DNA of 64,000 nucleotides from Clostridia bacterium (GTDB lineage Bacteria > Bacillota > Clostridia > Christensenellales > Aristaeellaceae), in assembly GCA_017512985.1 (NCBI GenBank), contig JAFWEJ010000003.1, forward strand, positions 62,001 to 126,000, given 5' to 3'. The first letter of the stretch is position 1. Each line of letters starts with the position of its first letter. Shown piece by piece: positions 1-64,000 of the stretch. Position numbers and translations under genes: made by a program. The notes beneath the pieces are model-generated. The model did not search any database. It was not told where the DNA came from and saw nothing but the letters and a program-made list of their open reading frames with translations.

Positions 1-374
1 AAAGTCAGGGGAATGAATAAGGCTGTGCTGTAGAGAAGGCCGTTCAGGACGAGCGGGATCCATAAAAACCAGCTCGGCCTGCCGGAGGGCCAGATCACCA
101 GAAGAAAACCAAGAACTGCCGCAGGACGCAGGACATATCCCGCAATCGAAGTGATGACGCGGAGATCCTTTCTGGCGGGATCCATCTGTGCATACTTTTC
201 CATCATATCCTGGAGGATCAGCAGCGCGCAGACCAGCAGCGTAATCCGGAATTTCCCCTGGTCCACCCGTTCCGACATGATGTTTCTGCTCAGCAGGACA
301 CAGGAGACAATCAGAATCAGCAAAAACGCCAGGTAATGTTCCCCGCCCGCCAGTTCTCCCAGATTTGAAATCAT
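1..374 (-). CDS. Membrane protein N-terminus, cut by window edge
   Basis: The frame opens with ATG at 374 and runs off the left end, leaving about 124 residues. The visible part is mostly membrane: hydrophobic stretches near residues 14-25, 38-48 and 78-95, and another at the cut end, separated by short charged loops. The arrangement, with a loop rich in Asp/Arg followed by a GYVLRP segment, resembles the multi-helix sensor regions that precede GGDEF or kinase domains in Clostridia, but no output domain is in view. That assignment is only a guess. A good promoter lies about 90 bases upstream, so the start is believable. Confidence 0.55.
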   Translation of the reverse strand, partial: MISNLGELAGGEHYLAFLLILIVSCVLLSRNIMSERVDQGKFRITLLVCALLILQDMMEKYAQMDPARKDLRVITSIAGYVLRPAAVLGFLLVIWPSGRPSWFLWIPLVLNGLLYSTALFIPLT

Positions 375-464
375 CCGTTCATCCCCGATTAAAGAAGTCT
401 CGCAGCTTTATCCTGCGGCAGTCATGCGGCCGGTATCCCTTCATACCGGACAGGCACAGTAAAA

Positions 465-493
465 ATGATACAGAGCCGCTGAAGCAGAATCAA
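465..493 (-). promoter_or_regulatory. Promoter for the left-end membrane protein
   Basis: On the minus strand TTGATT (488-493), a 17-base spacer and TATCAT (465-470) form a good sigma-A promoter pointing at the gene that starts at 374. The -35 box lies inside the first copy of an 18-base tandem repeat. Confidence 0.5.
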
Positions 494-519
494 TCAGTGT
501 TGCAGAATCAATCAGTGTT
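484..519. repeat. Two perfect tandem copies of an 18-base unit
   Basis: GCAGAATCAATCAGTGTT occurs twice head to tail with no mismatch (484-501 and 502-519). It overlaps the -35 region of the promoter for the left-end gene, so the second copy also duplicates a TTGATT box. Confidence 0.85.
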
Positions 520-553
520 CCGGAAAGTCACATATCACCCGGTTTTCCGGACG

Positions 554-582
554 GCAAAAAACCGCCGGCTGGTGCCGGCGGC
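554..582 (-). terminator. Intrinsic terminator of the merR gene
   Basis: An 8-bp GC stem (562-569 with 574-581) and a 4-base loop are followed on the minus strand by a run of T (555-561). It stands just downstream of the stop codon at 599. Confidence 0.8.
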
Positions 583-598
583 TCTGTGTACGCTTCAG

Positions 599-985
599 TT
601 ATTTCTTTTCCTTCTGCCCGGCCTCGTAGGCCCGGAGCTTTTCGGTGAAGAAGTTCAGTTTCCAGGTCACCTTGTCCAGGTGCTTCTGCATCTCGGCCAT
701 CCTCTCGAGGACCCGTTCCCGGTGCGCCCGCAGCAGTTCCACCCGCTCTTCCAGCGTGTGGTCGCCCTCATGGGTCAGCTGGACAAACCGGGCGATCTCC
801 TGGATGGACATGCCCGTGTTCTTCAGGCAGCAGATCAGGCCCAGGCGTTCCAGGTCCTCGTCCGTATACTGACGGAAACCGCCCTGCGTGCGTTCTACGC
901 CGGAGAGCAGCCCCTCCTTTTCATAATACCGCAGCGTATGGGCTGTCAGCCCGGTCTTTTTGCTTACTTCCTGGATCGAATACAT
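599..985 (-). CDS. MerR-family regulator, AdhR/NmlR-like
   Basis: A 128-residue DNA-binding regulator. Residues 1-70 form the winged helix-turn-helix typical of MerR (RYYEKEGLL at 20-28, GGFRQYTDEDL at 35-45), and residues 75-115 form the dimerisation coiled coil. There is no C-terminal metal-binding cysteine cluster. Cys52, next to Cys53, sits where the AdhR group has its reactive aldehyde-sensing cysteine, so a thiol-based carbonyl sensor is likely. The start ATG has a strong GGAGGG ribosome site and a TTGACA/TACCAT promoter; longer readings of this frame have neither. A dyad of the AdhR type stands 2 kb away in front of an alcohol dehydrogenase gene and is the obvious target, by inference. 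Confidence 0.85.
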   Translation of the reverse strand: MYSIQEVSKKTGLTAHTLRYYEKEGLLSGVERTQGGFRQYTDEDLERLGLICCLKNTGMSIQEIARFVQLTHEGDHTLEERVELLRAHRERVLERMAEMQKHLDKVTWKLNFFTEKLRAYEAGQKEKK

Positions 986-1016
986 TGCTGTCCCTCCGTC
1001 CGTCTGCATGGATTGA

Positions 1017-1045
1017 ATGGTATCTGAAAACGGTTTGCCTGTCAA
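1017..1045 (-). promoter_or_regulatory. Promoter of the merR gene
   Basis: On the minus strand TTGACA (1040-1045), a 17-base spacer and TACCAT (1017-1022) precede the merR start by about 30 bases. An inverted repeat GGTTTG-N5-CAAACC (1033-1048) overlaps the -35 box and could be an autoregulatory site. The opposite strand has TATAAT at 1082-1087 for the divergent gene, with no clear -35 at normal spacing. Confidence 0.65.
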
Positions 1046-1108
1046 ACCCGGTTTGTGCTTTCCTTCCCGCCCCGCATCCTGTATAATCGGACGGGAGGCG
1101 ATCTGACA

Positions 1109-1939
1109 ATGATCCAGTTTGGAATGCCGACGCTGATCGAGAACCGTACGCTGCAGGAGAATATCGATCTCTGCAGCCGCCTCGGCCTGCGCTTTATCGA
1201 ACTGAACATGAACTTTCCCGAATACCAGGCGGACCGGCTGGAGCAGACCGGAAAACTGCTGGACGCGGCGGACGCCGCCGGGATCTATTACACGATCCAC
1301 CTGGACGAAAACCTGAACATCGCGGACTTCAACCGTCTCGTCACGGACGCCTACCTGGAGACCGTCCGGCGGACCGTCGGGGTTGCCAAAGCGCTGCTCC
1401 CCCTCCGGGACCGCTGGGGCGGCGCCTCGCAGCCGCTGACGGTCAACATGCATATGCACCACGGCATCTTCATTACCCTGCCGGACAGGAAGGTGCAGAT
1501 GTACGACCGGGACAGGGATCGCTACCTGGAGGACTTCCGCCGGTTCCGCGGCCTTTGCGAAACCTGGATCGGCGGCGCGCCGGTCCGGATCGCCGTGGAA
1601 AACACGGACGGCTTCCGCGGCTACGAGCAGGAAGCGGTCGATCTGCTTCTGGAAAGCCCCTGTTTCGGCCTCACCTGGGACATCGGCCACTCCAAAGCCA
1701 CGGGTGAAAAAGACGTGCCGTTCATCCTGGCCCGGGAGGACAGGCTGATCCACTTCCATATCCACGACGGATCCGAGCAGCCGCCCCGGAACCACCTGGC
1801 CCTGGGCGACGGCGAAATCGACCTTGCCGCCCGGCTGCGGCTGGCGGAAGCGCATAACTGCCGCTGCGTGCTGGAAACCAAAACCGTCGACGCGCTGACC
1901 CGCTCCGTGGCGTGGCTGGCGGAAAACCGAAAACGCTGA
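1109..1939 (+). CDS. Sugar phosphate isomerase/epimerase-type TIM barrel
   Basis: A 276-residue protein of the xylose isomerase-like TIM-barrel family, which isomerises or epimerises sugars or acts on related cyclic polyols using a divalent metal. Metal-ligand patterns are visible: Glu in AVENTDGF, Asp/His in TWDIGHS, and the His pair and Asp in HFHIHDG near the C-terminal third. There is no signal peptide, so it is cytoplasmic. The start at 1109 is chosen because a GGGAGG site stands 10 bases upstream and a TATAAT box at 1082-1087 would lie downstream of any longer start. It is divergent from the MerR gene. The substrate cannot be told from sequence. Confidence 0.75.
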   Translation: MIQFGMPTLIENRTLQENIDLCSRLGLRFIELNMNFPEYQADRLEQTGKLLDAADAAGIYYTIHLDENLNIADFNRLVTDAYLETVRRTVGVAKALLPLRDRWGGASQPLTVNMHMHHGIFITLPDRKVQMYDRDRDRYLEDFRRFRGLCETWIGGAPVRIAVENTDGFRGYEQEAVDLLLESPCFGLTWDIGHSKATGEKDVPFILAREDRLIHFHIHDGSEQPPRNHLALGDGEIDLAARLRLAEAHNCRCVLETKTVDALTRSVAWLAENRKR

Positions 1940-1944
1940 TCCGG

Positions 1945-1971
1945 CGGGCGCCCTGCGGCGCCCGTTTTCTT
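1945..1971 (+). terminator. Intrinsic terminator after the TIM-barrel gene
   Basis: An 8-bp stem CGGGCGCC/GGCGCCCG (1945-1952, 1957-1964) with a CTGC loop is followed by TTTTCTT. It separates this gene from the convergent oxidoreductase gene. Confidence 0.8.
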
Positions 1972-2938
1972 AATAACCGATCGCCTTCAGGATCCGGTCC
2001 GTCACCCGGGCGGTCAGCAGGCTGAATTCCCTGCTCACATGCGGTTTCTCCCCGTACAGGATGCAGCGGCTCAGCTGCTCCGTCTCCAGGGCGTAATTGT
2101 TCGGCGCGGTAACCGTCTTCGTTTCCTTCACGCCGTTCCGGATGACGGTATACGGGATCTCGCCGCACTGGTTGAATTCCACGGGCGATACAATCTCGCC
2201 CAGCGTTCCGTGGACATGGAACCGGTCCAGCCGGTTTGTGGGCAGCAGCATACCGCAGTCAATGTTCGCCACCAGCCCGTTATCATACAGGAGCAGGGCG
2301 GATGTGAACAGATCGATCTGCTTTTCCGAAAACTGCGCGGCCGCTTTCACCTCGTCCGGTTCCTTCCCCAGCATCCACATTGCCATGCTCAGTGGGTAGC
2401 AGCCCAGGTCGTAGAACGCTCCGCCGTATGTTTCCTTCCGCAGCCGGATATCCGTATCCGGCCGGCGGCCGGTGATGAAGGCGGACTCAAAATACCGGAT
2501 CTCCCCGATCACGCCGGCGTCCAGCTCCGCCTTCACGGCCTTCACAAAGGGGCTGTGCAGATAGGCGAAGGCTTCCATCAGGAGGACGCCGTTCTCCTCC
2601 GCCGCGCGGAACATCTCCTGCACCTGTGCCTCGGAAACCGCCAGCGGCTTTTCACACAGGACGTGCTTTTTCGCCTTCAGGGCTTTGACTGTCCATTCGC
2701 AGTGAATATCGTTGGGCAGGGGAATATAGACCGCCTGCACCTCCGGGTCGGCCAGCAGTTCGTCATAGCTGCCGTAGGCTTTCCGGAACCCGAATTCCTC
2801 CCGGTAGCTTTCCGCCTTTTCGATCCTGCGCCCGGCGATTGCGTACCGTTCGCAGTGTTCCGCCAGCATCATGCCTGGAATCGTCTGCCCCCGGGCGATA
2901 TCCGCCGTGCCGAGCACGCCCCATTTTACCTTTTCCAT
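1970..2938 (-). CDS. Gfo/Idh/MocA-family oxidoreductase
   Basis: A 322-residue NAD(P)-dependent dehydrogenase. The Rossmann region starts at once (WGVLGTADIARG, residues 5-16), and the family signature with the catalytic lysine is present as VLCEKPLAV near residue 95. The C-terminal alpha/beta domain supplies the sugar or cyclitol pocket. Length fits the family. The substrate is unknown; relatives oxidise sugars, inositols or trans-dihydrodiols. The ATG at 2938 has a GGGAG site; an upstream in-frame ATG at 2983 has none. It is divergent from an iron alcohol dehydrogenase gene and shares with it a control region containing a MerR-type operator. Confidence 0.85.
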   Translation of the reverse strand: MEKVKWGVLGTADIARGQTIPGMMLAEHCERYAIAGRRIEKAESYREEFGFRKAYGSYDELLADPEVQAVYIPLPNDIHCEWTVKALKAKKHVLCEKPLAVSEAQVQEMFRAAEENGVLLMEAFAYLHSPFVKAVKAELDAGVIGEIRYFESAFITGRRPDTDIRLRKETYGGAFYDLGCYPLSMAMWMLGKEPDEVKAAAQFSEKQIDLFTSALLLYDNGLVANIDCGMLLPTNRLDRFHVHGTLGEIVSPVEFNQCGEIPYTVIRNGVKETKTVTAPNNYALETEQLSRCILYGEKPHVSREFSLLTARVTDRILKAIGY

Positions 2939-3022
2939 GCCTGTTCTCCCTTCCTGTCCTGAAGCCGGTACTGCCTTCTTCATTTCTTGCTGAATTTTGT
3001 ACGGACTTTTTGTTTTTAACTA

Positions 3023-3053
3023 TTGACTTAGAGTTAACTTTAAGGATTATGAT
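3023..3053 (+). promoter_or_regulatory. MerR-type promoter with 19-bp spacer and AdhR-like dyad
   Basis: TTGACT (3023-3028) and TATGAT (3048-3053) are separated by 19 bases, the lengthened spacer that MerR regulators need. Within it lies CTTAGAG-TTAA-CTTTAAG (3027-3044), a 7-4-7 inverted repeat with one mismatched pair. As recalled, the AdhR box of Bacillus has the same CTTAAAG-N4-CTTTAAG layout. It points at the alcohol dehydrogenase gene starting at 3117. Confidence 0.8.
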
Positions 3054-3054
3054 C

Positions 3055-3083
3055 ATTATACAACGGATTTATAATCGTGTCAA
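3055..3083 (-). promoter_or_regulatory. Consensus promoter for the Gfo/Idh/MocA gene
   Basis: On the minus strand the perfect boxes TTGACA (3078-3083) and TATAAT (3055-3060) are 17 bases apart. Transcription would begin near 3048 and run through the MerR dyad at 3027-3044, so the bound regulator should also affect this promoter, probably negatively. Confidence 0.8.
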
Positions 3084-3116
3084 TCAGCCCCCCCCGCGGG
3101 CATCAGGAAAGGAAGC

Positions 3117-4298
3117 ATGAACATGGAAAACTTCACTTTTTATTCCCCCACCTGTTTCGTTTTCGGAAAAGAAGCGGAGAACCAGGCCGGCGCGCTGGTA
3201 AAGCGTTTCGGCGGAACCCGGGTGCTGATCCATTACGGCGGCGGCAGCGCGGTGCGCTCCGGGCTGATCGGCCGGGTGCAGGCCTCCCTGAAAGCAGCGG
3301 GAATTCCCTGCTTCCTGCTGGGCGGCGTCAAGCCCAATCCGCGCAGCGGCCTGGTCTATGAAGGCATCCGCCTGTGCCGGGAGGAAAAAATCGACTTCAT
3401 CCTGGCCGTGGGCGGCGGCAGTTCCATCGACTCCGCCAAGGCCATCGCGGCCGGTACGGTCTATGACGGTGATTTCTGGGATTTCTACAGCGGAAAGCGC
3501 ATTGAGGATGCGCTGCCGGTCGGCACGGTGCTGACGATTTCCGCCGCGGGCAGCGAAGGCAGCCCGGACAGCGTAATCACCCGGGAGGACGGCATGTTCA
3601 AGCGCGGCGCCAGCGGCGACGCCATCCGGCCGAAGTTCTCCATCCTGAACCCGGCCCTGACCCAGACCCTCCCTGCCTTCCAGACCGCCGCCGGCATCAC
3701 GGACATCATGGCCCATCTGTATGAGCGGTACCTGACCAATACGCCGGAGGTGGAAGTCACTGACCGGCTGATTGAAGCCCTGCTCCTGACCATGATCCAT
3801 GAAGGCCCCCGCGTGATCGCGGATCCGTACAACTATGAAGCGCGGGCAAACATCATGTGGGCCGGAATGATGGCGCACAACAACTCCTGCGGCGTCGGCC
3901 GCAGCCAGGACTGGAACAGCCACAATATCGAGCACGAACTCTCCGCCCTGTACGACTGCGCCCACGGCGCGGGCCTGGCAGTCACCATGCCCGCGGTCTT
4001 CGCCTATGTCATGAAACACGACGTAAACCGCTTCGCCCAGGTTGCCGTCCGGGTCTGGGGCTGCCAGATGGACTTTGCCCATCCGGAAGCGACCGCCCGG
4101 GAAGGCATCCGCCGCCTGCAGCAGTTCCTGGCTTCCATCGGCATGCCCCGGAACTTTGCGGAGCTCGGCGCGAAGGAGGAAGATATCCCCGTGCTGGTGA
4201 AGTCCCTCTGTTGGGGCGACGGCCGGCAGGGCAGCATCTCCGGCTTCGTCACCCTGGATGAGGACGACTGCGCGAAAATCTACCGCCTGATGGTATGA
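3117..4298 (+). CDS. Iron-containing alcohol dehydrogenase (butanol dehydrogenase type)
   Basis: A 393-residue group III alcohol dehydrogenase of the YqhD/BdhA type, which reduces aldehydes to alcohols with NAD(P)H. The nucleotide loop GGGSSIDSAK spans residues 99-108. Metal ligands match the YqhD spacing: Asp196, His200, His269 and His283. It is cytoplasmic and of full family length. A second ATG two codons in (3123) is an equally possible start; GGAAAGGA precedes both. The promoter carries a MerR dyad of the AdhR kind, which suggests induction by reactive aldehydes and a detoxifying or fermentative role. Two ABC exporter genes follow after 43 bases and might be co-transcribed. Confidence 0.9.
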   Translation: MNMENFTFYSPTCFVFGKEAENQAGALVKRFGGTRVLIHYGGGSAVRSGLIGRVQASLKAAGIPCFLLGGVKPNPRSGLVYEGIRLCREEKIDFILAVGGGSSIDSAKAIAAGTVYDGDFWDFYSGKRIEDALPVGTVLTISAAGSEGSPDSVITREDGMFKRGASGDAIRPKFSILNPALTQTLPAFQTAAGITDIMAHLYERYLTNTPEVEVTDRLIEALLLTMIHEGPRVIADPYNYEARANIMWAGMMAHNNSCGVGRSQDWNSHNIEHELSALYDCAHGAGLAVTMPAVFAYVMKHDVNRFAQVAVRVWGCQMDFAHPEATAREGIRRLQQFLASIGMPRNFAELGAKEEDIPVLVKSLCWGDGRQGSISGFVTLDEDDCAKIYRLMV

Positions 4299-4321
4299 CC
4301 GTTCCCGGAACAACGATGTAT

Positions 4322-4342
4322 TAAAGGATATAGGTACCTTTA
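4322..4342. promoter_or_regulatory. Inverted repeat at the ABC exporter start
   Basis: TAAAGG-N9-CCTTTA (4322-4327, 4337-4342) with a GGTACC centre on its right side covers the ribosome site and touches the ATG of the first exporter gene. It may be a protein operator or simply part of the ribosome binding region. Confidence 0.3.
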
Positions 4343-6084
4343 TGCGCAAACAGTTTGAGTGGCTGTGGCAGAACATGGACGCGCCGTTCCGGCGCCGCCA
4401 TGTCATTGCCCTGTGCGTCTGCGCATTCACCTGCATACTTCTGCTGGTGAACCCCGCCCTCTCCCGCCGCCTGATCGACGACGTGATCATGGCCGGCAAT
4501 CCCGATCCGCTTTTGTCCATTCTGGCCGTCATGCTGGCGGTCAAACTGGGACGGGAAGGGCTGCGCTATATGATGGTGATCTTTCTGGAAAAGGCTTCCC
4601 AGAATGTCGTTTTCAACCTGCGCCGCCGTCTCTTTACAAAAATGCAGTATAACGATATGCCGTTCTTTGACGCGCACCGCACCGGCGATCTCATGACCCG
4701 CATGAGCGCGGACCTGGACTGGTGCCGCCATTTCCTGGCTTATATCGATTACCGCATCATCGACGCGGTCTGCACTTTCCTGTTCGCCACAGTGTACCTG
4801 GTTACGGTGAACTGGAAGCTGACGATGCTCCTGATCGTCATCACGCCCGTCCTGCTGGTGATCTCCCGTTTCCTGTCCCGGCACATCCGGCCGCGGTTCG
4901 TGTTCATGCGGGAAAAACTGGCGGACATGAACACCGCCGCGCAGGAAAACATTGCCGGCAACCGGGTCGTGAAGGCCTTTGCCCGGGAGGAATACGAAAA
5001 AGAGCGTTTTGAGCAGAAGAATCGGGCGTTCATGGACAGCCACCTGCGCATCAACAAGCTGTGGCTTTCGTTCTTTCCCGTGATCGAGCTGCTGGTGAAC
5101 GCCATCCAACTGGTCACGGTGTTTGTGGGCGGTCTGTTCATTATCCGGGGCGAACTGACCCCCGGCGAACTGGCCATCTTCACCGGCCTGAGCTGGGCCG
5201 TTTCCAATCCCATGCGGGAACTCGGCAACCTGATCAACGACCTGCAGCGTTTCTCCACCTCCGCCGCGAAAGTGATGGAACTGTATTATTCGGTTCCCTC
5301 CATCGTGGACGCGCCGGACGCTGTGGCGCATGACCGCCTGCTCGGGCAGATCGAGTTTGACCGCGTCTCCTTCAGCTTTGACAATAAACCGGTCCTCTCC
5401 GACGTGACCTTTTCCGTGCAGCCGGGGCAGACCGTCGCCGTCATGGGGCCCACCGGCAGCGGAAAAACCACGATGATCAACCTGCTGGCCCGGTTCTATG
5501 ACGTCACGGAAGGCGCCGTCCGCGTGGATGGCTGCGACGTGAAAAAATGGAAACTGGACGAGCTCCGCGGAGGCATCGGCACCGCCACGCAGGATGTATT
5601 CCTGTTCTCGGATACGGTGGAAGGCAACATCGCTTTCGGCGACCAGTCCATGACCCTGGACGAGGTCAAAGACTTTGCCCGCCGGGCGGACGCCGCGGAA
5701 TTCGCGGAAAAGCTGCCGGAGGGATACGACACGATCATCGGCGAGCGGGGTGTCGGCCTGTCCGGCGGCCAGCGCCAGCGCATTGCCCTGGCCCGCGCCC
5801 TGGCTGTGCGTCCCGGGATCCTGGTCATGGACGATACCACCTCCGCCGTGGACAGCGAGACGGAGCAGTATATCCAGGACCAGCTGCGGCACCTGCCCTT
5901 TGAATGCACAAAGTTCATCATCGCCCAGCGGATCTCTTCAATGCGGGACGCGGACCTGATCCTGGTCCTGCAGAACGGCCGGGTCACCGAGCAGGGTACG
6001 CACCGGGAACTGTTGGAAAAGCGCGGCTATTACTGGCAGACCTACTGCCTCCAGTACGGACTGCCGATGAAGGAGGCGGTGTAA
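4342..6084 (+). CDS. ABC exporter half-transporter, degenerate-site subunit
   Basis: A 580-residue half-transporter with a six-helix membrane domain (about 1-310) fused to an ATPase. Walker A is GPTGSGKTT at 369-377 and the signature is LSGGQ at 473-477. Walker B ends MDD, so Asp498 replaces the catalytic glutamate, and the switch histidine is Gln529 (AQRISS). These two changes are the mark of the degenerate site of heterodimeric exporters such as TM287/288. The stop codon abuts the ATG of the next gene, which encodes the matching canonical half. The substrate is unknown: drugs, lipids or peptides are all possible, and its place before a glycoside hydrolase run does not settle it. Confidence 0.9.
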   Translation: MRKQFEWLWQNMDAPFRRRHVIALCVCAFTCILLLVNPALSRRLIDDVIMAGNPDPLLSILAVMLAVKLGREGLRYMMVIFLEKASQNVVFNLRRRLFTKMQYNDMPFFDAHRTGDLMTRMSADLDWCRHFLAYIDYRIIDAVCTFLFATVYLVTVNWKLTMLLIVITPVLLVISRFLSRHIRPRFVFMREKLADMNTAAQENIAGNRVVKAFAREEYEKERFEQKNRAFMDSHLRINKLWLSFFPVIELLVNAIQLVTVFVGGLFIIRGELTPGELAIFTGLSWAVSNPMRELGNLINDLQRFSTSAAKVMELYYSVPSIVDAPDAVAHDRLLGQIEFDRVSFSFDNKPVLSDVTFSVQPGQTVAVMGPTGSGKTTMINLLARFYDVTEGAVRVDGCDVKKWKLDELRGGIGTATQDVFLFSDTVEGNIAFGDQSMTLDEVKDFARRADAAEFAEKLPEGYDTIIGERGVGLSGGQRQRIALARALAVRPGILVMDDTTSAVDSETEQYIQDQLRHLPFECTKFIIAQRISSMRDADLILVLQNGRVTEQGTHRELLEKRGYYWQTYCLQYGLPMKEAV

Positions 6085-7884
6085 ATGGCGCGGAATAAAT
6101 TCGATGTCGACGAGCGCCTGGAATCGCCGTTCCGGTGGAAACACCTGAAGCGCGCCGGAAAATATATCGCCCGCCACAAATTCAAAATGCTCGCCGCGCT
6201 GCTGCTCAGCGCGTTGGCCAGCATTTCCTCCCTGTTCATTCCCAAGATCACCCAGTGGGTGCTGGACGAGGCGGTTCCGAACGGGGACACCGCCATGATC
6301 GGGCGGATGGCGCTGATGTTCGTCGGCATCATCGCCCTGGGCATCGTGTTCACCACGATCCGCTCCCGCATGATGGCGCACGTCAGCCAGCGGATCATCC
6401 ACGATATCCGCAGCGACCTGTTCGCCCACCTGCAGAAGCTGCCCTTCAGCTATTACGACAGCCGTCCCGCCGGCAAGATCCTGGTGCGGGTCATCAACTA
6501 CGTCAACTCCGTCTCGGATATCCTGTCCAACGGCATCATCAACATGATCCTGGAGATCATCAACCTGGTCTTCATCATGGTATTCATGTTCTCCACTGAT
6601 GCCACCCTGGCCACGGTCATCGTCGCGGGCCTGCCGGTGTTCATCGGCGTCATCATCCTGATCAAGCCGCGGCAGCGCCGTGCCTGGCAGAACCAGAGCA
6701 ACAAGAACAGCAACTATAACGCCTACCTGGCGGAATCCATCGACGGCGTCAGGGTCAGCCAGCTGTTCGACCGGCAGGAAGTGAACATCTCCATCATGGA
6801 ACGGCTTGCCGCCGCCTGCCGCCAGGCATGGCTCCGGGCCATCCGGATCAGCAACTGCGTATGGCTTTCCAGCGAAACCATGACCCAGCTGGTATTGACT
6901 TTCCTCTATATTGCCGGCGTATACTGGATGGGCGGGGGAAAAATGGTTTCCTTCGGCGTGATCCTGGCCATGGGCCAGTATGTCAGCCGCTTCTGGCAGC
7001 CCATCACCAACCTGGCGAATATCTATAACTCATTTGTCAACAACATCGCCTACCTCGAGCGGATCTTTGAGACCATGGACGAACCCGTCATCGTGGACGA
7101 CGCGCCCGGCGCGGAAACGCTGCCGCCGGTCACCGGCGAAGTCAGTTTCGAGGATGTGACCTTCTCCTATGAGGAAGGCATCAACGTGCTGGAGCACCTG
7201 GACCTGCATGTCCGCGCGGGTGAAAGCATCGCCCTTGTCGGTCCCACCGGCGCGGGAAAGAGTACGGTAATCAATCTGCTCTGCCGCTTCTACAACCTGA
7301 ACGGCGGCCGGATCCTGCTGACCGGAACGGACGGAAAAGAGTACGACATCAGCAGGGTAACGCTGCATTCCCTTCGCAGCCAGCTGGGAATCATGCTGCA
7401 GGACAGTTTCATCTTCTCCGGTACCCTGATGGACAACATCCGCTACGGCCGGCTGGATGCCACGGACGCGGAGGTGATCGAAGCAGCCCGGCGGGTCCGC
7501 GCCGACGATCTGATCCGGAAAATGCCCCAGGGATACCAGACAGAGATCCGGGAGCGCGGCGGCAACCTGAGCCAGGGTGAAAAGCAGCTGGTAGCCTTTG
7601 CGCGCACCCTGCTTTCCGATCCCGCTATCCTGATCCTGGACGAGGCCACCTCCTCCATCGACACCCAGACGGAAAAACTCCTGCAGGAAGGCATCCGGGA
7701 GATGCTCAAAGGCCGTACCAGCATCATCGTTGCCCACCGGCTGAGCACCATCAAAAGCTGTGACCGGATCCTTTATATCAGCGGCAAAGGCGTCGCCGAG
7801 ATGGGTAGCCATGAGGAACTGATGGCAAGGAAAGGCCTGTATTACCAGCTGTACACTGCCCAGGTACGGGAAACCGCGGCCTGA
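6085..7884 (+). CDS. ABC exporter half-transporter, catalytic subunit
   Basis: A 599-residue partner of the preceding protein. The membrane domain spans about residues 30-330. Walker A is GPTGAGKST (386-394), Walker B ends LILDE with catalytic Glu520, and the switch His551 is present (AHRLST). Its signature is LSQGE (495-499) instead of LSGGQ. A degenerate signature here paired with degenerate Walker B and H-loop in the partner gives one working and one dead ATP site, as known for heterodimeric type IV exporters. The ATG follows the partner stop codon directly (TAAATG), so translation is coupled. A GH10 gene begins 26 bases after the stop behind an AAGGAGG site. Confidence 0.92.
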   Translation: MARNKFDVDERLESPFRWKHLKRAGKYIARHKFKMLAALLLSALASISSLFIPKITQWVLDEAVPNGDTAMIGRMALMFVGIIALGIVFTTIRSRMMAHVSQRIIHDIRSDLFAHLQKLPFSYYDSRPAGKILVRVINYVNSVSDILSNGIINMILEIINLVFIMVFMFSTDATLATVIVAGLPVFIGVIILIKPRQRRAWQNQSNKNSNYNAYLAESIDGVRVSQLFDRQEVNISIMERLAAACRQAWLRAIRISNCVWLSSETMTQLVLTFLYIAGVYWMGGGKMVSFGVILAMGQYVSRFWQPITNLANIYNSFVNNIAYLERIFETMDEPVIVDDAPGAETLPPVTGEVSFEDVTFSYEEGINVLEHLDLHVRAGESIALVGPTGAGKSTVINLLCRFYNLNGGRILLTGTDGKEYDISRVTLHSLRSQLGIMLQDSFIFSGTLMDNIRYGRLDATDAEVIEAARRVRADDLIRKMPQGYQTEIRERGGNLSQGEKQLVAFARTLLSDPAILILDEATSSIDTQTEKLLQEGIREMLKGRTSIIVAHRLSTIKSCDRILYISGKGVAEMGSHEELMARKGLYYQLYTAQVRETAA

Positions 7885-7910
7885 TGATATAATCACAAGG
7901 AGGTACTCAG

Positions 7911-9131
7911 ATGAACCAGCTGAATCACCGCAAAGCGTCTGCGAGACTGCAGATCCTCAATCCGGACGGCTCCCCGGCCGCCGGCCGTTCCGTCCGCGTG
8001 GACCAGGTTTCCCATCGGTTTCTTTTCGGCTGCGGCGCCTTTGATGCCGTGGAGCTGATGAAAACGCAGGATGAGCCAAAGCAGGCCTTCCTGCGCGACC
8101 GCATGGAAAAATGGTTCGGCCTGTTCAACTACGGCACCCTGCCTTTCTACTGGGGCAGGTACGAGCCGGAGGAAGGACAGACCGCCTATACCGAGACCAT
8201 GGCCGCCGCCCGCTGGCTGCGGGAAAAAGGCGTAACCGTTAAGGGGCATCCCCTGTGCTGGCATACCGCCTGCGCGCCGTGGCTCATGCAGTATTCCAAC
8301 GAAGAGATCCTCCGCCGCCAGCTGGAGCGTATCCGCCGCGACGTATCCGCCTTCAGGGGCGTAATCGGCCTGTGGGACGTCATCAACGAAGTCGTGATCA
8401 TGCCGGTCTTTGATAAATATGACAACGCGATCACCCGGATCTGCAAAGACCTGGGCCGGGTCGGAATCGTAAAGGAAGTGTTCGCGGCCGCGAAGGAAAC
8501 CGATCCGGACGCCGTGCTGCTCATCAACGATTTCAACACGAGCAAAGCCTATGAGCAACTGATCGAAGACCTGCTGGAAGCGGGCGTGCCCATCGGCGCA
8601 ATCGGCATCCAGAGCCACCAGCACCAAGGGTACTGGGGACTCGAAAAGCTGAACGACGTGCTGGAACGGTACTCCCGGTTCGGCCTGCCCATCCACTTTA
8701 CGGAAAATACGCTGATCTCCGGCAGCATCATGCCCGCCCATATCGTCGACCTGAACGACTGGCAGGTGGACGAATGGCCGAGCACGCCGGAAGGAGAAGA
8801 CCGCCAGGCACGGGAGATCGCGGAGATGTATACCGTGCTGTTCAGCCATCCGCTGGTGGAGGCCATCACGACCTGGGACTTCAACGACGGCTGCTGGCTG
8901 AAAGCGCCCTCCGGCTTCGTGCATCAGGACAACAGCCTCAAACCGTCCTATGAGGCGCTGCGCGGGCTGATCCACGGCGAGTGGGAAACCCATGAAACGC
9001 TGGTCACGGACGCGGAAGGCTATGCCGCCTTTACCGGTTTCAAAGGCAGCTATACCGTCAGCTCCGATGCCGGAAGCACCGGCTTCGTTCTGGAAAACGA
9101 CCTGCACAAACAGCTTGTCCTGAATCTGTGA
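7911..9131 (+). CDS. GH10 endo-beta-1,4-xylanase, leaderless
   Basis: A 406-residue xylanase. A short beta-rich N-terminal part (residues 8-45) leads into the GH10 barrel. The acid/base is Glu160 in LWDVINEVV and the nucleophile is Glu265 in IHFTENT; the -1 subsite GHPLCWH is at 112-118. The C-terminal 60 residues look like a small beta domain. There is no signal peptide, so it probably cuts imported xylo-oligosaccharides inside the cell, or leaves by an unknown route. The AAGGAGG ribosome site fixes the start. It forms a tight pair with the GH9 gene 16 bases downstream. Confidence 0.93.
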   Translation: MNQLNHRKASARLQILNPDGSPAAGRSVRVDQVSHRFLFGCGAFDAVELMKTQDEPKQAFLRDRMEKWFGLFNYGTLPFYWGRYEPEEGQTAYTETMAAARWLREKGVTVKGHPLCWHTACAPWLMQYSNEEILRRQLERIRRDVSAFRGVIGLWDVINEVVIMPVFDKYDNAITRICKDLGRVGIVKEVFAAAKETDPDAVLLINDFNTSKAYEQLIEDLLEAGVPIGAIGIQSHQHQGYWGLEKLNDVLERYSRFGLPIHFTENTLISGSIMPAHIVDLNDWQVDEWPSTPEGEDRQAREIAEMYTVLFSHPLVEAITTWDFNDGCWLKAPSGFVHQDNSLKPSYEALRGLIHGEWETHETLVTDAEGYAAFTGFKGSYTVSSDAGSTGFVLENDLHKQLVLNL

Positions 9132-9147
9132 AAGGATCTTCATCAGA

Positions 9148-10758
9148 ATGAATCAAGCGACTCCTGCCTTCCGGATTGATCAGGAAGGATACGCCGCGGG
9201 GTTGCCGGTCTGTACGGCCGTGCTGGGGGAAGGTACGGTCACGCTGAAAAACGCGGCGGGCGAAACCGTCCGCAGCATTGCGGTGAACGCGCCTGAAACG
9301 GATCCCGCCTCCGGCGACGCGGTAACCCTCGTGGACCTGGGCGTTCTGGAAAGCGGCGAATACGAACTGGAACGCGGCATCGACCGCCGCCGGCTGTCCG
9401 TAAAACCCCGTGCCTGGAACGCGGTGACCCACGCGCTGATCAAAGGCCTGTATTTCCAGCGCTGCGGCTGCGGCCTGTCTCCGGAACACGCGGGCGTTTA
9501 CGCCCATCCGCCCTGCCACACGGCACCGGCGGCGGAATGGGAGGACCGCAGCGTCCGCCGGCGGGTGACCGGCGGCTGGCACGACGCGGGCGATTACGGC
9601 AAATATACAGGGCCCGGCGCGGTAACGGTCGCGCACCTGCTGTATGCCTGGAAGCTGTTCCCGCGGGGCTGCGGGGAAGACCTCAACATTCCGGAAACCG
9701 GAAACGGCGTTCCGGATATCCTGAACGAGGCACGGTTTGAACTGGAATGGATCCTGCAGATGCAGCGTTCCGACGGCGCGTTCCACAACAAGCTGACCAA
9801 ATCGCATTTCGCGCCGTTCATCATGCCCCAGGACGACCTGGAACCGGAATACCTGATGCCGGTATGCTGGTGCGCGACGGCGGACGCCGCCGCCTGCCTG
9901 GCGCTGGCTTACAGGGTTTACCGTCCCTTTGACGAAGCCTTTGCCAACCGGATGCTGCTGGCCGCAAAACGCGCCTGGGACTGGCTGCAGGCCCATCCGG
10001 ATTATGTGCCTTTCATGAACCCGGAGGGTGTGCGGACGGGCTGGTACGGCGGCCGGAGCGATGCAAGCAATCGTTTCTGGGCAGCCTGCGAACTGTATGC
10101 TGCCACCGGCGAACCCGCGTACCGGCAGGCCGCGGAACAGCTGTATACACCGAAGATCCCGCTGCTGGAGTTTGGCTGGATGGAAGTCGGCGGCCTGGGC
10201 ACGCTGTGCTGCCTGTTCGACCTGAAAGAGAACGCGGGAGACGTGCTGTATACGCGCCTGAAGGAAGACTTCCTCCGCCGGTGCGAAAAAGCGCTCACCC
10301 TGTCAAAGGCTTCCGGTTACGGAACCGCCCTTGAACCGGACCGCTATGTCTGGGGCAGTATCCTGCCGGTCATGGGTAACGCCATGGCGATGATCATGGC
10401 CTCTCTGCTGACCGGACGGCAGGATATGCGGGACGCCGCGCTGCTTCAGTGGCATTATGCGCTGGGCATGAACGCCCTGGATCTGTGTTTTGTCACCGGA
10501 TTCGGGGAGCGCCGCGTCATGCATCCTCATCACCGGCCTTCCGGCGCGGACGGAATCGAAGCGCCGGTTCCCGGCCTGATCTCCGGCGGACCCAACAAGC
10601 TCTTCTGCATGCCGCAGACAAAAGAGCGCCTGAGCCCGGACACGCCTCCGGCCAAGCACTACCTGGATGAAACGCCTTCCGCCGACACCAACGAAATCGC
10701 GATTTACTGGAACTCGCCGGCAGTCTTTGTGGGAGCGTATTTCAATACGCCTGCCTGA
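9148..10758 (+). CDS. GH9 glycoside hydrolase (endoglucanase type), leaderless
   Basis: A 536-residue GH9 protein. Residues 6-88 form the Ig-like domain that precedes many GH9 catalytic domains (FRIDQEGYAAG is its usual opening). The catalytic domain holds HDAGDYGKY at 145-152 with Asp146 and Asp149 as the base pair, a His/Arg motif in HPHHRPSG, and the acid Glu516 in TNEIAIYWN. These mark an active enzyme on beta-1,4-glucans or related oligomers. No signal peptide or dockerin is seen. It is probably co-transcribed with GH10 and ends at a two-way terminator. Exo-acting glucosaminidases also occur in this family, so the exact substrate is open. Confidence 0.9.
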   Translation: MNQATPAFRIDQEGYAAGLPVCTAVLGEGTVTLKNAAGETVRSIAVNAPETDPASGDAVTLVDLGVLESGEYELERGIDRRRLSVKPRAWNAVTHALIKGLYFQRCGCGLSPEHAGVYAHPPCHTAPAAEWEDRSVRRRVTGGWHDAGDYGKYTGPGAVTVAHLLYAWKLFPRGCGEDLNIPETGNGVPDILNEARFELEWILQMQRSDGAFHNKLTKSHFAPFIMPQDDLEPEYLMPVCWCATADAAACLALAYRVYRPFDEAFANRMLLAAKRAWDWLQAHPDYVPFMNPEGVRTGWYGGRSDASNRFWAACELYAATGEPAYRQAAEQLYTPKIPLLEFGWMEVGGLGTLCCLFDLKENAGDVLYTRLKEDFLRRCEKALTLSKASGYGTALEPDRYVWGSILPVMGNAMAMIMASLLTGRQDMRDAALLQWHYALGMNALDLCFVTGFGERRVMHPHHRPSGADGIEAPVPGLISGGPNKLFCMPQTKERLSPDTPPAKHYLDETPSADTNEIAIYWNSPAVFVGAYFNTPA

Positions 10759-10767
10759 CAGGCTCCC

Positions 10768-11021
10768 AAAAAATAGCCAGGCCCTTGCCTTCCGCAAGGG
10801 CCTTATTTCAAGATTTTTTATATTCACATCGTTATCCTTCCGTCCTCCGGAAGGACCGCTGCTCCGGTGCCTCCTTTGCCGCTCCGGATTTACCTTCTTG
10901 CCATGAGCGCCTCCGGCTGTCACCGTACAGCTGCCGACAGTTTCCTGATACCGGTTCTGGGTTTCCCTGCTGCCTCTCACCTCCTGTATGGATCTCGCTT
11001 TATAATGTTCTTCTTCTTTGC
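10768..11021 (-). ncRNA. Candidate small RNA, about 250 nt, unclassified
   Basis: A near-consensus promoter (11028-11056) and a strong terminator (stem 10779-10804, T-run 10768-10773) bracket about 250 bases on the minus strand with no credible reading frame. The only obvious ATG with a purine-rich leader ends after four codons. The RNA can form several hairpins, including CAG-GAAA-CUG with a GNRA loop and a CCUUCC/GGAAGG stem. It does not match what I recall of RNase P, tmRNA, SRP, 6S or common riboswitches. No minus-strand gene follows, so it would be free-standing. Confidence 0.45.
10779..10810. terminator. Two-way intrinsic terminator
   Basis: A 10-bp stem AGGCCCTTGC/GCAAGGGCCT (10779-10788, 10794-10803) has T-rich sequence on the plus side (TTATTTC, then ATTTTTTA) and TTTTTT on the minus side after a 5-base gap. 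It ends the GH9 transcript and the candidate small RNA. Confidence 0.75.
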
Positions 11022-11027
11022 GGCTAC

Positions 11028-11056
11028 ATTATTACACAATTATTTTCTATTGTCAA
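11028..11056 (-). promoter_or_regulatory. Promoter of the candidate small RNA
   Basis: On the minus strand TTGACA (11051-11056) and AATAAT (11028-11033) are 17 bases apart in a very AT-rich setting. It begins just after the tcdA stop codon and has no downstream protein gene on its strand. Confidence 0.65.
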
Positions 11057-11086
11057 CACTTTTTTAACAAATTTGTAAAAAATTTT

Positions 11087-11851
11087 TTATTTCTTAAAAT
11101 ATTCGCTGCACAGGTCCTTCACGACCTCCCCCGCGATGATCAGCCCTGCGGCCGCGGGCACAAAAGCAGTGGAACCGGGAATGTCCCGTCGGACGGTGCA
11201 CTTCCGTGTGTCCGGAGGACAGATGCAGTGATTCCGGCAGCTGATGGCCGGGTCTTCCGGCGGCCGGACCGGCATCTCCCTGGAGTAGACGACTTTCAGG
11301 TGCTTAATCCCCCTTTTGCGGCATTCGGTCCGCATCACCCGGGCCAGCGGGCAGACGGAGGTCTGGTAGATATCCGCAACCCGGAACGCCGTGGGATCCA
11401 GCTTGTTTCCCGCGCCCATGGCGCAGATGATAGGCGTCCCCGCCGCGCCGGCCTTTTCCACAAGGGCCAGCTTCCCCTTCACCGTGTCGATGGCGTCCAC
11501 CACATAGTCGTACCGCGTAAAATCAAACTGGTCCTCCGTTTCCGGCAGGAAGAAGGTTTTGTATGTCGTCACGCGGCAGTCCGGATTGATATCCCGGATC
11601 CGCTCCTCCGCCGCGTCCACCTTGTATCTCCCGACGGTGCTGCGGGTCGCGTGCAGCTGGCGGTTCAGGTTCGTCAGGCAGACCTTGTCGTCGTCAATCA
11701 GGTCCAGCGCACCGATTCCGGAACGGGCAAGCGCTTCCACCGTGTATCCGCCCACGCCGCCGACGCCGAATACCGCCACCCGGCATTGCGACAGGTGCAC
11801 CATGGCATCGTCGCCCAGCAGCAGCCGCGTCCTGGAAAATTGGTCCTGCAT
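11087..11851 (-). CDS. tcdA: tRNA threonylcarbamoyladenosine dehydratase
   Basis: A 254-residue E1-like enzyme that uses ATP to cyclise the t6A37 base of ANN-decoding tRNAs to ct6A. The adenylate-binding Rossmann motif GVGGVGGY lies at about residues 24-31, followed by the acidic DDD and the NLNRQ motif of the ThiF/MoeB/TcdA fold. The C-terminal third has the TcdA-type cysteine-rich segment (CRNHCICPP). The length matches the family. It is monocistronic: own promoter at 11887-11915 and an independent small RNA promoter right after its stop. Confidence 0.9.
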   Translation of the reverse strand: MQDQFSRTRLLLGDDAMVHLSQCRVAVFGVGGVGGYTVEALARSGIGALDLIDDDKVCLTNLNRQLHATRSTVGRYKVDAAEERIRDINPDCRVTTYKTFFLPETEDQFDFTRYDYVVDAIDTVKGKLALVEKAGAAGTPIICAMGAGNKLDPTAFRVADIYQTSVCPLARVMRTECRKRGIKHLKVVYSREMPVRPPEDPAISCRNHCICPPDTRKCTVRRDIPGSTAFVPAAAGLIIAGEVVKDLCSEYFKK

Positions 11852-11886
11852 ATCATCAGCGCTCCGTTCCGTCAGAAATCGGGTTC

Positions 11887-11915
11887 ATTATCTCATTTTC
11901 CCTTTGCATTTTCAA
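11887..11915 (-). promoter_or_regulatory. Promoter of tcdA
   Basis: On the minus strand TTGAAA (11910-11915), a 17-base spacer and GATAAT (11887-11892) stand about 35 bases before the tcdA start. Confidence 0.6.
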
Positions 11916-11936
11916 GAAAAACCCTGTCCGTACTGC

Positions 11937-11965
11937 TTTACGTTTTACCTCTGTTCATATATAAT
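11937..11965 (+). promoter_or_regulatory. Promoter of the GH43 pair
   Basis: TTTACG (11937-11942), a 17-base spacer and TATAAT (11960-11965) precede the GH43 gene at 12042. A small AT-rich heptad repeat follows in the leader. Confidence 0.6.
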
Positions 11966-11987
11966 ATATCAGGTTATGGATCCTTGT

Positions 11988-12022
11988 TTAATTCTGAATT
12001 TTTAATTCTGAATTATGAATTG
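11988..12022. repeat. AT-rich heptad repeat in a GH43 leader
   Basis: Overlapping copies of TTAATTCTGAATT and AATTATGAATT stand just before the ribosome site of the GH43 gene. The same words recur at 33948-33965 and, in part, at 46492-46514, also close to gene starts or ends. Confidence 0.6.
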
Positions 12023-12041
12023 AAACAAAGGAGTGTTCCAC

Positions 12042-13016
12042 ATGAGCGAACAGCGCAGACCTCTGGTCTCCCACATCTTCACCGCGGATCCCTCCGCCCA
12101 TGTGTTCAACGGAAAAATCTACGTCTATCCCTCCCACGATATCCCCCACGACGGAGAGGATAACGACGACGGTGACGAATACCGCATGGAGGACTACCAT
12201 ATCCTGTCCATGGACAATCCGAACGCACCCTGCGTGGATCACGGCTGTGCCCTCCATATGAAGGACGTGCCCTGGGTCAGCAAGCAGATGTGGGCGCCGG
12301 ACGCCGCCGAGAAAGACGGCAAATTCTACCTGTATTTCCCTGCCCGGGACAAGGACGGCATCTTCCGCCTGGGCGTCGCCGTGTCGGATGATCCCGCCGG
12401 CCCCTTCACGCCCGAAAAGGACTTCATTCCCGGCAGCTACAGCATCGATCCCGCCGTGTTCATGGACGACGACGGACGCGCATATGTCTATAACGGCGGC
12501 CTGTGGGGCGGCCAGCTGGAAATGTGGCAGAGCGGCAGCTTTGACCCGGACGCCCACCGTCCGGAAGGCGAAGAGCCCGCCCTCGGTCCGGTTTTCGCTG
12601 AGCTGGACGCCGATATGAAGCATTTCAAATCCGAGCCGAAACACCTGCAGATCCTGGACGAAAACGGAAAGCCCCTTACCGCCGGCGATGAAGACCGCCG
12701 CTACTTTGAAGGCCCCTGGATGCACAAATTCAACGGGAAATATTACCTGTCATACTCCACCGGTACCACCCACTATCTGGTTTACGCCGAGGGCGACAAG
12801 CCGGACGGTCCCTTCACATACAAGGGCCGCATCATGGAACCCGTGCTGGGCTGGACCACCCATCACTCCATCGTGAAGTACGGGGAAAAATGGTACCTGT
12901 TCTATCACGACTGTGAACTGTCCAACGGCATCAACCACCGCCGCTGCGTCAAGTTCACCGAACTGACTATCCATGAGGACGGAACAATCGAAACCATCCG
13001 TCCCTACGAAGCATGA
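12042..13016 (+). CDS. GH43 arabinofuranosidase/xylosidase, leaderless
   Basis: A 324-residue single-domain GH43 five-bladed propeller. The catalytic triad is visible: base Asp16 (TADPSAHVF), pKa modulator Asp136 (SIDPAVF) and acid Glu223 (FEGPWM). The opening is typical of arabinofuranosidases acting on arabinoxylan or arabinan; xylosidase activity cannot be excluded. There is no signal peptide. The ATG at 12042 is preferred, with AAAGGAG about 10 bases upstream; the in-frame GTG at 12033 lies within that ribosome site. Its stop overlaps the first ATG of the next GH43 gene by four bases (ATGA). Confidence 0.9.
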   Translation: MSEQRRPLVSHIFTADPSAHVFNGKIYVYPSHDIPHDGEDNDDGDEYRMEDYHILSMDNPNAPCVDHGCALHMKDVPWVSKQMWAPDAAEKDGKFYLYFPARDKDGIFRLGVAVSDDPAGPFTPEKDFIPGSYSIDPAVFMDDDGRAYVYNGGLWGGQLEMWQSGSFDPDAHRPEGEEPALGPVFAELDADMKHFKSEPKHLQILDENGKPLTAGDEDRRYFEGPWMHKFNGKYYLSYSTGTTHYLVYAEGDKPDGPFTYKGRIMEPVLGWTTHHSIVKYGEKWYLFYHDCELSNGINHRRCVKFTELTIHEDGTIETIRPYEA

Positions 13017-14500
13017 CCGCCATAAAGAGCGCCGTCCGCCGGACGGCGCTGTTTCTCTCAGTCCTGCTGTTCCTGTTTGCACTGCACGCCGAAGGAGAGG
13101 AAACAAAAATGGGCAGTATCCCCGTCACCCTGCAGAAGTCATATAAAAAGGCCGGCGAGAACAACCCGCTCTATACCCAGCGTTTCGGCGCCGATCCGGG
13201 CGTCATGGAGTATAACGGCCGTCTGTATGTATATATGACTGACGACCTTGTCGAATACGACGCGGACGGCAGGGTGAAGGAAAACTCCTACAGCCAGATC
13301 CGTACGATCAACTGCATCTCCTCAGACGACCTGGTCAACTGGACGGATCACGGAAAGATTCCCGTCGCCGGTTATTCCGGCATCGCGAAATGGGCGGTCA
13401 ATTCCTGGGCGCCCTGCGCCGCCCACAAAACCATCGGCGGCCGGGAAAAATTCTTCCTGTATTTCTGCAACGGCGGCAACGGCATCGGCGTGCTGACCGC
13501 TGACAGCCCCACCGGTCCCTGGCGGGACGAGCGGGGCAGCCTGCTGATCACCCGCGCCGTCAAAAACTGCGCCGACGTAACCTGGCTTTTCGATCCCGCC
13601 GTCATGGTGGATGAGGACGGCACCGGATACCTCGCATTCGGCGGCGGCATTCCGGAGGGCAAAAAGAGCGCGCCCGGCACCGCCCGCATCGTGAAGCTGG
13701 CGAATGACATGATCCATCTGGACGGGGATCCCGTCCGGCTGGATGTGCCGTGGCTCTTCGAGGATTCCGGCATCAACCGGGTCGGGGACAAATACTGGTA
13801 TACCTACTGTTCCAATTTCATGACCGCCGGAAACACCCTGAAACTGACAGACGGTGCGATCCAGTACATGATCGCGGACAATCCGATGGGGCCCTATACC
13901 TACATGGGCGAGCTTTTCCCCAATGAAGGCCGTTTCTTCGGCATATATGGCAACAACCACCATTCCGTCGTCTCCCTGAACGGTGAATGGTACCTGTTCT
14001 ACCACAACCGCCCGGTGGAAGAGGCGATGGGAATCACAGGCAATTACCGCAGCCCGCAGGCGGACCGGATCATCCTCGGCGAAGACGGCCTTCCGCAGCA
14101 GGTGAAAGGCACCATGAAGGGCCTCAGCCAGCTGAAACCGCTTGATCCGTTCTCCGGCGTATCCGCCGCCACCATGTCCCATCAGGCAGGAATCACTGTG
14201 GAATACGCGGACGGACAAAGCTGGATCGCCGGAGACGCCGGCAGCTGGATCCGTATTTCCGGCGTGGATTTCGGAGCGGACGCGGCCGCCCTGTCTGTCA
14301 CAGCCTTGCCGCCGGCCGGCTGCACGCTCTATGCGGTCCTGGACGATCCGGAAAGCGAGGTCGTATCACAGATCCGGATGGATGTTCCGGAAGACGGAAA
14401 TCCGGCGACCTTCTCCGCCCCGATCAGGGCGGAAGGCGTCCACGACCTGTACCTGGTCACGGACGGATCCGTGAAACTGTATTCCTGGATCGTAAAATAA
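13013..14500 (+). CDS. GH43 protein with C-terminal CBM6-like domain, possibly secreted
   Basis: A 495-residue protein if begun at 13013. Residues 1-26 then look like a signal peptide (KSAVRR, a 16-residue hydrophobic core, LHA cleavage site). The GH43 propeller follows, with base Asp61 (GADPGV), modulator Asp194 (LFDPAV) and acid Glu250 (LFEDSG). Residues from about 390 form a beta domain resembling CBM6, as in arabinoxylan arabinofuranohydrolases. A second start, ATG 13110, has a far better ribosome site (GAAGGAGAGG) and gives a leaderless protein. The signal-peptide codons also contain a perfect 10-bp hairpin that resembles a terminator, so the true start needs testing. Confidence 0.85.
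   Translation: MTAIKSAVRRTALFLSVLLFLFALHAEGEETKMGSIPVTLQKSYKKAGENNPLYTQRFGADPGVMEYNGRLYVYMTDDLVEYDADGRVKENSYSQIRTINCISSDDLVNWTDHGKIPVAGYSGIAKWAVNSWAPCAAHKTIGGREKFFLYFCNGGNGIGVLTADSPTGPWRDERGSLLITRAVKNCADVTWLFDPAVMVDEDGTGYLAFGGGIPEGKKSAPGTARIVKLANDMIHLDGDPVRLDVPWLFEDSGINRVGDKYWYTYCSNFMTAGNTLKLTDGAIQYMIADNPMGPYTYMGELFPNEGRFFGIYGNNHHSVVSLNGEWYLFYHNRPVEEAMGITGNYRSPQADRIILGEDGLPQQVKGTMKGLSQLKPLDPFSGVSAATMSHQAGITVEYADGQSWIAGDAGSWIRISGVDFGADAAALSVTALPPAGCTLYAVLDDPESEVVSQIRMDVPEDGNPATFSAPIRAEGVHDLYLVTDGSVKLYSWIVK
13028..13050 (+). other. Perfect 10-bp hairpin between or within the GH43 genes
   Basis: AGCGCCGTCC and GGACGGCGCT (13028-13037, 13041-13050) pair around a GCC loop, 12 bases after the first GH43 stop, followed by GTTTCTCTC. 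It could be a weak terminator or processing site between the two genes, or just signal-peptide codons. Confidence 0.5.
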
Positions 14501-14516
14501 TAATGGCGTCACACAT

Positions 14517-14553
14517 AAAAAGCCCGCGGCATGCAATGAAGCCGCGGACTTTT
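14517..14553. terminator. Two-way terminator between GH43 and GH5
   Basis: CCGCGGC (14524-14530) pairs with GCCGCGG (14541-14547), flanked by AAAA on one side and TTTT on the other. It serves both convergent genes. Confidence 0.8.
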
Positions 14554-14566
14554 GAATTGCAGGAAA

Positions 14567-15523
14567 TCAGAGGTATCTGACCAGTTCGTCCCGGACGCCG
14601 TCCAGGCGGGCGTCGCTCAGGCCGAAGTTCATTTCCCGGTAAGACCAGGCCGCGCGGGCGATCTGGTGCTTCTCAAACACTTCGTTGATCGTCCTGAACC
14701 ACCGGACAGTATCTTCCGGCGTCGCGTGCTCGATCACGCCGTATTCTCCGCAGTACAGGGTGGTTCCGCGTTCCGCGGCTGTTTTGATCGCGGAAGCGAA
14801 TTTGCCTTCAAAAAACTCCGGAGTGATGCTCGCCTCCCCGAAGGGAACGCGCCGGCCGACATCGAACGCCGGGTCCGGAATCCAGGTCGCACCCTGGTGG
14901 GTAAAGTCCAGCGGATCATAGCAGTGGAAATTGTAGATCACCCGGTCGTCCGCCGGCAGGTCCAGGTCCTTCAGTGCGTCCGGGCTGTTGTTCCAGTAGC
15001 TGCCCACAAGAATCAGGCTGCGGGGGGCAGTTTTCCGGATCCGGCGGATGCATTCCGCCGCAATCCGGTTCCATTCCCCGATCACGGACTGGTCCGTCAC
15101 CTCGTTCAGCAGTTCAAAGGCAATCCGGTCCGGATCGTTGAAACGCTCCGCCAGGCCCTCCCACAGCTTATAGAACCGTTCCTGGTATGCCGCGCTCTGG
15201 AAGAACCCGCCCTCGCCGTAAGCCGCGTCAAAGGAGTAGCCGGCTGTCTTGTGCAGGTCCAGCACAACCTTCAGGCTCCGTTTTTCGCACCATCCGGCCG
15301 CCCGGTCAATCCGGTCAAACCCCTCTTCGCAGAGGGAGCCGTCCGCCTGCTCCAGCACGTTATAGTCCATGGGGATCCGGACATGGTCCAGGCCCCAGCC
15401 CGCGATCACGTCCATATCCTTTTCTTCGATAAAATGATCCAGCCGTTCCCGGGAGTAATCACACTGGGAAAACCAGCCGCCAAGGTTGACTCCCCGGTAA
15501 AATCCGTAATCCTTCATCTGCAT
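14567..15523 (-). CDS. GH5 endoglucanase-type glycoside hydrolase, leaderless
   Basis: A 318-residue GH5 barrel. The family opening RGVNLGGWFSQ is at 10-20, the acid/base is Glu141 in FELLNEV, the conserved HCYDP is at 200-204, and the nucleophile is Glu260 in CGEYGV. It should hydrolyse beta-1,4-glucan or mixed-linkage oligomers; mannan or xyloglucan cannot be ruled out. There is no signal peptide. The ATG at 15523 has CAGGAG nine bases upstream and is preferred over the ATG two codons later. It is transcribed away from pheA's terminator and convergent to the GH43 pair. Confidence 0.9.
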   Translation of the reverse strand: MQMKDYGFYRGVNLGGWFSQCDYSRERLDHFIEEKDMDVIAGWGLDHVRIPMDYNVLEQADGSLCEEGFDRIDRAAGWCEKRSLKVVLDLHKTAGYSFDAAYGEGGFFQSAAYQERFYKLWEGLAERFNDPDRIAFELLNEVTDQSVIGEWNRIAAECIRRIRKTAPRSLILVGSYWNNSPDALKDLDLPADDRVIYNFHCYDPLDFTHQGATWIPDPAFDVGRRVPFGEASITPEFFEGKFASAIKTAAERGTTLYCGEYGVIEHATPEDTVRWFRTINEVFEKHQIARAAWSYREMNFGLSDARLDGVRDELVRYL

Positions 15524-15566
15524 CGCGATTCGCTCCTGTTTGTTTTTCTGTGCCTGTAATCAGTAT

Positions 15567-15597
15567 ACACAAACAGGCCCCTCTGGAAAAGGGGTCT
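15567..15597 (-). terminator. Probable terminator of the aro operon
   Basis: CAG-A-CCCCT pairs with AGGGG-C-CTG around a short loop downstream of pheA on the minus strand, followed by TTTGTG. The T-run is weak. Confidence 0.45.
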
Positions 15598-15613
15598 GTA
15601 AAGAATATTCATT

Positions 15614-16756
15614 TCATGCCAGTTCGGAATAGCTGCCCAGGTAGCTGCACTGCTCCAGCGTCACGTCCAGTTCCTCGATCAGGCGGGCGAACGCCGGGGA
15701 ATAGACTGAAGCGTCAATATCAAAGCAGAACATAAACTCAAAATCCCTGCCGGGCACAGGCCGGCTTTCCAGCTTGGTCAGGTTGATGCCCTGGGCATAG
15801 AAGCGGCCGAGCAGCTGGTACAGGGCGCCGGGCCGGTTGGGCAGCGCCAGCATCAGGCTGGTATGGTCCGCGCCGGGATAAATCTCCGGTTTCCGGGAAA
15901 TGCAGATGAACCGGGTATGATTGTTGCTGTTGTTCTGGATCTCTGTTTTCAGGATCTCCAGGCCGTACAGCGGCGCGCATTGGGCGGACGAGATCGCCGC
16001 GACGTCCTTCCGTCCGCTTTCCGCGACCATCTGGGCGGCGGCGGCCGTGTTGCTGCAGATGTTGACCCGCCACTGCTTGTTTTCCGCCAGGAATCCGGAG
16101 CACTGCTGAATCGCCTGCTCATGGGACCAGATTTCCCGGATGTCCTCCATCTTCACGCCGGCCGGCGCAAGCAGCGTGTGGTCGATCTTGACCCGCGCGG
16201 AACGGACAATGTAGCACTTCCGGCTGATCAGCTGGTCGTATACGCTGTTGACCGATCCCGCCAGGCTGTTCTCGATCGGCAGGATGCCGTACTCGCACAG
16301 CCCGCTCTCAATGGCGGAAAACACATTCTCAAACGTCCGGCAGTACATGATGGACGGGGAACGGAAGATTTTCTCACAAGCCTGCTGTGAATAGGCGCCT
16401 TCCACCCCCTGGCAGGCAACCGCGGCCTTTTCCGGAAACAGCTGCGGCGTTTCCTCCAGGCTCCGGCGGATCAATCCGCCCAGCTCGCTCTGTTTCTTTC
16501 CGTCCAGCATCTGGCTGGTCCGGCTCTGGGCCATCAGGAAACCGAACAGCGCGCGCACGCCGTTCTCGTTTGCTTCCCCGGCTTCCTTCCCCGCCTTGTT
16601 CAGCACCTCGCGCTCGCGCGCGGGATCCGTAACAGGCAGGTGGTTCTCCTGTTTGTACCGGCCGATCTGCCTGGCCGTTTCCATCCGTTCGCCGTACAAG
16701 CGGATCATCTCACTGTCGATCCGGTCGATCTCCGCCCTCAGTTCCTCAATCGTCAT
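15614..16756 (-). CDS. pheA: Bifunctional chorismate mutase / prephenate dehydratase
   Basis: A 380-residue P-protein that turns chorismate into prephenate and then phenylpyruvate, the branch to phenylalanine. Residues 1-85 are an AroQ-type helical chorismate mutase (LRAEIDRIDSEMIRL). The dehydratase domain, about 105-285, carries the catalytic threonine in NNHTRF. The ACT domain, about 290-370, has GAL and ESRP motifs that bind phenylalanine, so feedback inhibition is expected. It is the last gene of aroF-tyrA-pheA, 27 bases after tyrA, in a typical clostridial order. Confidence 0.95.
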   Translation of the reverse strand: MTIEELRAEIDRIDSEMIRLYGERMETARQIGRYKQENHLPVTDPAREREVLNKAGKEAGEANENGVRALFGFLMAQSRTSQMLDGKKQSELGGLIRRSLEETPQLFPEKAAVACQGVEGAYSQQACEKIFRSPSIMYCRTFENVFSAIESGLCEYGILPIENSLAGSVNSVYDQLISRKCYIVRSARVKIDHTLLAPAGVKMEDIREIWSHEQAIQQCSGFLAENKQWRVNICSNTAAAAQMVAESGRKDVAAISSAQCAPLYGLEILKTEIQNNSNNHTRFICISRKPEIYPGADHTSLMLALPNRPGALYQLLGRFYAQGINLTKLESRPVPGRDFEFMFCFDIDASVYSPAFARLIEELDVTLEQCSYLGSYSELA

Positions 16757-16783
16757 ATTCTGCGTCCTTTCATGCGCCTGCCG

Positions 16784-17638
16784 TTATTTTTCCTTCCATT
16801 CCGTATCGATCGCTTCCTTGCGCTCGCGGCCCTCCCGCAGGAGCCTTTTCAGTTCCTGCGCGTCTCCCGCCGCGATCGCGTCCCGGTACTCCTGCAGGGA
16901 GCGGATCAGGCAGTCCAGTTCAAAGCCCAGGTGCTCCGCGTTGTCCAGGAACAGTTCGGTCCACATGGTCTCGTTCAGTTTGGCCACCCGGGTCAGGTCC
17001 CGGTAGCTGCCCGCCGAAAAAGCCAGATGCTCCGCAGCCGTGGGGGATTTGATATAGGCATTGGAAACCACATGCGCAAGCTGGGACGTAAAGGCAATCA
17101 TCTCGTCATGCTTTTCCGCCGTCGTAACCGTCACAGAGCGGAAACCCGTCTCCCGCAGCAGTTCGCTCAGCCGGCTGACCATGAACAGGTCCTCTTTCTC
17201 CCGTGGAACCAGGATCATCGTCGCGCCGCGGAAAAGATTTCCGTCCGCGTACTTGATGCCCGAAAACTGTTTTCCGGCCATTGGATGCCCGCCTACAAAC
17301 GTGAAACCGTATTCCTTTGCCGTTTCAAAGCACGGTTCGCAGACCGCGCGTTTCACCCCGCACAGGTCGCATACGACCGCATCCTTCCGGATCAGCGGCG
17401 CCAGCTGCCGGAGCGTTTCCACCGCCGCGCCGGGATACACCGCCAGGAACAGGTAATCGCAGTCCCCGGCGTTTTCATCCGTCAATTCTCCTTGAACGGT
17501 TCCGGTCAGCAGGGCGTATTTCTGCACATGTTCATCCGTGTCTTTGCCCAGAATCCTGTGTCCGCGCTCTCCCAGCGCCTTGCACAGGGAAGCGCCCATC
17601 AGTCCCAGGCCGGTCACGCCGATCGTTTTGGTCTCCAT
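16784..17638 (-). CDS. tyrA: Prephenate dehydrogenase
   Basis: A 284-residue TyrA that oxidatively decarboxylates prephenate to 4-hydroxyphenylpyruvate, the branch to tyrosine. The NAD-binding loop GLGLMGASL is at 10-18 and the conserved GGHPMAGKQ lies near residue 120. No C-terminal ACT domain is present, so tyrosine control may act elsewhere, for example on the DAHP synthase. GGGAGG precedes the ATG. It lies 25 bases after aroF and 27 before pheA. Confidence 0.95.
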   Translation of the reverse strand: METKTIGVTGLGLMGASLCKALGERGHRILGKDTDEHVQKYALLTGTVQGELTDENAGDCDYLFLAVYPGAAVETLRQLAPLIRKDAVVCDLCGVKRAVCEPCFETAKEYGFTFVGGHPMAGKQFSGIKYADGNLFRGATMILVPREKEDLFMVSRLSELLRETGFRSVTVTTAEKHDEMIAFTSQLAHVVSNAYIKSPTAAEHLAFSAGSYRDLTRVAKLNETMWTELFLDNAEHLGFELDCLIRSLQEYRDAIAAGDAQELKRLLREGRERKEAIDTEWKEK

Positions 17639-17663
17639 GCCTTTTTTCCTCCCGAAGGCTGTG

Positions 17664-18668
17664 TTATACCACTGCCTCGCGGACTTTCATCACCGCCTTG
17701 GCCACGTCGTCAAACTGTTCCGGTGTCAGGCTCTGGGGCCCGTCGCACCGCGCGTGCGCCGGATCGTTGTGCACTTCGATCATCAGGCCGTCCGCTCCGC
17801 AGGCCGCTGCCGCAAGCGCCATGGGTTTTACATAACGCGCCGCGCCTGTCGCGTGGCTGGGATCCACGATCACCGGCAGGTGGCTGAGCTCATGCAGCAC
17901 TGCCACGGCGGAAAGGTCCAGCGTGTTCCGCGTATAGGTCTCAAAAGTGCGCACGCCGCGCTCGCACAGGATGACCTGCTCGTTGCCGCCGGCCATGATA
18001 TATTCGGCGCTCATCAGCAGCTCCTTGATGTTGTTGGCCAGGCCGCGCTTGAGCAGGATCGGCTTGTCGGTCCGGCCAAGCTCCTTGAGCAGTTCAAAGT
18101 TCTGCATGTTCCGTGCGCCCACCTGGATCACGTCCACTTCCTCAAACATCGGCAGGTGGCAGATATCCATAATTTCCGTAACAATCGGCATACCGGTGCG
18201 TTTTTTCACTTCCAGGAGAATCCGGATGCCTTCGGCGTGAAGCCCCTGGAAATCATAGGGGGAAGTCCTCGGTTTGAACGCGCCGCCGCGCAGCATGCCC
18301 GCCCCGCTTGCTTTTACCGCCCGGGCAACCGTCTCCACCTGTTCCTCCGATTCCACGGAACAGGGACCGGCGATCATCTGGAAGTTTCCGCCGCCGAAAG
18401 CGACGCTTTCCGCCACGCGGACGACGGTATCGTCCGGATGGAACTTCCGGTTCGCCTTCTTGAACGGTTCCGAGATCCGTGTCACGCTCTGGACAATATC
18501 CAGTCCGCTGATCAGGTCCGTATCAATCCGTGTCGTATCGCCCACCAGGCCGACGACGGTCTGGAACTCCCCCTCGGAGATATGGGTCCGTACGCCGTAG
18601 CTTTCCAGCCAGGCAATCAGGCGGTCCTGCTCCTCTTTACGGATATCTTTTTTCAGCGCAATAATCAT
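17664..18668 (-). CDS. aroF: DAHP synthase (3-deoxy-7-phosphoheptulonate synthase)
   Basis: A 334-residue type I-beta DAHP synthase, the first committed step of aromatic amino acid synthesis (phosphoenolpyruvate plus erythrose 4-phosphate). Residues 1-70 form the ferredoxin-like regulatory domain of the Thermotoga type. The barrel holds AGPCSVES, GGAFKPRTSPYDFQG, KRG and DPSHATG, the known substrate and metal sites. The gene is led by a 39-codon open frame and a 12-bp hairpin that together look like an attenuator. The ribosome site GGGAAGGAGAG lies just after the hairpin. Confidence 0.95.
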   Translation of the reverse strand: MIIALKKDIRKEEQDRLIAWLESYGVRTHISEGEFQTVVGLVGDTTRIDTDLISGLDIVQSVTRISEPFKKANRKFHPDDTVVRVAESVAFGGGNFQMIAGPCSVESEEQVETVARAVKASGAGMLRGGAFKPRTSPYDFQGLHAEGIRILLEVKKRTGMPIVTEIMDICHLPMFEEVDVIQVGARNMQNFELLKELGRTDKPILLKRGLANNIKELLMSAEYIMAGGNEQVILCERGVRTFETYTRNTLDLSAVAVLHELSHLPVIVDPSHATGAARYVKPMALAAAACGADGLMIEVHNDPAHARCDGPQSLTPEQFDDVAKAVMKVREAVV

Positions 18669-18693
18669 GGTATTCTCTCCTTCCCGGAATAAA

Positions 18694-18722
18694 CAGGGCC
18701 CGCAGTAATTCTGCGGGCCCTG
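18694..18722 (-). terminator. Attenuator-like hairpin before aroF
   Basis: A perfect 12-bp stem CAGGGCCCGCAG/CTGCGGGCCCTG (18694-18705, 18711-18722) with a 5-base loop is followed on the minus strand by TTTATT and then the aroF ribosome site. Its position between a short leader frame and aroF suggests conditional termination. Confidence 0.6.
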
Positions 18723-18758
18723 ATGTTCACCCTTTTCGGGGAAACCTGCGCGGCAAAA

Positions 18759-18878
18759 TTACCTTACCTCAGACAGAACGGGGAAAGGTAAAATAATAAA
18801 ACACGTAAGCCTCCCGCATGGCGGTTCCTTCCCGCGCCTTTGGCGCGTCAGTAAATTCACGGGTATTCTATCATCCAT
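18759..18878 (-). CDS. Putative 39-residue leader peptide of the aro operon
   Basis: A small frame opens with ATG 18878 behind a good AAGGAAGG site and ends 37 bases before the 12-bp hairpin. The C-terminal half reads TCFIILPFPVLSEVR, so two phenylalanine codons and a dense hydrophobic stretch are read just before the hairpin. This fits ribosome-mediated attenuation by aromatic supply, though there is no long run of Phe or Tyr codons as in pheL. A GCGCC/GGCGC hairpin lies inside the frame. The region could instead be a structured leader without translation. Confidence 0.4.
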   Translation of the reverse strand: MDDRIPVNLLTRQRRGKEPPCGRLTCFIILPFPVLSEVR

Positions 18879-19016
18879 CCTTCCTTCTGGCAAGTTTCCC
18901 TTCCGCATATGCAGAGGAAATACATTTTCAGGCAACTTTCAGAGGAACCCTCCGCAGATCGGTTACACAGCGAACGAATATATGCTCGTTTTGGTGTATC
19001 TTTTTTGTAAAAACCT

Positions 19017-19045
19017 TTGACATCGCCGCCGGATTCCTGTATGAT
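19017..19045 (+). promoter_or_regulatory. Promoter of the EAL gene
   Basis: TTGACA (19017-19022), a 17-base spacer and TATGAT (19040-19045) form a near-consensus promoter 50 bases before the GTG start at 19097. The opposite strand of this 430-base gap carries the aro leader. Confidence 0.8.
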
Positions 19046-19096
19046 GACAATGGTAATATATCCTATATAGGTAAAACGTTCAGATAGGGTGATATC

Positions 19097-21022
19097 GTGT
19101 CCCAGGCCGATACTCATTTCATCCCGAACAATTACACACCCGTGGGCGATCTGATCGTGATTGCGATCTGTTTTGTTATGCTTGCCCTGATCTATTTTTC
19201 CTATATGCGTAAATCGCCGGCTTTCAGGGTCTTTATGACGATTATTTTCACGCTGATTCTGACTGCCGTGCTGAATGTAACCTATAACGCCCTTGCCTCC
19301 CGGTTTGGCGCGGTTCCTGTGGTCTACGCCTTCCGGTGCCTGTTCCATGCCGCCCTGTTTACGGTGTATTTCCTCTTTACCCTGTACATCGCCGAAGTGA
19401 CCCGGCTGGACCGGCGGAAAACGATCCGGATCCTGCTGGGCGCTTTTGCCGTCCTGGCAATGATCGTCGTTGTCGACGTAGCCAGCAGTATCCGGAGTTT
19501 TAATGAAGGCCACTCCGCCGTTGAGCTGAGCTCCCGGGGCCGTCTGGTCTTTCTCGTCGGATACCTGGCCTTTGCCGCAACCAACCTGATCCTGCTCGCC
19601 ACGGTCCGCCGCCGGCTGTACAAATGGGTCATGTTCGGCTTCTACTCTTCCGTTGCGCTGGCCTTTGCCATACTGCTGTTCCAGCAGATCCTGGGCGGCG
19701 GCTCCTCCTTCACGGTGTCCTCCTTCCTTTTCCCGGTCATCGCCATGTTCTATATCATGCACTCCACGCCCTATGACGCCGAGATCGGCGCGCTGGACAG
19801 CACCACGCTGAATGCCACTGTCAGCGAATGGTATGGGAAAAAGAGAAACTTTATCTTCATGAGCCTGTATATGCCGGAGCTGGCCGGCGAAGGAGAACAG
19901 ATGCCGGATGAAGTCCGGGCGGCTGTACGGCAGTTCGCCGTGGAGCATTTCCGGAACGCCCTGCTCTTCCAGCCGGACCACGGACATCTGCTGCTCCTGT
20001 TCCCGAAGAACCGGAATCCGGATTATGAACACCGGCTGGAAAAGAGCCTGAAAGCACTCAGGGAATACCACCGGCTTTATCAGTATGACTATAAGATCGT
20101 CATCGGCGAATCAATCGAAGCAATCAGCCGGAAAAATGAATACATCAGCTTCATACGGAATACCCACAGGGGCATGGCACTGAATACTGTCCACCGGATC
20201 AATCCGGAGGATACCGCCGCCTTTGACCGCAGTGAATATATTCTCCGGCAGCTGGCGGATATCCACAGCCGGCACGACCTGGATGACGAACGCGTGCTGG
20301 TCTACTGCCAGCCGGTCTGCAACGTGGCCACGGGCAAATACGATACCGCTGAAGCCCTGATGCGCCTCCGGTTTGAAGATCTCGGCCTCATTTTCCCGGA
20401 CCAGTTCATTTTCCTGGCTGAGGAAAACGGCTATATCCATACCCTGACCGAAATCATCCTGCACAAAACCTGTGACGAAATCCGGAAGCTGACCGCGGAA
20501 GGATATGAAATCAACCGCATATCCGTCAATGTTTCTGTACTGGAACTGAAGGCGGACAGCTTCTGCGACGACATCAGCGGAATCATATCCGGAAGCGGAA
20601 TCCCCGGTGAAAAAGTCGCGATCGAACTGACCGAATCCCAGAACGAAAGCGAATTTGACGTAATGAAGTCCAAGATCACCGAGCTGAAGGACAGGGGAAT
20701 CAAGTTCTACCTGGACGATTTCGGCACCGGCTACTCCAACATGGAGCGGATTATCGAGCTTCCCTTCGACATCATCAAATTCGACCGGTCCCTGGTCATC
20801 GCCTCCGGCAGCAGCTCCCGTTCCGAGAAGATCGTCCGTAACATGGCGGACATGTTCAGTGACCTGAACTACTCCGTGCTTTATGAGGGCGTGGAAAACG
20901 AATCGGACGAGAACCTCTGCCTGGATATGTCCGCCTCCTACCTGCAGGGATACAAGTTCTCCCGGCCGATTCCCATCGAAGAGCTCCGCAGGTTCGCGGA
21001 ACGAAAAAAAGAAATCAGCTGA
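19097..21022 (+). CDS. Membrane-bound c-di-GMP phosphodiesterase (EAL)
   Basis: A 641-residue protein that should hydrolyse c-di-GMP at the inner face of the membrane. Residues 15-222 hold about seven membrane helices forming a sensor. Residues 235-390 are a poorly conserved, GGDEF-like or linker region without a GGDEF motif. The EAL domain begins near 400: EALMRL at 419-424, then NVS, ELTES, DDFGTGYSN, KFD, EGVE and LQGY, so all catalytic and metal motifs are kept. The start is GTG, supported by an AGGGTG site and the promoter at 19017. It stands alone between two terminators and may oppose the GGDEF protein at 31.7-32.7 kb. Confidence 0.92.
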   Translation: MSQADTHFIPNNYTPVGDLIVIAICFVMLALIYFSYMRKSPAFRVFMTIIFTLILTAVLNVTYNALASRFGAVPVVYAFRCLFHAALFTVYFLFTLYIAEVTRLDRRKTIRILLGAFAVLAMIVVVDVASSIRSFNEGHSAVELSSRGRLVFLVGYLAFAATNLILLATVRRRLYKWVMFGFYSSVALAFAILLFQQILGGGSSFTVSSFLFPVIAMFYIMHSTPYDAEIGALDSTTLNATVSEWYGKKRNFIFMSLYMPELAGEGEQMPDEVRAAVRQFAVEHFRNALLFQPDHGHLLLLFPKNRNPDYEHRLEKSLKALREYHRLYQYDYKIVIGESIEAISRKNEYISFIRNTHRGMALNTVHRINPEDTAAFDRSEYILRQLADIHSRHDLDDERVLVYCQPVCNVATGKYDTAEALMRLRFEDLGLIFPDQFIFLAEENGYIHTLTEIILHKTCDEIRKLTAEGYEINRISVNVSVLELKADSFCDDISGIISGSGIPGEKVAIELTESQNESEFDVMKSKITELKDRGIKFYLDDFGTGYSNMERIIELPFDIIKFDRSLVIASGSSSRSEKIVRNMADMFSDLNYSVLYEGVENESDENLCLDMSASYLQGYKFSRPIPIEELRRFAERKKEIS

Positions 21023-21046
21023 CTGTACGGCCAGCTGATTTCTTTT
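21007..21046. terminator. Two-way terminator, stem includes the EAL stop codon
   Basis: A 15-bp stem AAAAGAAATCAGCTG/CAGCTGATTTCTTTT (21007-21021, 21032-21046) serves the EAL gene and the convergent adaptor gene. The last EAL codons lie in the left arm. Confidence 0.85.
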
Positions 21047-21054
21047 CTGAATTC

Positions 21055-22134
21055 TTATTCGGCTTTCTTAGCGTCCTCTCCCGCGGTGACGACCACGGCC
21101 ATCCCGAAGTAGACGTTCTCGTCCGGCGTAAAGTCGATCACGGCTTTATAGGTCACTTCCTCCGTATCTTCCTCCGGCATTTCGGTGATGTATCTCACGG
21201 TGCCTTCATAGGACCTGCTCTCATCCGCTTCCAGTTCAATCAGCACTTTGTCGCCCGCCTTCAGGGACTGGCGGTCGTCTGCGCTGACGGCTACTTCCAC
21301 CCGCATGCCGCTGATCGGAGCGATCTGGGCTATGACGTCTCCCTTGCTGACCGTCGAACCAACTTCCGCTGAAACGGACATGATCACGCCTTCCTCCGCC
21401 GCGGCCACCGCCGTACCGGTCATCTCATATCCTTCAAAGGTGCCGCTGAGCGTTTCCATCAGCAGGTCGCCGCGCTTCACCTGGTCGCCGTCCTTCACCG
21501 CCACATTGACGATCGCTCCGGTCGTTGAAACAGCCGTCGGATTCACCCGGGATACCGAGCCGCGGCCGACGCGCTGCAGTTCCGTGCACGCTTCATCCCG
21601 GTACACCGTAACCGAATCCCCGGGGATGAAATTCCCTTCCGTCACCAGTACCGTGTAGCTGGTGCCGTCGATTGCCGTGATAATGCCGACGCCTCTGCGG
21701 GATGTGACCGTTCTGCAGACGACATAAACCTTCTCGCCGGTATGCACCAGCATGGTTTCAACAGAACTGTATGCCTTGGAACTGTTTGCACTGACAGTGT
21801 ACTTCGCCGTTCCCTCAATATAGAGGTCCGCCCCGTACTGTTCCGTCACCGTTTCCGCGTCGTCGCCGGCTTTCACGAACACGCCTGTCACCGTTCCGTC
21901 TCCGGCGGCATAGGTCTTTTCTGTCCGGTAGCTGAACAGCGTGTCGCCCGCGGCAACATGCATACCCGCTTCAACGGACACGTTGTCCACCGTACCGCCG
22001 ATCGGCGCGTAAACAGGTACTGTCACGCCGGCCTCCACCGTTCCGTTCAGGCTCAGTGTTTCCGCCTGGGCAGCGCCGGCAGCCAGCAGTGTCAGCGCGA
22101 AGAGAATTGCCATAACCCGTTTCATCGTCTTCAT
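21055..22134 (-). CDS. Exported HlyD/MacA-like adaptor protein
   Basis: A 359-residue exported protein with a clear signal peptide (MKTMKRVMAILFALTLLAAG, then AAQAE). The body has two lipoyl-like halves (VYAPIGGTVDNVSVEAGMHV near 32-52 and a second near 250-280) and a C-terminal beta barrel, as in membrane-fusion proteins of efflux pumps. The start at 22134 has a strong CAGGAGG site; a longer frame to 22176 lacks one. It is the last gene of adaptor-ATPase-permease-adaptor, so the operon has two adaptor-like proteins. This one lacks a coiled-coil hairpin, and its partner may be the membrane-anchored adaptor. Confidence 0.75.
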   Translation of the reverse strand: MKTMKRVMAILFALTLLAAGAAQAETLSLNGTVEAGVTVPVYAPIGGTVDNVSVEAGMHVAAGDTLFSYRTEKTYAAGDGTVTGVFVKAGDDAETVTEQYGADLYIEGTAKYTVSANSSKAYSSVETMLVHTGEKVYVVCRTVTSRRGVGIITAIDGTSYTVLVTEGNFIPGDSVTVYRDEACTELQRVGRGSVSRVNPTAVSTTGAIVNVAVKDGDQVKRGDLLMETLSGTFEGYEMTGTAVAAAEEGVIMSVSAEVGSTVSKGDVIAQIAPISGMRVEVAVSADDRQSLKAGDKVLIELEADESRSYEGTVRYITEMPEEDTEEVTYKAVIDFTPDENVYFGMAVVVTAGEDAKKAE

Positions 22135-22178
22135 TGTTTGTTTCCTCCTGTATATCTTCAATAATTTTATTTGCATAA

Positions 22179-23390
22179 TCAGACCGCGCGCAGCGCGTCA
22201 ATGGGATTCAGCCGGCTGGCCTTCCTGGCAGGCGCCCATCCGAAGATGATACCGACTGCCGCGGAGAAACCCACACCCAGGAGCACGGCGCCCATGTTCA
22301 GGACAAAACCGGTACCCAGCAGCCGGCACAATCCGAAGGAGAGCGCCAGGCCGAATATCACGCCGAGCAGGCCGCCGATCATGGAAAGCAGGAAGCTCTC
22401 CAGCAGGAACTGCATCTGGATCTGTCCGGGAACCGCGCCCAGCGCCTTCTTCAGGCCGATCTCAGCCGTCCTTTCCGTAACGGTCGTCAGCATCATGTTC
22501 ATGATGCCGATACCGCCCACCACCAGCGCGATCGAGGCAATGCCCGCCAGGAGCGAACTGAGCATGGTGGTCATCGTGTTCATGGTTTCTTCAATGCTTT
22601 CCATCGATGAAACCGTAAAGCAGTCTTCCTCAAAATCGAACAGCACGTCCATGGCGTCCTCGATTTCTTCCTGCGCCGCGGTAGAATCCGCGCCAGCCTT
22701 CAGGTAAACCGTAAAGGAAGTGATGTCTGTGGAGTTGTTCACCTTCATGGCTGTGGTATAAGGAATGAGGATATCCGGCGATCCGCTGAAGATCGAAGCG
22801 ACGCCGCCGCCGCTGTCCTCCTCATACCGTCCGACAATCGTAAAGGGAAGCCCGGAGACATACAGGGTCTCACCGATGGGATTGACGCCCAGGAAAAACT
22901 CGTCCACCATCTCCTGGCTGATCACGCAGACATAGCTGCAGTTGTCGTCATCAATAAAGTTCAGCGCCCGTCCCTGGATGATCATATCTTCGTTCAGGTT
23001 GAAATAGTAGGCGTTTCTGCCTGATACGGAGATGCGCGTCTGCACGTCGTTCCCGTAGGAAACGCGGCCGTTCAGGCTGACGCTCGGCACAACGCCGTCC
23101 ACGTTTTCCAGGTTTGAGATCACTTTCAGGTCTTCAGGCGTCACGCCGCTTTTCAGGTCGCTGCCCGTCACGGATACCGTCAGGGTACCCACGCCCATGC
23201 TTGAGAAGGACGAGGAAATCGTCCCGGATACGCCGGACACTGTGGAAATCAGGGTAATGACCGCCATGACGCCGATCATGATGCCCAGCAGCGTCAGGAA
23301 GGAACGGACCTTGTTGCTCCGGATGTTGTCCAGCGCCATGGCCGTACTCTCACGGACCATGATCAGCTTTTTCCGGATCGCGTTAAGCAT
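22179..23390 (-). CDS. MacB-like ABC transporter permease
   Basis: A 403-residue permease of the MacB/FtsX type. One helix near residues 22-45 (SFLTLLGIMIGVMAVITLI) is followed by a large extracytoplasmic domain of about 220 residues and three C-terminal helices. The KALGA motif that couples the permease to its ATPase is present. Such systems move peptides, antibiotics or lipoproteins outwards by a mechanotransmission cycle. The ATG at 23390 has a GGAGGG site and overlaps the ATPase stop by eight bases, showing translational coupling. Confidence 0.88.
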   Translation of the reverse strand: MLNAIRKKLIMVRESTAMALDNIRSNKVRSFLTLLGIMIGVMAVITLISTVSGVSGTISSSFSSMGVGTLTVSVTGSDLKSGVTPEDLKVISNLENVDGVVPSVSLNGRVSYGNDVQTRISVSGRNAYYFNLNEDMIIQGRALNFIDDDNCSYVCVISQEMVDEFFLGVNPIGETLYVSGLPFTIVGRYEEDSGGGVASIFSGSPDILIPYTTAMKVNNSTDITSFTVYLKAGADSTAAQEEIEDAMDVLFDFEEDCFTVSSMESIEETMNTMTTMLSSLLAGIASIALVVGGIGIMNMMLTTVTERTAEIGLKKALGAVPGQIQMQFLLESFLLSMIGGLLGVIFGLALSFGLCRLLGTGFVLNMGAVLLGVGFSAAVGIIFGWAPARKASRLNPIDALRAV

Positions 23391-24078
23391 CCTGCAGCCC
23401 TCCTTCCGAGATCTCCCCGTCAATAATATGAACAACCCGGCGGGCGTTGGAGGCAATCTTCATATCGTGGGTAATCATGATCACCGTACGTTTTTCCTCA
23501 TTCAGTTCCCGGAACAGCTGCATAATCTGGGCGCCGGTTTTCTGGTCCAGCGCTCCGGTCGGCTCGTCCGCCAGCAGAATGGAGGGGTTGCCCACCATTG
23601 CCCGGGCAATCGCCACACGCTGCTGCTGTCCGCCGGACAACTGGCTGGGCAGGTGGTCCATCCGATCCTTCAGCCCGACGCGTTCCAGCATCGCTTCCGC
23701 CCGTTCTCGGCGTTCCTTCGGCCGGATCCCGGTATAAATCAGGGGCAGTTCCACATTCTTTCTCGCCGTCAGCCGGGGCAGCAGCTGGGAATTCTGGAAA
23801 ATGAACCCGATCTCCCGGTTTCTCAGCTCCGCCAGCTCCCGCTCGTCCATGTCCTCCACTTCCCGGCCTCGCAGCGTATATTCGCCGGAAGTGGGCGTAT
23901 CCAGGCAGCCGATGATGTTCATCAGGGTTGTCTTGCCGCTGCCGGACGGTCCCAGAACGGAGAGGTATTCGCCTTCCTCCAGTTCCAGGGAGACCTTCTT
24001 CAGCGCGTGGACGTTTTCCCCTTCCAGCGGATAGATCTTGTCAATCTCCCGCATCCGGAAGAATACTTCATCTGCCAT
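23383..24078 (-). CDS. MacB-like ABC transporter ATPase
   Basis: A 231-residue ATPase of the LolD/MacB group. Walker A is GPSGSGKTT (43-51), the signature LSGGQ is at 147-151, and Walker B with catalytic Glu reads [11 protein letters not shown] (about 168-178). It pairs with the permease whose gene overlaps its end by eight bases, and follows the anchored adaptor gene by two bases. The complex lies on the cytoplasmic membrane face. Confidence 0.92.
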
Positions 24079-24080
24079 CG

Positions 24081-25205
24081 TCAGTTCCCCCGTGATCCGC
24101 CGCCCGGGAATCCGCTGCCGCCGCTCCCGCCGCTGCCGCCGCCCGGGAATCCGCTGGGCATATTGCTGAAATCAGGCATGACATCACTGCCCTGGCTGTT
24201 CCGGTTTCTGTTGTTGGACCGGTTGACCTGCCGGTTGGAGAACAGTCCGGAGAAGAGTGCGGCCAGGCCGGTCTCTTCCTCTGTTTTCTCGGCAATCTTG
24301 TAGACAGTCTCACCGGGAGCGATGCCGTCCTTGATCTCCACATAGTTGCCGTTGCTAACGCCCACGGTCACCGTAACTGCTTCCATCTCACCGTCTTCAT
24401 TTTCCTTGTACACAAAGGCGGTGTTGTCCCGCTCCGTGCTCAGGCCTTCCATTTTCATCACTGTGACGTCTTTTGCCTCGTCCAGCGTGATGGTTACCGT
24501 AGCCTGCATACCGGGCCAGACGTTTTGCGCTTCAGAGGTGTCCACATTTACCTTGGCTGTATAATATGCCACGTTGTTTCCGCTGTAGGTGGCATAGTCG
24601 ATCGCGTCGATGGACGCGTCAAAGGACGCGCCGACGGAGGAAACCGTCACTTTGCAGCTTTGTCCCACGGAAACCTGGGTGATGTTGCTCTCACCCACGC
24701 GGACAGACACGATCATATGATCAAAATCCGCCACGGTGAGCAGGGTGGCCTCGGCCTTGATTTCGTCCCCTTTCTCCACTTCAATGGAGCTGACGGTTCC
24801 GTCAAACTCAGCCTCGATCGTCTCTCCCCCGGAAAGGCGCATCAGCCTGTCGCCTTCCTTCACCTTGTCGCCCACAGCCACATAGATCTCCTTGACCTTG
24901 CAGTTCGAAGACGCGGTATAGGTCGCGCTGTCGATCAGCTGCATGCTGCCCGTAAAGGACAGGGAATTGGAAATGCTGCCCGTGGTCGCCGTATAGGGAT
25001 CATAGGTAACCTTGTATTCCGCCCTCAGTTTACTATATATGGACCAGACAGCCACGCCGACCACCAGGAGGATCACCAGCGTCCAGATCAGCCGTTTCAC
25101 AATCCTGCGTTTGCGGCCTTTCTTCTTTTTCTTTCCTTCCTGTTTTTCCGCCGCGATATTGATCTCTTCGGTTTCCGCGGCTTTGTTTTCAAGCTTTTTC
25201 GCCAT
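24081..25205 (-). CDS. Membrane-anchored efflux adaptor (MacA/HlyD-like) with glycine-rich tail
   Basis: A 374-residue adaptor. A lysine/arginine-rich cytoplasmic start (residues 18-37) precedes one anchor helix (about 38-57). A lipoyl-like domain (VKEIYVAVGDKVKEGDRLMR) and two beta domains follow. The last 45 residues are a low-complexity tail rich in Asn, Arg, Gly and Ser, ending in GFPGGGS-like repeats, unusual for this family and perhaps cell-wall interacting. It is the first gene of the operon; upstream lie paired direct repeats that look like response-regulator sites. Confidence 0.85.
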   Translation of the reverse strand: MAKKLENKAAETEEINIAAEKQEGKKKKKGRKRRIVKRLIWTLVILLVVGVAVWSIYSKLRAEYKVTYDPYTATTGSISNSLSFTGSMQLIDSATYTASSNCKVKEIYVAVGDKVKEGDRLMRLSGGETIEAEFDGTVSSIEVEKGDEIKAEATLLTVADFDHMIVSVRVGESNITQVSVGQSCKVTVSSVGASFDASIDAIDYATYSGNNVAYYTAKVNVDTSEAQNVWPGMQATVTITLDEAKDVTVMKMEGLSTERDNTAFVYKENEDGEMEAVTVTVGVSNGNYVEIKDGIAPGETVYKIAEKTEEETGLAALFSGLFSNRQVNRSNNRNRNSQGSDVMPDFSNMPSGFPGGGSGGSGGSGFPGGGSRGN

Positions 25206-25283
25206 CTTTCAGTCATTCCTTTCCCTTGAGTGCCTCTTTTGACAGTACCCATCCTATCTTACGAACTTAAAATGAAGCTTAAG

Positions 25284-25314
25284 CCTGTAACTTTTTTCCG
25301 TTTTCCCTGTAACT
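25284..25314 (-). promoter_or_regulatory. Direct repeats AGTTACAGG, 22 bases apart
   Basis: On the minus strand AGTTACAGG occurs at 25306-25314 and again at 25284-25292, exactly two helical turns apart, upstream of the efflux operon. The layout fits an OmpR-family response regulator or similar dimeric activator. No regulator gene is adjacent. The -35 and -10 boxes downstream are weak. Confidence 0.5.
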
Positions 25315-25320
25315 GACCGC

Positions 25321-25350
25321 AAAAATCCCGGTTTCCTTCCGGAAACCGGG
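25321..25350 (-). terminator. Intrinsic terminator of gyrA
   Basis: CCCGGTTTCC pairs with GGAAACCGGG (25327-25336, 25341-25350) around a TTCC loop; on the minus strand A then TTTTT follows. Confidence 0.85.
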
Positions 25351-25375
25351 ATATGGTCTGTGGATTTTTGCTGCT

Positions 25376-27925
25376 TTACAGGTTATTCTCCGGCGCGGGC
25401 TTTTCCGTTTCCTGTCCGGATGCCCCTTCGGCGGCTTCTGCGGCCGTTTCCGGCTCGTCCGCTCCTTCGGACGGCTCCATGTCTTCCGGAACCTCTTCCT
25501 CTTCCTTTTCGGCCCTGCAGACGCCCACCACAGTACTTCCTTCAGCCAGCCTCATGATCCGCACACCCTGGGTCGCGCGTCCGCACAGGCGGACGTCCGC
25601 AGCCCTCGCCCGGATGATCGTGCCGTCGTCAGTAATCAGGAGGATGTCCTCGTCCTCATGCACAAACATCAGCGCAGCCAGGTCGCCGGTCTTGTCAGTC
25701 AGCTGCATGGCCTTGATGCCCATGCCGCCGCGGCCCTGCTCACGGTACTCTTCCGGATCGGTCCGCTTGCCGTAGCCGCCGGTGGTGATTGCCAGCACGG
25801 TCGTTTCCGGTTCAACCGCGGCGATATCGATGACATCGTCGCCCTCCGCGATCCGCATGGAGCGGACGCCGATGGAGTTGCGGCCCACGTTGCGCACATG
25901 CCGCTCGTTGAAGCGGATGCACTTGCCCTTGCGGGTGGAAACAAGCATTTCGTCGTCGCCGTTGCTCAGCCGTACGCCTATCAGTTCGTCGCCTTCCCTC
26001 AGGGCGATCGCGATCAGGCCGTTCTTGCGCAGGTTGCGGAACTCATCCAGCGCGGTCTTCTTGATCATGCCCCTGCGGGTTGCCATCACAAGGTTATGCT
26101 CGCTGTCGGTTTCCTTCGGCATGGGCAGCATCGTGGAGACCTTCTCTCCGCCGGAAATCTGCAGCAGGTTGATGATCGCCGTGCCGCGGGCCTGGCGCCC
26201 GGCCTCGGGAATCTGGTAGCACTTCAGGCTGTAGACGCGGCCGAGGTTCGTGAAAAACATGATTTCCTGGTGCGTGCTGACCACAAACATCTGGGTCGTG
26301 TAGTCAGTCTCCTTCACGTTCATGCCGCTCACGCCGCGTCCGCCGCGGTGCTGCGCGCGGTACACGGAGGAAGAAACGCGCTTCACATACCCTTCATGGG
26401 TCAGGGTGACCACCATGTTCTCTTCCTGGATCAGGTCCTCGATATCAATATCGTCTTCCGCGATAGTCAGCTCGCTGCGCCGTTCGTCGCCGAATTTGTC
26501 CCGGATCTCGCTGATCTCCGTCTTGATGACGTCCATCAGCAGGTGTTCGTCTCCCAGGATCGCCGTCAGGCGCTCAATGGTCTTCTCCAGTTCCTGGTAT
26601 TCCTCCTGGAGTCTTTCCCGTTCCAGGCCGGTCAGGCGGGCCAGGCGCATATCGAGGATCGCCTGGGCCTGTTTGTCCGAGAACTCAAACCGGAGCATCA
26701 GGGCTTCCTTGGCGGTATTTGTATCCTTGCTGGCGCGGATAATCGCGACGATCTCGTCGATATGATCCAGCGCCTTCAGCAGGCCTTCCAGGATATGGGC
26801 CCTGTTCTGGGCCTTGTTCAGCTCGAATCGCGTCCGCCGGGTCACCACGTCCTTCTGGTGCTCCAGGTAGTAGTAGATCATTTCCCGCAGGTTCAGCACC
26901 CGCGGTTTGCCGTTCACCAGCGCCAGCATGTTCGCGCCGAAGTTTTCCTGCAGGGAGGAATGCTTGTAAAGCATATTCAGCACGACCTGCGGCTGAACAT
27001 CCTTTTTCAGCTCAATAACGATGCGCATGCCCTGACGGTCGTTGGACTCGTCCCGGATGTCGCTGATGCCCTCAACCTTTTTCTCGTGGACCAGGTCGGC
27101 AATTTTCTTGACAAGCACGGATTTATTAACCTGGTAAGGAATCTCCGTTACCACGATCCGGCTGCGGTTACCGGACATCTCTTCAATATTGGTCCGGGCC
27201 CTGACCGTAATCCGGCCGTGGCCGGTCAGGTATGCTTCACGGATTCCCCTGTAGCCCATGATCAGGCCGCCCGTGGGGAAATCCGGCCCCTTGATGTGCT
27301 GCATCAGGTCCTCGACGGTGCACTCCGGATTGTCGATCATGCAGATGACGCCGTTGATAACCTCTGTCAGGTTGTGCGGCGGAATGTTCGTCGCCATGCC
27401 GACCGCGATACCGTTGGAACCGTTCACCAGCAGGTTCGGGAACCGCGCGGGCAGAACGGAGGGCTGCTGCAGCGTCTCGTCGAAGTTCGGATAGAAATCC
27501 ACCGTGTCCTTGTCGATGCCGTCCAGCAGGTGCATGGTCAGTTTCTGCAGCCTGGCTTCGGTGTAACGCATCGCGGCGGCGCCGTCGCCGTCCACGCTGC
27601 CGAAGTTGCCCTGGCCTTCAACCAGCGGATAGCGGATGTTGAAGGGCTGGGCCATACGGACCATCGCGTCGTAGACAGAGGAGTCTCCGTGGGGATGGAA
27701 TTTACCGAGCACGTCGCCGACGACGCGCGCGCTTTTGCGGGTCGGTTTGTCCGGCGTCATGCCCAGTTCCTCGGACATGTCGTACAGGATGCGCCGGTGG
27801 ACGGGTTTCAGGCCGTCCCTCACGTCCGGCAGCGCCCGGTCCACAATCACCGCCATGGCGTAGGCGATGAAGCTCTTTTTCATTTCCTGTTCCAGATTGA
27901 CTGGGATCAGTTTGTCCTGAATCAT
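25376..27925 (-). CDS. gyrA: DNA gyrase subunit A
   Basis: An 849-residue GyrA, which breaks and rejoins DNA in the gyrase tetramer. The active tyrosine is Tyr121 (RYTEARL). The quinolone-determining region is wild type in look: Ser82 and Asp86 match Ser83 and Asp87 of E. coli. The C-terminal beta pinwheel carries the GyrA box in QRGGRG-like form ([10 protein letters not shown]) and ends in an acidic tail of about 45 residues rich in Glu, Pro and Ala. It lies 73 bases after gyrB with a stem-loop between them. Confidence 0.97.
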
Positions 27926-27958
27926 CTTCTCAAATCCTCATACAGTCAAAAGTCTCTT

Positions 27959-27998
27959 ACCCGAAAGGGTTCCGGGGAACGATCGGAAAGTCTCCCGG

Positions 27999-28000
<2 letters not shown>
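27959..28000. repeat. Stem-loop element between gyrB and gyrA
   Basis: On the minus strand a GC arm, the core CTTTCCGATCG and a CCCC arm are followed by AACCCTTTCGGGT. A similar element with the same CTTTCCGATCG core lies at 46583-46622 after kduI. The gyrB stop codon lies at its edge. Confidence 0.5.
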
Positions 28001-29978
<1,978 letters not shown>

Positions 29979-30085
29979 CTATGTCTCTTTCACGCGCTTC
30001 GGAAAAACATGTGTTTTCAGGGCGTTTCCGGACCGGATTTGAAATCCTGAAATCCCTTGAAAAATAAAGCGTTCCGAATCAATTA

Positions 30086-30114
30086 ATTATATCACTTTTT
30101 CATCCAAAAAGAAA
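30086..30114 (-). promoter_or_regulatory. Probable gyrBA promoter
   Basis: TATAAT on the minus strand (30086-30091) has a poor -35 (TTTCTT) 17 bases upstream. A TTGACA further up is too far to pair with it. Gyrase promoters are often supercoiling-sensitive, which may explain the poor -35. Confidence 0.45.
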
Positions 30115-30196
30115 CCCTTTTTGTCAATTTTTCCTTCCTATATATATGGACGGACGGATTTGTCCGGACAGCCCGCAAATCGTTTCATGGCATGGC

Positions 30197-30226
30197 AAAA
30201 AAGAAAAAGCCGGGGATAAACCCCGG
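30197..30226 (-). terminator. Terminator of the pectinesterase-GGDEF-GH4 operon
   Basis: CCGGGG and CCCCGG pair around ATAAA (30210-30226), followed on the minus strand by CTTTTTCTTTTTT (30197-30209). Confidence 0.85.
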
Positions 30227-30266
30227 TAAAACCCATATCCTGTTTTCGGTCCGATCCGAAAAACCG

Positions 30267-31661
30267 TCAGAACCAGGCAGCAGGAAGAAACCTTCGCTGG
30301 TTTTCAAGCATATCGTCAAACAACGCCCGTCCGTCTTTCATGCTGACAGCCGACATCTGCGGATCGTTCATGAAAGTGGAAAAGCCGAGCTCCCGGTCGC
30401 ATTTCAGCGCGGCAGTCAGGGCGTTCTCCTGGTTCCGGATATGACGGAGGATCAGCGGCCGGATCCCGTCAGGCGCGGATCCCGCGCAGACCGGCTCGAT
30501 CCGGTCGCAGCTGAACAGGGCATTGGTTTCCACCACAGCGCCGGAAGGCAGGTCCGGCGCCTGTCCGCGGTTCGGGATATTCACATTGGAAACCATATTC
30601 CCCAGTCCCAGCAGCGCCTTCAGCAGCAGATGCCCTTCTTCACCGGAAGGCTTCAGCTCCGGTTTTTCCCTGCCGCTGACCAGGTCGTCTGACCTGCGCA
30701 GCTTGTCCTGCAGATCCTTCACGCGCCAGTCCACGCTCGTCAGGCTGAATTTCCAGGATCTCACCGTTTCGGGATCAGCGGTATACCTCGGCGCGGTAAA
30801 CTCCGCCAGATGGCGGTCTCCCGCGGCGGCGATTGCGCCGAACCGCCGGAAAAGGTCGAATTTGACACGGTGTGCGCAGTTGAAATGGGAATTCATCCAG
30901 TTTCTGTCCGGACTTTCTTCGAAGCCGGTTTCACAGTATTTGTCCGCAAAACGCGCGTATAACGGCATCAGGTCCGTGTCTCCCAGGCTCGCCTGCGTAA
31001 TCCAGGTAAAGTGGTTGATCCCGGTCACGGTTGTGCGCAGGTCCTGCCTCCTGACGTTTTCCATGCCTTCCTCCGCCTTCAGCATGGCGCACAGCAGTTC
31101 CTGTGTCCCGAACACCTCATGGCAGCATCCGAAGGCCTTTACCGCCGGAAATGCCTCATAGAGCGTCCGCACGCACAGGGACATCGGATTGGTATAATTG
31201 ATCACCCACGCTTTCGGCGCGCAGTCCCGGATCGCTTCCGCAATCGTGACAAACATGGGAATCGTGCGCATGGCGCGCATAAATCCGCCGGGACCGACCG
31301 TATCCCCGACCGGCTGGTAAACCCCGACGCGTTCCGGCAGGTGTACGTCTGACCGCATCTCTTCAAATGTACCGGGAAGGATGGAAATGACCACGAAATC
31401 CGCGCCTTCCAGCGCCTCTTCCAGTGAATCGCAAACCGTATATGTCCACCTGGAAACAGCAGCCGGATCCTCACCGATTTTGCCGCCGATGATCCGGTTG
31501 CGCTCCGCTGCCTGCCGGTCGATATCATACAACCGGACCGTCCCGCAGATGTCCCTGTCAAGTGCCAGGTCGGCCATAAACCCCCAGGCCCATCCGCGTG
31601 ATCCGCCGCCGATATAGGCAATTTTCAGTTCCTGTGCCCGTGGACTGTATTTTTTCATCAT
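30267..31661 (-). CDS. GH4 alpha-galacturonidase (CHEV type)
   Basis: A 464-residue GH4 enzyme, which cleaves glycosides by a redox mechanism with NAD and Mn. The nucleotide loop is IGGGSRG (17-23), NYTNPM is at 155-160, and the active-site motif is C180-H-E-V183. CHEV is the motif reported for alpha-galacturonidases such as LplD, so the likely substrate is di- or trigalacturonate inside the cell. The pectin setting agrees. Its ATG overlaps the stop of the GGDEF gene in an ATGA, so the two are coupled. It is cytoplasmic. Confidence 0.88.
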   Translation of the reverse strand: MMKKYSPRAQELKIAYIGGGSRGWAWGFMADLALDRDICGTVRLYDIDRQAAERNRIIGGKIGEDPAAVSRWTYTVCDSLEEALEGADFVVISILPGTFEEMRSDVHLPERVGVYQPVGDTVGPGGFMRAMRTIPMFVTIAEAIRDCAPKAWVINYTNPMSLCVRTLYEAFPAVKAFGCCHEVFGTQELLCAMLKAEEGMENVRRQDLRTTVTGINHFTWITQASLGDTDLMPLYARFADKYCETGFEESPDRNWMNSHFNCAHRVKFDLFRRFGAIAAAGDRHLAEFTAPRYTADPETVRSWKFSLTSVDWRVKDLQDKLRRSDDLVSGREKPELKPSGEEGHLLLKALLGLGNMVSNVNIPNRGQAPDLPSGAVVETNALFSCDRIEPVCAGSAPDGIRPLILRHIRNQENALTAALKCDRELGFSTFMNDPQMSAVSMKDGRALFDDMLENQRRFLPAAWF

Positions 31662-32731
31662 TTTACAGGCTCCCGATCTATCGTTTCCCCGTCAATCTGG
31701 ATCGCTGCGGCCATCATCTTGGCCAGGAAGAACAGGATGGCGCACTCCGCTTCCTGCCAGATCCTGCGGTTCCTTTTCTCCGCGCAGATCAGATAACCGT
31801 TTGTGTCCAGCTTGTACGCGGACCGGACCACGCACAGCGTTTCAAATTCATGCCGGCTGACCGTTTTGTAAAACGCAGGGCTTCTTCTGCGCACTTCTTC
31901 CATATCGTTGCTCGCGAAAAGGTCGTCGTTCCGGAGCAGCTGCTCCAGCCCGGCGACCGGCTCCGCCATCTCCGGATTCCTGACTGCCCGCATGACTCCC
32001 TGCGGACCGGCATAGTACAGGTCTGATATCTGCAGTTCCTCCATCAGCAGCGGCATCACGCTCTGCAACTTGTTGACCAACCCGGGGACAAACTCAAACT
32101 GGCGGATAATGCCGTTGAACGTCGTATACAGTCCGTGTCTGGCAATCTGCCGAATCTCAATATCCCGATGCTTTTCCTCCACATAGATGATGTGGCAGTT
32201 CCGTCCCTTGGATTTTCCGCGGTAAAGCGTCTTGTCGATCAGTTCGAAAAGGCGGGTGTAGTTCTGCGCATCCTTCGGATAGACCGCACATCCCACCGTT
32301 CCGGTCACAAACGGGCTGCAGTCATCCAGTACGATATTCTTCCGCAGCACCCTTCCGTTGTACATTTCCGTAAAAAACGCCTTGCACGCGTCGTACGTCA
32401 CATCGCGCAGGTTCACGATCAGCATCTCGTCTCCACCGAATCGGCCTGCCAGGCCGATCCCGTCCAGCATTTCCGCCAAGTCCTCCGCGACACGCACCAG
32501 GACTTCATCCCCGGCGTGATGGCCGTAGGTATCGTTGATAAACTTGAAATTATCCAGGTCCAGCATCGCGAAGGAAAACGGAATCTCCTGCTCAATCAGC
32601 CACTGGGCGAACCACAGGATGTGCCCGCGGGAAACCAGACCGGTCAGGTAATCCAGCAGCGCTTCCGGCGCCGTATCCTTCAGCCGCTCCTCAAAATACG
32701 GGTACTTCCGGAGCTGTTCCATGGTATACAT
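31658..32731 (-). CDS. Soluble GGDEF protein with C-terminal GAF-like domain
   Basis: A 357-residue cytoplasmic protein. The GGDEF domain comes first (about 25-190): substrate motif DLDNFKFINDTYGH at 58-71 and active motif GGDEM at 99-103. No RxxD product-inhibition site is seen before it. Residues 200-350 look like a GAF-type sensor (ending in a helical AECAILFFLAKMMAAAIQI). Catalytic domain first and sensor last is the reverse of the common order. It lies between pectinesterase and GH4 in one operon and overlaps GH4 by four bases, which ties c-di-GMP signalling to pectin use. A GGGAGGG site supports the start. Confidence 0.88.
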   Translation of the reverse strand: MYTMEQLRKYPYFEERLKDTAPEALLDYLTGLVSRGHILWFAQWLIEQEIPFSFAMLDLDNFKFINDTYGHHAGDEVLVRVAEDLAEMLDGIGLAGRFGGDEMLIVNLRDVTYDACKAFFTEMYNGRVLRKNIVLDDCSPFVTGTVGCAVYPKDAQNYTRLFELIDKTLYRGKSKGRNCHIIYVEEKHRDIEIRQIARHGLYTTFNGIIRQFEFVPGLVNKLQSVMPLLMEELQISDLYYAGPQGVMRAVRNPEMAEPVAGLEQLLRNDDLFASNDMEEVRRRSPAFYKTVSRHEFETLCVVRSAYKLDTNGYLICAEKRNRRIWQEAECAILFFLAKMMAAAIQIDGETIDREPVK

Positions 32732-32758
32732 GCGTATCCCTCCCGTTTATATGTCCGT

Positions 32759-33745
32759 TCACCCGGCTGCGACGCCGCCGTCCGGTTTCCATCCGTCGCT
32801 GCCGCCCAACACCCGGAAAACCGTGATATTCGCAGCCTCTGCGTCCATCAGCCGCTTCTGGGAAGGATGGCGGGTGCCCTGGTCCGCCCGCGCTCCGGTG
32901 GTATGCCACTCGCCGCAGCGGTCTGTCACCACGCGTTCCGCGTCCCAGTCGCTGAAACCTTCCGGCGCGACATGTTCATCCATTTCGCATTCCAGGAACA
33001 CCGTCCTGGCGTATTTCCGCCAGGGCCTGCCCAGGAACGCCTCCCCGGCCCCGCACGCTCCTGTCAGCCGGCAGCGGTGGAACACAAAGCCGTAAGGCTG
33101 CGCCTCATGGGTGTTGGCTGCAGTATACCAGCCGCCCCGCTCGTTCATGAACAGGATGCAGTGTTCAAACCAGCACCGGTAGGATCCGAAGATGAAGTCC
33201 ACGTCTCCCCGGATACAGCAGTCTTCAAAGTACTGCCTGCTGAAGGTCAGGTGCCCGTCTTCCACCCGGGGCATCCGCTCCGCGCATCCGTCGCGCAGGC
33301 CGATATCCTCTGTCACATTGGGCATCCGCAGCGGACCGCAGAACAGCGTGTCCTGGTGGGCAGTCAGGCTGCAGTTCCGCCAGATCCCCCGATCCCCGGC
33401 CGCGTACACCGCCACTGCCTGGCCGACGATCCTTCCGTCCCCGGCGTCATTGCGGACCGTCAGGTTCTCCACCGCAATATCACGGCCGGTGGTCATCAGC
33501 GTGGAGGACAAAAACGTGCCCTTCTCTGTGCCGTCCGCATACCGATCCTTGGCGCAGCCGTTCCAGGTGATGACCGTCCGTTCCCGGTCTTCCCCGGTCA
33601 GACGGACGCCGTCCCTGTGGACCACCACTTTTTCCCGGTATACCCCGGACCGGACCAGGATCTCCCCGCCCGTTTCCGGAAGCGCATCGATGGCCGCCTG
33701 GATACAGGCGTAGTCCCCGCTTCCGTCTTTTGCCACTGTAATCAT
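32759..33745 (-). CDS. Pectin methylesterase (CE8), leaderless
   Basis: A 328-residue right-handed beta helix that removes methyl esters from pectin. Active residues: Gln131 and Asp132 in QDTLF, Asp183 in DVDFIFGS, and the arginine in LGRPWR. The two catalytic aspartates are about 51 residues apart against 21 in Erwinia PemA, so there is an insertion of about 30 residues (140-175), a form I recall in other Firmicutes CE8 proteins. No signal peptide: it would work on imported oligomers. ATG 33745 is preferred because of GGAACAGGAAAG and because the promoter's -10 box lies at 33793, downstream of the longer start at 33802. Confidence 0.9.
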   Translation of the reverse strand: MITVAKDGSGDYACIQAAIDALPETGGEILVRSGVYREKVVVHRDGVRLTGEDRERTVITWNGCAKDRYADGTEKGTFLSSTLMTTGRDIAVENLTVRNDAGDGRIVGQAVAVYAAGDRGIWRNCSLTAHQDTLFCGPLRMPNVTEDIGLRDGCAERMPRVEDGHLTFSRQYFEDCCIRGDVDFIFGSYRCWFEHCILFMNERGGWYTAANTHEAQPYGFVFHRCRLTGACGAGEAFLGRPWRKYARTVFLECEMDEHVAPEGFSDWDAERVVTDRCGEWHTTGARADQGTRHPSQKRLMDAEAANITVFRVLGGSDGWKPDGGVAAG

Positions 33746-33792
33746 ATGCTTTCCTGTTCCGTTTCCCGGTTTTTTCCATTGTGATTGTATAT

Positions 33793-33822
33793 ATTTTACC
33801 AAACAGCAGCGTTTTCCGTCAA
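33793..33822 (-). promoter_or_regulatory. Promoter of the pectinesterase operon
   Basis: On the minus strand TTGACG (33817-33822), an 18-base spacer and TAAAAT (33793-33798) lead to the pectinesterase ATG at 33745. Confidence 0.65.
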
Positions 33823-33861
33823 ATTATTTGTATCATTTCCATCATACCAATCCGGACGGCT

Positions 33862-33890
33862 TGTTTTCCGCGGGATCACATGATACAATT
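33862..33890 (+). promoter_or_regulatory. Promoter of the AraC-led operon
   Basis: TTGTTT (33862-33867), a 17-base spacer and TACAAT (33885-33890) point at the AraC gene. The divergent pectinesterase promoter is about 40 bases away, so the 245-base gap is a shared control region. Confidence 0.6.
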
Positions 33891-33947
33891 CATCCATCGG
33901 ATGATTTAAGCGCAGCTTGTCTTTCTGTATCAACATACTCACACATC

Positions 33948-33965
33948 ATTCTGAATTATGAATTA
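33948..33965. repeat. AT-rich heptad repeat, second site
   Basis: ATTCTGAATTATGAATT lies in the leader of the AraC gene and matches the repeat before the GH43 gene at 11988-12022. Confidence 0.6.
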
Positions 33966-33990
33966 AGCAATAGACCGGGGGAGGATCCAT

Positions 33991-34785
33991 ATGAACGACA
34001 TAACCTATGTCGGCAAGCATACCGTTATCTATACTGTGTCCCGCCATGCCCATGAAAGCTGGGAGTTTGTTTACTGCACCTACGGTTCCGGCACCTTCCT
34101 GTTCGACGACCGGAGCCTGGATTACCGGGAAGGGGACGTGGTCATCATTCCGCCCATGACGCCCCATTCCAACGCCAGCGCGGACGGATTCCAGAACATC
34201 CATATCAACATGGTGTCCCCCGCCCTGTCCTTCTCCTCCCCGCTGGTCATTTCGGACGACTCCAACCATTTCCTGCTGGACGCGTTCAACGCGGTCTTTT
34301 TCCATTTCTATTCCGACCGCAAGGAAACGACGCCCCTGCTGTCCGTCTACGGGGACCTGATCAGCTGTTACCTGGCAGTTTATCAGACGGGCACCACGCT
34401 CACGCCGATCGTCGCCCGGATCGAGAACAACATCATTTCCAATTATGCCGACAGCACCTATGAGCTGGACGCCTACCTGCATTCCCTGCCCTTCAGCTAC
34501 GATTACCTGCGTAAACTTTTCCAGAAAGAACTGGGCGTCACACCGCACCGTTACCTGATGGATAAACGCCTGAAAATGGCAGCGGAACTGCTGGTCAGCG
34601 ACGCCAACGCCGGCGCCCGCACCATCGCGGACATCGCGCCGCTGTGCGGTTTCCACGATCCCCTGTATTTTTCAAAAATGTTCAAGAAAAAATACGGCAC
34701 TGCCCCGCGGTACTACCTGGAATCCCGCCTGAAGGATTCCGTACCGGAACAGGACAGTGACCGGATGAAGGTCAGACTGGACTGA
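33991..34785 (+). CDS. AraC-family transcriptional regulator
   Basis: A 264-residue regulator: a cupin-type sensing domain (residues 1-100, with H20-H and the GDVVIIPPMTPH motif) and two helix-turn-helix motifs at the C-terminus (about 160-255; the usual GFHDPLYFSKMFKKKYGTAP). Such proteins usually activate sugar-use genes on binding a sugar. It heads an operon with a serine hydrolase, an ankyrin-GH43 protein and a GH43, and diverges from the pectinesterase operon, so both are likely targets. A GGGGGAGG site marks the start. Confidence 0.9.
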   Translation: MNDITYVGKHTVIYTVSRHAHESWEFVYCTYGSGTFLFDDRSLDYREGDVVIIPPMTPHSNASADGFQNIHINMVSPALSFSSPLVISDDSNHFLLDAFNAVFFHFYSDRKETTPLLSVYGDLISCYLAVYQTGTTLTPIVARIENNIISNYADSTYELDAYLHSLPFSYDYLRKLFQKELGVTPHRYLMDKRLKMAAELLVSDANAGARTIADIAPLCGFHDPLYFSKMFKKKYGTAPRYYLESRLKDSVPEQDSDRMKVRLD

Positions 34786-34803
34786 AAAAAGGGGGCTTCC
34801 CTG

Positions 34804-36162
34804 ATGAACAAACCAAACCCGGAAGAAATCATAAAACGCTTTACGGACCGGCTGCTCAGGAACGGTATCAACATGCATGGCTTTCAGCTTTCCGTTGCCG
34901 GCAGGACCGTTGCCGTGGCATATTACCATCCGTTCCGGGAAGGACAGCCGCATCGCCTGTACTCCGTCAGCAAAACGCTGACCGGTATCGCGATAGGAAT
35001 GCTGATCGATGACGGACGGCTTTCTTTGGATCAGCGGATTACAGACCGCTTCCGGGATCTCCTGCCGGAACAGCCGTCCGGTTTCCTGCTGCGTCTCACC
35101 CTGCAGGACATGCTGCGGATGGCAACATGCTACTGGAAAACAGCTTATCGGGAAGGAATTGACGCCGACTGGACAGCACCTTTCTTTACCGGACAGCCGG
35201 ATCATGAACCCGGTACGGTTTTTTCCTATGACACGGGATGTTCCCAGGTGCTGGCCGCATTGGTGAAACGCGTCAGCGGACAGGAGGTTTCAGACTTCCT
35301 GGAGGAGCGCCTGTTCCGTCCGCTTGGCTGCCAGGACCGCCGTTACTGGCTGCGGGATCCTTCCGGCTGCTGCCAGGGCGGAACCGGCCTCTGCATGAGC
35401 CTGCGGGATCTTCACCGGATCGCGGAATGCCTGCTGCGCGGCGGCGATGGGCTGGTCCCCCGCTGGTACGCGGAGGAAATGGGGAAAAAGCATATCGACA
35501 CCCTGCTCCAGGACAAAAAAGAGGAGCAGTACGGCTACGGATGGCAGTGCTGGTGTACCCGGGCCGGATGGGCCATGTACGGGATGGGCGGCCAGCTGGC
35601 CGTGATCTGTCCGGACCGGCAGGCCGTGTTTTCCGCCATCGCCGACACCCGGCTGGATCCCTGCGGCGTACAGCATATTTATGACGCTTTTTTTGACGAG
35701 CTCTTCCCCCGCCTGGGGGACATGGATCCCTCCCGTCCCGTTTCCCTGTCCCTGCCCGCGGCAAAACTGCAGGACAGTGGGCTGGTGAAGGCTGTCGGGG
35801 AAGGATATTATGTTTTCCCCGAAGGCAACATGCTCGGCCTGTCCGCCATGGAACTGAAGCCGTCCGCGTTAACGCTTTTCCGCGGCGATTCCCCTGCCGT
35901 GCTGCCCTTTGCCAGGGGGGAAACGCTGGAAACTTCCTGGCCGGGGCGCCCGAACGTGCCGGCCCTGGTTTCCGCCTCCTGGATCAGCGACGGAACGCTC
36001 CGCCTTCGCTGCCACGCGATCGGGGATGCCCCCTGCGGTTTTGATATGCTGGTCAGCATTCTCGGAAACTCCGTCACCGTCAAAAGCAGGTGTTCTGCCG
36101 ATCCGCTGACAGGGGAATATGACGGCGTCGCTTCCGGCGTCTGCCGGGAGGAATCAGTATGA
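34804..36162 (+). CDS. Serine hydrolase of the beta-lactamase/esterase family
   Basis: A 452-residue cytoplasmic protein with the penicillin-binding fold. The nucleophile motif is S54-V-S-K57 (LYSVSKTLTG) and the second motif is YDTG where YxN is usual, which suggests an esterase or peptidase instead of a beta-lactamase. A beta-rich extension of about 130 residues follows the catalytic part. In a pectin/hemicellulose operon a role as a deacetylase for acetylated oligosaccharides is plausible but unproven. The stop overlaps the next start (ATGA). Confidence 0.8.
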   Translation: MNKPNPEEIIKRFTDRLLRNGINMHGFQLSVAGRTVAVAYYHPFREGQPHRLYSVSKTLTGIAIGMLIDDGRLSLDQRITDRFRDLLPEQPSGFLLRLTLQDMLRMATCYWKTAYREGIDADWTAPFFTGQPDHEPGTVFSYDTGCSQVLAALVKRVSGQEVSDFLEERLFRPLGCQDRRYWLRDPSGCCQGGTGLCMSLRDLHRIAECLLRGGDGLVPRWYAEEMGKKHIDTLLQDKKEEQYGYGWQCWCTRAGWAMYGMGGQLAVICPDRQAVFSAIADTRLDPCGVQHIYDAFFDELFPRLGDMDPSRPVSLSLPAAKLQDSGLVKAVGEGYYVFPEGNMLGLSAMELKPSALTLFRGDSPAVLPFARGETLETSWPGRPNVPALVSASWISDGTLRLRCHAIGDAPCGFDMLVSILGNSVTVKSRCSADPLTGEYDGVASGVCREESV

Positions 36163-37988
36163 TGAATACGGATCAGATCCTGCCCCTGATCAGTTCGGGA
36201 AACTGCGGCGCCATAGCCGGCCTGGCGGAACAGGGTGCCTTCGACGGCATCACAGCGGAGGAAAAACGCCTGCTGGTCTTCACCGCCGCGCAAAACGGGC
36301 AGGCCGCCATGCTCCGCTTCCTGTTTGAAGCCAGTCATCTCTATTCCCCTGATCCGGACGATCAGGGGCAGACCCTGCTGCATCGCGCGGCGCAATCCGG
36401 AAACGCTGATACCGTTCGTTTTGCGATGGACGTCCTCGGCTTTGACCCGCTTCAGGGGGATCTTTGCGGGATCACTCCCCTGGATCTTGCCCGTGCCGCA
36501 GAAAAGCCGGAAGCTTTTCAGTTCCTGACAGACCGCCTGGGCATTTCGCCTGATCAATGCTACCGGAATCCGGTGCTGAGGGGCTTCCATCCGGATCCCT
36601 CTGCCGTCCGGGTACAGGACGATTACTATCTGGTCACCTCTTCCTTTTTCCTTTTCCCCGGCCTGCCGGTCTTTCATTCCCGGGACCTGGTCCACTGGCA
36701 GGAAATCGGCCATGTGGTGACAGACCTGGACTCCTCCGGCCTGGCTTCGCTTCCCGGAGGGTTCGGTTACTGGGCACCCGATATATCCTTTTACCGCGGC
36801 CGTTTCTGGGTCGTGGCCACCCTGCGCCGGAATGAAAAGCCCTTCCGTCTTCAGATGATCACATCTTCGGCTGACCCCCGGGGACCCTGGGATCCGCCGA
36901 AGTTCCTGCCGCTTGACGGTATCGATCCTTCCCTTTTCACCGATGAGGACGGCAGGCGTTATATCCTGCTGAATCCCGGCGCGATGATCGCGGAAATCAA
37001 TGAAAACGGGGATCCGGTTTCCAAACCGCGGATGATCTCCTTCGGTTCCGCCCGGATCAAGCCGGAAGGTCCCCACCTCATCCGCAGGAACGGATGGTAT
37101 TACCTTTTCCTGGCGGAAGGCGGCACAGGCGAAGGTCACATCGAAACAGCCCTGAGGAGCAAAAACCTGTACGGTCCCTATGAAAGCTGCCCCTTCAACC
37201 CCATCCTTGGCAGGAAAAACCGTCTTTCACCTGTTCAGCGGAGCGGACACGGCAAGCCCGTTCAGCTGCCGGACGGAAGATGGTATATGGTCTACCTGTG
37301 CAGCCGTCCGGTGGCCGGCATGAGCCTGCTGGGCCGGGAAACAGCGCTGGATCCGATGACCTGGACAGCGGACGGCTGGCCCATGGTCAATTCTCTGAAA
37401 GGACCCAGCTGTCTCCAACCCTTGCCTTTCCCGAATCTTCCGGTAACTGCCGGCCGCCGCGAAGCCTGGATTTCTCCCCGGAACGATCCGGACCGGTTTG
37501 TTTCCGCGCAGGGGCAATCACTCATCCTGCGATGCGGACCCGATCCCGCGTCTACGGACCCATGCAGCCTGCTGCTTCACCGCCAGACGGAACCTCTGTT
37601 CACCCAGTCATTCCGCATCTGCATGGATAGCGCAGATGCGGGCGATCTCGGCGGACTGGCCGGGTATTATGATGAACGCAGTTTTTATCTTTTCGGAATC
37701 CGAAAAGAAAGCGGCGCGTATTCCCTGGTCCTGTCAGAGCAGATCGGCAGCGAACGGAAAGAAACGGTCCTGGCCACCCTGCCGGAAGCTTCTGTCCGCC
37801 TGTCAGTGTGCGGCAGCGGGCTGACACGGACGTTTGCGCTCTTCCGGAACGGAGCGTATGAGTCCGTCGCCGTTATCCGGACAGCATACCTGTGTGATGA
37901 AGGGCTGCCGGAAGGAAAGCGCTTCACCGGAGCCCTGTATGGCCTCGCGGCGGTCGGAACAGGCGCCGTCGTCTTTCAGGAAACCTGA
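36159..37988 (+). CDS. Ankyrin repeat-GH43 fusion protein
   Basis: A 609-residue cytoplasmic protein. Residues 5-130 are about three ankyrin-type repeats (LLVFTAAQNGQAAMLRFLFE, then GQTLLHRAAQSGNADTVRF, then GITPLDLARAAEKPEAFQFL). GH43 starts at about 135: base Asp146 (HPDPSAV), modulator Asp256 (GIDPSLF), acid Glu303 (KPEGPHL). A C-terminal beta-sandwich of the GH43/XynB-like type spans about 420-609. A protein-binding ankyrin module on a catalytically intact GH43 is unusual and suggests docking to a partner enzyme or regulator. No internal stop or weak junction is seen, so it is a real fusion. The ATG overlaps the preceding stop. Confidence 0.9.
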   Translation: MMNTDQILPLISSGNCGAIAGLAEQGAFDGITAEEKRLLVFTAAQNGQAAMLRFLFEASHLYSPDPDDQGQTLLHRAAQSGNADTVRFAMDVLGFDPLQGDLCGITPLDLARAAEKPEAFQFLTDRLGISPDQCYRNPVLRGFHPDPSAVRVQDDYYLVTSSFFLFPGLPVFHSRDLVHWQEIGHVVTDLDSSGLASLPGGFGYWAPDISFYRGRFWVVATLRRNEKPFRLQMITSSADPRGPWDPPKFLPLDGIDPSLFTDEDGRRYILLNPGAMIAEINENGDPVSKPRMISFGSARIKPEGPHLIRRNGWYYLFLAEGGTGEGHIETALRSKNLYGPYESCPFNPILGRKNRLSPVQRSGHGKPVQLPDGRWYMVYLCSRPVAGMSLLGRETALDPMTWTADGWPMVNSLKGPSCLQPLPFPNLPVTAGRREAWISPRNDPDRFVSAQGQSLILRCGPDPASTDPCSLLLHRQTEPLFTQSFRICMDSADAGDLGGLAGYYDERSFYLFGIRKESGAYSLVLSEQIGSERKETVLATLPEASVRLSVCGSGLTRTFALFRNGAYESVAVIRTAYLCDEGLPEGKRFTGALYGLAAVGTGAVVFQET

Positions 37989-38014
37989 TCCATCTGAAAA
38001 AGGAGATTTGTCCT

Positions 38015-39454
38015 ATGCAGTACCGGAATCCCATCCTTTATGCCGATCTCTCCGATCCCGATGTCATCCGCGTCGGGGAAGATTTTTATATGACAGCTTC
38101 TTCCTTTACCTATGTGCCGGGTTTGCCTGTCCTGCATTCCCGGGACCTGGTCCATTGGGAGCTCATCGGCAACGCCGCCGCACGGCTTCCCGACGACAGA
38201 TATGACCGCCCGGCGCACGGCTGCGGTATCTGGGCTCCCAGCATCCGTTACCATCAGGGGTTGTTCTATATCTATGCCTGTATGCCGGACGAAGGGCTGT
38301 ACGCCTGGACAGCCGAAGATCCCTCCGGTCCGTGGTCCTGCCAATTAGTTAAGAAAGTCACCGGATGGATTGATCCCTGCCCCCTGTTTGAGGAAGGCGG
38401 TCCCTGGCTGATTCACGGATTTGCCGCCAGCCGGGTCGGAATCAACAACATCCTGTATATCCACCGTCTGTCCGAAGACGGATTGTCGGTTCTGGACAAG
38501 GGACGAAGGGTGTATGACGGAGCGGAGCACGGCGACGTCACTGTGGAAGGGCCAAAGATCTACCGCCGTGAAGGAATGTACTGGATCCTCTGCCCCGCCG
38601 GAGGCGTACGCACAGGTTACCAGCTGGCGCTCCGTTCAAAGGATCTGTTCGGTCCTTATGAACGGCGGATCGTGCTGTCTCAGGGATCTTCCCCGGTGAA
38701 TGGTCCGCATCAGGGCGGATGGATTGATGACGGAAAAGGAAACGATTGGTTTATTCATTTCCAGGATGTCGGCGCCTACGGCAGGATTCCCCACCTGCAG
38801 CCGGTGGACTGGTCTGACAGCTGGCCCGTGATGGGCAACCGGGGTATTCCGGTTCCCGGGGGTGATACAGGCCTGCCCGGTGTACCGCTGTCCATACCGC
38901 TGTCCGACCGCTTTGAATCCGGAATCGGTCCCGTCTGGCAGTGGCAGGCCAATCCGGACAGCGCATGGTATACATTGCTGAATCCCGGCCTTCGCCTTCA
39001 CGCGCTGCCCGCCGGCCTGCTGTATGACGCAGGGCAGTTCCTTTCCCGGCTGATGCCTTCCCGGAATTTCTGCCTGGATGCAGCTTTCACCGCTGCGCTT
39101 GATGATGACGGGTTTGCGGGAGCCGGTATGATGGGCTCTACATGGTATTACGCGGCCTTTGGAAACGGCGCGGTCCGGCTGGTCAGCGGAACCGGGAGCG
39201 GCCCGGAGCAGGAGCTGTCCTCCGCTCCGTATGAAAAAGCGGAGCTGACGCTCCGCATGCAGGTGAGTGACGGTTTTGTTTCCTTCCTTTTCGGATCCGG
39301 CCCGGACGATCTCCGGCCGCTGGGCAATGCTTTCCCGCTGAGCGCAGGCGGCTGGACAGGCGCCCGCCCCGGCATCTTCTGTATCAGCAAAAACCTGCGT
39401 CCGGCAGGGTATGCTGACTTCCGGTCTGTCCGGATCATCAGGGATCCGGAATAA
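38015..39454 (+). CDS. GH43 beta-xylosidase/arabinofuranosidase, leaderless
   Basis: A 479-residue two-domain GH43. Catalytic residues: base Asp14 (SDPDVI), modulator Asp120 (GWIDPCPLF), acid Glu178 (VEGPKIY). A C-terminal beta-sandwich (about 300-479) shapes the active site, as in XynB-type enzymes. It has no signal peptide. It comes 26 bases after the ankyrin-GH43 gene behind AAAGGAG. Its last 17 bases overlap the end of the convergent GH105 gene, so the two mRNAs share complementary 3' ends. Confidence 0.9.
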   Translation: MQYRNPILYADLSDPDVIRVGEDFYMTASSFTYVPGLPVLHSRDLVHWELIGNAAARLPDDRYDRPAHGCGIWAPSIRYHQGLFYIYACMPDEGLYAWTAEDPSGPWSCQLVKKVTGWIDPCPLFEEGGPWLIHGFAASRVGINNILYIHRLSEDGLSVLDKGRRVYDGAEHGDVTVEGPKIYRREGMYWILCPAGGVRTGYQLALRSKDLFGPYERRIVLSQGSSPVNGPHQGGWIDDGKGNDWFIHFQDVGAYGRIPHLQPVDWSDSWPVMGNRGIPVPGGDTGLPGVPLSIPLSDRFESGIGPVWQWQANPDSAWYTLLNPGLRLHALPAGLLYDAGQFLSRLMPSRNFCLDAAFTAALDDDGFAGAGMMGSTWYYAAFGNGAVRLVSGTGSGPEQELSSAPYEKAELTLRMQVSDGFVSFLFGSGPDDLRPLGNAFPLSAGGWTGARPGIFCISKNLRPAGYADFRSVRIIRDPE

Positions 39455-40589
39455 TGGAATGCCGGCCTTTTTCCGCTCTTCGTATTTCCGTATAGCAAAG
39501 CGCAAACGGAGCTACGCCTTTGGCGTCGTTGGCCACCACGGGTTCGGAAATATAGTATTCAAAACTGCCGTCCCTGCGCCGGTTGTCCTCTGGGCCAAGG
39601 CCCGCCACCAGGCAGATTCCCCCGAGCTCCGGCTCCCCGTCCTTCCAGGTCAGCCTGCCCGACAATGTACCAAAGGTTTTTTCGGCAAGATCACTGTATT
39701 TCCTGTCCAGCAGTCCCAGCCTGACGCCTTTCAGCATACCGCAGGCAATCATGGAGCTGCCACTGGATTCCAGATAGTTGCCCTCCCGGTTCCCCTGGTC
39801 CACCACCTGCCAGTAAAGCCCGGTTTCGGAATCCGCGAACCGGGCAACGTTTTCCGCCAGGTCGCTGAAAATGCCGGCAATTTCGGTGCGTTCCTCTCCG
39901 TACGGCAGGATTTCCGCCAGATCGGCCAGCGCCATAAAGAACCATCCGAGCGCCCTGAGCCAGACACACCCGCTGAGTCCGGTTTCAGGATCCGCCCAGA
40001 AGGCGGTCCTGCTTGCGTCATACCCGTGATAATACAGGCCGGTAACCGGATTCCTCATCTTCTCCCGTACAATCCGGACCTGTTTCAGGATATCCGACAC
40101 GTTGCCGTTTCCGAAAGTCAGCTGATACATTGCTTCAAAGGGCTGCGCCATATAAATCCCGTCCAGCCAGACCTGGTTCGGGTATATTTTTTTATGCCAG
40201 AAGGATCCTTCCGTTGTCCGGGGCTGGCCGGCCAGCGTCCGGTGCAGCATCTCCGCCGCCTTCCGGTATTTTTCCTTTCCCGTCATACTGTATACCGGGA
40301 ACAGCACCCGTCCTTCATTGAAATCGTCCAGCTGCTGTTTTTCGGGAACAAAAGTCAGGATGCTCCCGTCCTCCCGGACAAAGTGATCCGTGACCCGCTC
40401 CGCGAAAGCGGCGTATCGGAAATCCCCGGTAATCTCTGTCAGGGAAAGCAAGGCGGTCAGCATGCATCCGTCGATATAGTTCCAGGTCACGGGTTTGCCT
40501 TCCCGGATCTTTTCCAGGTTCCACGCGGTCTTCTCCGGCGTGCTTCTTTCCACAAGCCTCAGGATATACTCCTCAATGCGGTCCTTCAT
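39438..40589 (-). CDS. GH105 unsaturated rhamnogalacturonyl hydrolase
   Basis: A 383-residue (alpha/alpha)6 barrel of the YteR/GH105 family, which hydrates the double bond of unsaturated galacturonyl ends made by pectin lyases. Asp88 and Asp143 (WLDGIYM) fall at the same numbers as the catalytic pair in YteR. The product, a 4-deoxy-5-keto-uronate, is the substrate of KduI encoded 7 kb away. It is cytoplasmic. It lies 16 bases after the MATE gene on the same strand and overlaps the convergent GH43 gene by 17 bases. Confidence 0.9.
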   Translation of the reverse strand: MKDRIEEYILRLVERSTPEKTAWNLEKIREGKPVTWNYIDGCMLTALLSLTEITGDFRYAAFAERVTDHFVREDGSILTFVPEKQQLDDFNEGRVLFPVYSMTGKEKYRKAAEMLHRTLAGQPRTTEGSFWHKKIYPNQVWLDGIYMAQPFEAMYQLTFGNGNVSDILKQVRIVREKMRNPVTGLYYHGYDASRTAFWADPETGLSGCVWLRALGWFFMALADLAEILPYGEERTEIAGIFSDLAENVARFADSETGLYWQVVDQGNREGNYLESSGSSMIACGMLKGVRLGLLDRKYSDLAEKTFGTLSGRLTWKDGEPELGGICLVAGLGPEDNRRRDGSFEYYISEPVVANDAKGVAPFALCYTEIRRAEKGRHSIIPDP

Positions 40590-40605
40590 GGCCTGTCTCC
40601 TCTCC

Positions 40606-41985
40606 TCAGCCTTTTGTGTCCTTATGCCTGACCCGGTTCTTCCGCCAGAGCCCTTTCCGGTACAGGATGTATAAAACCAGCGCCGCGATCCCGTTGCTGA
40701 TGACCACGCTCAGCCACACGCTCCGTACGCCGAGATGCAGGACTTTTTCACAGAACCACAGCGTGGCAAAACGGTACACCCAGAGCCGGGACGCATCGCT
40801 AACCATGGTGATCTCCGTGTGTCCGGTGCCCTGGAACAGGCCTGTCAGGCTGTTGTAAAACCCGTTGGACCAGGCCCAGAATGCCATCAGCGCCAGGAAG
40901 TCCGCCGCCATGGCGATCACTGCCTCATCGGCGGAAAAGATGCTGACAAGTACCCGGGATATGGCCGGCCGGCTGATGACCAGCCCTCCGGCGAACAGGA
41001 AACACACGCTGCAGAGGATGGAAATCCTGCAGCCTTTCCGGGCGCGTTCCGGCTTTCCCGCCCCCGTATTCAGTGCGGTCATCGTCGCCGTGGCGGATCC
41101 CATGGCGTTGGACGGCATGGAAATCAGCCCGTTGATCTTGTTGCCGATCCCGTACGCCGCCATGGCCTGGCTGCCGTAGGTCAGCACGGTCCGGCTCATC
41201 AGCAGGAAGCCGAACTGCATCATGCTGGATCCGAGCGCTGTGGGCAGTCCGATATGGACAATCTGCCGCAGCTGTTCCCGCTGCGGTTTCAGCTCGTCCC
41301 GCTTCAGGCGGAGTTCTCCCCTGCGGCTCATCAGCGCCGCCAGCGCGACAGCGGCAGCCGCGGCTTTTGCCCCGACCGTCGCCAGTGCCGCGCCTGCCGC
41401 GCCCAGGTTCAGCACGGACATCAGCAGCGGATCCAGCACCATATTGATCAGCACGCCCATCAGGTTGATCAGCATCGGCCTGATAGTATTTCCCCGGCTC
41501 TGGCTTACGGCCTGGAATACATTTACCGTAAAAAGAAACGGCATATCCAGGATCACGATCCTCAGATAGCTGATCCCGGCGTTCTGCACACCACCCTCCG
41601 CGCCAAGCCACCTGACCAGCGCAGGCGTAATCAGGCAGATCAGTCCCGCGCAGGCGCAGGCGAACAGGACCGCGCAGGAAAAAACCTGGTTGGTCATCCT
41701 GTTCGCGTCTTCTTTCCTGCCGGCGCCCAGATACTGGCTGATCAGCACAGATCCGGCCACGCTGATTCCGCTGCCGAAATTGATCACGATATTCTGCACC
41801 GGCGTAACCAGGTTGATCGCGGCCAGCGCGTCCGTGCCCACCTTCCCCAGCCAGAAGGTATCCGTCAGATTATAGCATGTCTGGATCAGGCTGTTAATAA
41901 TCACCGGTACGGCAATCACAAGCATGGCCCGGATCAGGCTGCCTTCCAGGACCTGCTTCCGGACATCTTCGCTAATCCGTTTCAA
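40606..41985 (-). CDS. MATE-family efflux transporter
   Basis: A 459-residue membrane protein with twelve predicted helices in two matching halves, typical of multidrug and toxin extrusion exporters that use Na+ or H+. The start is TTG at 41985 behind GGGAGG. An intrinsic terminator stands upstream, so it may be expressed by read-through from the importer operon or by a promoter I cannot see. It is followed by GH105 after 16 bases. Its substrate is unknown; a sugar role is not indicated by the family. Confidence 0.88.
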   Translation of the reverse strand: MKRISEDVRKQVLEGSLIRAMLVIAVPVIINSLIQTCYNLTDTFWLGKVGTDALAAINLVTPVQNIVINFGSGISVAGSVLISQYLGAGRKEDANRMTNQVFSCAVLFACACAGLICLITPALVRWLGAEGGVQNAGISYLRIVILDMPFLFTVNVFQAVSQSRGNTIRPMLINLMGVLINMVLDPLLMSVLNLGAAGAALATVGAKAAAAAVALAALMSRRGELRLKRDELKPQREQLRQIVHIGLPTALGSSMMQFGFLLMSRTVLTYGSQAMAAYGIGNKINGLISMPSNAMGSATATMTALNTGAGKPERARKGCRISILCSVCFLFAGGLVISRPAISRVLVSIFSADEAVIAMAADFLALMAFWAWSNGFYNSLTGLFQGTGHTEITMVSDASRLWVYRFATLWFCEKVLHLGVRSVWLSVVISNGIAALVLYILYRKGLWRKNRVRHKDTKG

Positions 41986-41996
41986 AAGTTCCTCCC

Positions 41997-42030
41997 AAAA
42001 AGATTCCTGCGCGGCGTGCGCGCAGGAATC
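41997..42030 (-). terminator. Intrinsic terminator after the importer genes
   Basis: An 11-bp stem GATTCCTGCGC/GCGCAGGAATC (42002-42012, 42020-42030) is followed on the minus strand by TTTTT (41997-42001), which merges with the MATE ribosome site GGGAGG. Confidence 0.8.
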
Positions 42031-42051
42031 CGGCAGTGTCGGGCAGCCCCG

Positions 42052-42960
42052 TTATTCCTTGACCGCGCCGATATTGATGCCTTTTACAAAGTATTTCTGC
42101 AGGAAAGGATACAGGATCATAAAAGGCAGGATTGCCGTAATAATACAGGCGTTTCGAATGGTGTTCTCCGTCGCTCCGCCGACAGATTCCGGCAGGTCGG
42201 AAGACTGCATCATGTCCCGCAGTTTCATCTGGAAATTATAGAGGTCCCTGTTGGTGATATACAGTTTGAAATTGGTGTAATCATTCCAGTAAGCCACCGC
42301 AAACATCAGACCGATGGAAGCCAGCGCCGCCTTGGACAGCGGCAGCGCGATCCGGAAGAAAGCGCCCATAGGCGTACATCCGTCCAGGTCCGCGCTTTCG
42401 AACAGGGATTTCGGAATGCCCTCAAAAAAGTTCCGCATCAGGACCAGGTTATACACATTGATAGCCGGAAGCAGGATCGGTCCCAGCGCGTTGTCTGTCA
42501 GCCCGACTGCACGCATGACCAGGTAACTGGGAATCATACCGCCTGAAAAAATCATGGTAAACAGGAGGATATTTGCCAAAGTGGTCCGGAATGGCATATC
42601 CCATTGGATCAGGACATAAGCACCCATCGTGGACAACAGCAGGCCCAGGAAGGTTCCGGTCACAGTCGTGTAGATGCTCACCCACAGCGGGCGCAGCAGG
42701 CTCTTGTTGCTGAAAATGGAAACATATCCGTCCAGGCCGAATTTCGTCGGCAGGATCTTCATACCGTAACCGGTCGTCAGGTCCAGCGAGTCGATCAGCA
42801 CCTTCCAGAGCGGAACAAGGATAATCAGGCAGACCAGGATAAAAACCAACCCGTTCACAAAGTTGAAAGGCGTATACTGGGATTTGGGTTTGTTCAGGTG
42901 TGGCGGTCCCGATACCTTCAGGCCGGCAGGAGTAATGTATTCTGCGTTCTGCTTTGCCAT
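42052..42960 (-). CDS. Carbohydrate ABC importer permease (LplC/YtcP type)
   Basis: A 302-residue inner-membrane permease with six helices and the EAA loop (ESADLDGCTPMGAFFRIALPLSK) that contacts the ATPase. The ending is the standard FVKGINIGAVKE seen in LplC/YtcP-like proteins. It pairs with the permease 19 bases upstream and the binding protein before that. No ATPase gene is present, so a shared MsmX-like ATPase elsewhere is expected. ATG 42960 follows a G-rich ribosome site. Confidence 0.92.
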   Translation of the reverse strand: MAKQNAEYITPAGLKVSGPPHLNKPKSQYTPFNFVNGLVFILVCLIILVPLWKVLIDSLDLTTGYGMKILPTKFGLDGYVSIFSNKSLLRPLWVSIYTTVTGTFLGLLLSTMGAYVLIQWDMPFRTTLANILLFTMIFSGGMIPSYLVMRAVGLTDNALGPILLPAINVYNLVLMRNFFEGIPKSLFESADLDGCTPMGAFFRIALPLSKAALASIGLMFAVAYWNDYTNFKLYITNRDLYNFQMKLRDMMQSSDLPESVGGATENTIRNACIITAILPFMILYPFLQKYFVKGINIGAVKE

Positions 42961-42979
42961 AAAGCGCTCCCCCCCTCCC

Positions 42980-43930
42980 CTACACAATCCCGCGTCCGCG
43001 AACCTTTTTGGACGCGAAATTACAGATCAGCATCAGCGCCAGGCCCACCAGGGAACGGAACAGGCCAATGGCTGTGGTATAGCCGTAGTCGGCGGAAGCG
43101 CCGGAATTGAATGTCTGATAGTATACATAAGTCTGCAGCACGTTGGTCGCCCGTTTTACACTGTCATTCTGCAGGACAAATACGCTTTCAAACAGATTCA
43201 TGATCTTTGCCAGGTTCAGGATCAGCACCGTGATGATCGTGTTTCCCAACGCAGGGAAAGTCACATACCACATCTTTTTCCAGCGCCCGGCGCCGTCGAT
43301 GGAAGCCGCTTCATAGATACCCGGATCAATACTGGTCAGTGTTGCCATGAAAATAATTGTCTGCCAGCCGGTTTCCCGCCAAACATTGATTGCATAATAC
43401 CAGACCCGCCACCAGCCTTTGTCAGCCAGATAATAAATCGGGTCTTTGATCACACCGAGCTTCAGCAGGACCTGATTGATCAGTCCGCTTCCGGACGGGG
43501 AAAGCAGCAGGCTGAATACAGAAGCTGTCACGACCCAGCTCATGAAATGAGGCAGATAAATGATAGTCTGGCTCACCTTCTTGAACTTCAGGGAAACCAT
43601 CTCGTTGAGCAGCAGGGAGATGATTACTGCCAGTCCGGTATTCAGCAGCAGCTTGACTACTGAAAACACGATCGTATTCGTAAAGGAAACGGAAAACTGG
43701 CTCTGTTTAAACAGTTTCTCGAAGTTAGCCAGTCCCACCCATGTGGGATCCCCGATAATCTTCCATGAATAAAACGCATACCGGATACCGAACATCGGGG
43801 CGTAATGGAAAACCGCCACAAACAGCAGCACCGGGATAAACATCAGATAAAATCCCCAGTACTTTTTCATCCGCTGTCCCAGCGGTTTTTTCACCACCCG
43901 CACTGTTCCGTTGGAGGTAACAGAGGCCAT
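42980..43930 (-). CDS. Carbohydrate ABC importer permease (LplB/YteP type)
   Basis: A 316-residue permease with six helices and an EAA loop reading YEAASIDGAGRWKKMWYVTFP. It belongs to the LplB/YteP class that imports complex plant oligosaccharides such as rhamnogalacturonan fragments. The start ATG 43930 has GAAAGG upstream; longer readings run into the intercistronic hairpin. It is the second gene of the importer operon. Confidence 0.92.
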   Translation of the reverse strand: MASVTSNGTVRVVKKPLGQRMKKYWGFYLMFIPVLLFVAVFHYAPMFGIRYAFYSWKIIGDPTWVGLANFEKLFKQSQFSVSFTNTIVFSVVKLLLNTGLAVIISLLLNEMVSLKFKKVSQTIIYLPHFMSWVVTASVFSLLLSPSGSGLINQVLLKLGVIKDPIYYLADKGWWRVWYYAINVWRETGWQTIIFMATLTSIDPGIYEAASIDGAGRWKKMWYVTFPALGNTIITVLILNLAKIMNLFESVFVLQNDSVKRATNVLQTYVYYQTFNSGASADYGYTTAIGLFRSLVGLALMLICNFASKKVRGRGIV

Positions 43931-43974
43931 GCGGAGCACACCTTTCTTCACTTCAGACTTGTAAAAACGATAAT

Positions 43975-44003
43975 CGGGGGCGGCGGGGTTGCCGCCGCTC
44001 CCG
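43975..44003 (-). other. Intercistronic hairpin after the binding-protein gene
   Basis: A 12-13-bp GC-rich stem with one mismatch (43975-43987 with 43991-44003) lies between the binding-protein stop and the first permease. Such hairpins usually cause partial termination or protect the upstream mRNA, giving more binding protein than permease. Confidence 0.6.
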
Positions 44004-44023
44004 AGCTGCAAATCCTTACAGGA

Positions 44024-45514
44024 TTACTTGTTCAGTGCATTCAGGCTTTCAACAATCTCGTTGGACCACTCAAGTCCGCCTTCGTTTTCAAAGCGGGCAA
44101 ATCCTTCCTCCACGGAAATGTTACCCAGCGCGATATCCGCGATGATCTCGCCCTTCAGGGTAGTCAGGTCGCCGCCCAGTTCGCTCATCGCATCCGTGGA
44201 AGGAACGATCGCCGCCAGACGGCTGTTCTCATTGAACAGCTCCGCAGCCGCCTTCGCTTCCGGTTTCACGCTGTCTTCCTTGGGATCGTAGTATCCATCC
44301 GCGAAGGAAGCCAGGCTCAGCATGGGATCGATGTGGTTCTTGGTGTACAGGGTGCCTTCCTTCTCCAGGTTCTCCCGCATATGGAACTGGCCGTCTTCAT
44401 AGGTCTGTTCCTTGTCAGTGCCCGCCAGCACGGTCTCGGCGCTCTTGGACCAGTGCACGCCTTCCACGCCGTAGGTCCACAGCATCTGGCAGTCGCCGCC
44501 GTCCAGCATGGTATCGATGAAGGCGTCAAAGACCTTCTGGGGATCCTTGCACTTGGAGGTAATCGCCCAGACCGGAGGCACGCGGTCATAATACTGCGGC
44601 AGGCCTTCCAGGGGCTTCAGCACAACCAGTTCGCCGTCCTTGCCGTTGGCTTCAAGATTGGTCTTCAGGTTGGTCGCCCAGGTGCCGGCCCAGTAGGTGA
44701 ACACGCCGAACTTGTCGTCATAGAACTTGTTGCGGGCGTCAGAGGTCTTGTTGGTCAGGGTTTCCTTGTCGATCAGGCCGTCCTTCACGGCGTCCTGGAT
44801 CCGCTGCAGTGCAGCCTTCATGTTTTCCTGGGTAAAGCCGTCCACCCAGGTGCCGTCTTCCTGCTGAATGAAGTAGGGATAGGCATCCTGATAGAACTCA
44901 GGCAGGTAGTTGACAAAGGGAGCTTCGCCGCCGACAAAACCGGCTGCAGCAACCGCATAGGTGCCGTACTTTTCGGTGAAAGCCTTCAGCATTTCGATAT
45001 AGGCTTCATAGGTTGTGGGAGCCTCGGTAATGCCGCACGCATCCATCCAGGCTTTCTTCACATAGGTCACGCAGCCGTTGCCGCGATAGGGAGCAAAGCC
45101 GTAGAGTTTTCCGTCGATTTTCAGGCCGTCAATCACAGAATCGCCGTAGAAGCGGCCGCTGTTCTTGGTCTGGCTGTTCTCCCAGGCCTCGGTCATGTCC
45201 CACAGGAAGCCTGCGGCAGCGTATTCCGCATAATAGGTGGCGGACAGAATCAGGACGTCCGGGAACTCGCCGGAAGCGATCTGCTTCTGCATGTTGTTGT
45301 AGTATTCGCTGTGGTCCGGCTGATTGATCACCAAATCGAATCCGGGATTCAGTTCTTCCCAGCGGGCTTCGAACGCGTCGCGTCCGTTGTTCTGATCGAC
45401 GACGGTGGTATCGACCATCATTACGATCTTGATGGGCTCTTCCGCGGAAGCGGAAACAACTGCCATGCTCATGCACAGGGCAAGGGCAAGCATCAGGGCT
45501 ACCAGTTTCTTCAT
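44024..45514 (-). CDS. Extracellular sugar-binding protein (LplA-like)
   Basis: A 496-residue solute-binding protein that should capture pectic oligosaccharides for the two permeases. The signal peptide is MKKLVALMLALALCMSMAVV followed by SASA-EE; the Cys14 context LALC is not a proper lipobox, so signal peptidase I cleavage is likely and the anchoring is unclear. The size fits the LplA/YtcQ class. The start ATG 45514 has AAAGGAG. A good promoter and a 17-base motif shared with other pectin operons lie upstream. Confidence 0.9.
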   Translation of the reverse strand: MKKLVALMLALALCMSMAVVSASAEEPIKIVMMVDTTVVDQNNGRDAFEARWEELNPGFDLVINQPDHSEYYNNMQKQIASGEFPDVLILSATYYAEYAAAGFLWDMTEAWENSQTKNSGRFYGDSVIDGLKIDGKLYGFAPYRGNGCVTYVKKAWMDACGITEAPTTYEAYIEMLKAFTEKYGTYAVAAAGFVGGEAPFVNYLPEFYQDAYPYFIQQEDGTWVDGFTQENMKAALQRIQDAVKDGLIDKETLTNKTSDARNKFYDDKFGVFTYWAGTWATNLKTNLEANGKDGELVVLKPLEGLPQYYDRVPPVWAITSKCKDPQKVFDAFIDTMLDGGDCQMLWTYGVEGVHWSKSAETVLAGTDKEQTYEDGQFHMRENLEKEGTLYTKNHIDPMLSLASFADGYYDPKEDSVKPEAKAAAELFNENSRLAAIVPSTDAMSELGGDLTTLKGEIIADIALGNISVEEGFARFENEGGLEWSNEIVESLNALNK

Positions 45515-45579
45515 AGCTGTTTTCTCCTTTAATTTTTTATTTTGCTTTATTTGAACCCTCAGGTCCAATTTCTGCCATG

Positions 45580-45608
45580 ATTATACATGAGTTGTCCGGG
45601 TTAGTAAA
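45580..45608 (-). promoter_or_regulatory. Promoter of the pectic importer operon
   Basis: On the minus strand TTTACT (45603-45608), a 17-base spacer and TATAAT (45580-45585). A GTTGTCCGG word lies inside the spacer. The shared 17-base motif starts 19 bases upstream of the -35. Confidence 0.75.
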
Positions 45609-45627
45609 TACCTGAAATCGGGTTGAA

Positions 45628-45644
45628 TATGGACAAAACGGATA
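45628..45644 (+). promoter_or_regulatory. Shared 17-base motif, site 1
   Basis: TATGGACAAAACGGATA lies 20 bases after the kduD stop and just upstream of the importer promoter, the position of an activator site. Identical copies are at 49200-49216 (other strand) and 56522-56538. Confidence 0.7.
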
Positions 45645-45664
45645 TTCGTTAGTGTCTCGTTCGT

Positions 45665-46462
45665 TTACGGCTGTTTCCCGATATAGGCAAGAATACCGCC
45701 GTCCACATAGAGGATATGGCCGTTCACAAAATTGCTGGCGTCGGATGCCAGGAACACTGCGGGGCCCTGCAGGTCCTCCGGTGTTCCCCAGCGGGCTGCC
45801 GGAGTCTTGGCGATAATGAACTGGTCAAAGGGATGGCGGCTGCCGTCCGGCTGTTTTTCCCTCAGCGGCGCGGTCTGTGGCGTGGCGATATAGCCCGGCC
45901 CGATGCCGTTGCACTGAATGTTGTGCCCGCCGTATTCAGAGCAGATGTTCCGGGTCAGCATCTTCAGGCCGCCCTTGGCCGCCGCGTAGGCGGAGACCGT
46001 TTCCCGTCCGAGTTCGCTCATCATGCTGCAGATGTTGATGATCTTGCCGTGTCCCTTTTCGATCATCGAAGGAATGACCGCCTTGGCGCAGATGAACGGC
46101 GCGTTCAGATCCACGTCGATCACCTTCCGGAATTCCGCGGCGCTCATTTCGGTCATCGGGATCCGGCGGATGATGCCGGCATTGTTGACCAGGATGTCGA
46201 TCACGCCGACCTCCTGCTCAATCTGCTTCACCAGCGCCTGGACCGCGTCCTCGTCCGTCACGTCGCAGACATAGCCCTTTGCGTCGATGCCTTTTTCCGC
46301 GTAGGCTTTCAGACCCCTGTCCACAAGTTCCCGATTGATGTCGTTGAATACGATCACCGCGCCGGCGGCCGCGTACGCCTCCGCGATCGCGAAACCGATC
46401 CCGTAGCTCGCGCCGGTAATCCAGGCAACCTTGCCCTTCAGGCTGAAATCGTTCATATTCAT
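45665..46462 (-). CDS. kduD: 2-dehydro-3-deoxy-D-gluconate 5-dehydrogenase (SDR)
   Basis: A 265-residue short-chain dehydrogenase. The cofactor loop is TGASYGIG (16-23), NNAG is near 92, and the catalytic Ser-Tyr-Lys set reads S...YAAAKGG near 160. With KduI next door it most likely reduces 2,5-diketo-3-deoxygluconate to KDG. A gluconate 5-dehydrogenase would look the same from sequence alone. A GGGAGG site supports ATG 46462; another ATG lies two codons in. Between it and kduI sits a remnant of another kduI copy. Confidence 0.85.
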   Translation of the reverse strand: MNMNDFSLKGKVAWITGASYGIGFAIAEAYAAAGAVIVFNDINRELVDRGLKAYAEKGIDAKGYVCDVTDEDAVQALVKQIEQEVGVIDILVNNAGIIRRIPMTEMSAAEFRKVIDVDLNAPFICAKAVIPSMIEKGHGKIINICSMMSELGRETVSAYAAAKGGLKMLTRNICSEYGGHNIQCNGIGPGYIATPQTAPLREKQPDGSRHPFDQFIIAKTPAARWGTPEDLQGPAVFLASDASNFVNGHILYVDGGILAYIGKQP

Positions 46463-46491
46463 CTCTGTTTCCTCCCATTCTCCGGTTAAAC

Positions 46492-46514
46492 ATTCATTAT
46501 GAATTGTGAATTAT
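46492..46514. repeat. AT-rich heptad repeat, third site
   Basis: ATTCATTATGAATTGTGAATTAT contains partial copies of the heptad words seen at 11988 and 33948. It abuts and overlaps the stop codon of the kduI remnant. Confidence 0.5.
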
Positions 46515-46590
46515 CTGAGTTCTGTGGTGGGTATATTGTCCATATCATCAAAAGCCTGGTCCTTCCCGTTCATACCCCCATGATGCCGAA
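46511..46590 (-). pseudogene. 3' remnant of a second kduI gene
   Basis: The minus-strand frame from 46573 to the stop at 46511 reads MNGKDQAFDDMDNIPTTELR. The intact KduI next door ends MGGENQAFDDMDNIKTTDLR: 15 of 20 residues match, with an ungapped DNA match including 19 identical bases. Upstream the similarity fades with a length change that breaks the frame, near a GC stem-loop. This is the tail of a diverged kduI copy left after deletion or recombination. It is too short to function. Confidence 0.75.
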
Positions 46591-46622
46591 GGGGTTTAAG
46601 GGGGCGATCGGAAAGCCCCCTT
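46583..46622. repeat. Stem-loop element after kduI
   Basis: TAAGGGGGC and GCCCCCTTA pair around GATCGGAAA (46595-46622), ending at the kduI stop codon. The CTTTCCGATCG core on the minus strand and the following AAACCCCTTCGG match the gyrB-gyrA element at 27959-28000. It has no T-run. Confidence 0.5.
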
Positions 46623-47463
46623 ATCTCAGGTCAGTGGTTTTGATGTTATCCATATCATCAAAAGCCTGATTCTCCCCGCCCATCGCCCAGATGAACGTAT
46701 AATTGCTTGTTCCCGCTCCGGCGTGAATCGACCAGGAAGGCGAAATCACCGCCTGCTCGTTCTGCATCACAATATGCCGGGTCTCCTGCCCTTCGCCCAT
46801 CATATGGAAGACCACGTTATCCTGCGGCACTTCAAAGTAGAAGTATACTTCCATCCGCCGCTCGTGCGTATGCGCCGGCATTGTGTTCCATACGCTGCCG
46901 GTCTCCAGTACGGTCATGCCCATGCTCAGCTGGCAGGTTTTCAGCACCGAAGGGTGGATAAACTGGTTGATAACCCGTTTGTTGCTGGTCGCCGCGTCGC
47001 CGCAGGGTTTCTTGGCGGCGTCCGCGATCCGGATCAGCCGGTTCTCATAGCTGCAGTGGGCTGGCGCGGAAACCAGGTAGAACTTCGCGGGCTTTGCCGC
47101 GTCCGCGCTCTCGAAATACACTTGCTTTGCGCCGCGGGTCAGGTACAGGCAATCCTTGTAATCCAGCTCGTACACACTGCCGTCTGCGGTGACCCGCCCG
47201 GCCCCGCCAACATTGAACATGCCGCATTCGCGGCGTTCAAGGAAATACTCCGTACCGAAGTTGTGCCAGATGTCAATCCCCTTGTCGATGGAGACCTTTT
47301 CCTTCACCGGCATCACGCCGAGGGTTACCATTCTGTCCACATGGCTGTAGACCGCGGTCACCTGGTCCGCTTCAAACAGCTTTTCGATCAGGAATTCCTT
47401 CCGTACTTCCTCGGTGGTGTACCGCCTGAAATCCTTCTGGTTGCAGCTGTACCGAATGTCCAT
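46621..47463 (-). CDS. kduI: 5-dehydro-4-deoxy-D-glucuronate isomerase
   Basis: A 280-residue double-cupin isomerase that converts 5-keto-4-deoxyuronate, released by GH105 and lyases, to 2,5-diketo-3-deoxygluconate for KduD. The zinc-site motif THERRMEVYFYFE lies near residues 195-208 and a further His is in WSIHAGAGT. Length and ending are typical. The ATG at 47463 has AAGGAAG; the upstream extension has no ribosome site. It follows the GH28 gene by 19 bases. Confidence 0.95.
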   Translation of the reverse strand: MDIRYSCNQKDFRRYTTEEVRKEFLIEKLFEADQVTAVYSHVDRMVTLGVMPVKEKVSIDKGIDIWHNFGTEYFLERRECGMFNVGGAGRVTADGSVYELDYKDCLYLTRGAKQVYFESADAAKPAKFYLVSAPAHCSYENRLIRIADAAKKPCGDAATSNKRVINQFIHPSVLKTCQLSMGMTVLETGSVWNTMPAHTHERRMEVYFYFEVPQDNVVFHMMGEGQETRHIVMQNEQAVISPSWSIHAGAGTSNYTFIWAMGGENQAFDDMDNIKTTDLR

Positions 47464-47482
47464 ATGTCTTCCTTCTTTCCTT

Positions 47483-49033
47483 TTATTGCTCTGTGATTTC
47501 CCAGACGTCTTCCGTCTCAAGCCGCTCTCCTTCGAAACCTTCCAGGAACACATTTTCCATGGTCAGTTTCTTCAGGAACCGGACAATGATCCCCCGCCTG
47601 CAGCATTCCTCGACATGCAGTGCCATGGCAGGCACCATCGGCTGTGCCTCCGGATCAAAGCTGAAAAAGCAGTTTCTCAGTTCCAGATGCTCCATCGGCT
47701 TCTCCGGCAATCCCATTGCGTAAACTGCGCAGGCCTTGCATCCGTCCGCTTTCACCCGTTCAAAGCAGACAGTCCGGATCTCCGGCGTGGTCTCGTCCAC
47801 CGGCTGCTTTTCCCGGCTCTGCACCCGTTCCGTTTTCCCGTCCGCGTCGCAGAAATAGAAGCTGTTGATGACCAGCGGCATCTTGACCCCGTCCATCCGG
47901 ATATCCCGGAACAGGATCCCGTCAATCACCCCGTCCTTCCCGCGGTCACGCCTGGTTTTGATCCGGAGTGCCCGGTCGTTTCCCTTCATATAGCAGTGAT
48001 GCGCCAACACCTTTTTCACCCCGCCGGCCATCTCGCTGCCCACGGTCACGCCGCCGTGCCCGTCCAGCAGAGCGCACCAGCCGATCTCCAGGTCTTCACA
48101 GGGCCGCCTGTATTTCCGGCCCAGGCCGATCTTTCCGCTCTTGATGGCAATGCAGTCGTCCCCGACGGAAATTTCCGTGCCAAGCAGGCGCACCTTCCGG
48201 CAGCTTTCCGGATCAAACCCGTCGGTGTTCGGGCTGTCCCAGGGCGCCTTCACCCTGATGTCGATAAAGTCCAGTTCCTCGCTGAATGCCGGATGGAGGT
48301 TCCAGCTGGGGCTGTTCCGGAAGGTCAGTCCCTGAACCAGCATCCCTTTGCAGCGCTGGGTATACAGCAGGTTGCCCCGGCTGGCGATCCGGGTTTCCTT
48401 CGGTCTCACCCACCAGTCGCCTTCATCGGCCCGGCCGTCGATCACGCCTTCTCCGATGATCGCCACTTCCGTCACGCCGATGCCGTTCAGCGCCGCCGCG
48501 AATCCGTCTGTGGCGCAGCCCTCAAACAGGCCGAGCAGGATCTCCCCGTCCGGGTTGTCCGCGGGCGTATCTCCCGGGAGTACCGGAAACCTTTCCCGGT
48601 CTGTCAGGAGCTTCAGCACCGCGCCGCCCGCAATCTCGAGCGTCAGGCGGCTTTTCAGGAACAGCGGCCCCGTCACATATTCTCCCGGAGGGACTAACAC
48701 CCTGCCGCCTTCCGGACAGCAGAGGATCGCCGCCTGGAGGAACGCGGTATCCTCTGTCTGCCCGTCTCCCTTCGCGCCAAAGTCCTTCACGTTCAGGGAG
48801 CAAGTCTCTTTTGCGGTCCGGAAAGACAGTGTTTCCCTGGCCCCGCCGTCCGTCACGCTTTCCAGCACATAGTCCGTATCCGGTTCCAGGTCGAACAGGG
48901 AAGACACCGAGCGGTATTCCTCACCCAGGCGCTCCCCGTCCAGGAAGAGTTCCCGCTTTTCCCGGGCCTCATACAAGCCCTCCGGATCCAGCAGCACGCT
49001 GCAGCTGCGGGATGTAACGCACAGTATTTTCAT
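47483..49033 (-). CDS. GH28 polygalacturonase with N-terminal FnIII-like domain, leaderless
   Basis: A 516-residue protein. Residues 1-75 resemble a fibronectin III-like domain. The GH28 beta helix starts near 80 (VKDFGAKGDGQTEDT). The catalytic motifs are all present: N269-T-D271, G291-D-D293, G325-H-G327 and R357-I-K359. Without a signal peptide it probably works as an exo-polygalacturonase on imported oligomers. Start ATG 49033 follows GGAGAACC. It leads the GH28-kduI-kduD run and is preceded by a promoter, a perfect TTGTCC/GGACAA dyad and the shared 17-base motif. Confidence 0.92.
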   Translation of the reverse strand: MKILCVTSRSCSVLLDPEGLYEAREKRELFLDGERLGEEYRSVSSLFDLEPDTDYVLESVTDGGARETLSFRTAKETCSLNVKDFGAKGDGQTEDTAFLQAAILCCPEGGRVLVPPGEYVTGPLFLKSRLTLEIAGGAVLKLLTDRERFPVLPGDTPADNPDGEILLGLFEGCATDGFAAALNGIGVTEVAIIGEGVIDGRADEGDWWVRPKETRIASRGNLLYTQRCKGMLVQGLTFRNSPSWNLHPAFSEELDFIDIRVKAPWDSPNTDGFDPESCRKVRLLGTEISVGDDCIAIKSGKIGLGRKYRRPCEDLEIGWCALLDGHGGVTVGSEMAGGVKKVLAHHCYMKGNDRALRIKTRRDRGKDGVIDGILFRDIRMDGVKMPLVINSFYFCDADGKTERVQSREKQPVDETTPEIRTVCFERVKADGCKACAVYAMGLPEKPMEHLELRNCFFSFDPEAQPMVPAMALHVEECCRRGIIVRFLKKLTMENVFLEGFEGERLETEDVWEITEQ

Positions 49034-49060
49034 CACGGTTCTCCGGTAATCCTTCCTCAG

Positions 49061-49072
49061 TTGTCCGGACAA
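49061..49072. promoter_or_regulatory. Perfect 12-base dyad before GH28
   Basis: TTGTCCGGACAA is a perfect palindrome in the GH28 leader, downstream of the promoter; TTGTACA stands 11 bases further up. Related TTGTCCG words occur in the importer promoter (45592) and before uxaC (51559), so it may be an operator. Confidence 0.5.
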
Positions 49073-49132
49073 TTTTGCCGAATTGTACAGGCTGTATTTT
49101 GCTTCGTTTCTCTGTCATTTCTTTCCGTCTGC

Positions 49133-49162
49133 AGTATATATGAAAAGCCGGACAGGATTCAA
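49133..49162 (-). promoter_or_regulatory. Promoter of GH28-kduI-kduD
   Basis: On the minus strand TTGAAT (49157-49162), an 18-base spacer and TATACT (49133-49138), 100 bases before the GH28 start. Confidence 0.6.
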
Positions 49163-49199
49163 GGCTTTCCGGCCATTCTCTCCGTATCCGGCTGTATCG

Positions 49200-49216
49200 T
49201 ATCCGTTTTGTCCATA
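49200..49216 (-). promoter_or_regulatory. Shared 17-base motif, site 2
   Basis: The minus strand reads TATGGACAAAACGGATA, 37 bases upstream of the GH28 promoter and 4 bases after the stop of the TIM-barrel gene. The orientation relative to the target gene is opposite to sites 1 and 3. Confidence 0.7.
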
Positions 49217-49220
49217 TCGC

Positions 49221-50048
49221 TCAGGCCTGGCTTTCCAACCAGGTCCGGGTCTGTTCCGCGTTTTCCGGCGTTGTGTTTTCCAGGGTCATCGGCAGGTTCC
49301 TTTCCCGCGCCAGTTTCAGCAGGGATCCGTACCGCATCTGCCCCTGCCCGCAGGGGACCGGCCTGGGTCTCGGCGTATCCGGCTGCGGGATGAAATCCTT
49401 CATATGCAGCACGCAGACCCGGTCTCCCAGCCTGCCGGTCGCCTCCCGGATCAGGCAGTCCGCCTCCCCGGTATGCTCCGAGTCGATCAGGTTCACCGCG
49501 TCCAGGATGATCCTTACCCGGTCGCTCTTCAGGTCCTCCAGCATCCGTTCCGCCAGGGCTGCGTCATGGATAATATGGCTGCATACCGGCTCGATCGCCA
49601 GCGTCACGCCCAGTTCCTCCGCCGCTCGGACCACCGGCCTGACCCTGTCCAGGAACAGCCTGTAGTATTCCTCCGTCCGGCAGGCCTTTCCTTCAGGACC
49701 GTCCGCAGGCGGGGTTTCCGTGCCTACGCACCGGGCACCGATCATCGCGGCAAACCGCAGGTGTGCCAGATAGATTTCCCGGATCCGGACTGCCTCCTCC
49801 CCGTTCCGGTCAGCCAGTTTCAGATAGCAGCCAAGAACAGCACACTCTATCTTTGCCCGGTCCAGCTCCCGCTTCACTTCCGCCGCCAGTTCATCCGTCA
49901 GCAGTTTCGGCGCGTCAGCCATCCCGAAGCCCGGCACCGCTTTGCTCATCGCCAGCTGCACGCAGCTGAATCCCTGCGCCGCGGCATACCCCAGTCTTTC
50001 CCGCAGCGTTCCCGGCAGGGTATCGTGAAGCCTGATTCCGATGTTCAT
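49221..50048 (-). CDS. Sugar phosphate isomerase/epimerase-type TIM barrel
   Basis: A 275-residue xylose isomerase-like TIM barrel. Likely metal ligands: Glu in AIEPVCSH, Asp in IILDAVN, His in VLHMKDF and Glu near the end (TLENT). It is unlike the barrel at 1.1 kb in detail. Placed between uxaC and GH28 it probably acts on a uronate or deoxysugar, for instance as an epimerase, but the substrate is not known. AGGAGGAGGAG marks ATG 50048; the frame above has no ribosome site. A terminator separates it from uxaC. Confidence 0.78.
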   Translation of the reverse strand: MNIGIRLHDTLPGTLRERLGYAAAQGFSCVQLAMSKAVPGFGMADAPKLLTDELAAEVKRELDRAKIECAVLGCYLKLADRNGEEAVRIREIYLAHLRFAAMIGARCVGTETPPADGPEGKACRTEEYYRLFLDRVRPVVRAAEELGVTLAIEPVCSHIIHDAALAERMLEDLKSDRVRIILDAVNLIDSEHTGEADCLIREATGRLGDRVCVLHMKDFIPQPDTPRPRPVPCGQGQMRYGSLLKLARERNLPMTLENTTPENAEQTRTWLESQA

Positions 50049-50076
50049 CCGTCTCCTCCTCCTGAAACCGGAAGGC

Positions 50077-50103
50077 AAAAGGCGCCGGTTTCCCCGGCGC
50101 CTT
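50077..50103 (-). terminator. Terminator of the uxaB-to-uxaC operon
   Basis: A 10-bp stem AAGGCGCCGG/CCGGCGCCTT (50079-50088, 50094-50103) with TTTT on the minus side lies 14 bases after the uxaC stop. Confidence 0.7.
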
Positions 50104-50117
50104 CTGCGGCTCCGGAA

Positions 50118-51533
50118 TCAGATCTTCTTGCTTTCGAAGCCGAAATACTTTTTCGCGTTGTTGTAGCTGATGTCCGCCACGATCTCCTTCAGGGTGCCAA
50201 AGTCTTCCGGATAGAAGCCTTCCTCCACCCATTCGCCGAGGATCCGGCAGAGGATGCGGCGGAAATACTCATGGCGCGGATAGCTCAGGAAGCTCCGGCT
50301 GTCCGTCAGCATTCCAACAAAGCCGGCCAGGTATCCCAGGGAGGCCAGGCTCTTCAGCTGTTCGCTCATTCCGTCAAAGTGATCGTTGAACCACCAGGCG
50401 GAACCATGCTGGATCCGTCCGACGGCTTCGTCGTTCTGGAAGCAGCCGAGGATCGTATCGATCGCCGCGTTGTCGTTGGTGTTCAGGCTGTACAGGATCG
50501 TCTTCGGCAGGCTGCCGGCATCCTCCAGCGCGCCGAGGAACGCGGCTGTCTGGGCGCTGGGCGCATAGTTGTCCACGCAGTCGAATCCGGTATCCGGCCC
50601 CATTTTGCGGAACGTGACCGGGTTGTTGTCCCGGCGGCAGCCGTAATGCAGTTGCATCACCCAGTTCCTTTCCTTATATTCCGCGGCCATCGCCGTCATG
50701 AAAGCGTATTTGAACTTCGCCTCGTCCTCCGCGCCAGGTACGGTCCCGGCCAGCCGCGCGCTGAAGATCTTCTCAACTTCCCCGTCCGCCGCCGGCGCGT
50801 AAACGACGTAATTCAGCGCGTGATCGCTCAGTTTGCATCCGCGGGCGGCAAAGAAGTCCAGCCGATTATGCAGTGCTTCCTTCAGGTCCGCGAAAGAGGC
50901 GATCTTCATCCCGGCCGCCGTTTCCAGCCGGGCGAGGTATTCCGGATAATCCGCCTTTTCCAGGTTCATGGCCTTGTCCGGACGCCAGGCCGGCAGCACC
51001 GTCACCGGGAAGGTTTTGTCCGCCGCCAGTTTTTCGTGCCATTCCAGCGTGTCCGCCGGATCGTCCGTGGTACAGATCGTATCCACATTGCTCATCATGA
51101 TCAGGCCGCGGGCGGAATACCCCTCTCCCTGCAGCTTCGCGTTGGCAGCCTCCCATACTTCTTTTGCTGTCTGCCTGTTCAGGATGCCCTCATAGCCGAA
51201 GAACCGGCGCAGCTCCAGGTGGCTCCAGTGGTACAGGGGATTGCCGATGGCCCTGCCCAGCACCTCGGCGTATTTTTCAAACTTCTCCCAGTCATCCGCG
51301 TCGCCGGTGATGTACTTTTCCGGCACGCCCGCGGACCGCATCAGCCGCCACTTGTAATGATCCCCGCCGAGCCAGACCCGGGTAATATTGTCATACCGGA
51401 CGTCTTCATAGATCTCCCGGGGGCTCAGGTGGCAGTGATAGTCAATGATCGGCTGCTTTTCCGCCGCCTCGTGGAAAAGCTTCTTTGCTGCTTCTGTATT
51501 TAACAGGAAGTCCTTGTCCAGAAACTGTTTCAT
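50118..51533 (-). CDS. uxaC: Glucuronate/galacturonate isomerase
   Basis: A 471-residue UxaC of the amidohydrolase-like fold that converts D-galacturonate to D-tagaturonate (and D-glucuronate to D-fructuronate). YHCHLSP near residue 33 and later HYGCRRDNN are the family motifs. It opens the saturated uronate branch, whose next steps are the UxaB and UxaA proteins encoded upstream in the same strand run. It follows kdgK by 49 bases, a gap holding a variant of the shared motif. Confidence 0.95.
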   Translation of the reverse strand: MKQFLDKDFLLNTEAAKKLFHEAAEKQPIIDYHCHLSPREIYEDVRYDNITRVWLGGDHYKWRLMRSAGVPEKYITGDADDWEKFEKYAEVLGRAIGNPLYHWSHLELRRFFGYEGILNRQTAKEVWEAANAKLQGEGYSARGLIMMSNVDTICTTDDPADTLEWHEKLAADKTFPVTVLPAWRPDKAMNLEKADYPEYLARLETAAGMKIASFADLKEALHNRLDFFAARGCKLSDHALNYVVYAPAADGEVEKIFSARLAGTVPGAEDEAKFKYAFMTAMAAEYKERNWVMQLHYGCRRDNNPVTFRKMGPDTGFDCVDNYAPSAQTAAFLGALEDAGSLPKTILYSLNTNDNAAIDTILGCFQNDEAVGRIQHGSAWWFNDHFDGMSEQLKSLASLGYLAGFVGMLTDSRSFLSYPRHEYFRRILCRILGEWVEEGFYPEDFGTLKEIVADISYNNAKKYFGFESKKI

Positions 51534-51558
51534 AATCGTTCCCCTTCACATGATCACA

Positions 51559-51575
51559 TTGTCCGTTTTGTACAA
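51559..51575 (-). promoter_or_regulatory. Variant of the shared motif before uxaC
   Basis: TTGTCCGTTTTGTACAA keeps the CCGTTTTGT core of the 17-base motif (minus-strand TATCCGTTTTGTCCATA) but has TTGT/ACAA flanks, and is itself partly symmetric. It lies in the kdgK-uxaC gap. Confidence 0.45.
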
Positions 51576-51582
51576 CGGTGAA

Positions 51583-52680
51583 TTATCTCTTCACCCTGGC
51601 GCTGCCGTTCTTCATAATGGATTCCACTTCTTCCCGGCTGGCCATGCTGGTGTCGCCGGGCGTGGTCATCGCCAGCGCGCCGTGGGCAGCGCCGTAATTC
51701 ACCGCCAGTTCCGGATCGCTGGTGGTCATCAGGCCGTAGATCAGGCCTGAGGCAAAGGAATCCCCGCCGCCGACGCGGTCCAGGATTTCCAGGTTGTCGT
51801 AGGCCTTGGACATATACACCTGTCCGTCCGCCCAGCAGATCGCTTTCCAGTCGTTCACCGTCGCCGTTTTGACGGTGCGCAGCGTGGTGGCGATCGCCTT
51901 GAAGTTGGGATACTGCCTGGCCGCTTCCGCAATCATCTTGTAATACCCGTCCAGGTTCAGTTCCTTCAGGTTTTCATCGTTGCCTTCCACCTGCAGGCCC
52001 AGGCACGCGGTAAAATCTTCCTCGTTGCCGATCATCACGTCCACATACTTTGCAACTTCCCGGTTGACTTCACGGGCTTTTTCCAGGCCGCCGATCGCCG
52101 ACCACATGGAAGGGCGGTAATTCAGGTCGTAGGAGATTATTGTGCCGTATTGCTTCGCGGTTTTGCAGGCGGCGATGACCGTCTCGCAGCTCTGTTCCGA
52201 CAGTGCCGCATAGATTCCGCCCGTATGCAGCCACCGGACGCCGAGCTTTCCGAATACATAGTCAAAATCAAAGTCGTCGGGAGTCGCCTTGGAGATGGCG
52301 GTATTGGCGCGGTCCGAACATCCCACGGCGCCCCGGATTCCGAATCCGCGCTCCGTGAAATTCAGGCCGTTCCGGCAGACGCGGCCGATGCCGTCCGTCT
52401 TTTTCCAGCAGATCAGGTCCGTATCCACGCCGCCCTGCTCGATCAGGTCCTTCAGCAGCCTGCCGACTTCGTTGTCAGCAAACGCGGTCAGCACGCCGGT
52501 CTTCAGGCCGAAACACTTGTGCAGGCCCCGGACCACATTGTATTCGCCGCCCCCTTCCCAGGCTTTGAATTCCCGTGCGGTACGAATCCGGCCCTCACCG
52601 GGATCCAGGCGCAGCATGATCTCTCCCAGGGATACCGCGTCATAGCGGCATTCTTCCGCAGGTCTCAGATTCAGATTCAT
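51583..52680 (-). CDS. kdgK: 2-keto-3-deoxygluconate kinase
   Basis: A 365-residue PfkB-family sugar kinase that phosphorylates KDG to KDPG. The N-terminal GGGEYNV substrate loop, the DLNYRPSMW segment and the catalytic GGGDSFASG near the C-terminus are clear. Both the UxaA and the KduD branches end in its substrate. It is six bases after eda, and the two form the lower Entner-Doudoroff steps. A 2-keto-gluconate kinase is the main alternative, but the operon argues for KDG. Confidence 0.93.
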   Translation of the reverse strand: MNLNLRPAEECRYDAVSLGEIMLRLDPGEGRIRTAREFKAWEGGGEYNVVRGLHKCFGLKTGVLTAFADNEVGRLLKDLIEQGGVDTDLICWKKTDGIGRVCRNGLNFTERGFGIRGAVGCSDRANTAISKATPDDFDFDYVFGKLGVRWLHTGGIYAALSEQSCETVIAACKTAKQYGTIISYDLNYRPSMWSAIGGLEKAREVNREVAKYVDVMIGNEEDFTACLGLQVEGNDENLKELNLDGYYKMIAEAARQYPNFKAIATTLRTVKTATVNDWKAICWADGQVYMSKAYDNLEILDRVGGGDSFASGLIYGLMTTSDPELAVNYGAAHGALAMTTPGDTSMASREEVESIMKNGSARVKR

Positions 52681-52686
52681 TTTTCC

Positions 52687-53325
52687 TTACCCCCTGATCT
52701 CTTTCACAATGTCCGCGGCTTCCCGCACCAGTTTTTCAATCTCGTCAAACTTGCCTTCCTTCACGAGCTTGCCGCTGACCATCCAGCTGCCGCCGCAGGC
52801 CACGATCCGGTCGTAGGCCAGGTAATCCCGCACGTTCGCCGCGCTGATCCCGCCGGTGGGCATGAAGTTCAGGCCGACATAGGGCGCTGCCAGCGCTTTG
52901 ATCATCTTCAGGCCGCCCGCCGGCTCCGCCGGGAAGAACTTCAGCACGTCCAGGTCAAACTGAAGCGCCGCCTCAATCTCCGTCGGCGTACAGACGCCGG
53001 GCGTCATCGGAACTCCCTTTTTCAGCACGTACTCCGTAACCTTCGGGTTGAATCCCGGGCTGACGATGAACGCCGCACCGGCGTCAATCGCGCGGTCCGC
53101 CTGCTCCGTGGTCAGCACGGTGCCCGCGCCGATGATCATCTCCGGAAAAGCCTTTGCCATCCGGCGGATGGATTCCTCCGCCGCGGCCGTGCGGAAGGTA
53201 ACTTCCGCGCAAGGCAGGCCGCCCGCCATCAGTCGTTCCGCCAGCGGCAGCGCGTCGTCCGCGTTCTCCAGGACGACCACCGGTACGATCCCGGTCTTCT
53301 GCAGTTTCTTCATCATCTCAGTCAT
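52687..53325 (-). CDS. eda: KDPG aldolase
   Basis: A 212-residue class I aldolase that splits KDPG to pyruvate and glyceraldehyde 3-phosphate. The catalytic Glu is in AEVTFRT, the Schiff-base Lys in DVLKFFPAE, and TPGVCTPTE binds the phosphate. GGGGAGG supports ATG 53325. It lies between uxaA and kdgK. A heptad repeat block fills the gap to uxaA. Confidence 0.95.
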   Translation of the reverse strand: MTEMMKKLQKTGIVPVVVLENADDALPLAERLMAGGLPCAEVTFRTAAAEESIRRMAKAFPEMIIGAGTVLTTEQADRAIDAGAAFIVSPGFNPKVTEYVLKKGVPMTPGVCTPTEIEAALQFDLDVLKFFPAEPAGGLKMIKALAAPYVGLNFMPTGGISAANVRDYLAYDRIVACGGSWMVSGKLVKEGKFDEIEKLVREAADIVKEIRG

Positions 53326-53345
53326 AATATCGTCTTCCTCCCCGT

Positions 53346-53387
53346 CATTCTTCATTATATATTATTCATTGTTCATTATTCATTACA
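53346..53387. repeat. Heptad repeat block, uxaA-eda gap
   Basis: About 40 bases of TTCATTA/TTCATTG-type heptads. The 24 bases at 53361-53384 are identical to stretches at 62042-62065 and 63418-63441. The block touches the uxaA stop codon. Confidence 0.85.
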
Positions 53388-54864
53388 ATGTGACTCCCTG
53401 CTTAAAGATCGCCAGGTCGTGGAAACCGTTTGCCTCGCTTCTGGTTTTCTCTCCGGAAGCGATCCGCAGCACCGTCCGCAGCAGGTCCTCTCCCAGTTCC
53501 TCCAGCGTCATGCCGTCCAGCAGGCGTCCCGCGTCAAAATCGATCCAGTTCCGCTTCTTCTGCGCCAGCGGGGTATTGGAAGCGATCTTCACCGTCGGTA
53601 CCGGGCAGCCGAAGGGCGTTCCCCGGCCGGTGGAGAAAAGGACCATCTGCGCGCCGGACACCGCCAGCGCCGTGGAAGCCACCAGGTCGTTTCCCGGCGC
53701 GGACAGCAGGTTCAGCCCGGCCGTCTCCGCCCGTTCCCCGTAGGCCAGCACGCCCGTTACCGGAGAGCTGCCGCTTTTCTGGGTGCAGCCCAGCGCCTTG
53801 TCCTCCAGCGTTGTGATGCCGCCCGCTTTGTTCCCGGGCGACGGATTCTCATAAACCGGCATATGGTAACTTTCGAAATAAGCCTTGAAATCGTTGATCA
53901 GGCTGACCGTCTTCCGGAACAGTTCCCCGTCCCCGCACCGGTCCATCAGGATCGTTTCCGCCCCGAACATCTCCGGCACTTCCGTCAGGATCGTGGTGCC
54001 GCCCATCGCCGTCAGCAGGTCGCTGAACACGCCGATGGCCGGATTGGCCGTGATACCGGAAAGACCGTCCGAGCCGCCGCACTTCAGGCCCACCGTCAGC
54101 CGGTCCGCCGTGCAGGACACCCGTTCGTCCTGCCGCATCCGCGCAGCAAGTTCCTCCAGCAGCTTCATGCCCGCTTCCTGCTCGTCCCCGCAGTCCTGGC
54201 AGACCAGGAAACGGACCCGGCTCTCATCATATTCCTTCATGTAGGGCCTGATCTGTTCGATTCCGCTGTTTTCGCATCCCAGACCCAGCAGCAATACCCC
54301 GCCGGCGTTCGGATGCGTCGCCAGCGCCGCCAGGACCCTGCGGGTATTGTCCTGGTCGTCGCCCAGCTGGCTGCAGCCGTAGGGATGCGGAAACGCGTAT
54401 ACGCCTTCCACCGCGCCGCCGGCAAGTTTCTGCGCTTCCCGGGCCAGCGCCTTCGCGACGTCGTTCACGCAGCCCACCGTCGGCAGGATCCACAGTTCGT
54501 TCCGGATGCCCGGTTTTCCATATTTCCGGGCGTATCCCCGGAAAACGGCCGGCTCTTTCCGGACCTGTTCCGGAAAGATCGGATGCCATTCATATTCCTT
54601 TTCGCCGGACAGCAGCGTATGCAGGTTGTGGGTATGCACATGCGCCCCGGCGGGAATGTCTTCCGTCGCTTCCCCGATCGGATAGCCGTATTTGATCACC
54701 GGTTCACCTTTGCGGATGTCCCGCAGCGCCGCCTTGTGGCCCATGGGAAGGTCTTCCTTCAGGGTGATCTCCCCGGCGCCGAAGGATACCGTTTCTCCGG
54801 CTTTCAGCGGTTTCAGCGCCACCGCCACCATATCCCGCGCGGTAATGCGCACCATCTCGTTCAT
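53383..54864 (-). CDS. uxaA: Altronate dehydratase
   Basis: A 493-residue UxaA that dehydrates D-altronate to KDG with Fe or Mn. The N-terminal SAF domain (about 1-90, ending GAHVHTHN) is joined to the large catalytic domain with the conserved HPYGCSQ, GCENSG, KCGGSDG and SGQ-like motifs. ATG 54864 has GGAGGAC upstream. It is 13 bases after uxaB. Its stop codon lies at the edge of a heptad repeat block. Confidence 0.95.
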   Translation of the reverse strand: MNEMVRITARDMVAVALKPLKAGETVSFGAGEITLKEDLPMGHKAALRDIRKGEPVIKYGYPIGEATEDIPAGAHVHTHNLHTLLSGEKEYEWHPIFPEQVRKEPAVFRGYARKYGKPGIRNELWILPTVGCVNDVAKALAREAQKLAGGAVEGVYAFPHPYGCSQLGDDQDNTRRVLAALATHPNAGGVLLLGLGCENSGIEQIRPYMKEYDESRVRFLVCQDCGDEQEAGMKLLEELAARMRQDERVSCTADRLTVGLKCGGSDGLSGITANPAIGVFSDLLTAMGGTTILTEVPEMFGAETILMDRCGDGELFRKTVSLINDFKAYFESYHMPVYENPSPGNKAGGITTLEDKALGCTQKSGSSPVTGVLAYGERAETAGLNLLSAPGNDLVASTALAVSGAQMVLFSTGRGTPFGCPVPTVKIASNTPLAQKKRNWIDFDAGRLLDGMTLEELGEDLLRTVLRIASGEKTRSEANGFHDLAIFKQGVTL

Positions 54865-54877
54865 GCGTCGTCCTCCG

Positions 54878-56368
54878 TCAGGCAAGGCAGGCTTTGTAAG
54901 CCGCCAGGGCGCCTTCCGCGCGGATCTGCTTCAGGATCCGGACGACCGCTGCCTCAAAGCCGGCCACCTCCGTCAGGTCCTGTCCCCACATTTCCGTGTT
55001 GGTCATCACGGCATGCACCAGCTCCTCCGGGCTGTCGCCGCGGTGATCCCGGTAGAACTCCAGCACATACCGGTCGTCGCTGACCGTATATTCGTTCCCC
55101 TTCGGCCGGCGGCAGACAAGGCCTTTCTCCGTCAGTTCCTGAACGTCATTGGAATAGAAAGCGATATAGGCCGCGAAGCTCGTGGTCAGGCAGGCGGGCA
55201 GTTCCCCCTTTTCCTTTACATAGTCCAGGAAGGTCGGCATGTTCCTGGCCCGCCATTTGCTCGTGGAGTTCAGGCTGATGCTCATCAGTTCATGGTTCAC
55301 AAAGGGATTGTTGAACCGGTCCTGCACCGCCCGGGCAAAATCTTCCAGGTCTTTTTTGTCCAGCGGCAGCGTCGGGATCACTTCGTCGTAAAGCATTTTA
55401 TTCATATAGCCCAGGACCGTTTCGTCGTGCATGCAGTCCCGCACGATGTCGTACCCGGCCAGGTAGGCGCCCAGCACAAAGCCTGTATGCGCGCCGTTCA
55501 GGATGCGGACCTTCCGTTTTTTATATGGGGTGACATCCGGTACCACAATCACCGGCACGCCCGCTTTTTTGAAAGGAAGGCGGTCCTCCAGGCCGTCCGG
55601 TCCCTCAATGACCCAGATGCCGAACACTTCGCCCACATCCGTCAGCGGATCCTCATATCTGTTGGCCGCGGCCAGCGCCTCAACCTCTTGCGGATCCCGG
55701 ATCCGTCCGGGAACGATCCGGTCCACCAGGGTGGAGCAGAAGATATTCTCCTCATTCACCCAGCGGCGGAATGCTTCACTCAGTTTCCAGTCGTCAATAT
55801 ACCGGTTCACGCACTTCAGCAGTTCTTTTCCGTTGTTGTCGATCAGCTCGCAGCTGAGCATCACGATCCCCGGCAGTCCGGCGGTAAACCGTTCAAACAG
55901 CACCCGCGTCAGTTTCGCCGGGAAACTGACCGGCGGCACCTGGTCAAAGGCGCTCTCCGTATCATGCACAATACCGGCCTCTGTAGTATTGGACACGATA
56001 ATCTCAAGGTCCCTGCTCCGGGCCAGTTCCAGCACCTTGTCCCAGTCCTCGTAAGGATTCACGCAGCGGCTGACCGCGGAAATCACCCGTTTGTCGTCCA
56101 CGCGGACGCCGTTTTCGCTCCCCCGCAGATACAGGGTATACAGGCCTTCCTGTTTGTTGATCAGCTCCGTCAGGCCCTGGGCAATGGGCTGAACCAGCAC
56201 CACCTTGCCGTTGAACCCGGCTTTTTCGTTTGCGATATCAAAAAAATCGTCCACGAAGGCGCGCAGAAAGTTGCCTTCCCCGAACTGCATGACCTTTTCC
56301 GGCGCCTTTTCCAGGATGTACCCGTCATATCCGGACTGTTTCAGAACCTGATAATTCAGCTGTGCCAT
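54878..56368 (-). CDS. uxaB: Tagaturonate reductase
   Basis: A 496-residue long-chain polyol dehydrogenase that reduces D-tagaturonate to D-altronate with NADH. The N-terminal cofactor motif reads QFGEGNFLRAF (28-38). The mannitol dehydrogenase-type C-terminal domain carries K..R.LNG-like KRKVRILNGAHT. Fructuronate reductase (UxuB) is the close alternative, but neighbour uxaA favours UxaB. It is the first gene of uxaB-uxaA-eda-kdgK-uxaC; the 207-base upstream gap holds the shared 17-base motif. Confidence 0.93.
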   Translation of the reverse strand: MAQLNYQVLKQSGYDGYILEKAPEKVMQFGEGNFLRAFVDDFFDIANEKAGFNGKVVLVQPIAQGLTELINKQEGLYTLYLRGSENGVRVDDKRVISAVSRCVNPYEDWDKVLELARSRDLEIIVSNTTEAGIVHDTESAFDQVPPVSFPAKLTRVLFERFTAGLPGIVMLSCELIDNNGKELLKCVNRYIDDWKLSEAFRRWVNEENIFCSTLVDRIVPGRIRDPQEVEALAAANRYEDPLTDVGEVFGIWVIEGPDGLEDRLPFKKAGVPVIVVPDVTPYKKRKVRILNGAHTGFVLGAYLAGYDIVRDCMHDETVLGYMNKMLYDEVIPTLPLDKKDLEDFARAVQDRFNNPFVNHELMSISLNSTSKWRARNMPTFLDYVKEKGELPACLTTSFAAYIAFYSNDVQELTEKGLVCRRPKGNEYTVSDDRYVLEFYRDHRGDSPEELVHAVMTNTEMWGQDLTEVAGFEAAVVRILKQIRAEGALAAYKACLA

Positions 56369-56468
56369 CTTTCTGTCCTCCGATATGGATTTTATATATC
56401 AAAAATACACCCGGGTTTCATTTTTCGTCAAGGCGTCCGAAATCCCACAATCCCCTGTCAAAAAAGCG

Positions 56469-56497
56469 TTTTTAGACCTCTCAGCAAGGAAAATCAA
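56469..56497 (-). promoter_or_regulatory. Possible promoter of the uxa operon
   Basis: On the minus strand TTGATT (56492-56497), a 17-base spacer and TAAAAA (56469-56474) lie 24 bases downstream of motif site 3. A rival is TTGACG with TATTTT nearer to uxaB (about 56405-56435). Confidence 0.35.
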
Positions 56498-56521
56498 GGC
56501 TTGGGAAACATCCGTACATCT

Positions 56522-56538
56522 TATGGACAAAACGGATA
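56522..56538 (+). promoter_or_regulatory. Shared 17-base motif, site 3
   Basis: TATGGACAAAACGGATA, identical to sites 1 and 2, lies in the gap upstream of uxaB and 37 bases after the stop of the deacetylase gene. Confidence 0.7.
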
Positions 56539-56575
56539 TCCTTCTTGAGGATTCGGAGAGAAATGGTTTTTTTCC

Positions 56576-57373
56576 TCACAATTGTACCGTTTCCCCTCCC
56601 GGAACGCGCAGTACCTCGTCGTTCACGCTGATCCAGCAGTCCGCCGCGTTCGGATTGGAAACGAAGCTGTTGTCCGCCGCGAACCGCAGCCGGCTGAAGT
56701 CGTCCAGGCAATCCATCAGTTCAATATTGGTGCAGTACCAGATGTCTTCCTTCCCGCCCATCTTCCGGCAGAATTCCTCGATCAGGTCCCAGTTGTCCCT
56801 GTCGTCAAACTCGTAGCTGTGCCCCCAGACATACATCAGGTACAGGTACTGTTTTTTGAACAAGGCCAGGAACTCGTCCCCCAGTTCAAGCAGACGGTGA
56901 TTGTGATGGCAGGTGGCCTGCCACCGGTAAGGGTTTTCCGGAAGCGTGAACTTTTCGGAATTGCCCGTGATCCTGGAATAGCGGATCCCGCAGCCCGGCA
57001 GCATCCTGATGATTTCCTCCGAAAACGATCCGTTGGGATAGCTCATCCCGCGCACAGGCGTCCCGGTGATCTTTTCCAGCGCTTTTCGGTCTTCCAGAAC
57101 CTCCGCCGTCACCTCCGGCAGCGGGCAGCGGGCGATGGTCGGATGGGTTACCGTATGGCAGGCAACCTCATGCCCGCGGTACAATTCCGGAACCTCTTCC
57201 GGATGGATCCGGTTTTTCTCCCCGAGCCTTCCGCTATTCAGGTGGAATGTTCCCCGGATTCCGTACCGGTTAAAGATCTGCACCAGATGCCGGTCCTGTT
57301 CCCGTCCGTCGTCATAGCTCATCGTCAGCGCTTTATGTTTCCCGCCGGGATAGCAGCAATAAACTTTATTCAT
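56576..57373 (-). CDS. Polysaccharide deacetylase (NodB-type)
   Basis: A 265-residue CE4-like protein. The metal/catalytic motifs are MSYDDGREQD near residue 17-26 (Asp pair), and H-x3-H in CHTVTHPTI near 72. The PNGSFS and W-rich later motifs fit the fold. No signal peptide is seen, so it may act on imported acetylated oligosaccharides or another small substrate. ATG 57373 lies after the mapped promoter at 57420-57449; a longer frame would start upstream of the -10 box. It runs towards the uxa operon. Confidence 0.83.
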   Translation of the reverse strand: MNKVYCCYPGGKHKALTMSYDDGREQDRHLVQIFNRYGIRGTFHLNSGRLGEKNRIHPEEVPELYRGHEVACHTVTHPTIARCPLPEVTAEVLEDRKALEKITGTPVRGMSYPNGSFSEEIIRMLPGCGIRYSRITGNSEKFTLPENPYRWQATCHHNHRLLELGDEFLALFKKQYLYLMYVWGHSYEFDDRDNWDLIEEFCRKMGGKEDIWYCTNIELMDCLDDFSRLRFAADNSFVSNPNAADCWISVNDEVLRVPGGETVQL

Positions 57374-57419
57374 CTCTTTTACCCTTTCGCCATATACCTG
57401 TAAAGCTGTTTCTGCCTGA

Positions 57420-57449
57420 ATCATATCACTGTCTTTTCCTTCCGGTCAA
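57420..57449 (-). promoter_or_regulatory. Promoter of the deacetylase gene
   Basis: On the minus strand TTGACC (57444-57449), an 18-base spacer and TATGAT (57420-57425). It fixes the start codon at 57373. Confidence 0.65.
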
Positions 57450-57485
57450 TGAATGGAACGGTTCATTACCTGCCTGTTTCGGAGA

Positions 57486-57514
57486 TTGATTTTACTTCTC
57501 CGCTCTGCTATACT
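57486..57514 (+). promoter_or_regulatory. Promoter of the nucleotidase gene
   Basis: TTGATT (57486-57491), a 17-base spacer and TATACT (57509-57514), 53 bases before ATG 57568. Confidence 0.75.
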
Positions 57515-57567
57515 GTCTGCAGAGAAAACATCCCCATATTATCCCTACATCATGAGGAGGAAATCGT

Positions 57568-59250
57568 ATGAAAAAACTGCTTGCCCTCGTATTGTCACTG
57601 TGCCTCCTGCTCGGCTGCTGCGCGGCGTTCGCGGAAGACTGGACCGCTGCGGATTATGCTGCAAAAGCAGACTTCCGTTACGAACTCGGCAAAGACTATA
57701 CCGGCAAAACCGTGATCCTGCACTCCAACGACGTGCACGGCCAGATCGCCGGTTATGCCTATATCGCCGGCCTGCGCGATTATTTCAGGAGCCTGGGCGC
57801 CGAAGTGATCCTGACCGATTCCGGCGACTTCAGCCAGGGCACGGTTTACGTCAGCTCCAGCAAGGGAGCCGCTGCCGTTGAGATGATGAACGCCGCCGGC
57901 TACGACGTCGTCACCCTGGGCAACCATGAGTTTGACTTCGGTTATGCCCAGCTGATAGACAACCTGTCCAAAGCAAACTTCAAGACCATCTGCGCCAGCA
58001 TCACGCTGGATGAAACCGGCGAAAGCATCCTTCCCGCTTCCACTGTCATCACCACCGAAAGCGGCCTGAAGATCGGCTTCGTCGGCGTGGAAACCCCTGA
58101 GACCGTGACCAAGGTCAACCCCGGCCTGGTCAACATGATCACTTTCGCCGCTTTTGACAAGCTGTATGAAACCACCCAGAAAGCTGTGGATGAGATCCGC
58201 GGCGAAGTAGACCTCGTGATCGGCCTGTTCCACCTGGGCGTGGATAACGAATCCAAAGCCAACGGATACCGTTCGGTTGACGCCCTGGCGAAAGTCACCG
58301 GCATCGACATGGTGCTCGACGGTCACAGCCATACCAAAATGACCGCCGGACAGAACGGCGAATCCATCCAGTCCACCGGCACCGGGTTTGCCAACATCGG
58401 CGTCGTGGTCATCGACAATGAATCCAAGGGGATCGAGAGCAACTTCCTGGTTCCGACCTACTTTGGTTCCAAGCTGTACAGCTTTAAGTTTGTGAATGAC
58501 GACGTCAAGGCCGTGTCAGACGCCATCACGGCGAAAGTGGACGAGGAATACAGCGCCGTATTTGCGACCACCGAAGTCCTGCTGAACGGCGCCAAGGCGC
58601 CCGGCAACCGCACGGAAGAAACCAACCTGGGCGACCTGATCACAGACGCGATGGTCTGGTCCGTCGTCAAGGAAGGCGGTATCGAACAGGTTGAACCCAA
58701 CGCGGTCGTCGGCATCACCAACGGCGGCGGTATCCGCGCCACCATCGAAGCCGGCGATATCACCAAGAAGGACATCAACACGGTGCTGCCCTTCGGCAAC
58801 ACGGTCGCCGTGGTCTATGTCACCGGCGCCGAACTGCTTGAAGCCCTCGAAGCTTCCACCTACTGCACGCCCGAAGCAATCGGCGGTTTCCCGCAGACCT
58901 CCGGCATCAACTGGACCGTCGACACGACAACACCCTACGACCAGGGTGAAGTGTATGTGCTCGACGGCAAGGAGAGCAGCTATTTCGCTCCTGCTTCCAT
59001 TAAGCGCGTCTCGATCGTTTCCGTCAACGGAAACCCCTTCGATCCGGATGCCACCTATGCGGTCGTCACCAACAACTTCTGCGCGGTCGGCGGCGATACC
59101 TACAATGTGTTCTTCCGCTCCAGCTCCCGCTTCGATACCGGCATCCCGATGGATGAAGCGGTAATGGCTTATGTCAGCGAAGCGCTGGAAGGCAAAATCA
59201 CCGATGAAGCCTACGGCCAGCCCCGCGGTTCCCTCTCCATCATCCAGTAA
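57568..59250 (+). CDS. Exported 5'-nucleotidase / UshA-type metallophosphatase
   Basis: A 560-residue secreted enzyme that removes phosphate from nucleotides or similar esters outside the cell. The signal peptide holds both LLGC (residues 14-17, a possible lipobox) and AFA-ED, so it is either a lipoprotein or freely secreted. The metallophosphatase domain shows HSNDVHGQ, DSGDF, GNHEFD, FHLG and GHSHT. The C-terminal substrate domain has NGGGIRA and the LPFGNTVAV stretch. A GAGGAGG site precedes the ATG. It is monocistronic between its own promoter and terminator. Confidence 0.93.
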   Translation: MKKLLALVLSLCLLLGCCAAFAEDWTAADYAAKADFRYELGKDYTGKTVILHSNDVHGQIAGYAYIAGLRDYFRSLGAEVILTDSGDFSQGTVYVSSSKGAAAVEMMNAAGYDVVTLGNHEFDFGYAQLIDNLSKANFKTICASITLDETGESILPASTVITTESGLKIGFVGVETPETVTKVNPGLVNMITFAAFDKLYETTQKAVDEIRGEVDLVIGLFHLGVDNESKANGYRSVDALAKVTGIDMVLDGHSHTKMTAGQNGESIQSTGTGFANIGVVVIDNESKGIESNFLVPTYFGSKLYSFKFVNDDVKAVSDAITAKVDEEYSAVFATTEVLLNGAKAPGNRTEETNLGDLITDAMVWSVVKEGGIEQVEPNAVVGITNGGGIRATIEAGDITKKDINTVLPFGNTVAVVYVTGAELLEALEASTYCTPEAIGGFPQTSGINWTVDTTTPYDQGEVYVLDGKESSYFAPASIKRVSIVSVNGNPFDPDATYAVVTNNFCAVGGDTYNVFFRSSSRFDTGIPMDEAVMAYVSEALEGKITDEAYGQPRGSLSIIQ

Positions 59251-59268
59251 ACCGTCCCTGTTATTCCG

Positions 59269-59300
59269 GCCGGGCAGTTTTCAAGGCTGCCCGGCTTTTT
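59269..59300 (+). terminator. Terminator of the nucleotidase gene
   Basis: GCCGGGCAG/CTGCCCGGC (59269-59277, 59287-59295) followed by TTTTT. Confidence 0.9.
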
Positions 59301-59317
59301 GCATCCCTTCCGCGCTC

Positions 59318-59346
59318 TTGCATTTTTGGGACACGTATTATAGAAT
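59318..59346 (+). promoter_or_regulatory. Promoter of the DegV gene
   Basis: TTGCAT (59318-59323), a 17-base spacer and TAGAAT (59341-59346) stand 52 bases before ATG 59398. Confidence 0.6.
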
Positions 59347-59397
59347 AAATCTGTTATACGTCATCATTTTTGACTATGTCCCGAAGGAGGCTTTCCC

Positions 59398-60273
59398 ATG
59401 GATCAGACCTATGTGTTCATGACCGACAGCGACAGCGACCTGCCCTTTCACCTGAAAGAACAGTACAATATCCCGGTCGTCTACATGCCCTATGCGCTGG
59501 ACGGCAAGGAGTATTTTGATGATCTCGGCCAGATGCTGGATCACAAGAGCTATTACGATATGATGCGCAACGGCGCGGCCCCCGTGACCTCCGCCCTGAA
59601 CGAAGCGGCCTATATGGACTATTTCGAGCCCGTCCTGAAGGAAAAGGACCTGCTCTTCGTCGCTTTCTCCAGCAAGCTCAGCTGCACCCTGCAGGCGGTT
59701 TACAGCGCCCGGGAAAAACTGCTGGAGCAGTATCCTGACCGGAAGTTCATCGTCGTGGACACCCTGCGGATCTCCGGACCGCAGACGCTGCTGGTCCTGA
59801 AGGCCCACGAAATGTACCGCGCCGGCAAGCCCATTGAGGAAGTCGCCACCTGGCTGGAGGAGAACAAGCTCCGCGCCCAGGCATACTTCATCGTGGACGA
59901 CCTCAAATACCTCAAGCGCGGCGGACGTATTTCAGCGACAGCCGCCACCGTCGGCACCATGCTGGACCTCAAGCCCATCATTTCCGAAGCGCCGGACGGC
60001 ACCCTGACCGCCAACGACAAGATCCGCGGCCGGAAAAAGGCCATCGCCTTCATCGTGGACAAGATGCTGGAATGCGCTCCCGATCCGGAAGAAAGTCCCA
60101 TCATCGTCCTGAATGCCGACAGCATGGAGGACGCGGAGCGGACCAAGGCCCTGGTGGAGCAGAAGCTCCCGGGCGCCAGCGTCATGATTGAGAACGTCGG
60201 CCCGGTCATCGGCGCGCATGCCGGCCCCGGCACCATCGCGCTGTGCTTCATCGGCACCAAAGCCCCTGCCTGA
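59398..60273 (+). CDS. DegV-family fatty acid-binding protein (FakB-like)
   Basis: A 291-residue DegV protein, the class that presents fatty acids to the kinase FakA. The phosphate-side motif TDSDSDLP is at 9-16, the S-S-K-L-S loop near 90 and the RGGRI motif near 178. It is cytoplasmic. It has its own promoter and a two-way terminator; no fakA gene is nearby. The lipid specificity cannot be told from sequence. Confidence 0.92.
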   Translation: MDQTYVFMTDSDSDLPFHLKEQYNIPVVYMPYALDGKEYFDDLGQMLDHKSYYDMMRNGAAPVTSALNEAAYMDYFEPVLKEKDLLFVAFSSKLSCTLQAVYSAREKLLEQYPDRKFIVVDTLRISGPQTLLVLKAHEMYRAGKPIEEVATWLEENKLRAQAYFIVDDLKYLKRGGRISATAATVGTMLDLKPIISEAPDGTLTANDKIRGRKKAIAFIVDKMLECAPDPEESPIIVLNADSMEDAERTKALVEQKLPGASVMIENVGPVIGAHAGPGTIALCFIGTKAPA

Positions 60274-60287
60274 TCAGTTTGGCAAAC

Positions 60288-60317
60288 AAAAGAGCGGTTC
60301 GTATGAACCGCTCTTTT
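60288..60317. terminator. Two-way terminator, DegV and suf genes
   Basis: AAAAGAGCGGTTC/GAACCGCTCTTTT (60288-60300, 60305-60317), a perfect 13-bp stem with A and T flanks, serves both convergent genes. Confidence 0.92.
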
Positions 60318-60332
60318 ACTGCGCATTTCTTT

Positions 60333-61259
60333 TTACTGCAGGAAACCGTTGATGATCTGCTCTTCCGCTTCCGCGGCGGTCAGCCCCAGGGTCATCAGCT
60401 TAATCAGCTGTTCCCCTGCGATCTTCCCGATGGCCGCCTCATGCACCAGCGCGGCGTCCACATTGTTCGCCTCCAGGGCGGGCACCGCCAGGATCCTGCC
60501 TTCGTCCATGATGATGGAGTCGCACTCCGTATGGCCGTGGCACGCGGCGTTTCCGACAATCTTCGCGTCAAACTTCTGGAAGGAATGGTCCCTTGCCACC
60601 GAGCGGGAAACCACGTCCGCGCTGGCGTCCTGCCCGTTCAGGTTCACAACATAGTTGCTGATCGCCCGCTGTTCGCCGTGAGTCATCAGCCGCTCCCGCA
60701 CGACCAGCTTCGCGCCGGCGGCCAGTTCCGCCGTGGTGGTGCGCACCGTATCATCCACGCCCTTGATCTGGACCATCTCCATCTCAGCGTAGCTGCCCTC
60801 TTCCATATACACTTCCGTGCCCGGGTTCAGGATCCGTTTCCCGCTTCCCGTACCGGAGCCGTAATGCTTCTCCACATACCGTATCCGGGCGTTCTTCCCG
60901 ACATAGAAACGGTGGATGCCGTCGTGCTGGGAATCCTGGTTCCCGCAGTTGTCGATTCCGCAGCCCGCGATGATCACCACGTCCGCGCCCTCGCCGATAA
61001 AGAAGTCGTTGTAAACCACTTCCTTCAGGCCGCTTTGGGTCATGACCACAGGAATATGCACGCTCTCGTTCTTCGTGCCCGGTTTGATCCGGATCTCCAG
61101 CCCGCTCACGTCTTCCTTGGAGGTAATCTCAATGTTCGCCGTGGACTGCCGCCCGGCGGAAGCGCTGTTGGAGCGGATATTGTAGGCGCCTTCCGGCACT
61201 TCATGAAGGTCGGCCACTTCCCTCAGCAGCCGCTTCTGGATCTCATCCAGCTTCAGCAT
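60333..61259 (-). CDS. Minimal SufB/SufD-type Fe-S scaffold (SmsB-like)
   Basis: A 308-residue beta-helix scaffold for Fe-S cluster building, much shorter than SufB of about 480 residues. That length and the sole partner SufC fit the minimal SMS (SufCB-like) system described in archaea and anaerobic bacteria. Conserved features include a Cys pair in AGCGIDNCGNQ, CHGHTECD and the C-terminal HEAAIGKI block. No SufS, SufU or SufD gene is present. The ATG overlaps the end of the ATPase gene by seven bases and has GGAGG upstream. Confidence 0.88.
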   Translation of the reverse strand: MLKLDEIQKRLLREVADLHEVPEGAYNIRSNSASAGRQSTANIEITSKEDVSGLEIRIKPGTKNESVHIPVVMTQSGLKEVVYNDFFIGEGADVVIIAGCGIDNCGNQDSQHDGIHRFYVGKNARIRYVEKHYGSGTGSGKRILNPGTEVYMEEGSYAEMEMVQIKGVDDTVRTTTAELAAGAKLVVRERLMTHGEQRAISNYVVNLNGQDASADVVSRSVARDHSFQKFDAKIVGNAACHGHTECDSIIMDEGRILAVPALEANNVDAALVHEAAIGKIAGEQLIKLMTLGLTAAEAEEQIINGFLQ

Positions 61260-62008
61260 TCCGCATCCTCCTTTCCGGCAGGCTTGTACGGTCCTTCGCA
61301 CAGGGCGGCCACTTCGGTCTTCATCAGGTGCGGATACACCTCGTCCCGGCTGCCCTGCTTTTCCACCACGCCGTCCTTGATCACGACGATCTCGTCGGCA
61401 ATGTTCAGGATCCGCTCCTGATGGGAGATGATCAGGATCGAACTGTCCCGGATATCCTCCCGCATCTGCTGGAAAACTTCCGTCAGGTTCCGGAAGCTCC
61501 ACAGGTCGATGCCGGCCTCCGGTTCGTCAAAGACCGACAGGACCGCCTTGCGGGCAAGCACCGTCGCGATCTCAATCCGCTTCAGTTCGCCGCCGGACAG
61601 GCTGGCGTTCACTTCCCGGTCCACATAGTCCCGGGCGCAAAGGCCGACGGAGGACAGGTACCGGCACGCGTCCGATACAGACAGCGTCTTTCCGGCCGCG
61701 ATGCGGATCAGGTCCAGCACCCGGATGCCCTTGAAACGCACCGGCTGCTGGAACGCGTAAGCGATCCCCTTCTGCGCGCGTTCGGTCACGCCCAGTTCCG
61801 TGATGTCTTCCCCGTTGAAAAAAATGCGCCCGGAAACAGGCTTTTCAATGCCGGCGATCAGCTTGGCCAGCGTGGATTTTCCGCCGCCGTTCGGCCCGGT
61901 CACCACAACCAGCTTCCTGTCCGGCACGGCCAGGCTGACGTCCCGGATGATTTCCTTGTCTTTTCCTTCCGCATCCACGAGAAAGGAAACATTTTTCAGT
62001 TCAAGCAT
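61253..62008 (-). CDS. SufC-type ATPase of the Fe-S assembly system (SmsC-like)
   Basis: A 251-residue soluble ABC ATPase that drives the scaffold. Walker A is GPNGGGKST (38-46), the signature is LSGGE, and Walker B reads SVFDEPEAGID with the catalytic Glu; the switch His is in ISHQERI. ATG 62008 follows GGGGAG; a longer frame begins in the heptad repeat. It overlaps the scaffold gene by seven bases. Confidence 0.92.
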   Translation of the reverse strand: MLELKNVSFLVDAEGKDKEIIRDVSLAVPDRKLVVVTGPNGGGKSTLAKLIAGIEKPVSGRIFFNGEDITELGVTERAQKGIAYAFQQPVRFKGIRVLDLIRIAAGKTLSVSDACRYLSSVGLCARDYVDREVNASLSGGELKRIEIATVLARKAVLSVFDEPEAGIDLWSFRNLTEVFQQMREDIRDSSILIISHQERILNIADEIVVIKDGVVEKQGSRDEVYPHLMKTEVAALCEGPYKPAGKEDAEC

Positions 62009-62032
62009 TCTGTCTCCCCAAGCATTCCGTTT

Positions 62033-62068
62033 TTCATTATTCATTATTCATTGTTCATTATTCATTTC
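62033..62068. repeat. Heptad repeat block, ppx-sufC gap
   Basis: Four to five heptads of TCATTAT/TCATTGT type fill the gap between the ppx stop and the sufC ribosome site. It shares 24 identical bases with the blocks at 53346 and 63413. Confidence 0.85.
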
Positions 62069-62981
62069 AGGAAATACTCTCGCAGAAGTATTTCCTGAAA
62101 TACCCGTCCAGGTTCCCCCATTCGCTGACGATGATCCGGTCCATGCCGAGCCGTTCCATCACGCCCAGCAGGATGCAGATGCCGTGGACCACGATGTCCG
62201 CCCGGCTGGGCTGAAGGCCCTGGAGATGGATCCTGTCCTCCACCTTCATGCCTGCCAGCGTCTCGCCGATCTCCCGGATTTCCCGGGCGGCGATCGTTGC
62301 CCCGTGCACATGGGTCCGGTCCGTCCAGGGCTGTCCGAGCACCATGGCCGCCAGCGTGGTAAAGGTTCCGCCGGTGCCGACCCAGGCCTCCGGCAGTTCA
62401 ATCTCCGGATAATCCTTCAGGTGATCGTTCAGGATCTCCGCCGCGGCGACCTCCACCGGTTTCATGTCTTCCTTCCGGTCAATCCGCAGCCTGCGGTACA
62501 GTCTCACGGCGCCCATCTGGCAGGAGAAGGCGGTTTCGATTCCTGCCGGCGTACCGATGGCGATCTCTGTGCTGCCGCCGCCGATATCGATCATCCCGCA
62601 GCGGTTCGCGGCGGCTGCCGCCGACGCGCCCATGAAGCTGAGTTCCGCTTCCTCCTCTCCGGAGATAATCCGGAGCGGTTCACCCGTTTCCCGTTCAACC
62701 TCCGCCATGAACTCCTGCCCGTTTGCCGCGTCCCGGGCTGCGCTGGTCGCGAAGATCGCAAGCTTCTCAGCGCCGTTCCGCCTGGCGTCCGAAGCCATGC
62801 GGCGCACGGCCGAGACCGTTTTGTCCATGCTGTCCCTGTTCAGGTTGCCGTCCGCGTCCAGCCCGGCAAACAGGCGTGTGCCTTCCCGGTCCCTCTTCAG
62901 GCGCCTGAAATCAGTGCCGCTGACGTCCGCCAGAAGGCTTCGCACCGAATTGGACCCGATCCCGATCACGGCAGCTCTCAA
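62067..62981 (-). CDS. Ppx/GppA-family phosphatase
   Basis: A 304-residue protein of the exopolyphosphatase/guanosine pentaphosphatase family. The ASKHA motifs are clear: GIGSNSVR at 7-14, TSAARDA near 80, and DIGGGSTE near 132. It is the short bacterial form with only the two actin-like domains, so it may act on polyphosphate or pppGpp. The start is TTG 62981 behind GAGGAGGAAG. It is 11 bases after the DivIC-like gene. Confidence 0.85.
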   Translation of the reverse strand: MRAAVIGIGSNSVRSLLADVSGTDFRRLKRDREGTRLFAGLDADGNLNRDSMDKTVSAVRRMASDARRNGAEKLAIFATSAARDAANGQEFMAEVERETGEPLRIISGEEEAELSFMGASAAAAANRCGMIDIGGGSTEIAIGTPAGIETAFSCQMGAVRLYRRLRIDRKEDMKPVEVAAAEILNDHLKDYPEIELPEAWVGTGGTFTTLAAMVLGQPWTDRTHVHGATIAAREIREIGETLAGMKVEDRIHLQGLQPSRADIVVHGICILLGVMERLGMDRIIVSEWGNLDGYFRKYFCESIS

Positions 62982-62992
62982 GGTCTTCCTCC

Positions 62993-63331
62993 TCAGTCAT
63001 TCATCTCATCCATCAGAATCTGCAGTTCAGACTCCGAATAGGCGTAGAGAACCTCCGGGTTGGTAAACTCAAAGCGGATCGCGTCCCTTCTGACGTAGGA
63101 ATAGTCCCTCACCGCGCTGGACATGATGTATTCGTCCGTCCCCACCACGTTCAGCTCCTTGTTCAGGCGCTTGTATTCCTCCTCCAGCCTGGTTTTCTTC
63201 ACCCGCAGGATCTTCTCTTCCTCCGCTTTTTCATTTACGGTGCCCCTCAGGGTAGAATGAAGGATCAGGAAGAGCAGCAGCATAATCCCCAGGATCAGCA
63301 GAAAACCTTTCAGGTTCATCGTCTTGTTCAC
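62993..63331 (-). CDS. DivIC/FtsB-like septum protein
   Basis: A 112-residue bitopic membrane protein: a short cytoplasmic start, one helix (about 8-26), then a coiled coil (about 33-65) and a C-terminal YSYVRRD-like part typical of FtsB/DivIC. It should join the divisome on the outer membrane face. GTG 63331 has a good GGGAGGG site; ATG four codons in is the other choice. It lies between polC and ppx. Confidence 0.8.
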   Translation of the reverse strand: MNKTMNLKGFLLILGIMLLLFLILHSTLRGTVNEKAEEEKILRVKKTRLEEEYKRLNKELNVVGTDEYIMSSAVRDYSYVRRDAIRFEFTNPEVLYAYSESELQILMDEMND

Positions 63332-63412
63332 GCCTGTCTTCCCTCCTTCCCCGTTTCCTTATACATTTCGATCTCTCTTTTGTCGAATCCTTCCCTTAGT
63401 TACCGGTCCCGT

Positions 63413-63446
63413 CATTATTCATTATTCATTGTTCATTATTCATTGT
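63413..63446. repeat. Heptad repeat block after polC
   Basis: A run of TCATTAT/TCATTGT heptads starts at the polC stop codon. Its core at 63418-63441 is identical to those at 53361 and 62042. Confidence 0.85.
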
Positions 63447-64000
63447 TAAAACATGCTGATCTGGTTCGTCTCGCTCAGCCCCTGCAGCGCGCCCTGGGTC
63501 CGCAGCATCTCGATCACGCTGGAGCCGGCCCTGCCGCGTTTCTGCAGGTCCTCAATGCTCAGGAACGGCCCGTCCTTCCGCGCTTCGGCGATCGGGATCG
63601 CAGCGCTCTCGCCCAGGCCGGGCAGGCTGATGAAGGGGCAGCGGATATTGCCGTCCTCGATCAGGAAACGCCGCACGTCGCTTTTGTACAGGTCCACCGG
63701 CAGGAATTTGATGCCGCGCAGGTTCATTTCCAGCACCAGTTCCAGGCAGGTGGCGATATCCTTTTCCCTCGCGCCCGCGGAATCCATGTTCCGGATTTCC
63801 CTGATCTTCTTCCGGGCGTCCGCCGGCGAAAGGATCATCGTGGAGGAATCAAAACCGTCTCCGCGCACCGTAAAGTAGGCGCAGTAATAGGCCAGCGGCT
63901 CATGCACCTTGAACCATGCCACCCGCAGGGCCATGGTCACATACGCCACTGCGTGCCCCTTGGGGAACATGTATTTGATCTTCTTGCAGCTGTCCATGAA
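63446..64000 (-). CDS. polC: DNA polymerase III PolC, C-terminal end (cut)
   Basis: The last 184 residues of the Gram-positive replicative polymerase; the rest lies beyond the window. The stretch YMFPKGHAVAYVTMALRVAWFKVHEPLAYYCAYFT, in the palm/fingers end, and the later helix-hairpin-helix segment (LPGLGESAA, then SIEDLQKRG) are characteristic. The protein ends in the usual QISMF-like tail, the beta-clamp binding motif QxxMF. The frame is intact to the right edge. Confidence 0.95.
   Translation of the reverse strand, partial: FMDSCKKIKYMFPKGHAVAYVTMALRVAWFKVHEPLAYYCAYFTVRGDGFDSSTMILSPADARKKIREIRNMDSAGAREKDIATCLELVLEMNLRGIKFLPVDLYKSDVRRFLIEDGNIRCPFISLPGLGESAAIPIAEARKDGPFLSIEDLQKRGRAGSSVIEMLRTQGALQGLSETNQISMF

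Follow-up and report, generated by a model that had tools for sequence, protein, structure and literature searches.

Which protein recognizes a 17-base sequence that is repeated before three operons of a pectin/galacturonate island in a clostridial genome? The island lies in a 64,000-nucleotide stretch of DNA (the window) from a bacterium whose kin are uncultured gut and rumen Clostridia, the regulons of which have, to our knowledge, been little studied. Judged from sequence comparison, the 17-mer is likely to be the operator of an AraC/XylS-family activator of the pectin/galacturonate genes, encoded at 33991 (Table 1). The two would be a candidate pair of regulator and operator governing how these organisms use pectin and galacturonate.

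The repeated 17-mer and the genes behind it

Three mismatch-free copies had been claimed, and the window scan bore this out. They are located at 45628-45644 (+), 49200-49216 (-) and 56522-56538 (+), the strands being opposite to those given for the sites in Table 1. At up to three mismatches no further place was found in the window (0.04 expected from shuffles), and no other 17-mer occurs three times there, a low-complexity micro-repeat aside. The own genome (2.63 Mb, 17 contigs, about 90% complete) holds no exact copy outside the island on its 17 contigs. A search for unlinked copies had been proposed with the original prediction, and no excess of near-copies was detected, the 8 further matches at three mismatches being comparable to the 7 of the reversed control. 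A bipartite pattern gave 35 matches at one mismatch in the own genome versus 10 for the reversed control; no targets were taken from this excess. The 17-mer is non-palindromic: only the three outermost bases at either end match its reverse complement. The form read by the two HTHs of an AraC/XylS-type protein is a bipartite, non-palindromic half-site; here TATCCG (box A) and TCCATA (box B) can be taken as the two parts, with TTTTG between them.

Table 1. Features of the regulator gene, the three sites and the operons behind them (positions in the window)
Feature	Position	Strand	Basis
AraC/XylS-family regulator, cupin-like sensor domain and two HTH; proposed binder	33991..34785	+	profile matches, comparative evidence
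GH88-family hydrolase, probably on importer transcript	39438..40589	-	spacing
MATE-family transporter, probably on importer transcript	40606..41985	-	spacing
ABC permease 2	42052..42987	-	family match
ABC permease 1	42980..44011	-	family match
ABC importer extracellular solute-binding protein (SBP_bac_1)	44024..45514	-	family match
-10 TATAAT of predicted importer promoter, 17 bp spacer	45580..45585	-	consensus match
-35 TTTACT of predicted importer promoter, 19 nt downstream of site 1	45603..45608	-	consensus match
Operator site 1 (candidate), TATCCGTTTTGTCCATA, upstream of importer operon	45628..45644	-	exact match
SDR oxidoreductase, kduD-like	45665..46462	-	short-chain dehydrogenase match; kduD name suggested by context
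kduI	46621..47553	-	family match
GH28 polygalacturonase-family gene	47483..49072	-	family match; likely ATG at 49034
Palindrome TTGTCCGGACAA between GH28 promoter and gene; possible second operator	49061..49072		alignment, repeat count
Putative GH28 promoter TTGAAT-18-TATACT, 37 bp from site 2	49133..49162	-	sequence and alignment block
Operator site 2 (candidate), reversed relative to GH28 operon; TCTCCG repeat 21 bp away	49200..49216	+	exact match
Xylose-isomerase-like TIM-barrel protein, after uxaC	49221..50078	-	family match
uxaC	50118..51533	-	family match
kdgK, sugar kinase (PfkB type)	51583..52680	-	below curated cut-offs; KDG kinase suggested by context
eda, KDPG aldolase	52687..53355	-	family match
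uxaA, altronate dehydratase-like	53383..54885	-	galactarate dehydratase family match below curated cut-off; name from context
uxaB, tagaturonate reductase	54878..56368	-	family match
Putative uxaB promoter TTGACG-16-TGTATT	56404..56431	-	conserved among 11 aligned promoters
Conserved stretch TTGATTTTCCTTGC downstream of site 3; may be a -35 or a second box	56484..56497	-	alignment
Operator site 3 (candidate), TATCCGTTTTGTCCATA, 170 nt before uxaB; TCTCCG repeat 21 bp upstream	56522..56538	-	exact match, conserved

Our gene calls agree with the layout described originally. The SBP-permease-permease operon behind site 1 probably continues into the MATE and GH88 genes, as their spacing suggests. 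A fourth site, a variant at 51559-51575 (-) before uxaC, was rejected as a chance match. This variant is absent from the kdgK-uxaC spacers of eight aligned relatives, and the 9 bases of its core are present at six places in the window (in the three sites, in the variant and at two positions elsewhere).

Conservation of the site and its association with araC

The protein encoded at 33991 contains a C-terminal AraC-type DNA-binding domain (PF12833, 3.2e-17), with PF00165 matched in two stretches that correspond to two helix-turn-helix motifs, and an N-terminal cupin-like domain of the sugar subgroup, the kind that serves ligand binding and dimerisation (PF02311, 3.3e-10; PF07883, 1.5e-8). In an alignment with E. 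coli AraC, its second recognition helix reads DPLYFSKMFKK versus DQLYFSRVFKK. Because the second helix-turn-helix is conserved across the AraC family generally, this match can be taken only as consistent with AraC-type binding. In the window, about 11 kb separate the araC gene from the target site closest to it. A class-wide protein search (E 1e-40) identified one homolog in 391 genomes, the own genome aside; in this genome (G784) a TIM-barrel homolog is preceded by a promoter that has a 4-mismatch motif 19 bp above it.

In 45 genomes of the genus, 12 of the 13 motif places found at up to one mismatch, three of them the window's own, are beside uxaB, SBP or GH28 genes, and the reversed control motif gave no place in the same genomes. 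Eight of the nine motif-bearing genomes belong to the 15 with an araC ortholog (p=2e-4). The AraC- genome G019 has one motif match, away from uronate genes. Orthologous promoters, which the original prediction had proposed to inspect, retain the site in most araC-bearing genus genomes (10/15); no clear motif was seen in the scanned stretches of the AraC+ genomes G003, G006, G016, G020 and G022. In 50 fetched uxaB loci, from genomes hand-chosen to include motif-bearing loci (except L096) and of unequal locus length, the motif was found at up to two mismatches in 11/20 AraC+ and 0/30 AraC- genomes (p=4.5e-6), and directly before uxaB in 9/20 and 0/30, respectively. In other families the site is found among GH88, GH28, PME, Eda, KdgK and KduI genes. 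The proposal of a pathway-specific operator gains support from this conservation before orthologous operons in relatives.

The site is also associated with promoters of araC itself. A matrix trained on target sites of the genus, with araC promoters left out, was applied to 26 distant loci; in 20 of them it detected a site upstream of araC that outscored every one of 60 mononucleotide shuffles. The T(A/G)GACA of the site is followed by 17 bp and a -10-like hexamer before araC in 24 of the 26 (a count made with no shuffle control), and is a putative -35 there. Across 17 araC sites of the order, it is box A that varies; the TTT at the centre is the same in all of them. Within the genus, 14 of the 15 araC promoters, including that of the window, carry no convincing motif, and only that of L103 beats all shuffles. 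The naming of the AraC protein as candidate regulator is supported by the co-occurrence with araC and by the sites in distant araC promoters.

It is unlikely that the site belongs to another uronate regulator of the LacI, GntR or IclR type (e.g., KdgR, ExuR or UxuR), with araC merely one of its targets. Regulators of these types govern such pathways elsewhere, and both the site-bearing araC promoters of distant relatives and the lack of the site before most genus araC genes would suit this reading. However, operators of GntR, LacI and IclR proteins are usually palindromic, unlike the 17-mer, and no other DNA-binding regulator, including any GntR or IclR protein, was found among the island proteins scanned. 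None of the 30 AraC- genomes has the motif in its fetched uxaB locus. Instead, TGTTGTATAC-type sites are frequent in the uxaB promoters of AraC- relatives; two of the loci also have a GntR-FCD gene in divergent orientation, and the 17-mer is absent from all 17 uxaB promoters that carry such sites.

Order-wide, the co-occurrence of motif and araC (44/64 vs 74/332) is confounded by one family (f5) with many unexplained copies. These counts were dropped as proof of co-occurrence, the f5 copies adjoining unrelated genes. In genus g84 of this family, 6-16 copies per genome of a near-identical 14-mer are present; in two f5 genomes, only two of 30 copies (araC/eda) have activator geometry at a promoter score of at least 7.5. 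Such copies would fit a selfish or chance repeat, and TGGACA on the opposite strand is a fair -35, apparently so used in distant araC promoters. Nevertheless, a repeat or core promoter element is a very improbable identity for the motif. The own genome has only three copies, and before uxaB 15 of the 17 site bases are conserved in the alignment while the flanks vary. A core promoter function was rejected at the window sites, none of which, by eye, has a -10 at 17 bp on the TGGACA strand.

Promoter geometry and proposed mode of action

The distance of 19 bases claimed between site 1 and a good promoter is correct, and the activator-type position recurs at target promoters in several families. 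At the importer, and at those distant eda, kduI and TIM-barrel promoters whose consensus is good, the -35 lies 19-20 bp downstream of the site. On the target side, 31 instances were picked by hand, and in 16 of them a distance of 18-21 nt separated the site from the best -35 (null mean 3.0, maximum 8, 200 shuffles); eight of these 16 come from closely related members of a single family, the promoter of one (L131) is poor, and the other 15 instances do not have this spacing. Site 3 is located about 90 bp above the best promoter and site 2 is reversed; the geometry of site 1 does not explain these two sites. Class II activation of the AraC type calls for a site just above the -35 of the target promoter or overlapping it, a position seen at site 1 and at the distant target promoters but not at sites 2 and 3.

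Site 1 is kept in G038 (= L022/L127), reads TATCCGAAATATCCATA in G036 (= L024/L129) and is absent from L075. Only G036 keeps both boxes while the site centre changes. Site 2 is conserved with small changes in L022, L024 and L035, and is not alignable in L034. Tandem half-sites with a period of about 21 bp are a mark of AraC/XylS-type operators. TCCG repeats 21 bp apart are found in 8 of 11 uxaB promoters and in the four alignable of five GH28 promoters; in the alignment none was seen at the SBP promoter.

In the proposed mechanism, a uronate derived from pectin is probably the ligand sensed by the cupin domain of the AraC protein. The protein would bind upstream of the operons for pectin-oligosaccharide import, GH28-kduI-kduD and uxaB-uxaA-eda-kdgK-uxaC, and would activate their transcription via contact with RNA polymerase; at site 1 it would do so from a position 19 bp above the -35. 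Among distant relatives, the site appears to contain the -35 of araC's own promoter; binding should therefore repress the regulator there, and autorepression is probable. A protein that mainly represses the three operons from the same site would account for the site covering a putative -35 in distant araC promoters, a repressor position, and for its distance from the best core promoter at uxaB and GH28. This alternative is rather unlikely, as the site lies upstream of the -35 at the importer and at the distant eda, kduI and TIM-barrel promoters, and AraC-family sugar regulators of Caldicellulosiruptor with upstream sites were inferred to be activators in a study of that genus (PMC8579813).

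Relation to known regulators

Among the literature matches listed, no earlier description of the motif was found, and the papers matching its core strings were unrelated by title. The switch is thus of a known type, with an operator site for which the literature covered gave no previous account. A broader reading is possible and is put forward tentatively. An AraC-type clade in several clostridial families, for which no description was found, would use one compact site both ways, activating uronate genes from 19-20 bp above the -35 and providing, on the complementary strand, the -35 of its own promoter. In the genus and its near kin the orthologous uxaB operon would have changed hands between this activator and a regulator of the GntR-FCD type. 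Another family has a near-identical sequence that would have multiplied beside housekeeping genes, to about 100-fold the expected number, perhaps reflecting a wider role of the same protein. The AraC type and the GntR-FCD type at one orthologous operon in close relatives point to regulator replacement.

E. coli AraC is a close parallel. Its araI1 half-site at araBAD is likewise 17 bp long, ends in TCCATA and points at the promoter, the distance to the -35 is similar (17 bp at araI1, 19 bp at site 1), the divergent layout of araC and target is common to the loci of distant relatives, and the second recognition helices are similar. Box B specificity may be common to both across phyla, as the shared TCCATA suggests. 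The systems differ in box A (TATCCG here, TAGC in araI1), in the pathway, which here is that of pectin and galacturonate, in the placement of the regulator gene, which in the window is about 11 kb away from the closest target site, and in that no DNA-looping site was identified here. A search of solved structures with the protein at 33991 matched only stretches of the DNA-binding domain.

ExuR and UxuR, which belong to the GntR family and govern hexuronate metabolism, differ in protein family and in having another, palindromic site. A point in common is the occurrence of GntR-FCD genes and GTATAC sites at the orthologous operon of AraC- relatives; such sites were not found together with the motif before uxaB.

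In Caldicellulosiruptor, PecR, PecR2 and HemR are predicted local AraC-family regulators of pectin degradation and pectin-oligosaccharide import, with AraC-family sites upstream of promoters (PMC8579813). Its search for repeats at 21 or 32 bp parallels the TCCG repeats at 21 bp described here. The genus is different, and the likeness is one of regulator family, pathway and site position. For the catabolic genes the same study names UxaR (DeoR) and KdgR (IclR), whereas the candidate AraC sites here include the core galacturonate catabolic operon.

The 17-mer in the window and its conservation

The 17-mer TATGGACAAAACGGATA (other strand, TATCCGTTTTGTCCATA) occurs in the window in three mismatch-free copies, as originally described, and the window holds no further match at up to three mismatches (0.04 expected). 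No exact copy was found in the rest of the organism's 2.63 Mb genome, and a genome scan for near-copies gave three-mismatch matches close in number to those of a reversed control motif (8 vs 7). The family search identified the surrounding island genes as SBP, two permeases, GH28, KduI, a short-chain dehydrogenase, UxaB, a UxaA-like protein, Eda, a PfkB kinase, UxaC, PME, GH43, GH88 and an AraC-family gene. A variant before uxaC, originally counted as a fourth site, was rejected as an operator and taken as chance, because the aligned spacers of eight relatives lack it and its core recurs elsewhere in the window. An intergenic AATGAACAATGAATAATGAA-like micro-repeat is present at three places.

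Coordinates of the sites, genes and repeats (window positions unless a relative's locus is named)
Feature	Position	Context
Site 1	45628-45644	before importer
Site 2	49200-49216	before GH28-kduI-kduD
Site 3	56522-56538	before uxaB operon
Variant (rejected)	51559-51575	before uxaC
AraC/XylS-family gene	33991-34785	candidate regulator
Palindrome TTGTCCGGACAA	49061-49072	between GH28 promoter and gene
Micro-repeat	53361-53384; 62034-62066; 63412-63444	intergenic
Tandem sites, family f19	L217:4750-4794; L225:10669-10713	directly before araC
Double copy, G085 (family f13)	L231:5939-6081	within longer repeat

Nine of the 45 genus genomes, a set that includes the organism's own, contain the 17-mer with at most one mismatch, and the reversed control matched none. 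Twelve of the 13 motif places, three of which are the window's own, adjoin uxaB, SBP or GH28. A further comparison took in the window plus 80 uxaB loci that were fetched; a site with up to two mismatches lies inside the 400 nt upstream of uxaB in 10/81, always in a single orientation and 169-172 nt from the uxaB start in nine (128 in L069). These ten promoters and that of G002 (L125), picked for holding the motif, were aligned; TCCGTTTTGTCCATA is invariant in all 11 and the flanks are mostly variable. In 8/11 the site is preceded, at exactly 21 bp, by a TCCG repeat, and two blocks further downstream are retained in most.

The importer promoter was aligned with those of three other genomes. The site is kept in G038, absent in L075, and reads TATCCGAAATATCCATA in G036, for which L024 and L129 denote a single stretch. 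The single G036 sequence suggests two outer boxes and a free centre, like a two-helix AraC-type site; unlike G036, the order-level araC sites keep the centre and vary in box A. The GH28 promoter retains the site with small changes in 3/4 other genomes. The palindrome downstream of it, which is conserved with small changes in L022, L024 and L035, may be an operator for a second regulator.

Co-occurrence with the AraC protein

The AraC protein, which contains a cupin-like domain and two HTHs, has orthologs in 15/45 genus genomes, including eight of the nine motif genomes (Fisher p=2e-4, significance inflated by relatedness). In those eight, araC is on the same contig as the motif, with roughly 6-23 kb between the gene and the closest site listed. 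The exception, G019, has one one-mismatch match, where no island gene was matched. Two more AraC-positive genomes (G042 and G004) carry a two-mismatch site before uxaB, giving 10/15 with a site; the scanned stretches of the remaining five hold no clear motif.

The 80 loci gave an initial list of 65 genomes, and the protein was also sought in 50 of these, selected so that the motif-bearing loci were represented apart from L096, a locus that encodes AraC itself. A homolog was found in 20. The motif with up to two mismatches was present in the fetched locus of 11/20 AraC-positive vs 0/30 AraC-negative genomes (p=4.5e-6, significance inflated by relatedness), directly before uxaB in nine and elsewhere in the locus in L056 and L101. 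What had been a guess at the regulator is strengthened by co-occurrence, and the 17-mer is predicted to be an operator bound by an AraC/XylS-family protein that most likely acts as an activator.

Promoter geometry and distant araC promoters

The promoter noted originally 19 bases below site 1 was recovered, with TTTACT-17-TATAAT starting 19 nt past the site. The -35 also begins at 19 nt in L151 and L274 (TTGATT-17-TATAAT), in L101 (TGGGCT-17-TATAAT) and, by eye, in L096 (TGGGAT-17-TATAAT; the script selected another pair), and at 20 nt in most loci on the eda side of family f5 (TTGTTT-17-TATAAT). The best -35 fell at 18-21 nt in 16/31 hand-picked non-uxaB instances vs 3.0 by shuffling (maximum 8); half of those 16 come from f5 relatives, and the promoter of one of them (L131) is poor. 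Of the other two window sites, site 2 runs in reverse and site 3 is far upstream; class I activation by MarA-type proteins is known to use distal sites in backward orientation.

CYRTTTTGTCCATA occurs in 6-16 copies in each of 11 searched genomes of f5 genus g84 (including G342 and G395; loci L187-L216), with about 0.1 expected per genome by an order-2 model. Eleven of 30 examined copies sit in ORFs of at least 100 aa, genes for RNase J, MutS, PolI and FAD synthetase are among the neighbours, and only the two araC/eda copies have activator geometry.

At order level, AraC homologs (E 1e-30) occur in 64/396 genomes, four of them in the genus. For the best 26 outside the genus by score, 250 nt upstream of araC were scanned with a matrix from genus target sites only, and 20/26 score above all 60 mononucleotide shuffles. 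Complementary T(A/G)GACA precedes a -10-like hexamer (at least 4/6 letters of TATAAT) in 24/26, where the best of the 16-18 bp spacers tried is exactly 17 bp, so the operator probably overlies the regulator's own -35; the 24 loci come from six families and are not independent (ten f5, seven f19). Neighbours of araC are GH88, GH28, PME and UxaC in L217, GH88 and GH28 in L225 and L230, and Eda, KdgK and UxaC in L233 and L235. AraC and KduI also have sites beside them, at 1-3 mismatches, in loci titled Oscillospiraceae and Pseudoflavonifractor. Within the genus (n=15), only L103 has a convincing araC site; L116 shows the -35/-10 arrangement at a degenerate site. The tandem f19 sites are full and 28 bp apart, with GH88-GH28 beyond araC; the L231 copies are 126 bp apart, and no island gene was matched nearby.

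Another candidate regulator at uxaB and known systems

In 17/81 loci the 250 nt upstream of uxaB contain GTATAC elements, many of them TGTTGTATAC-type; none of these loci is among the ten with the 17-mer before uxaB. AraC status was scored for 12 of the 17; ten are AraC-negative and two have only weak homologs. Paired TGTTGTATACAACA-like sites lie upstream of uxaB in AraC-negative relatives (L026, L054, L060, L066, L067, L072, L092). Ten proteins from five loci were examined; a divergent GntR-FCD gene adjoins uxaB in AraC-negative L060 and L067, and no such gene was found among the proteins from the other three. These paired sites and the divergent gene point to another regulator at the orthologous operon, which may be a case of regulator replacement, AraC vs GntR-FCD.

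In E. coli araBAD (public genomes), TAGCATTTTTATCCATA lies 17 nt above what we take to be the -35, vs 19 nt for the window importer site. The second recognition helix reads DPLYFSKMFKK in the window protein and DQLYFSRVFKK in E. coli AraC, whereas the first helix differs, as does box A. Among the papers listed in the literature search, none appears to deal with the 17-mer. According to a Caldicellulosiruptor paper, AraC-family PecR, PecR2 and HemR are predicted for pectin genes, with sites upstream of promoters and repeats sought at 21 or 32 bp (PMC8579813). The regulator type is already known, and the 17-mer and its putative regulator would add a further member to the AraC/XylS-family systems.
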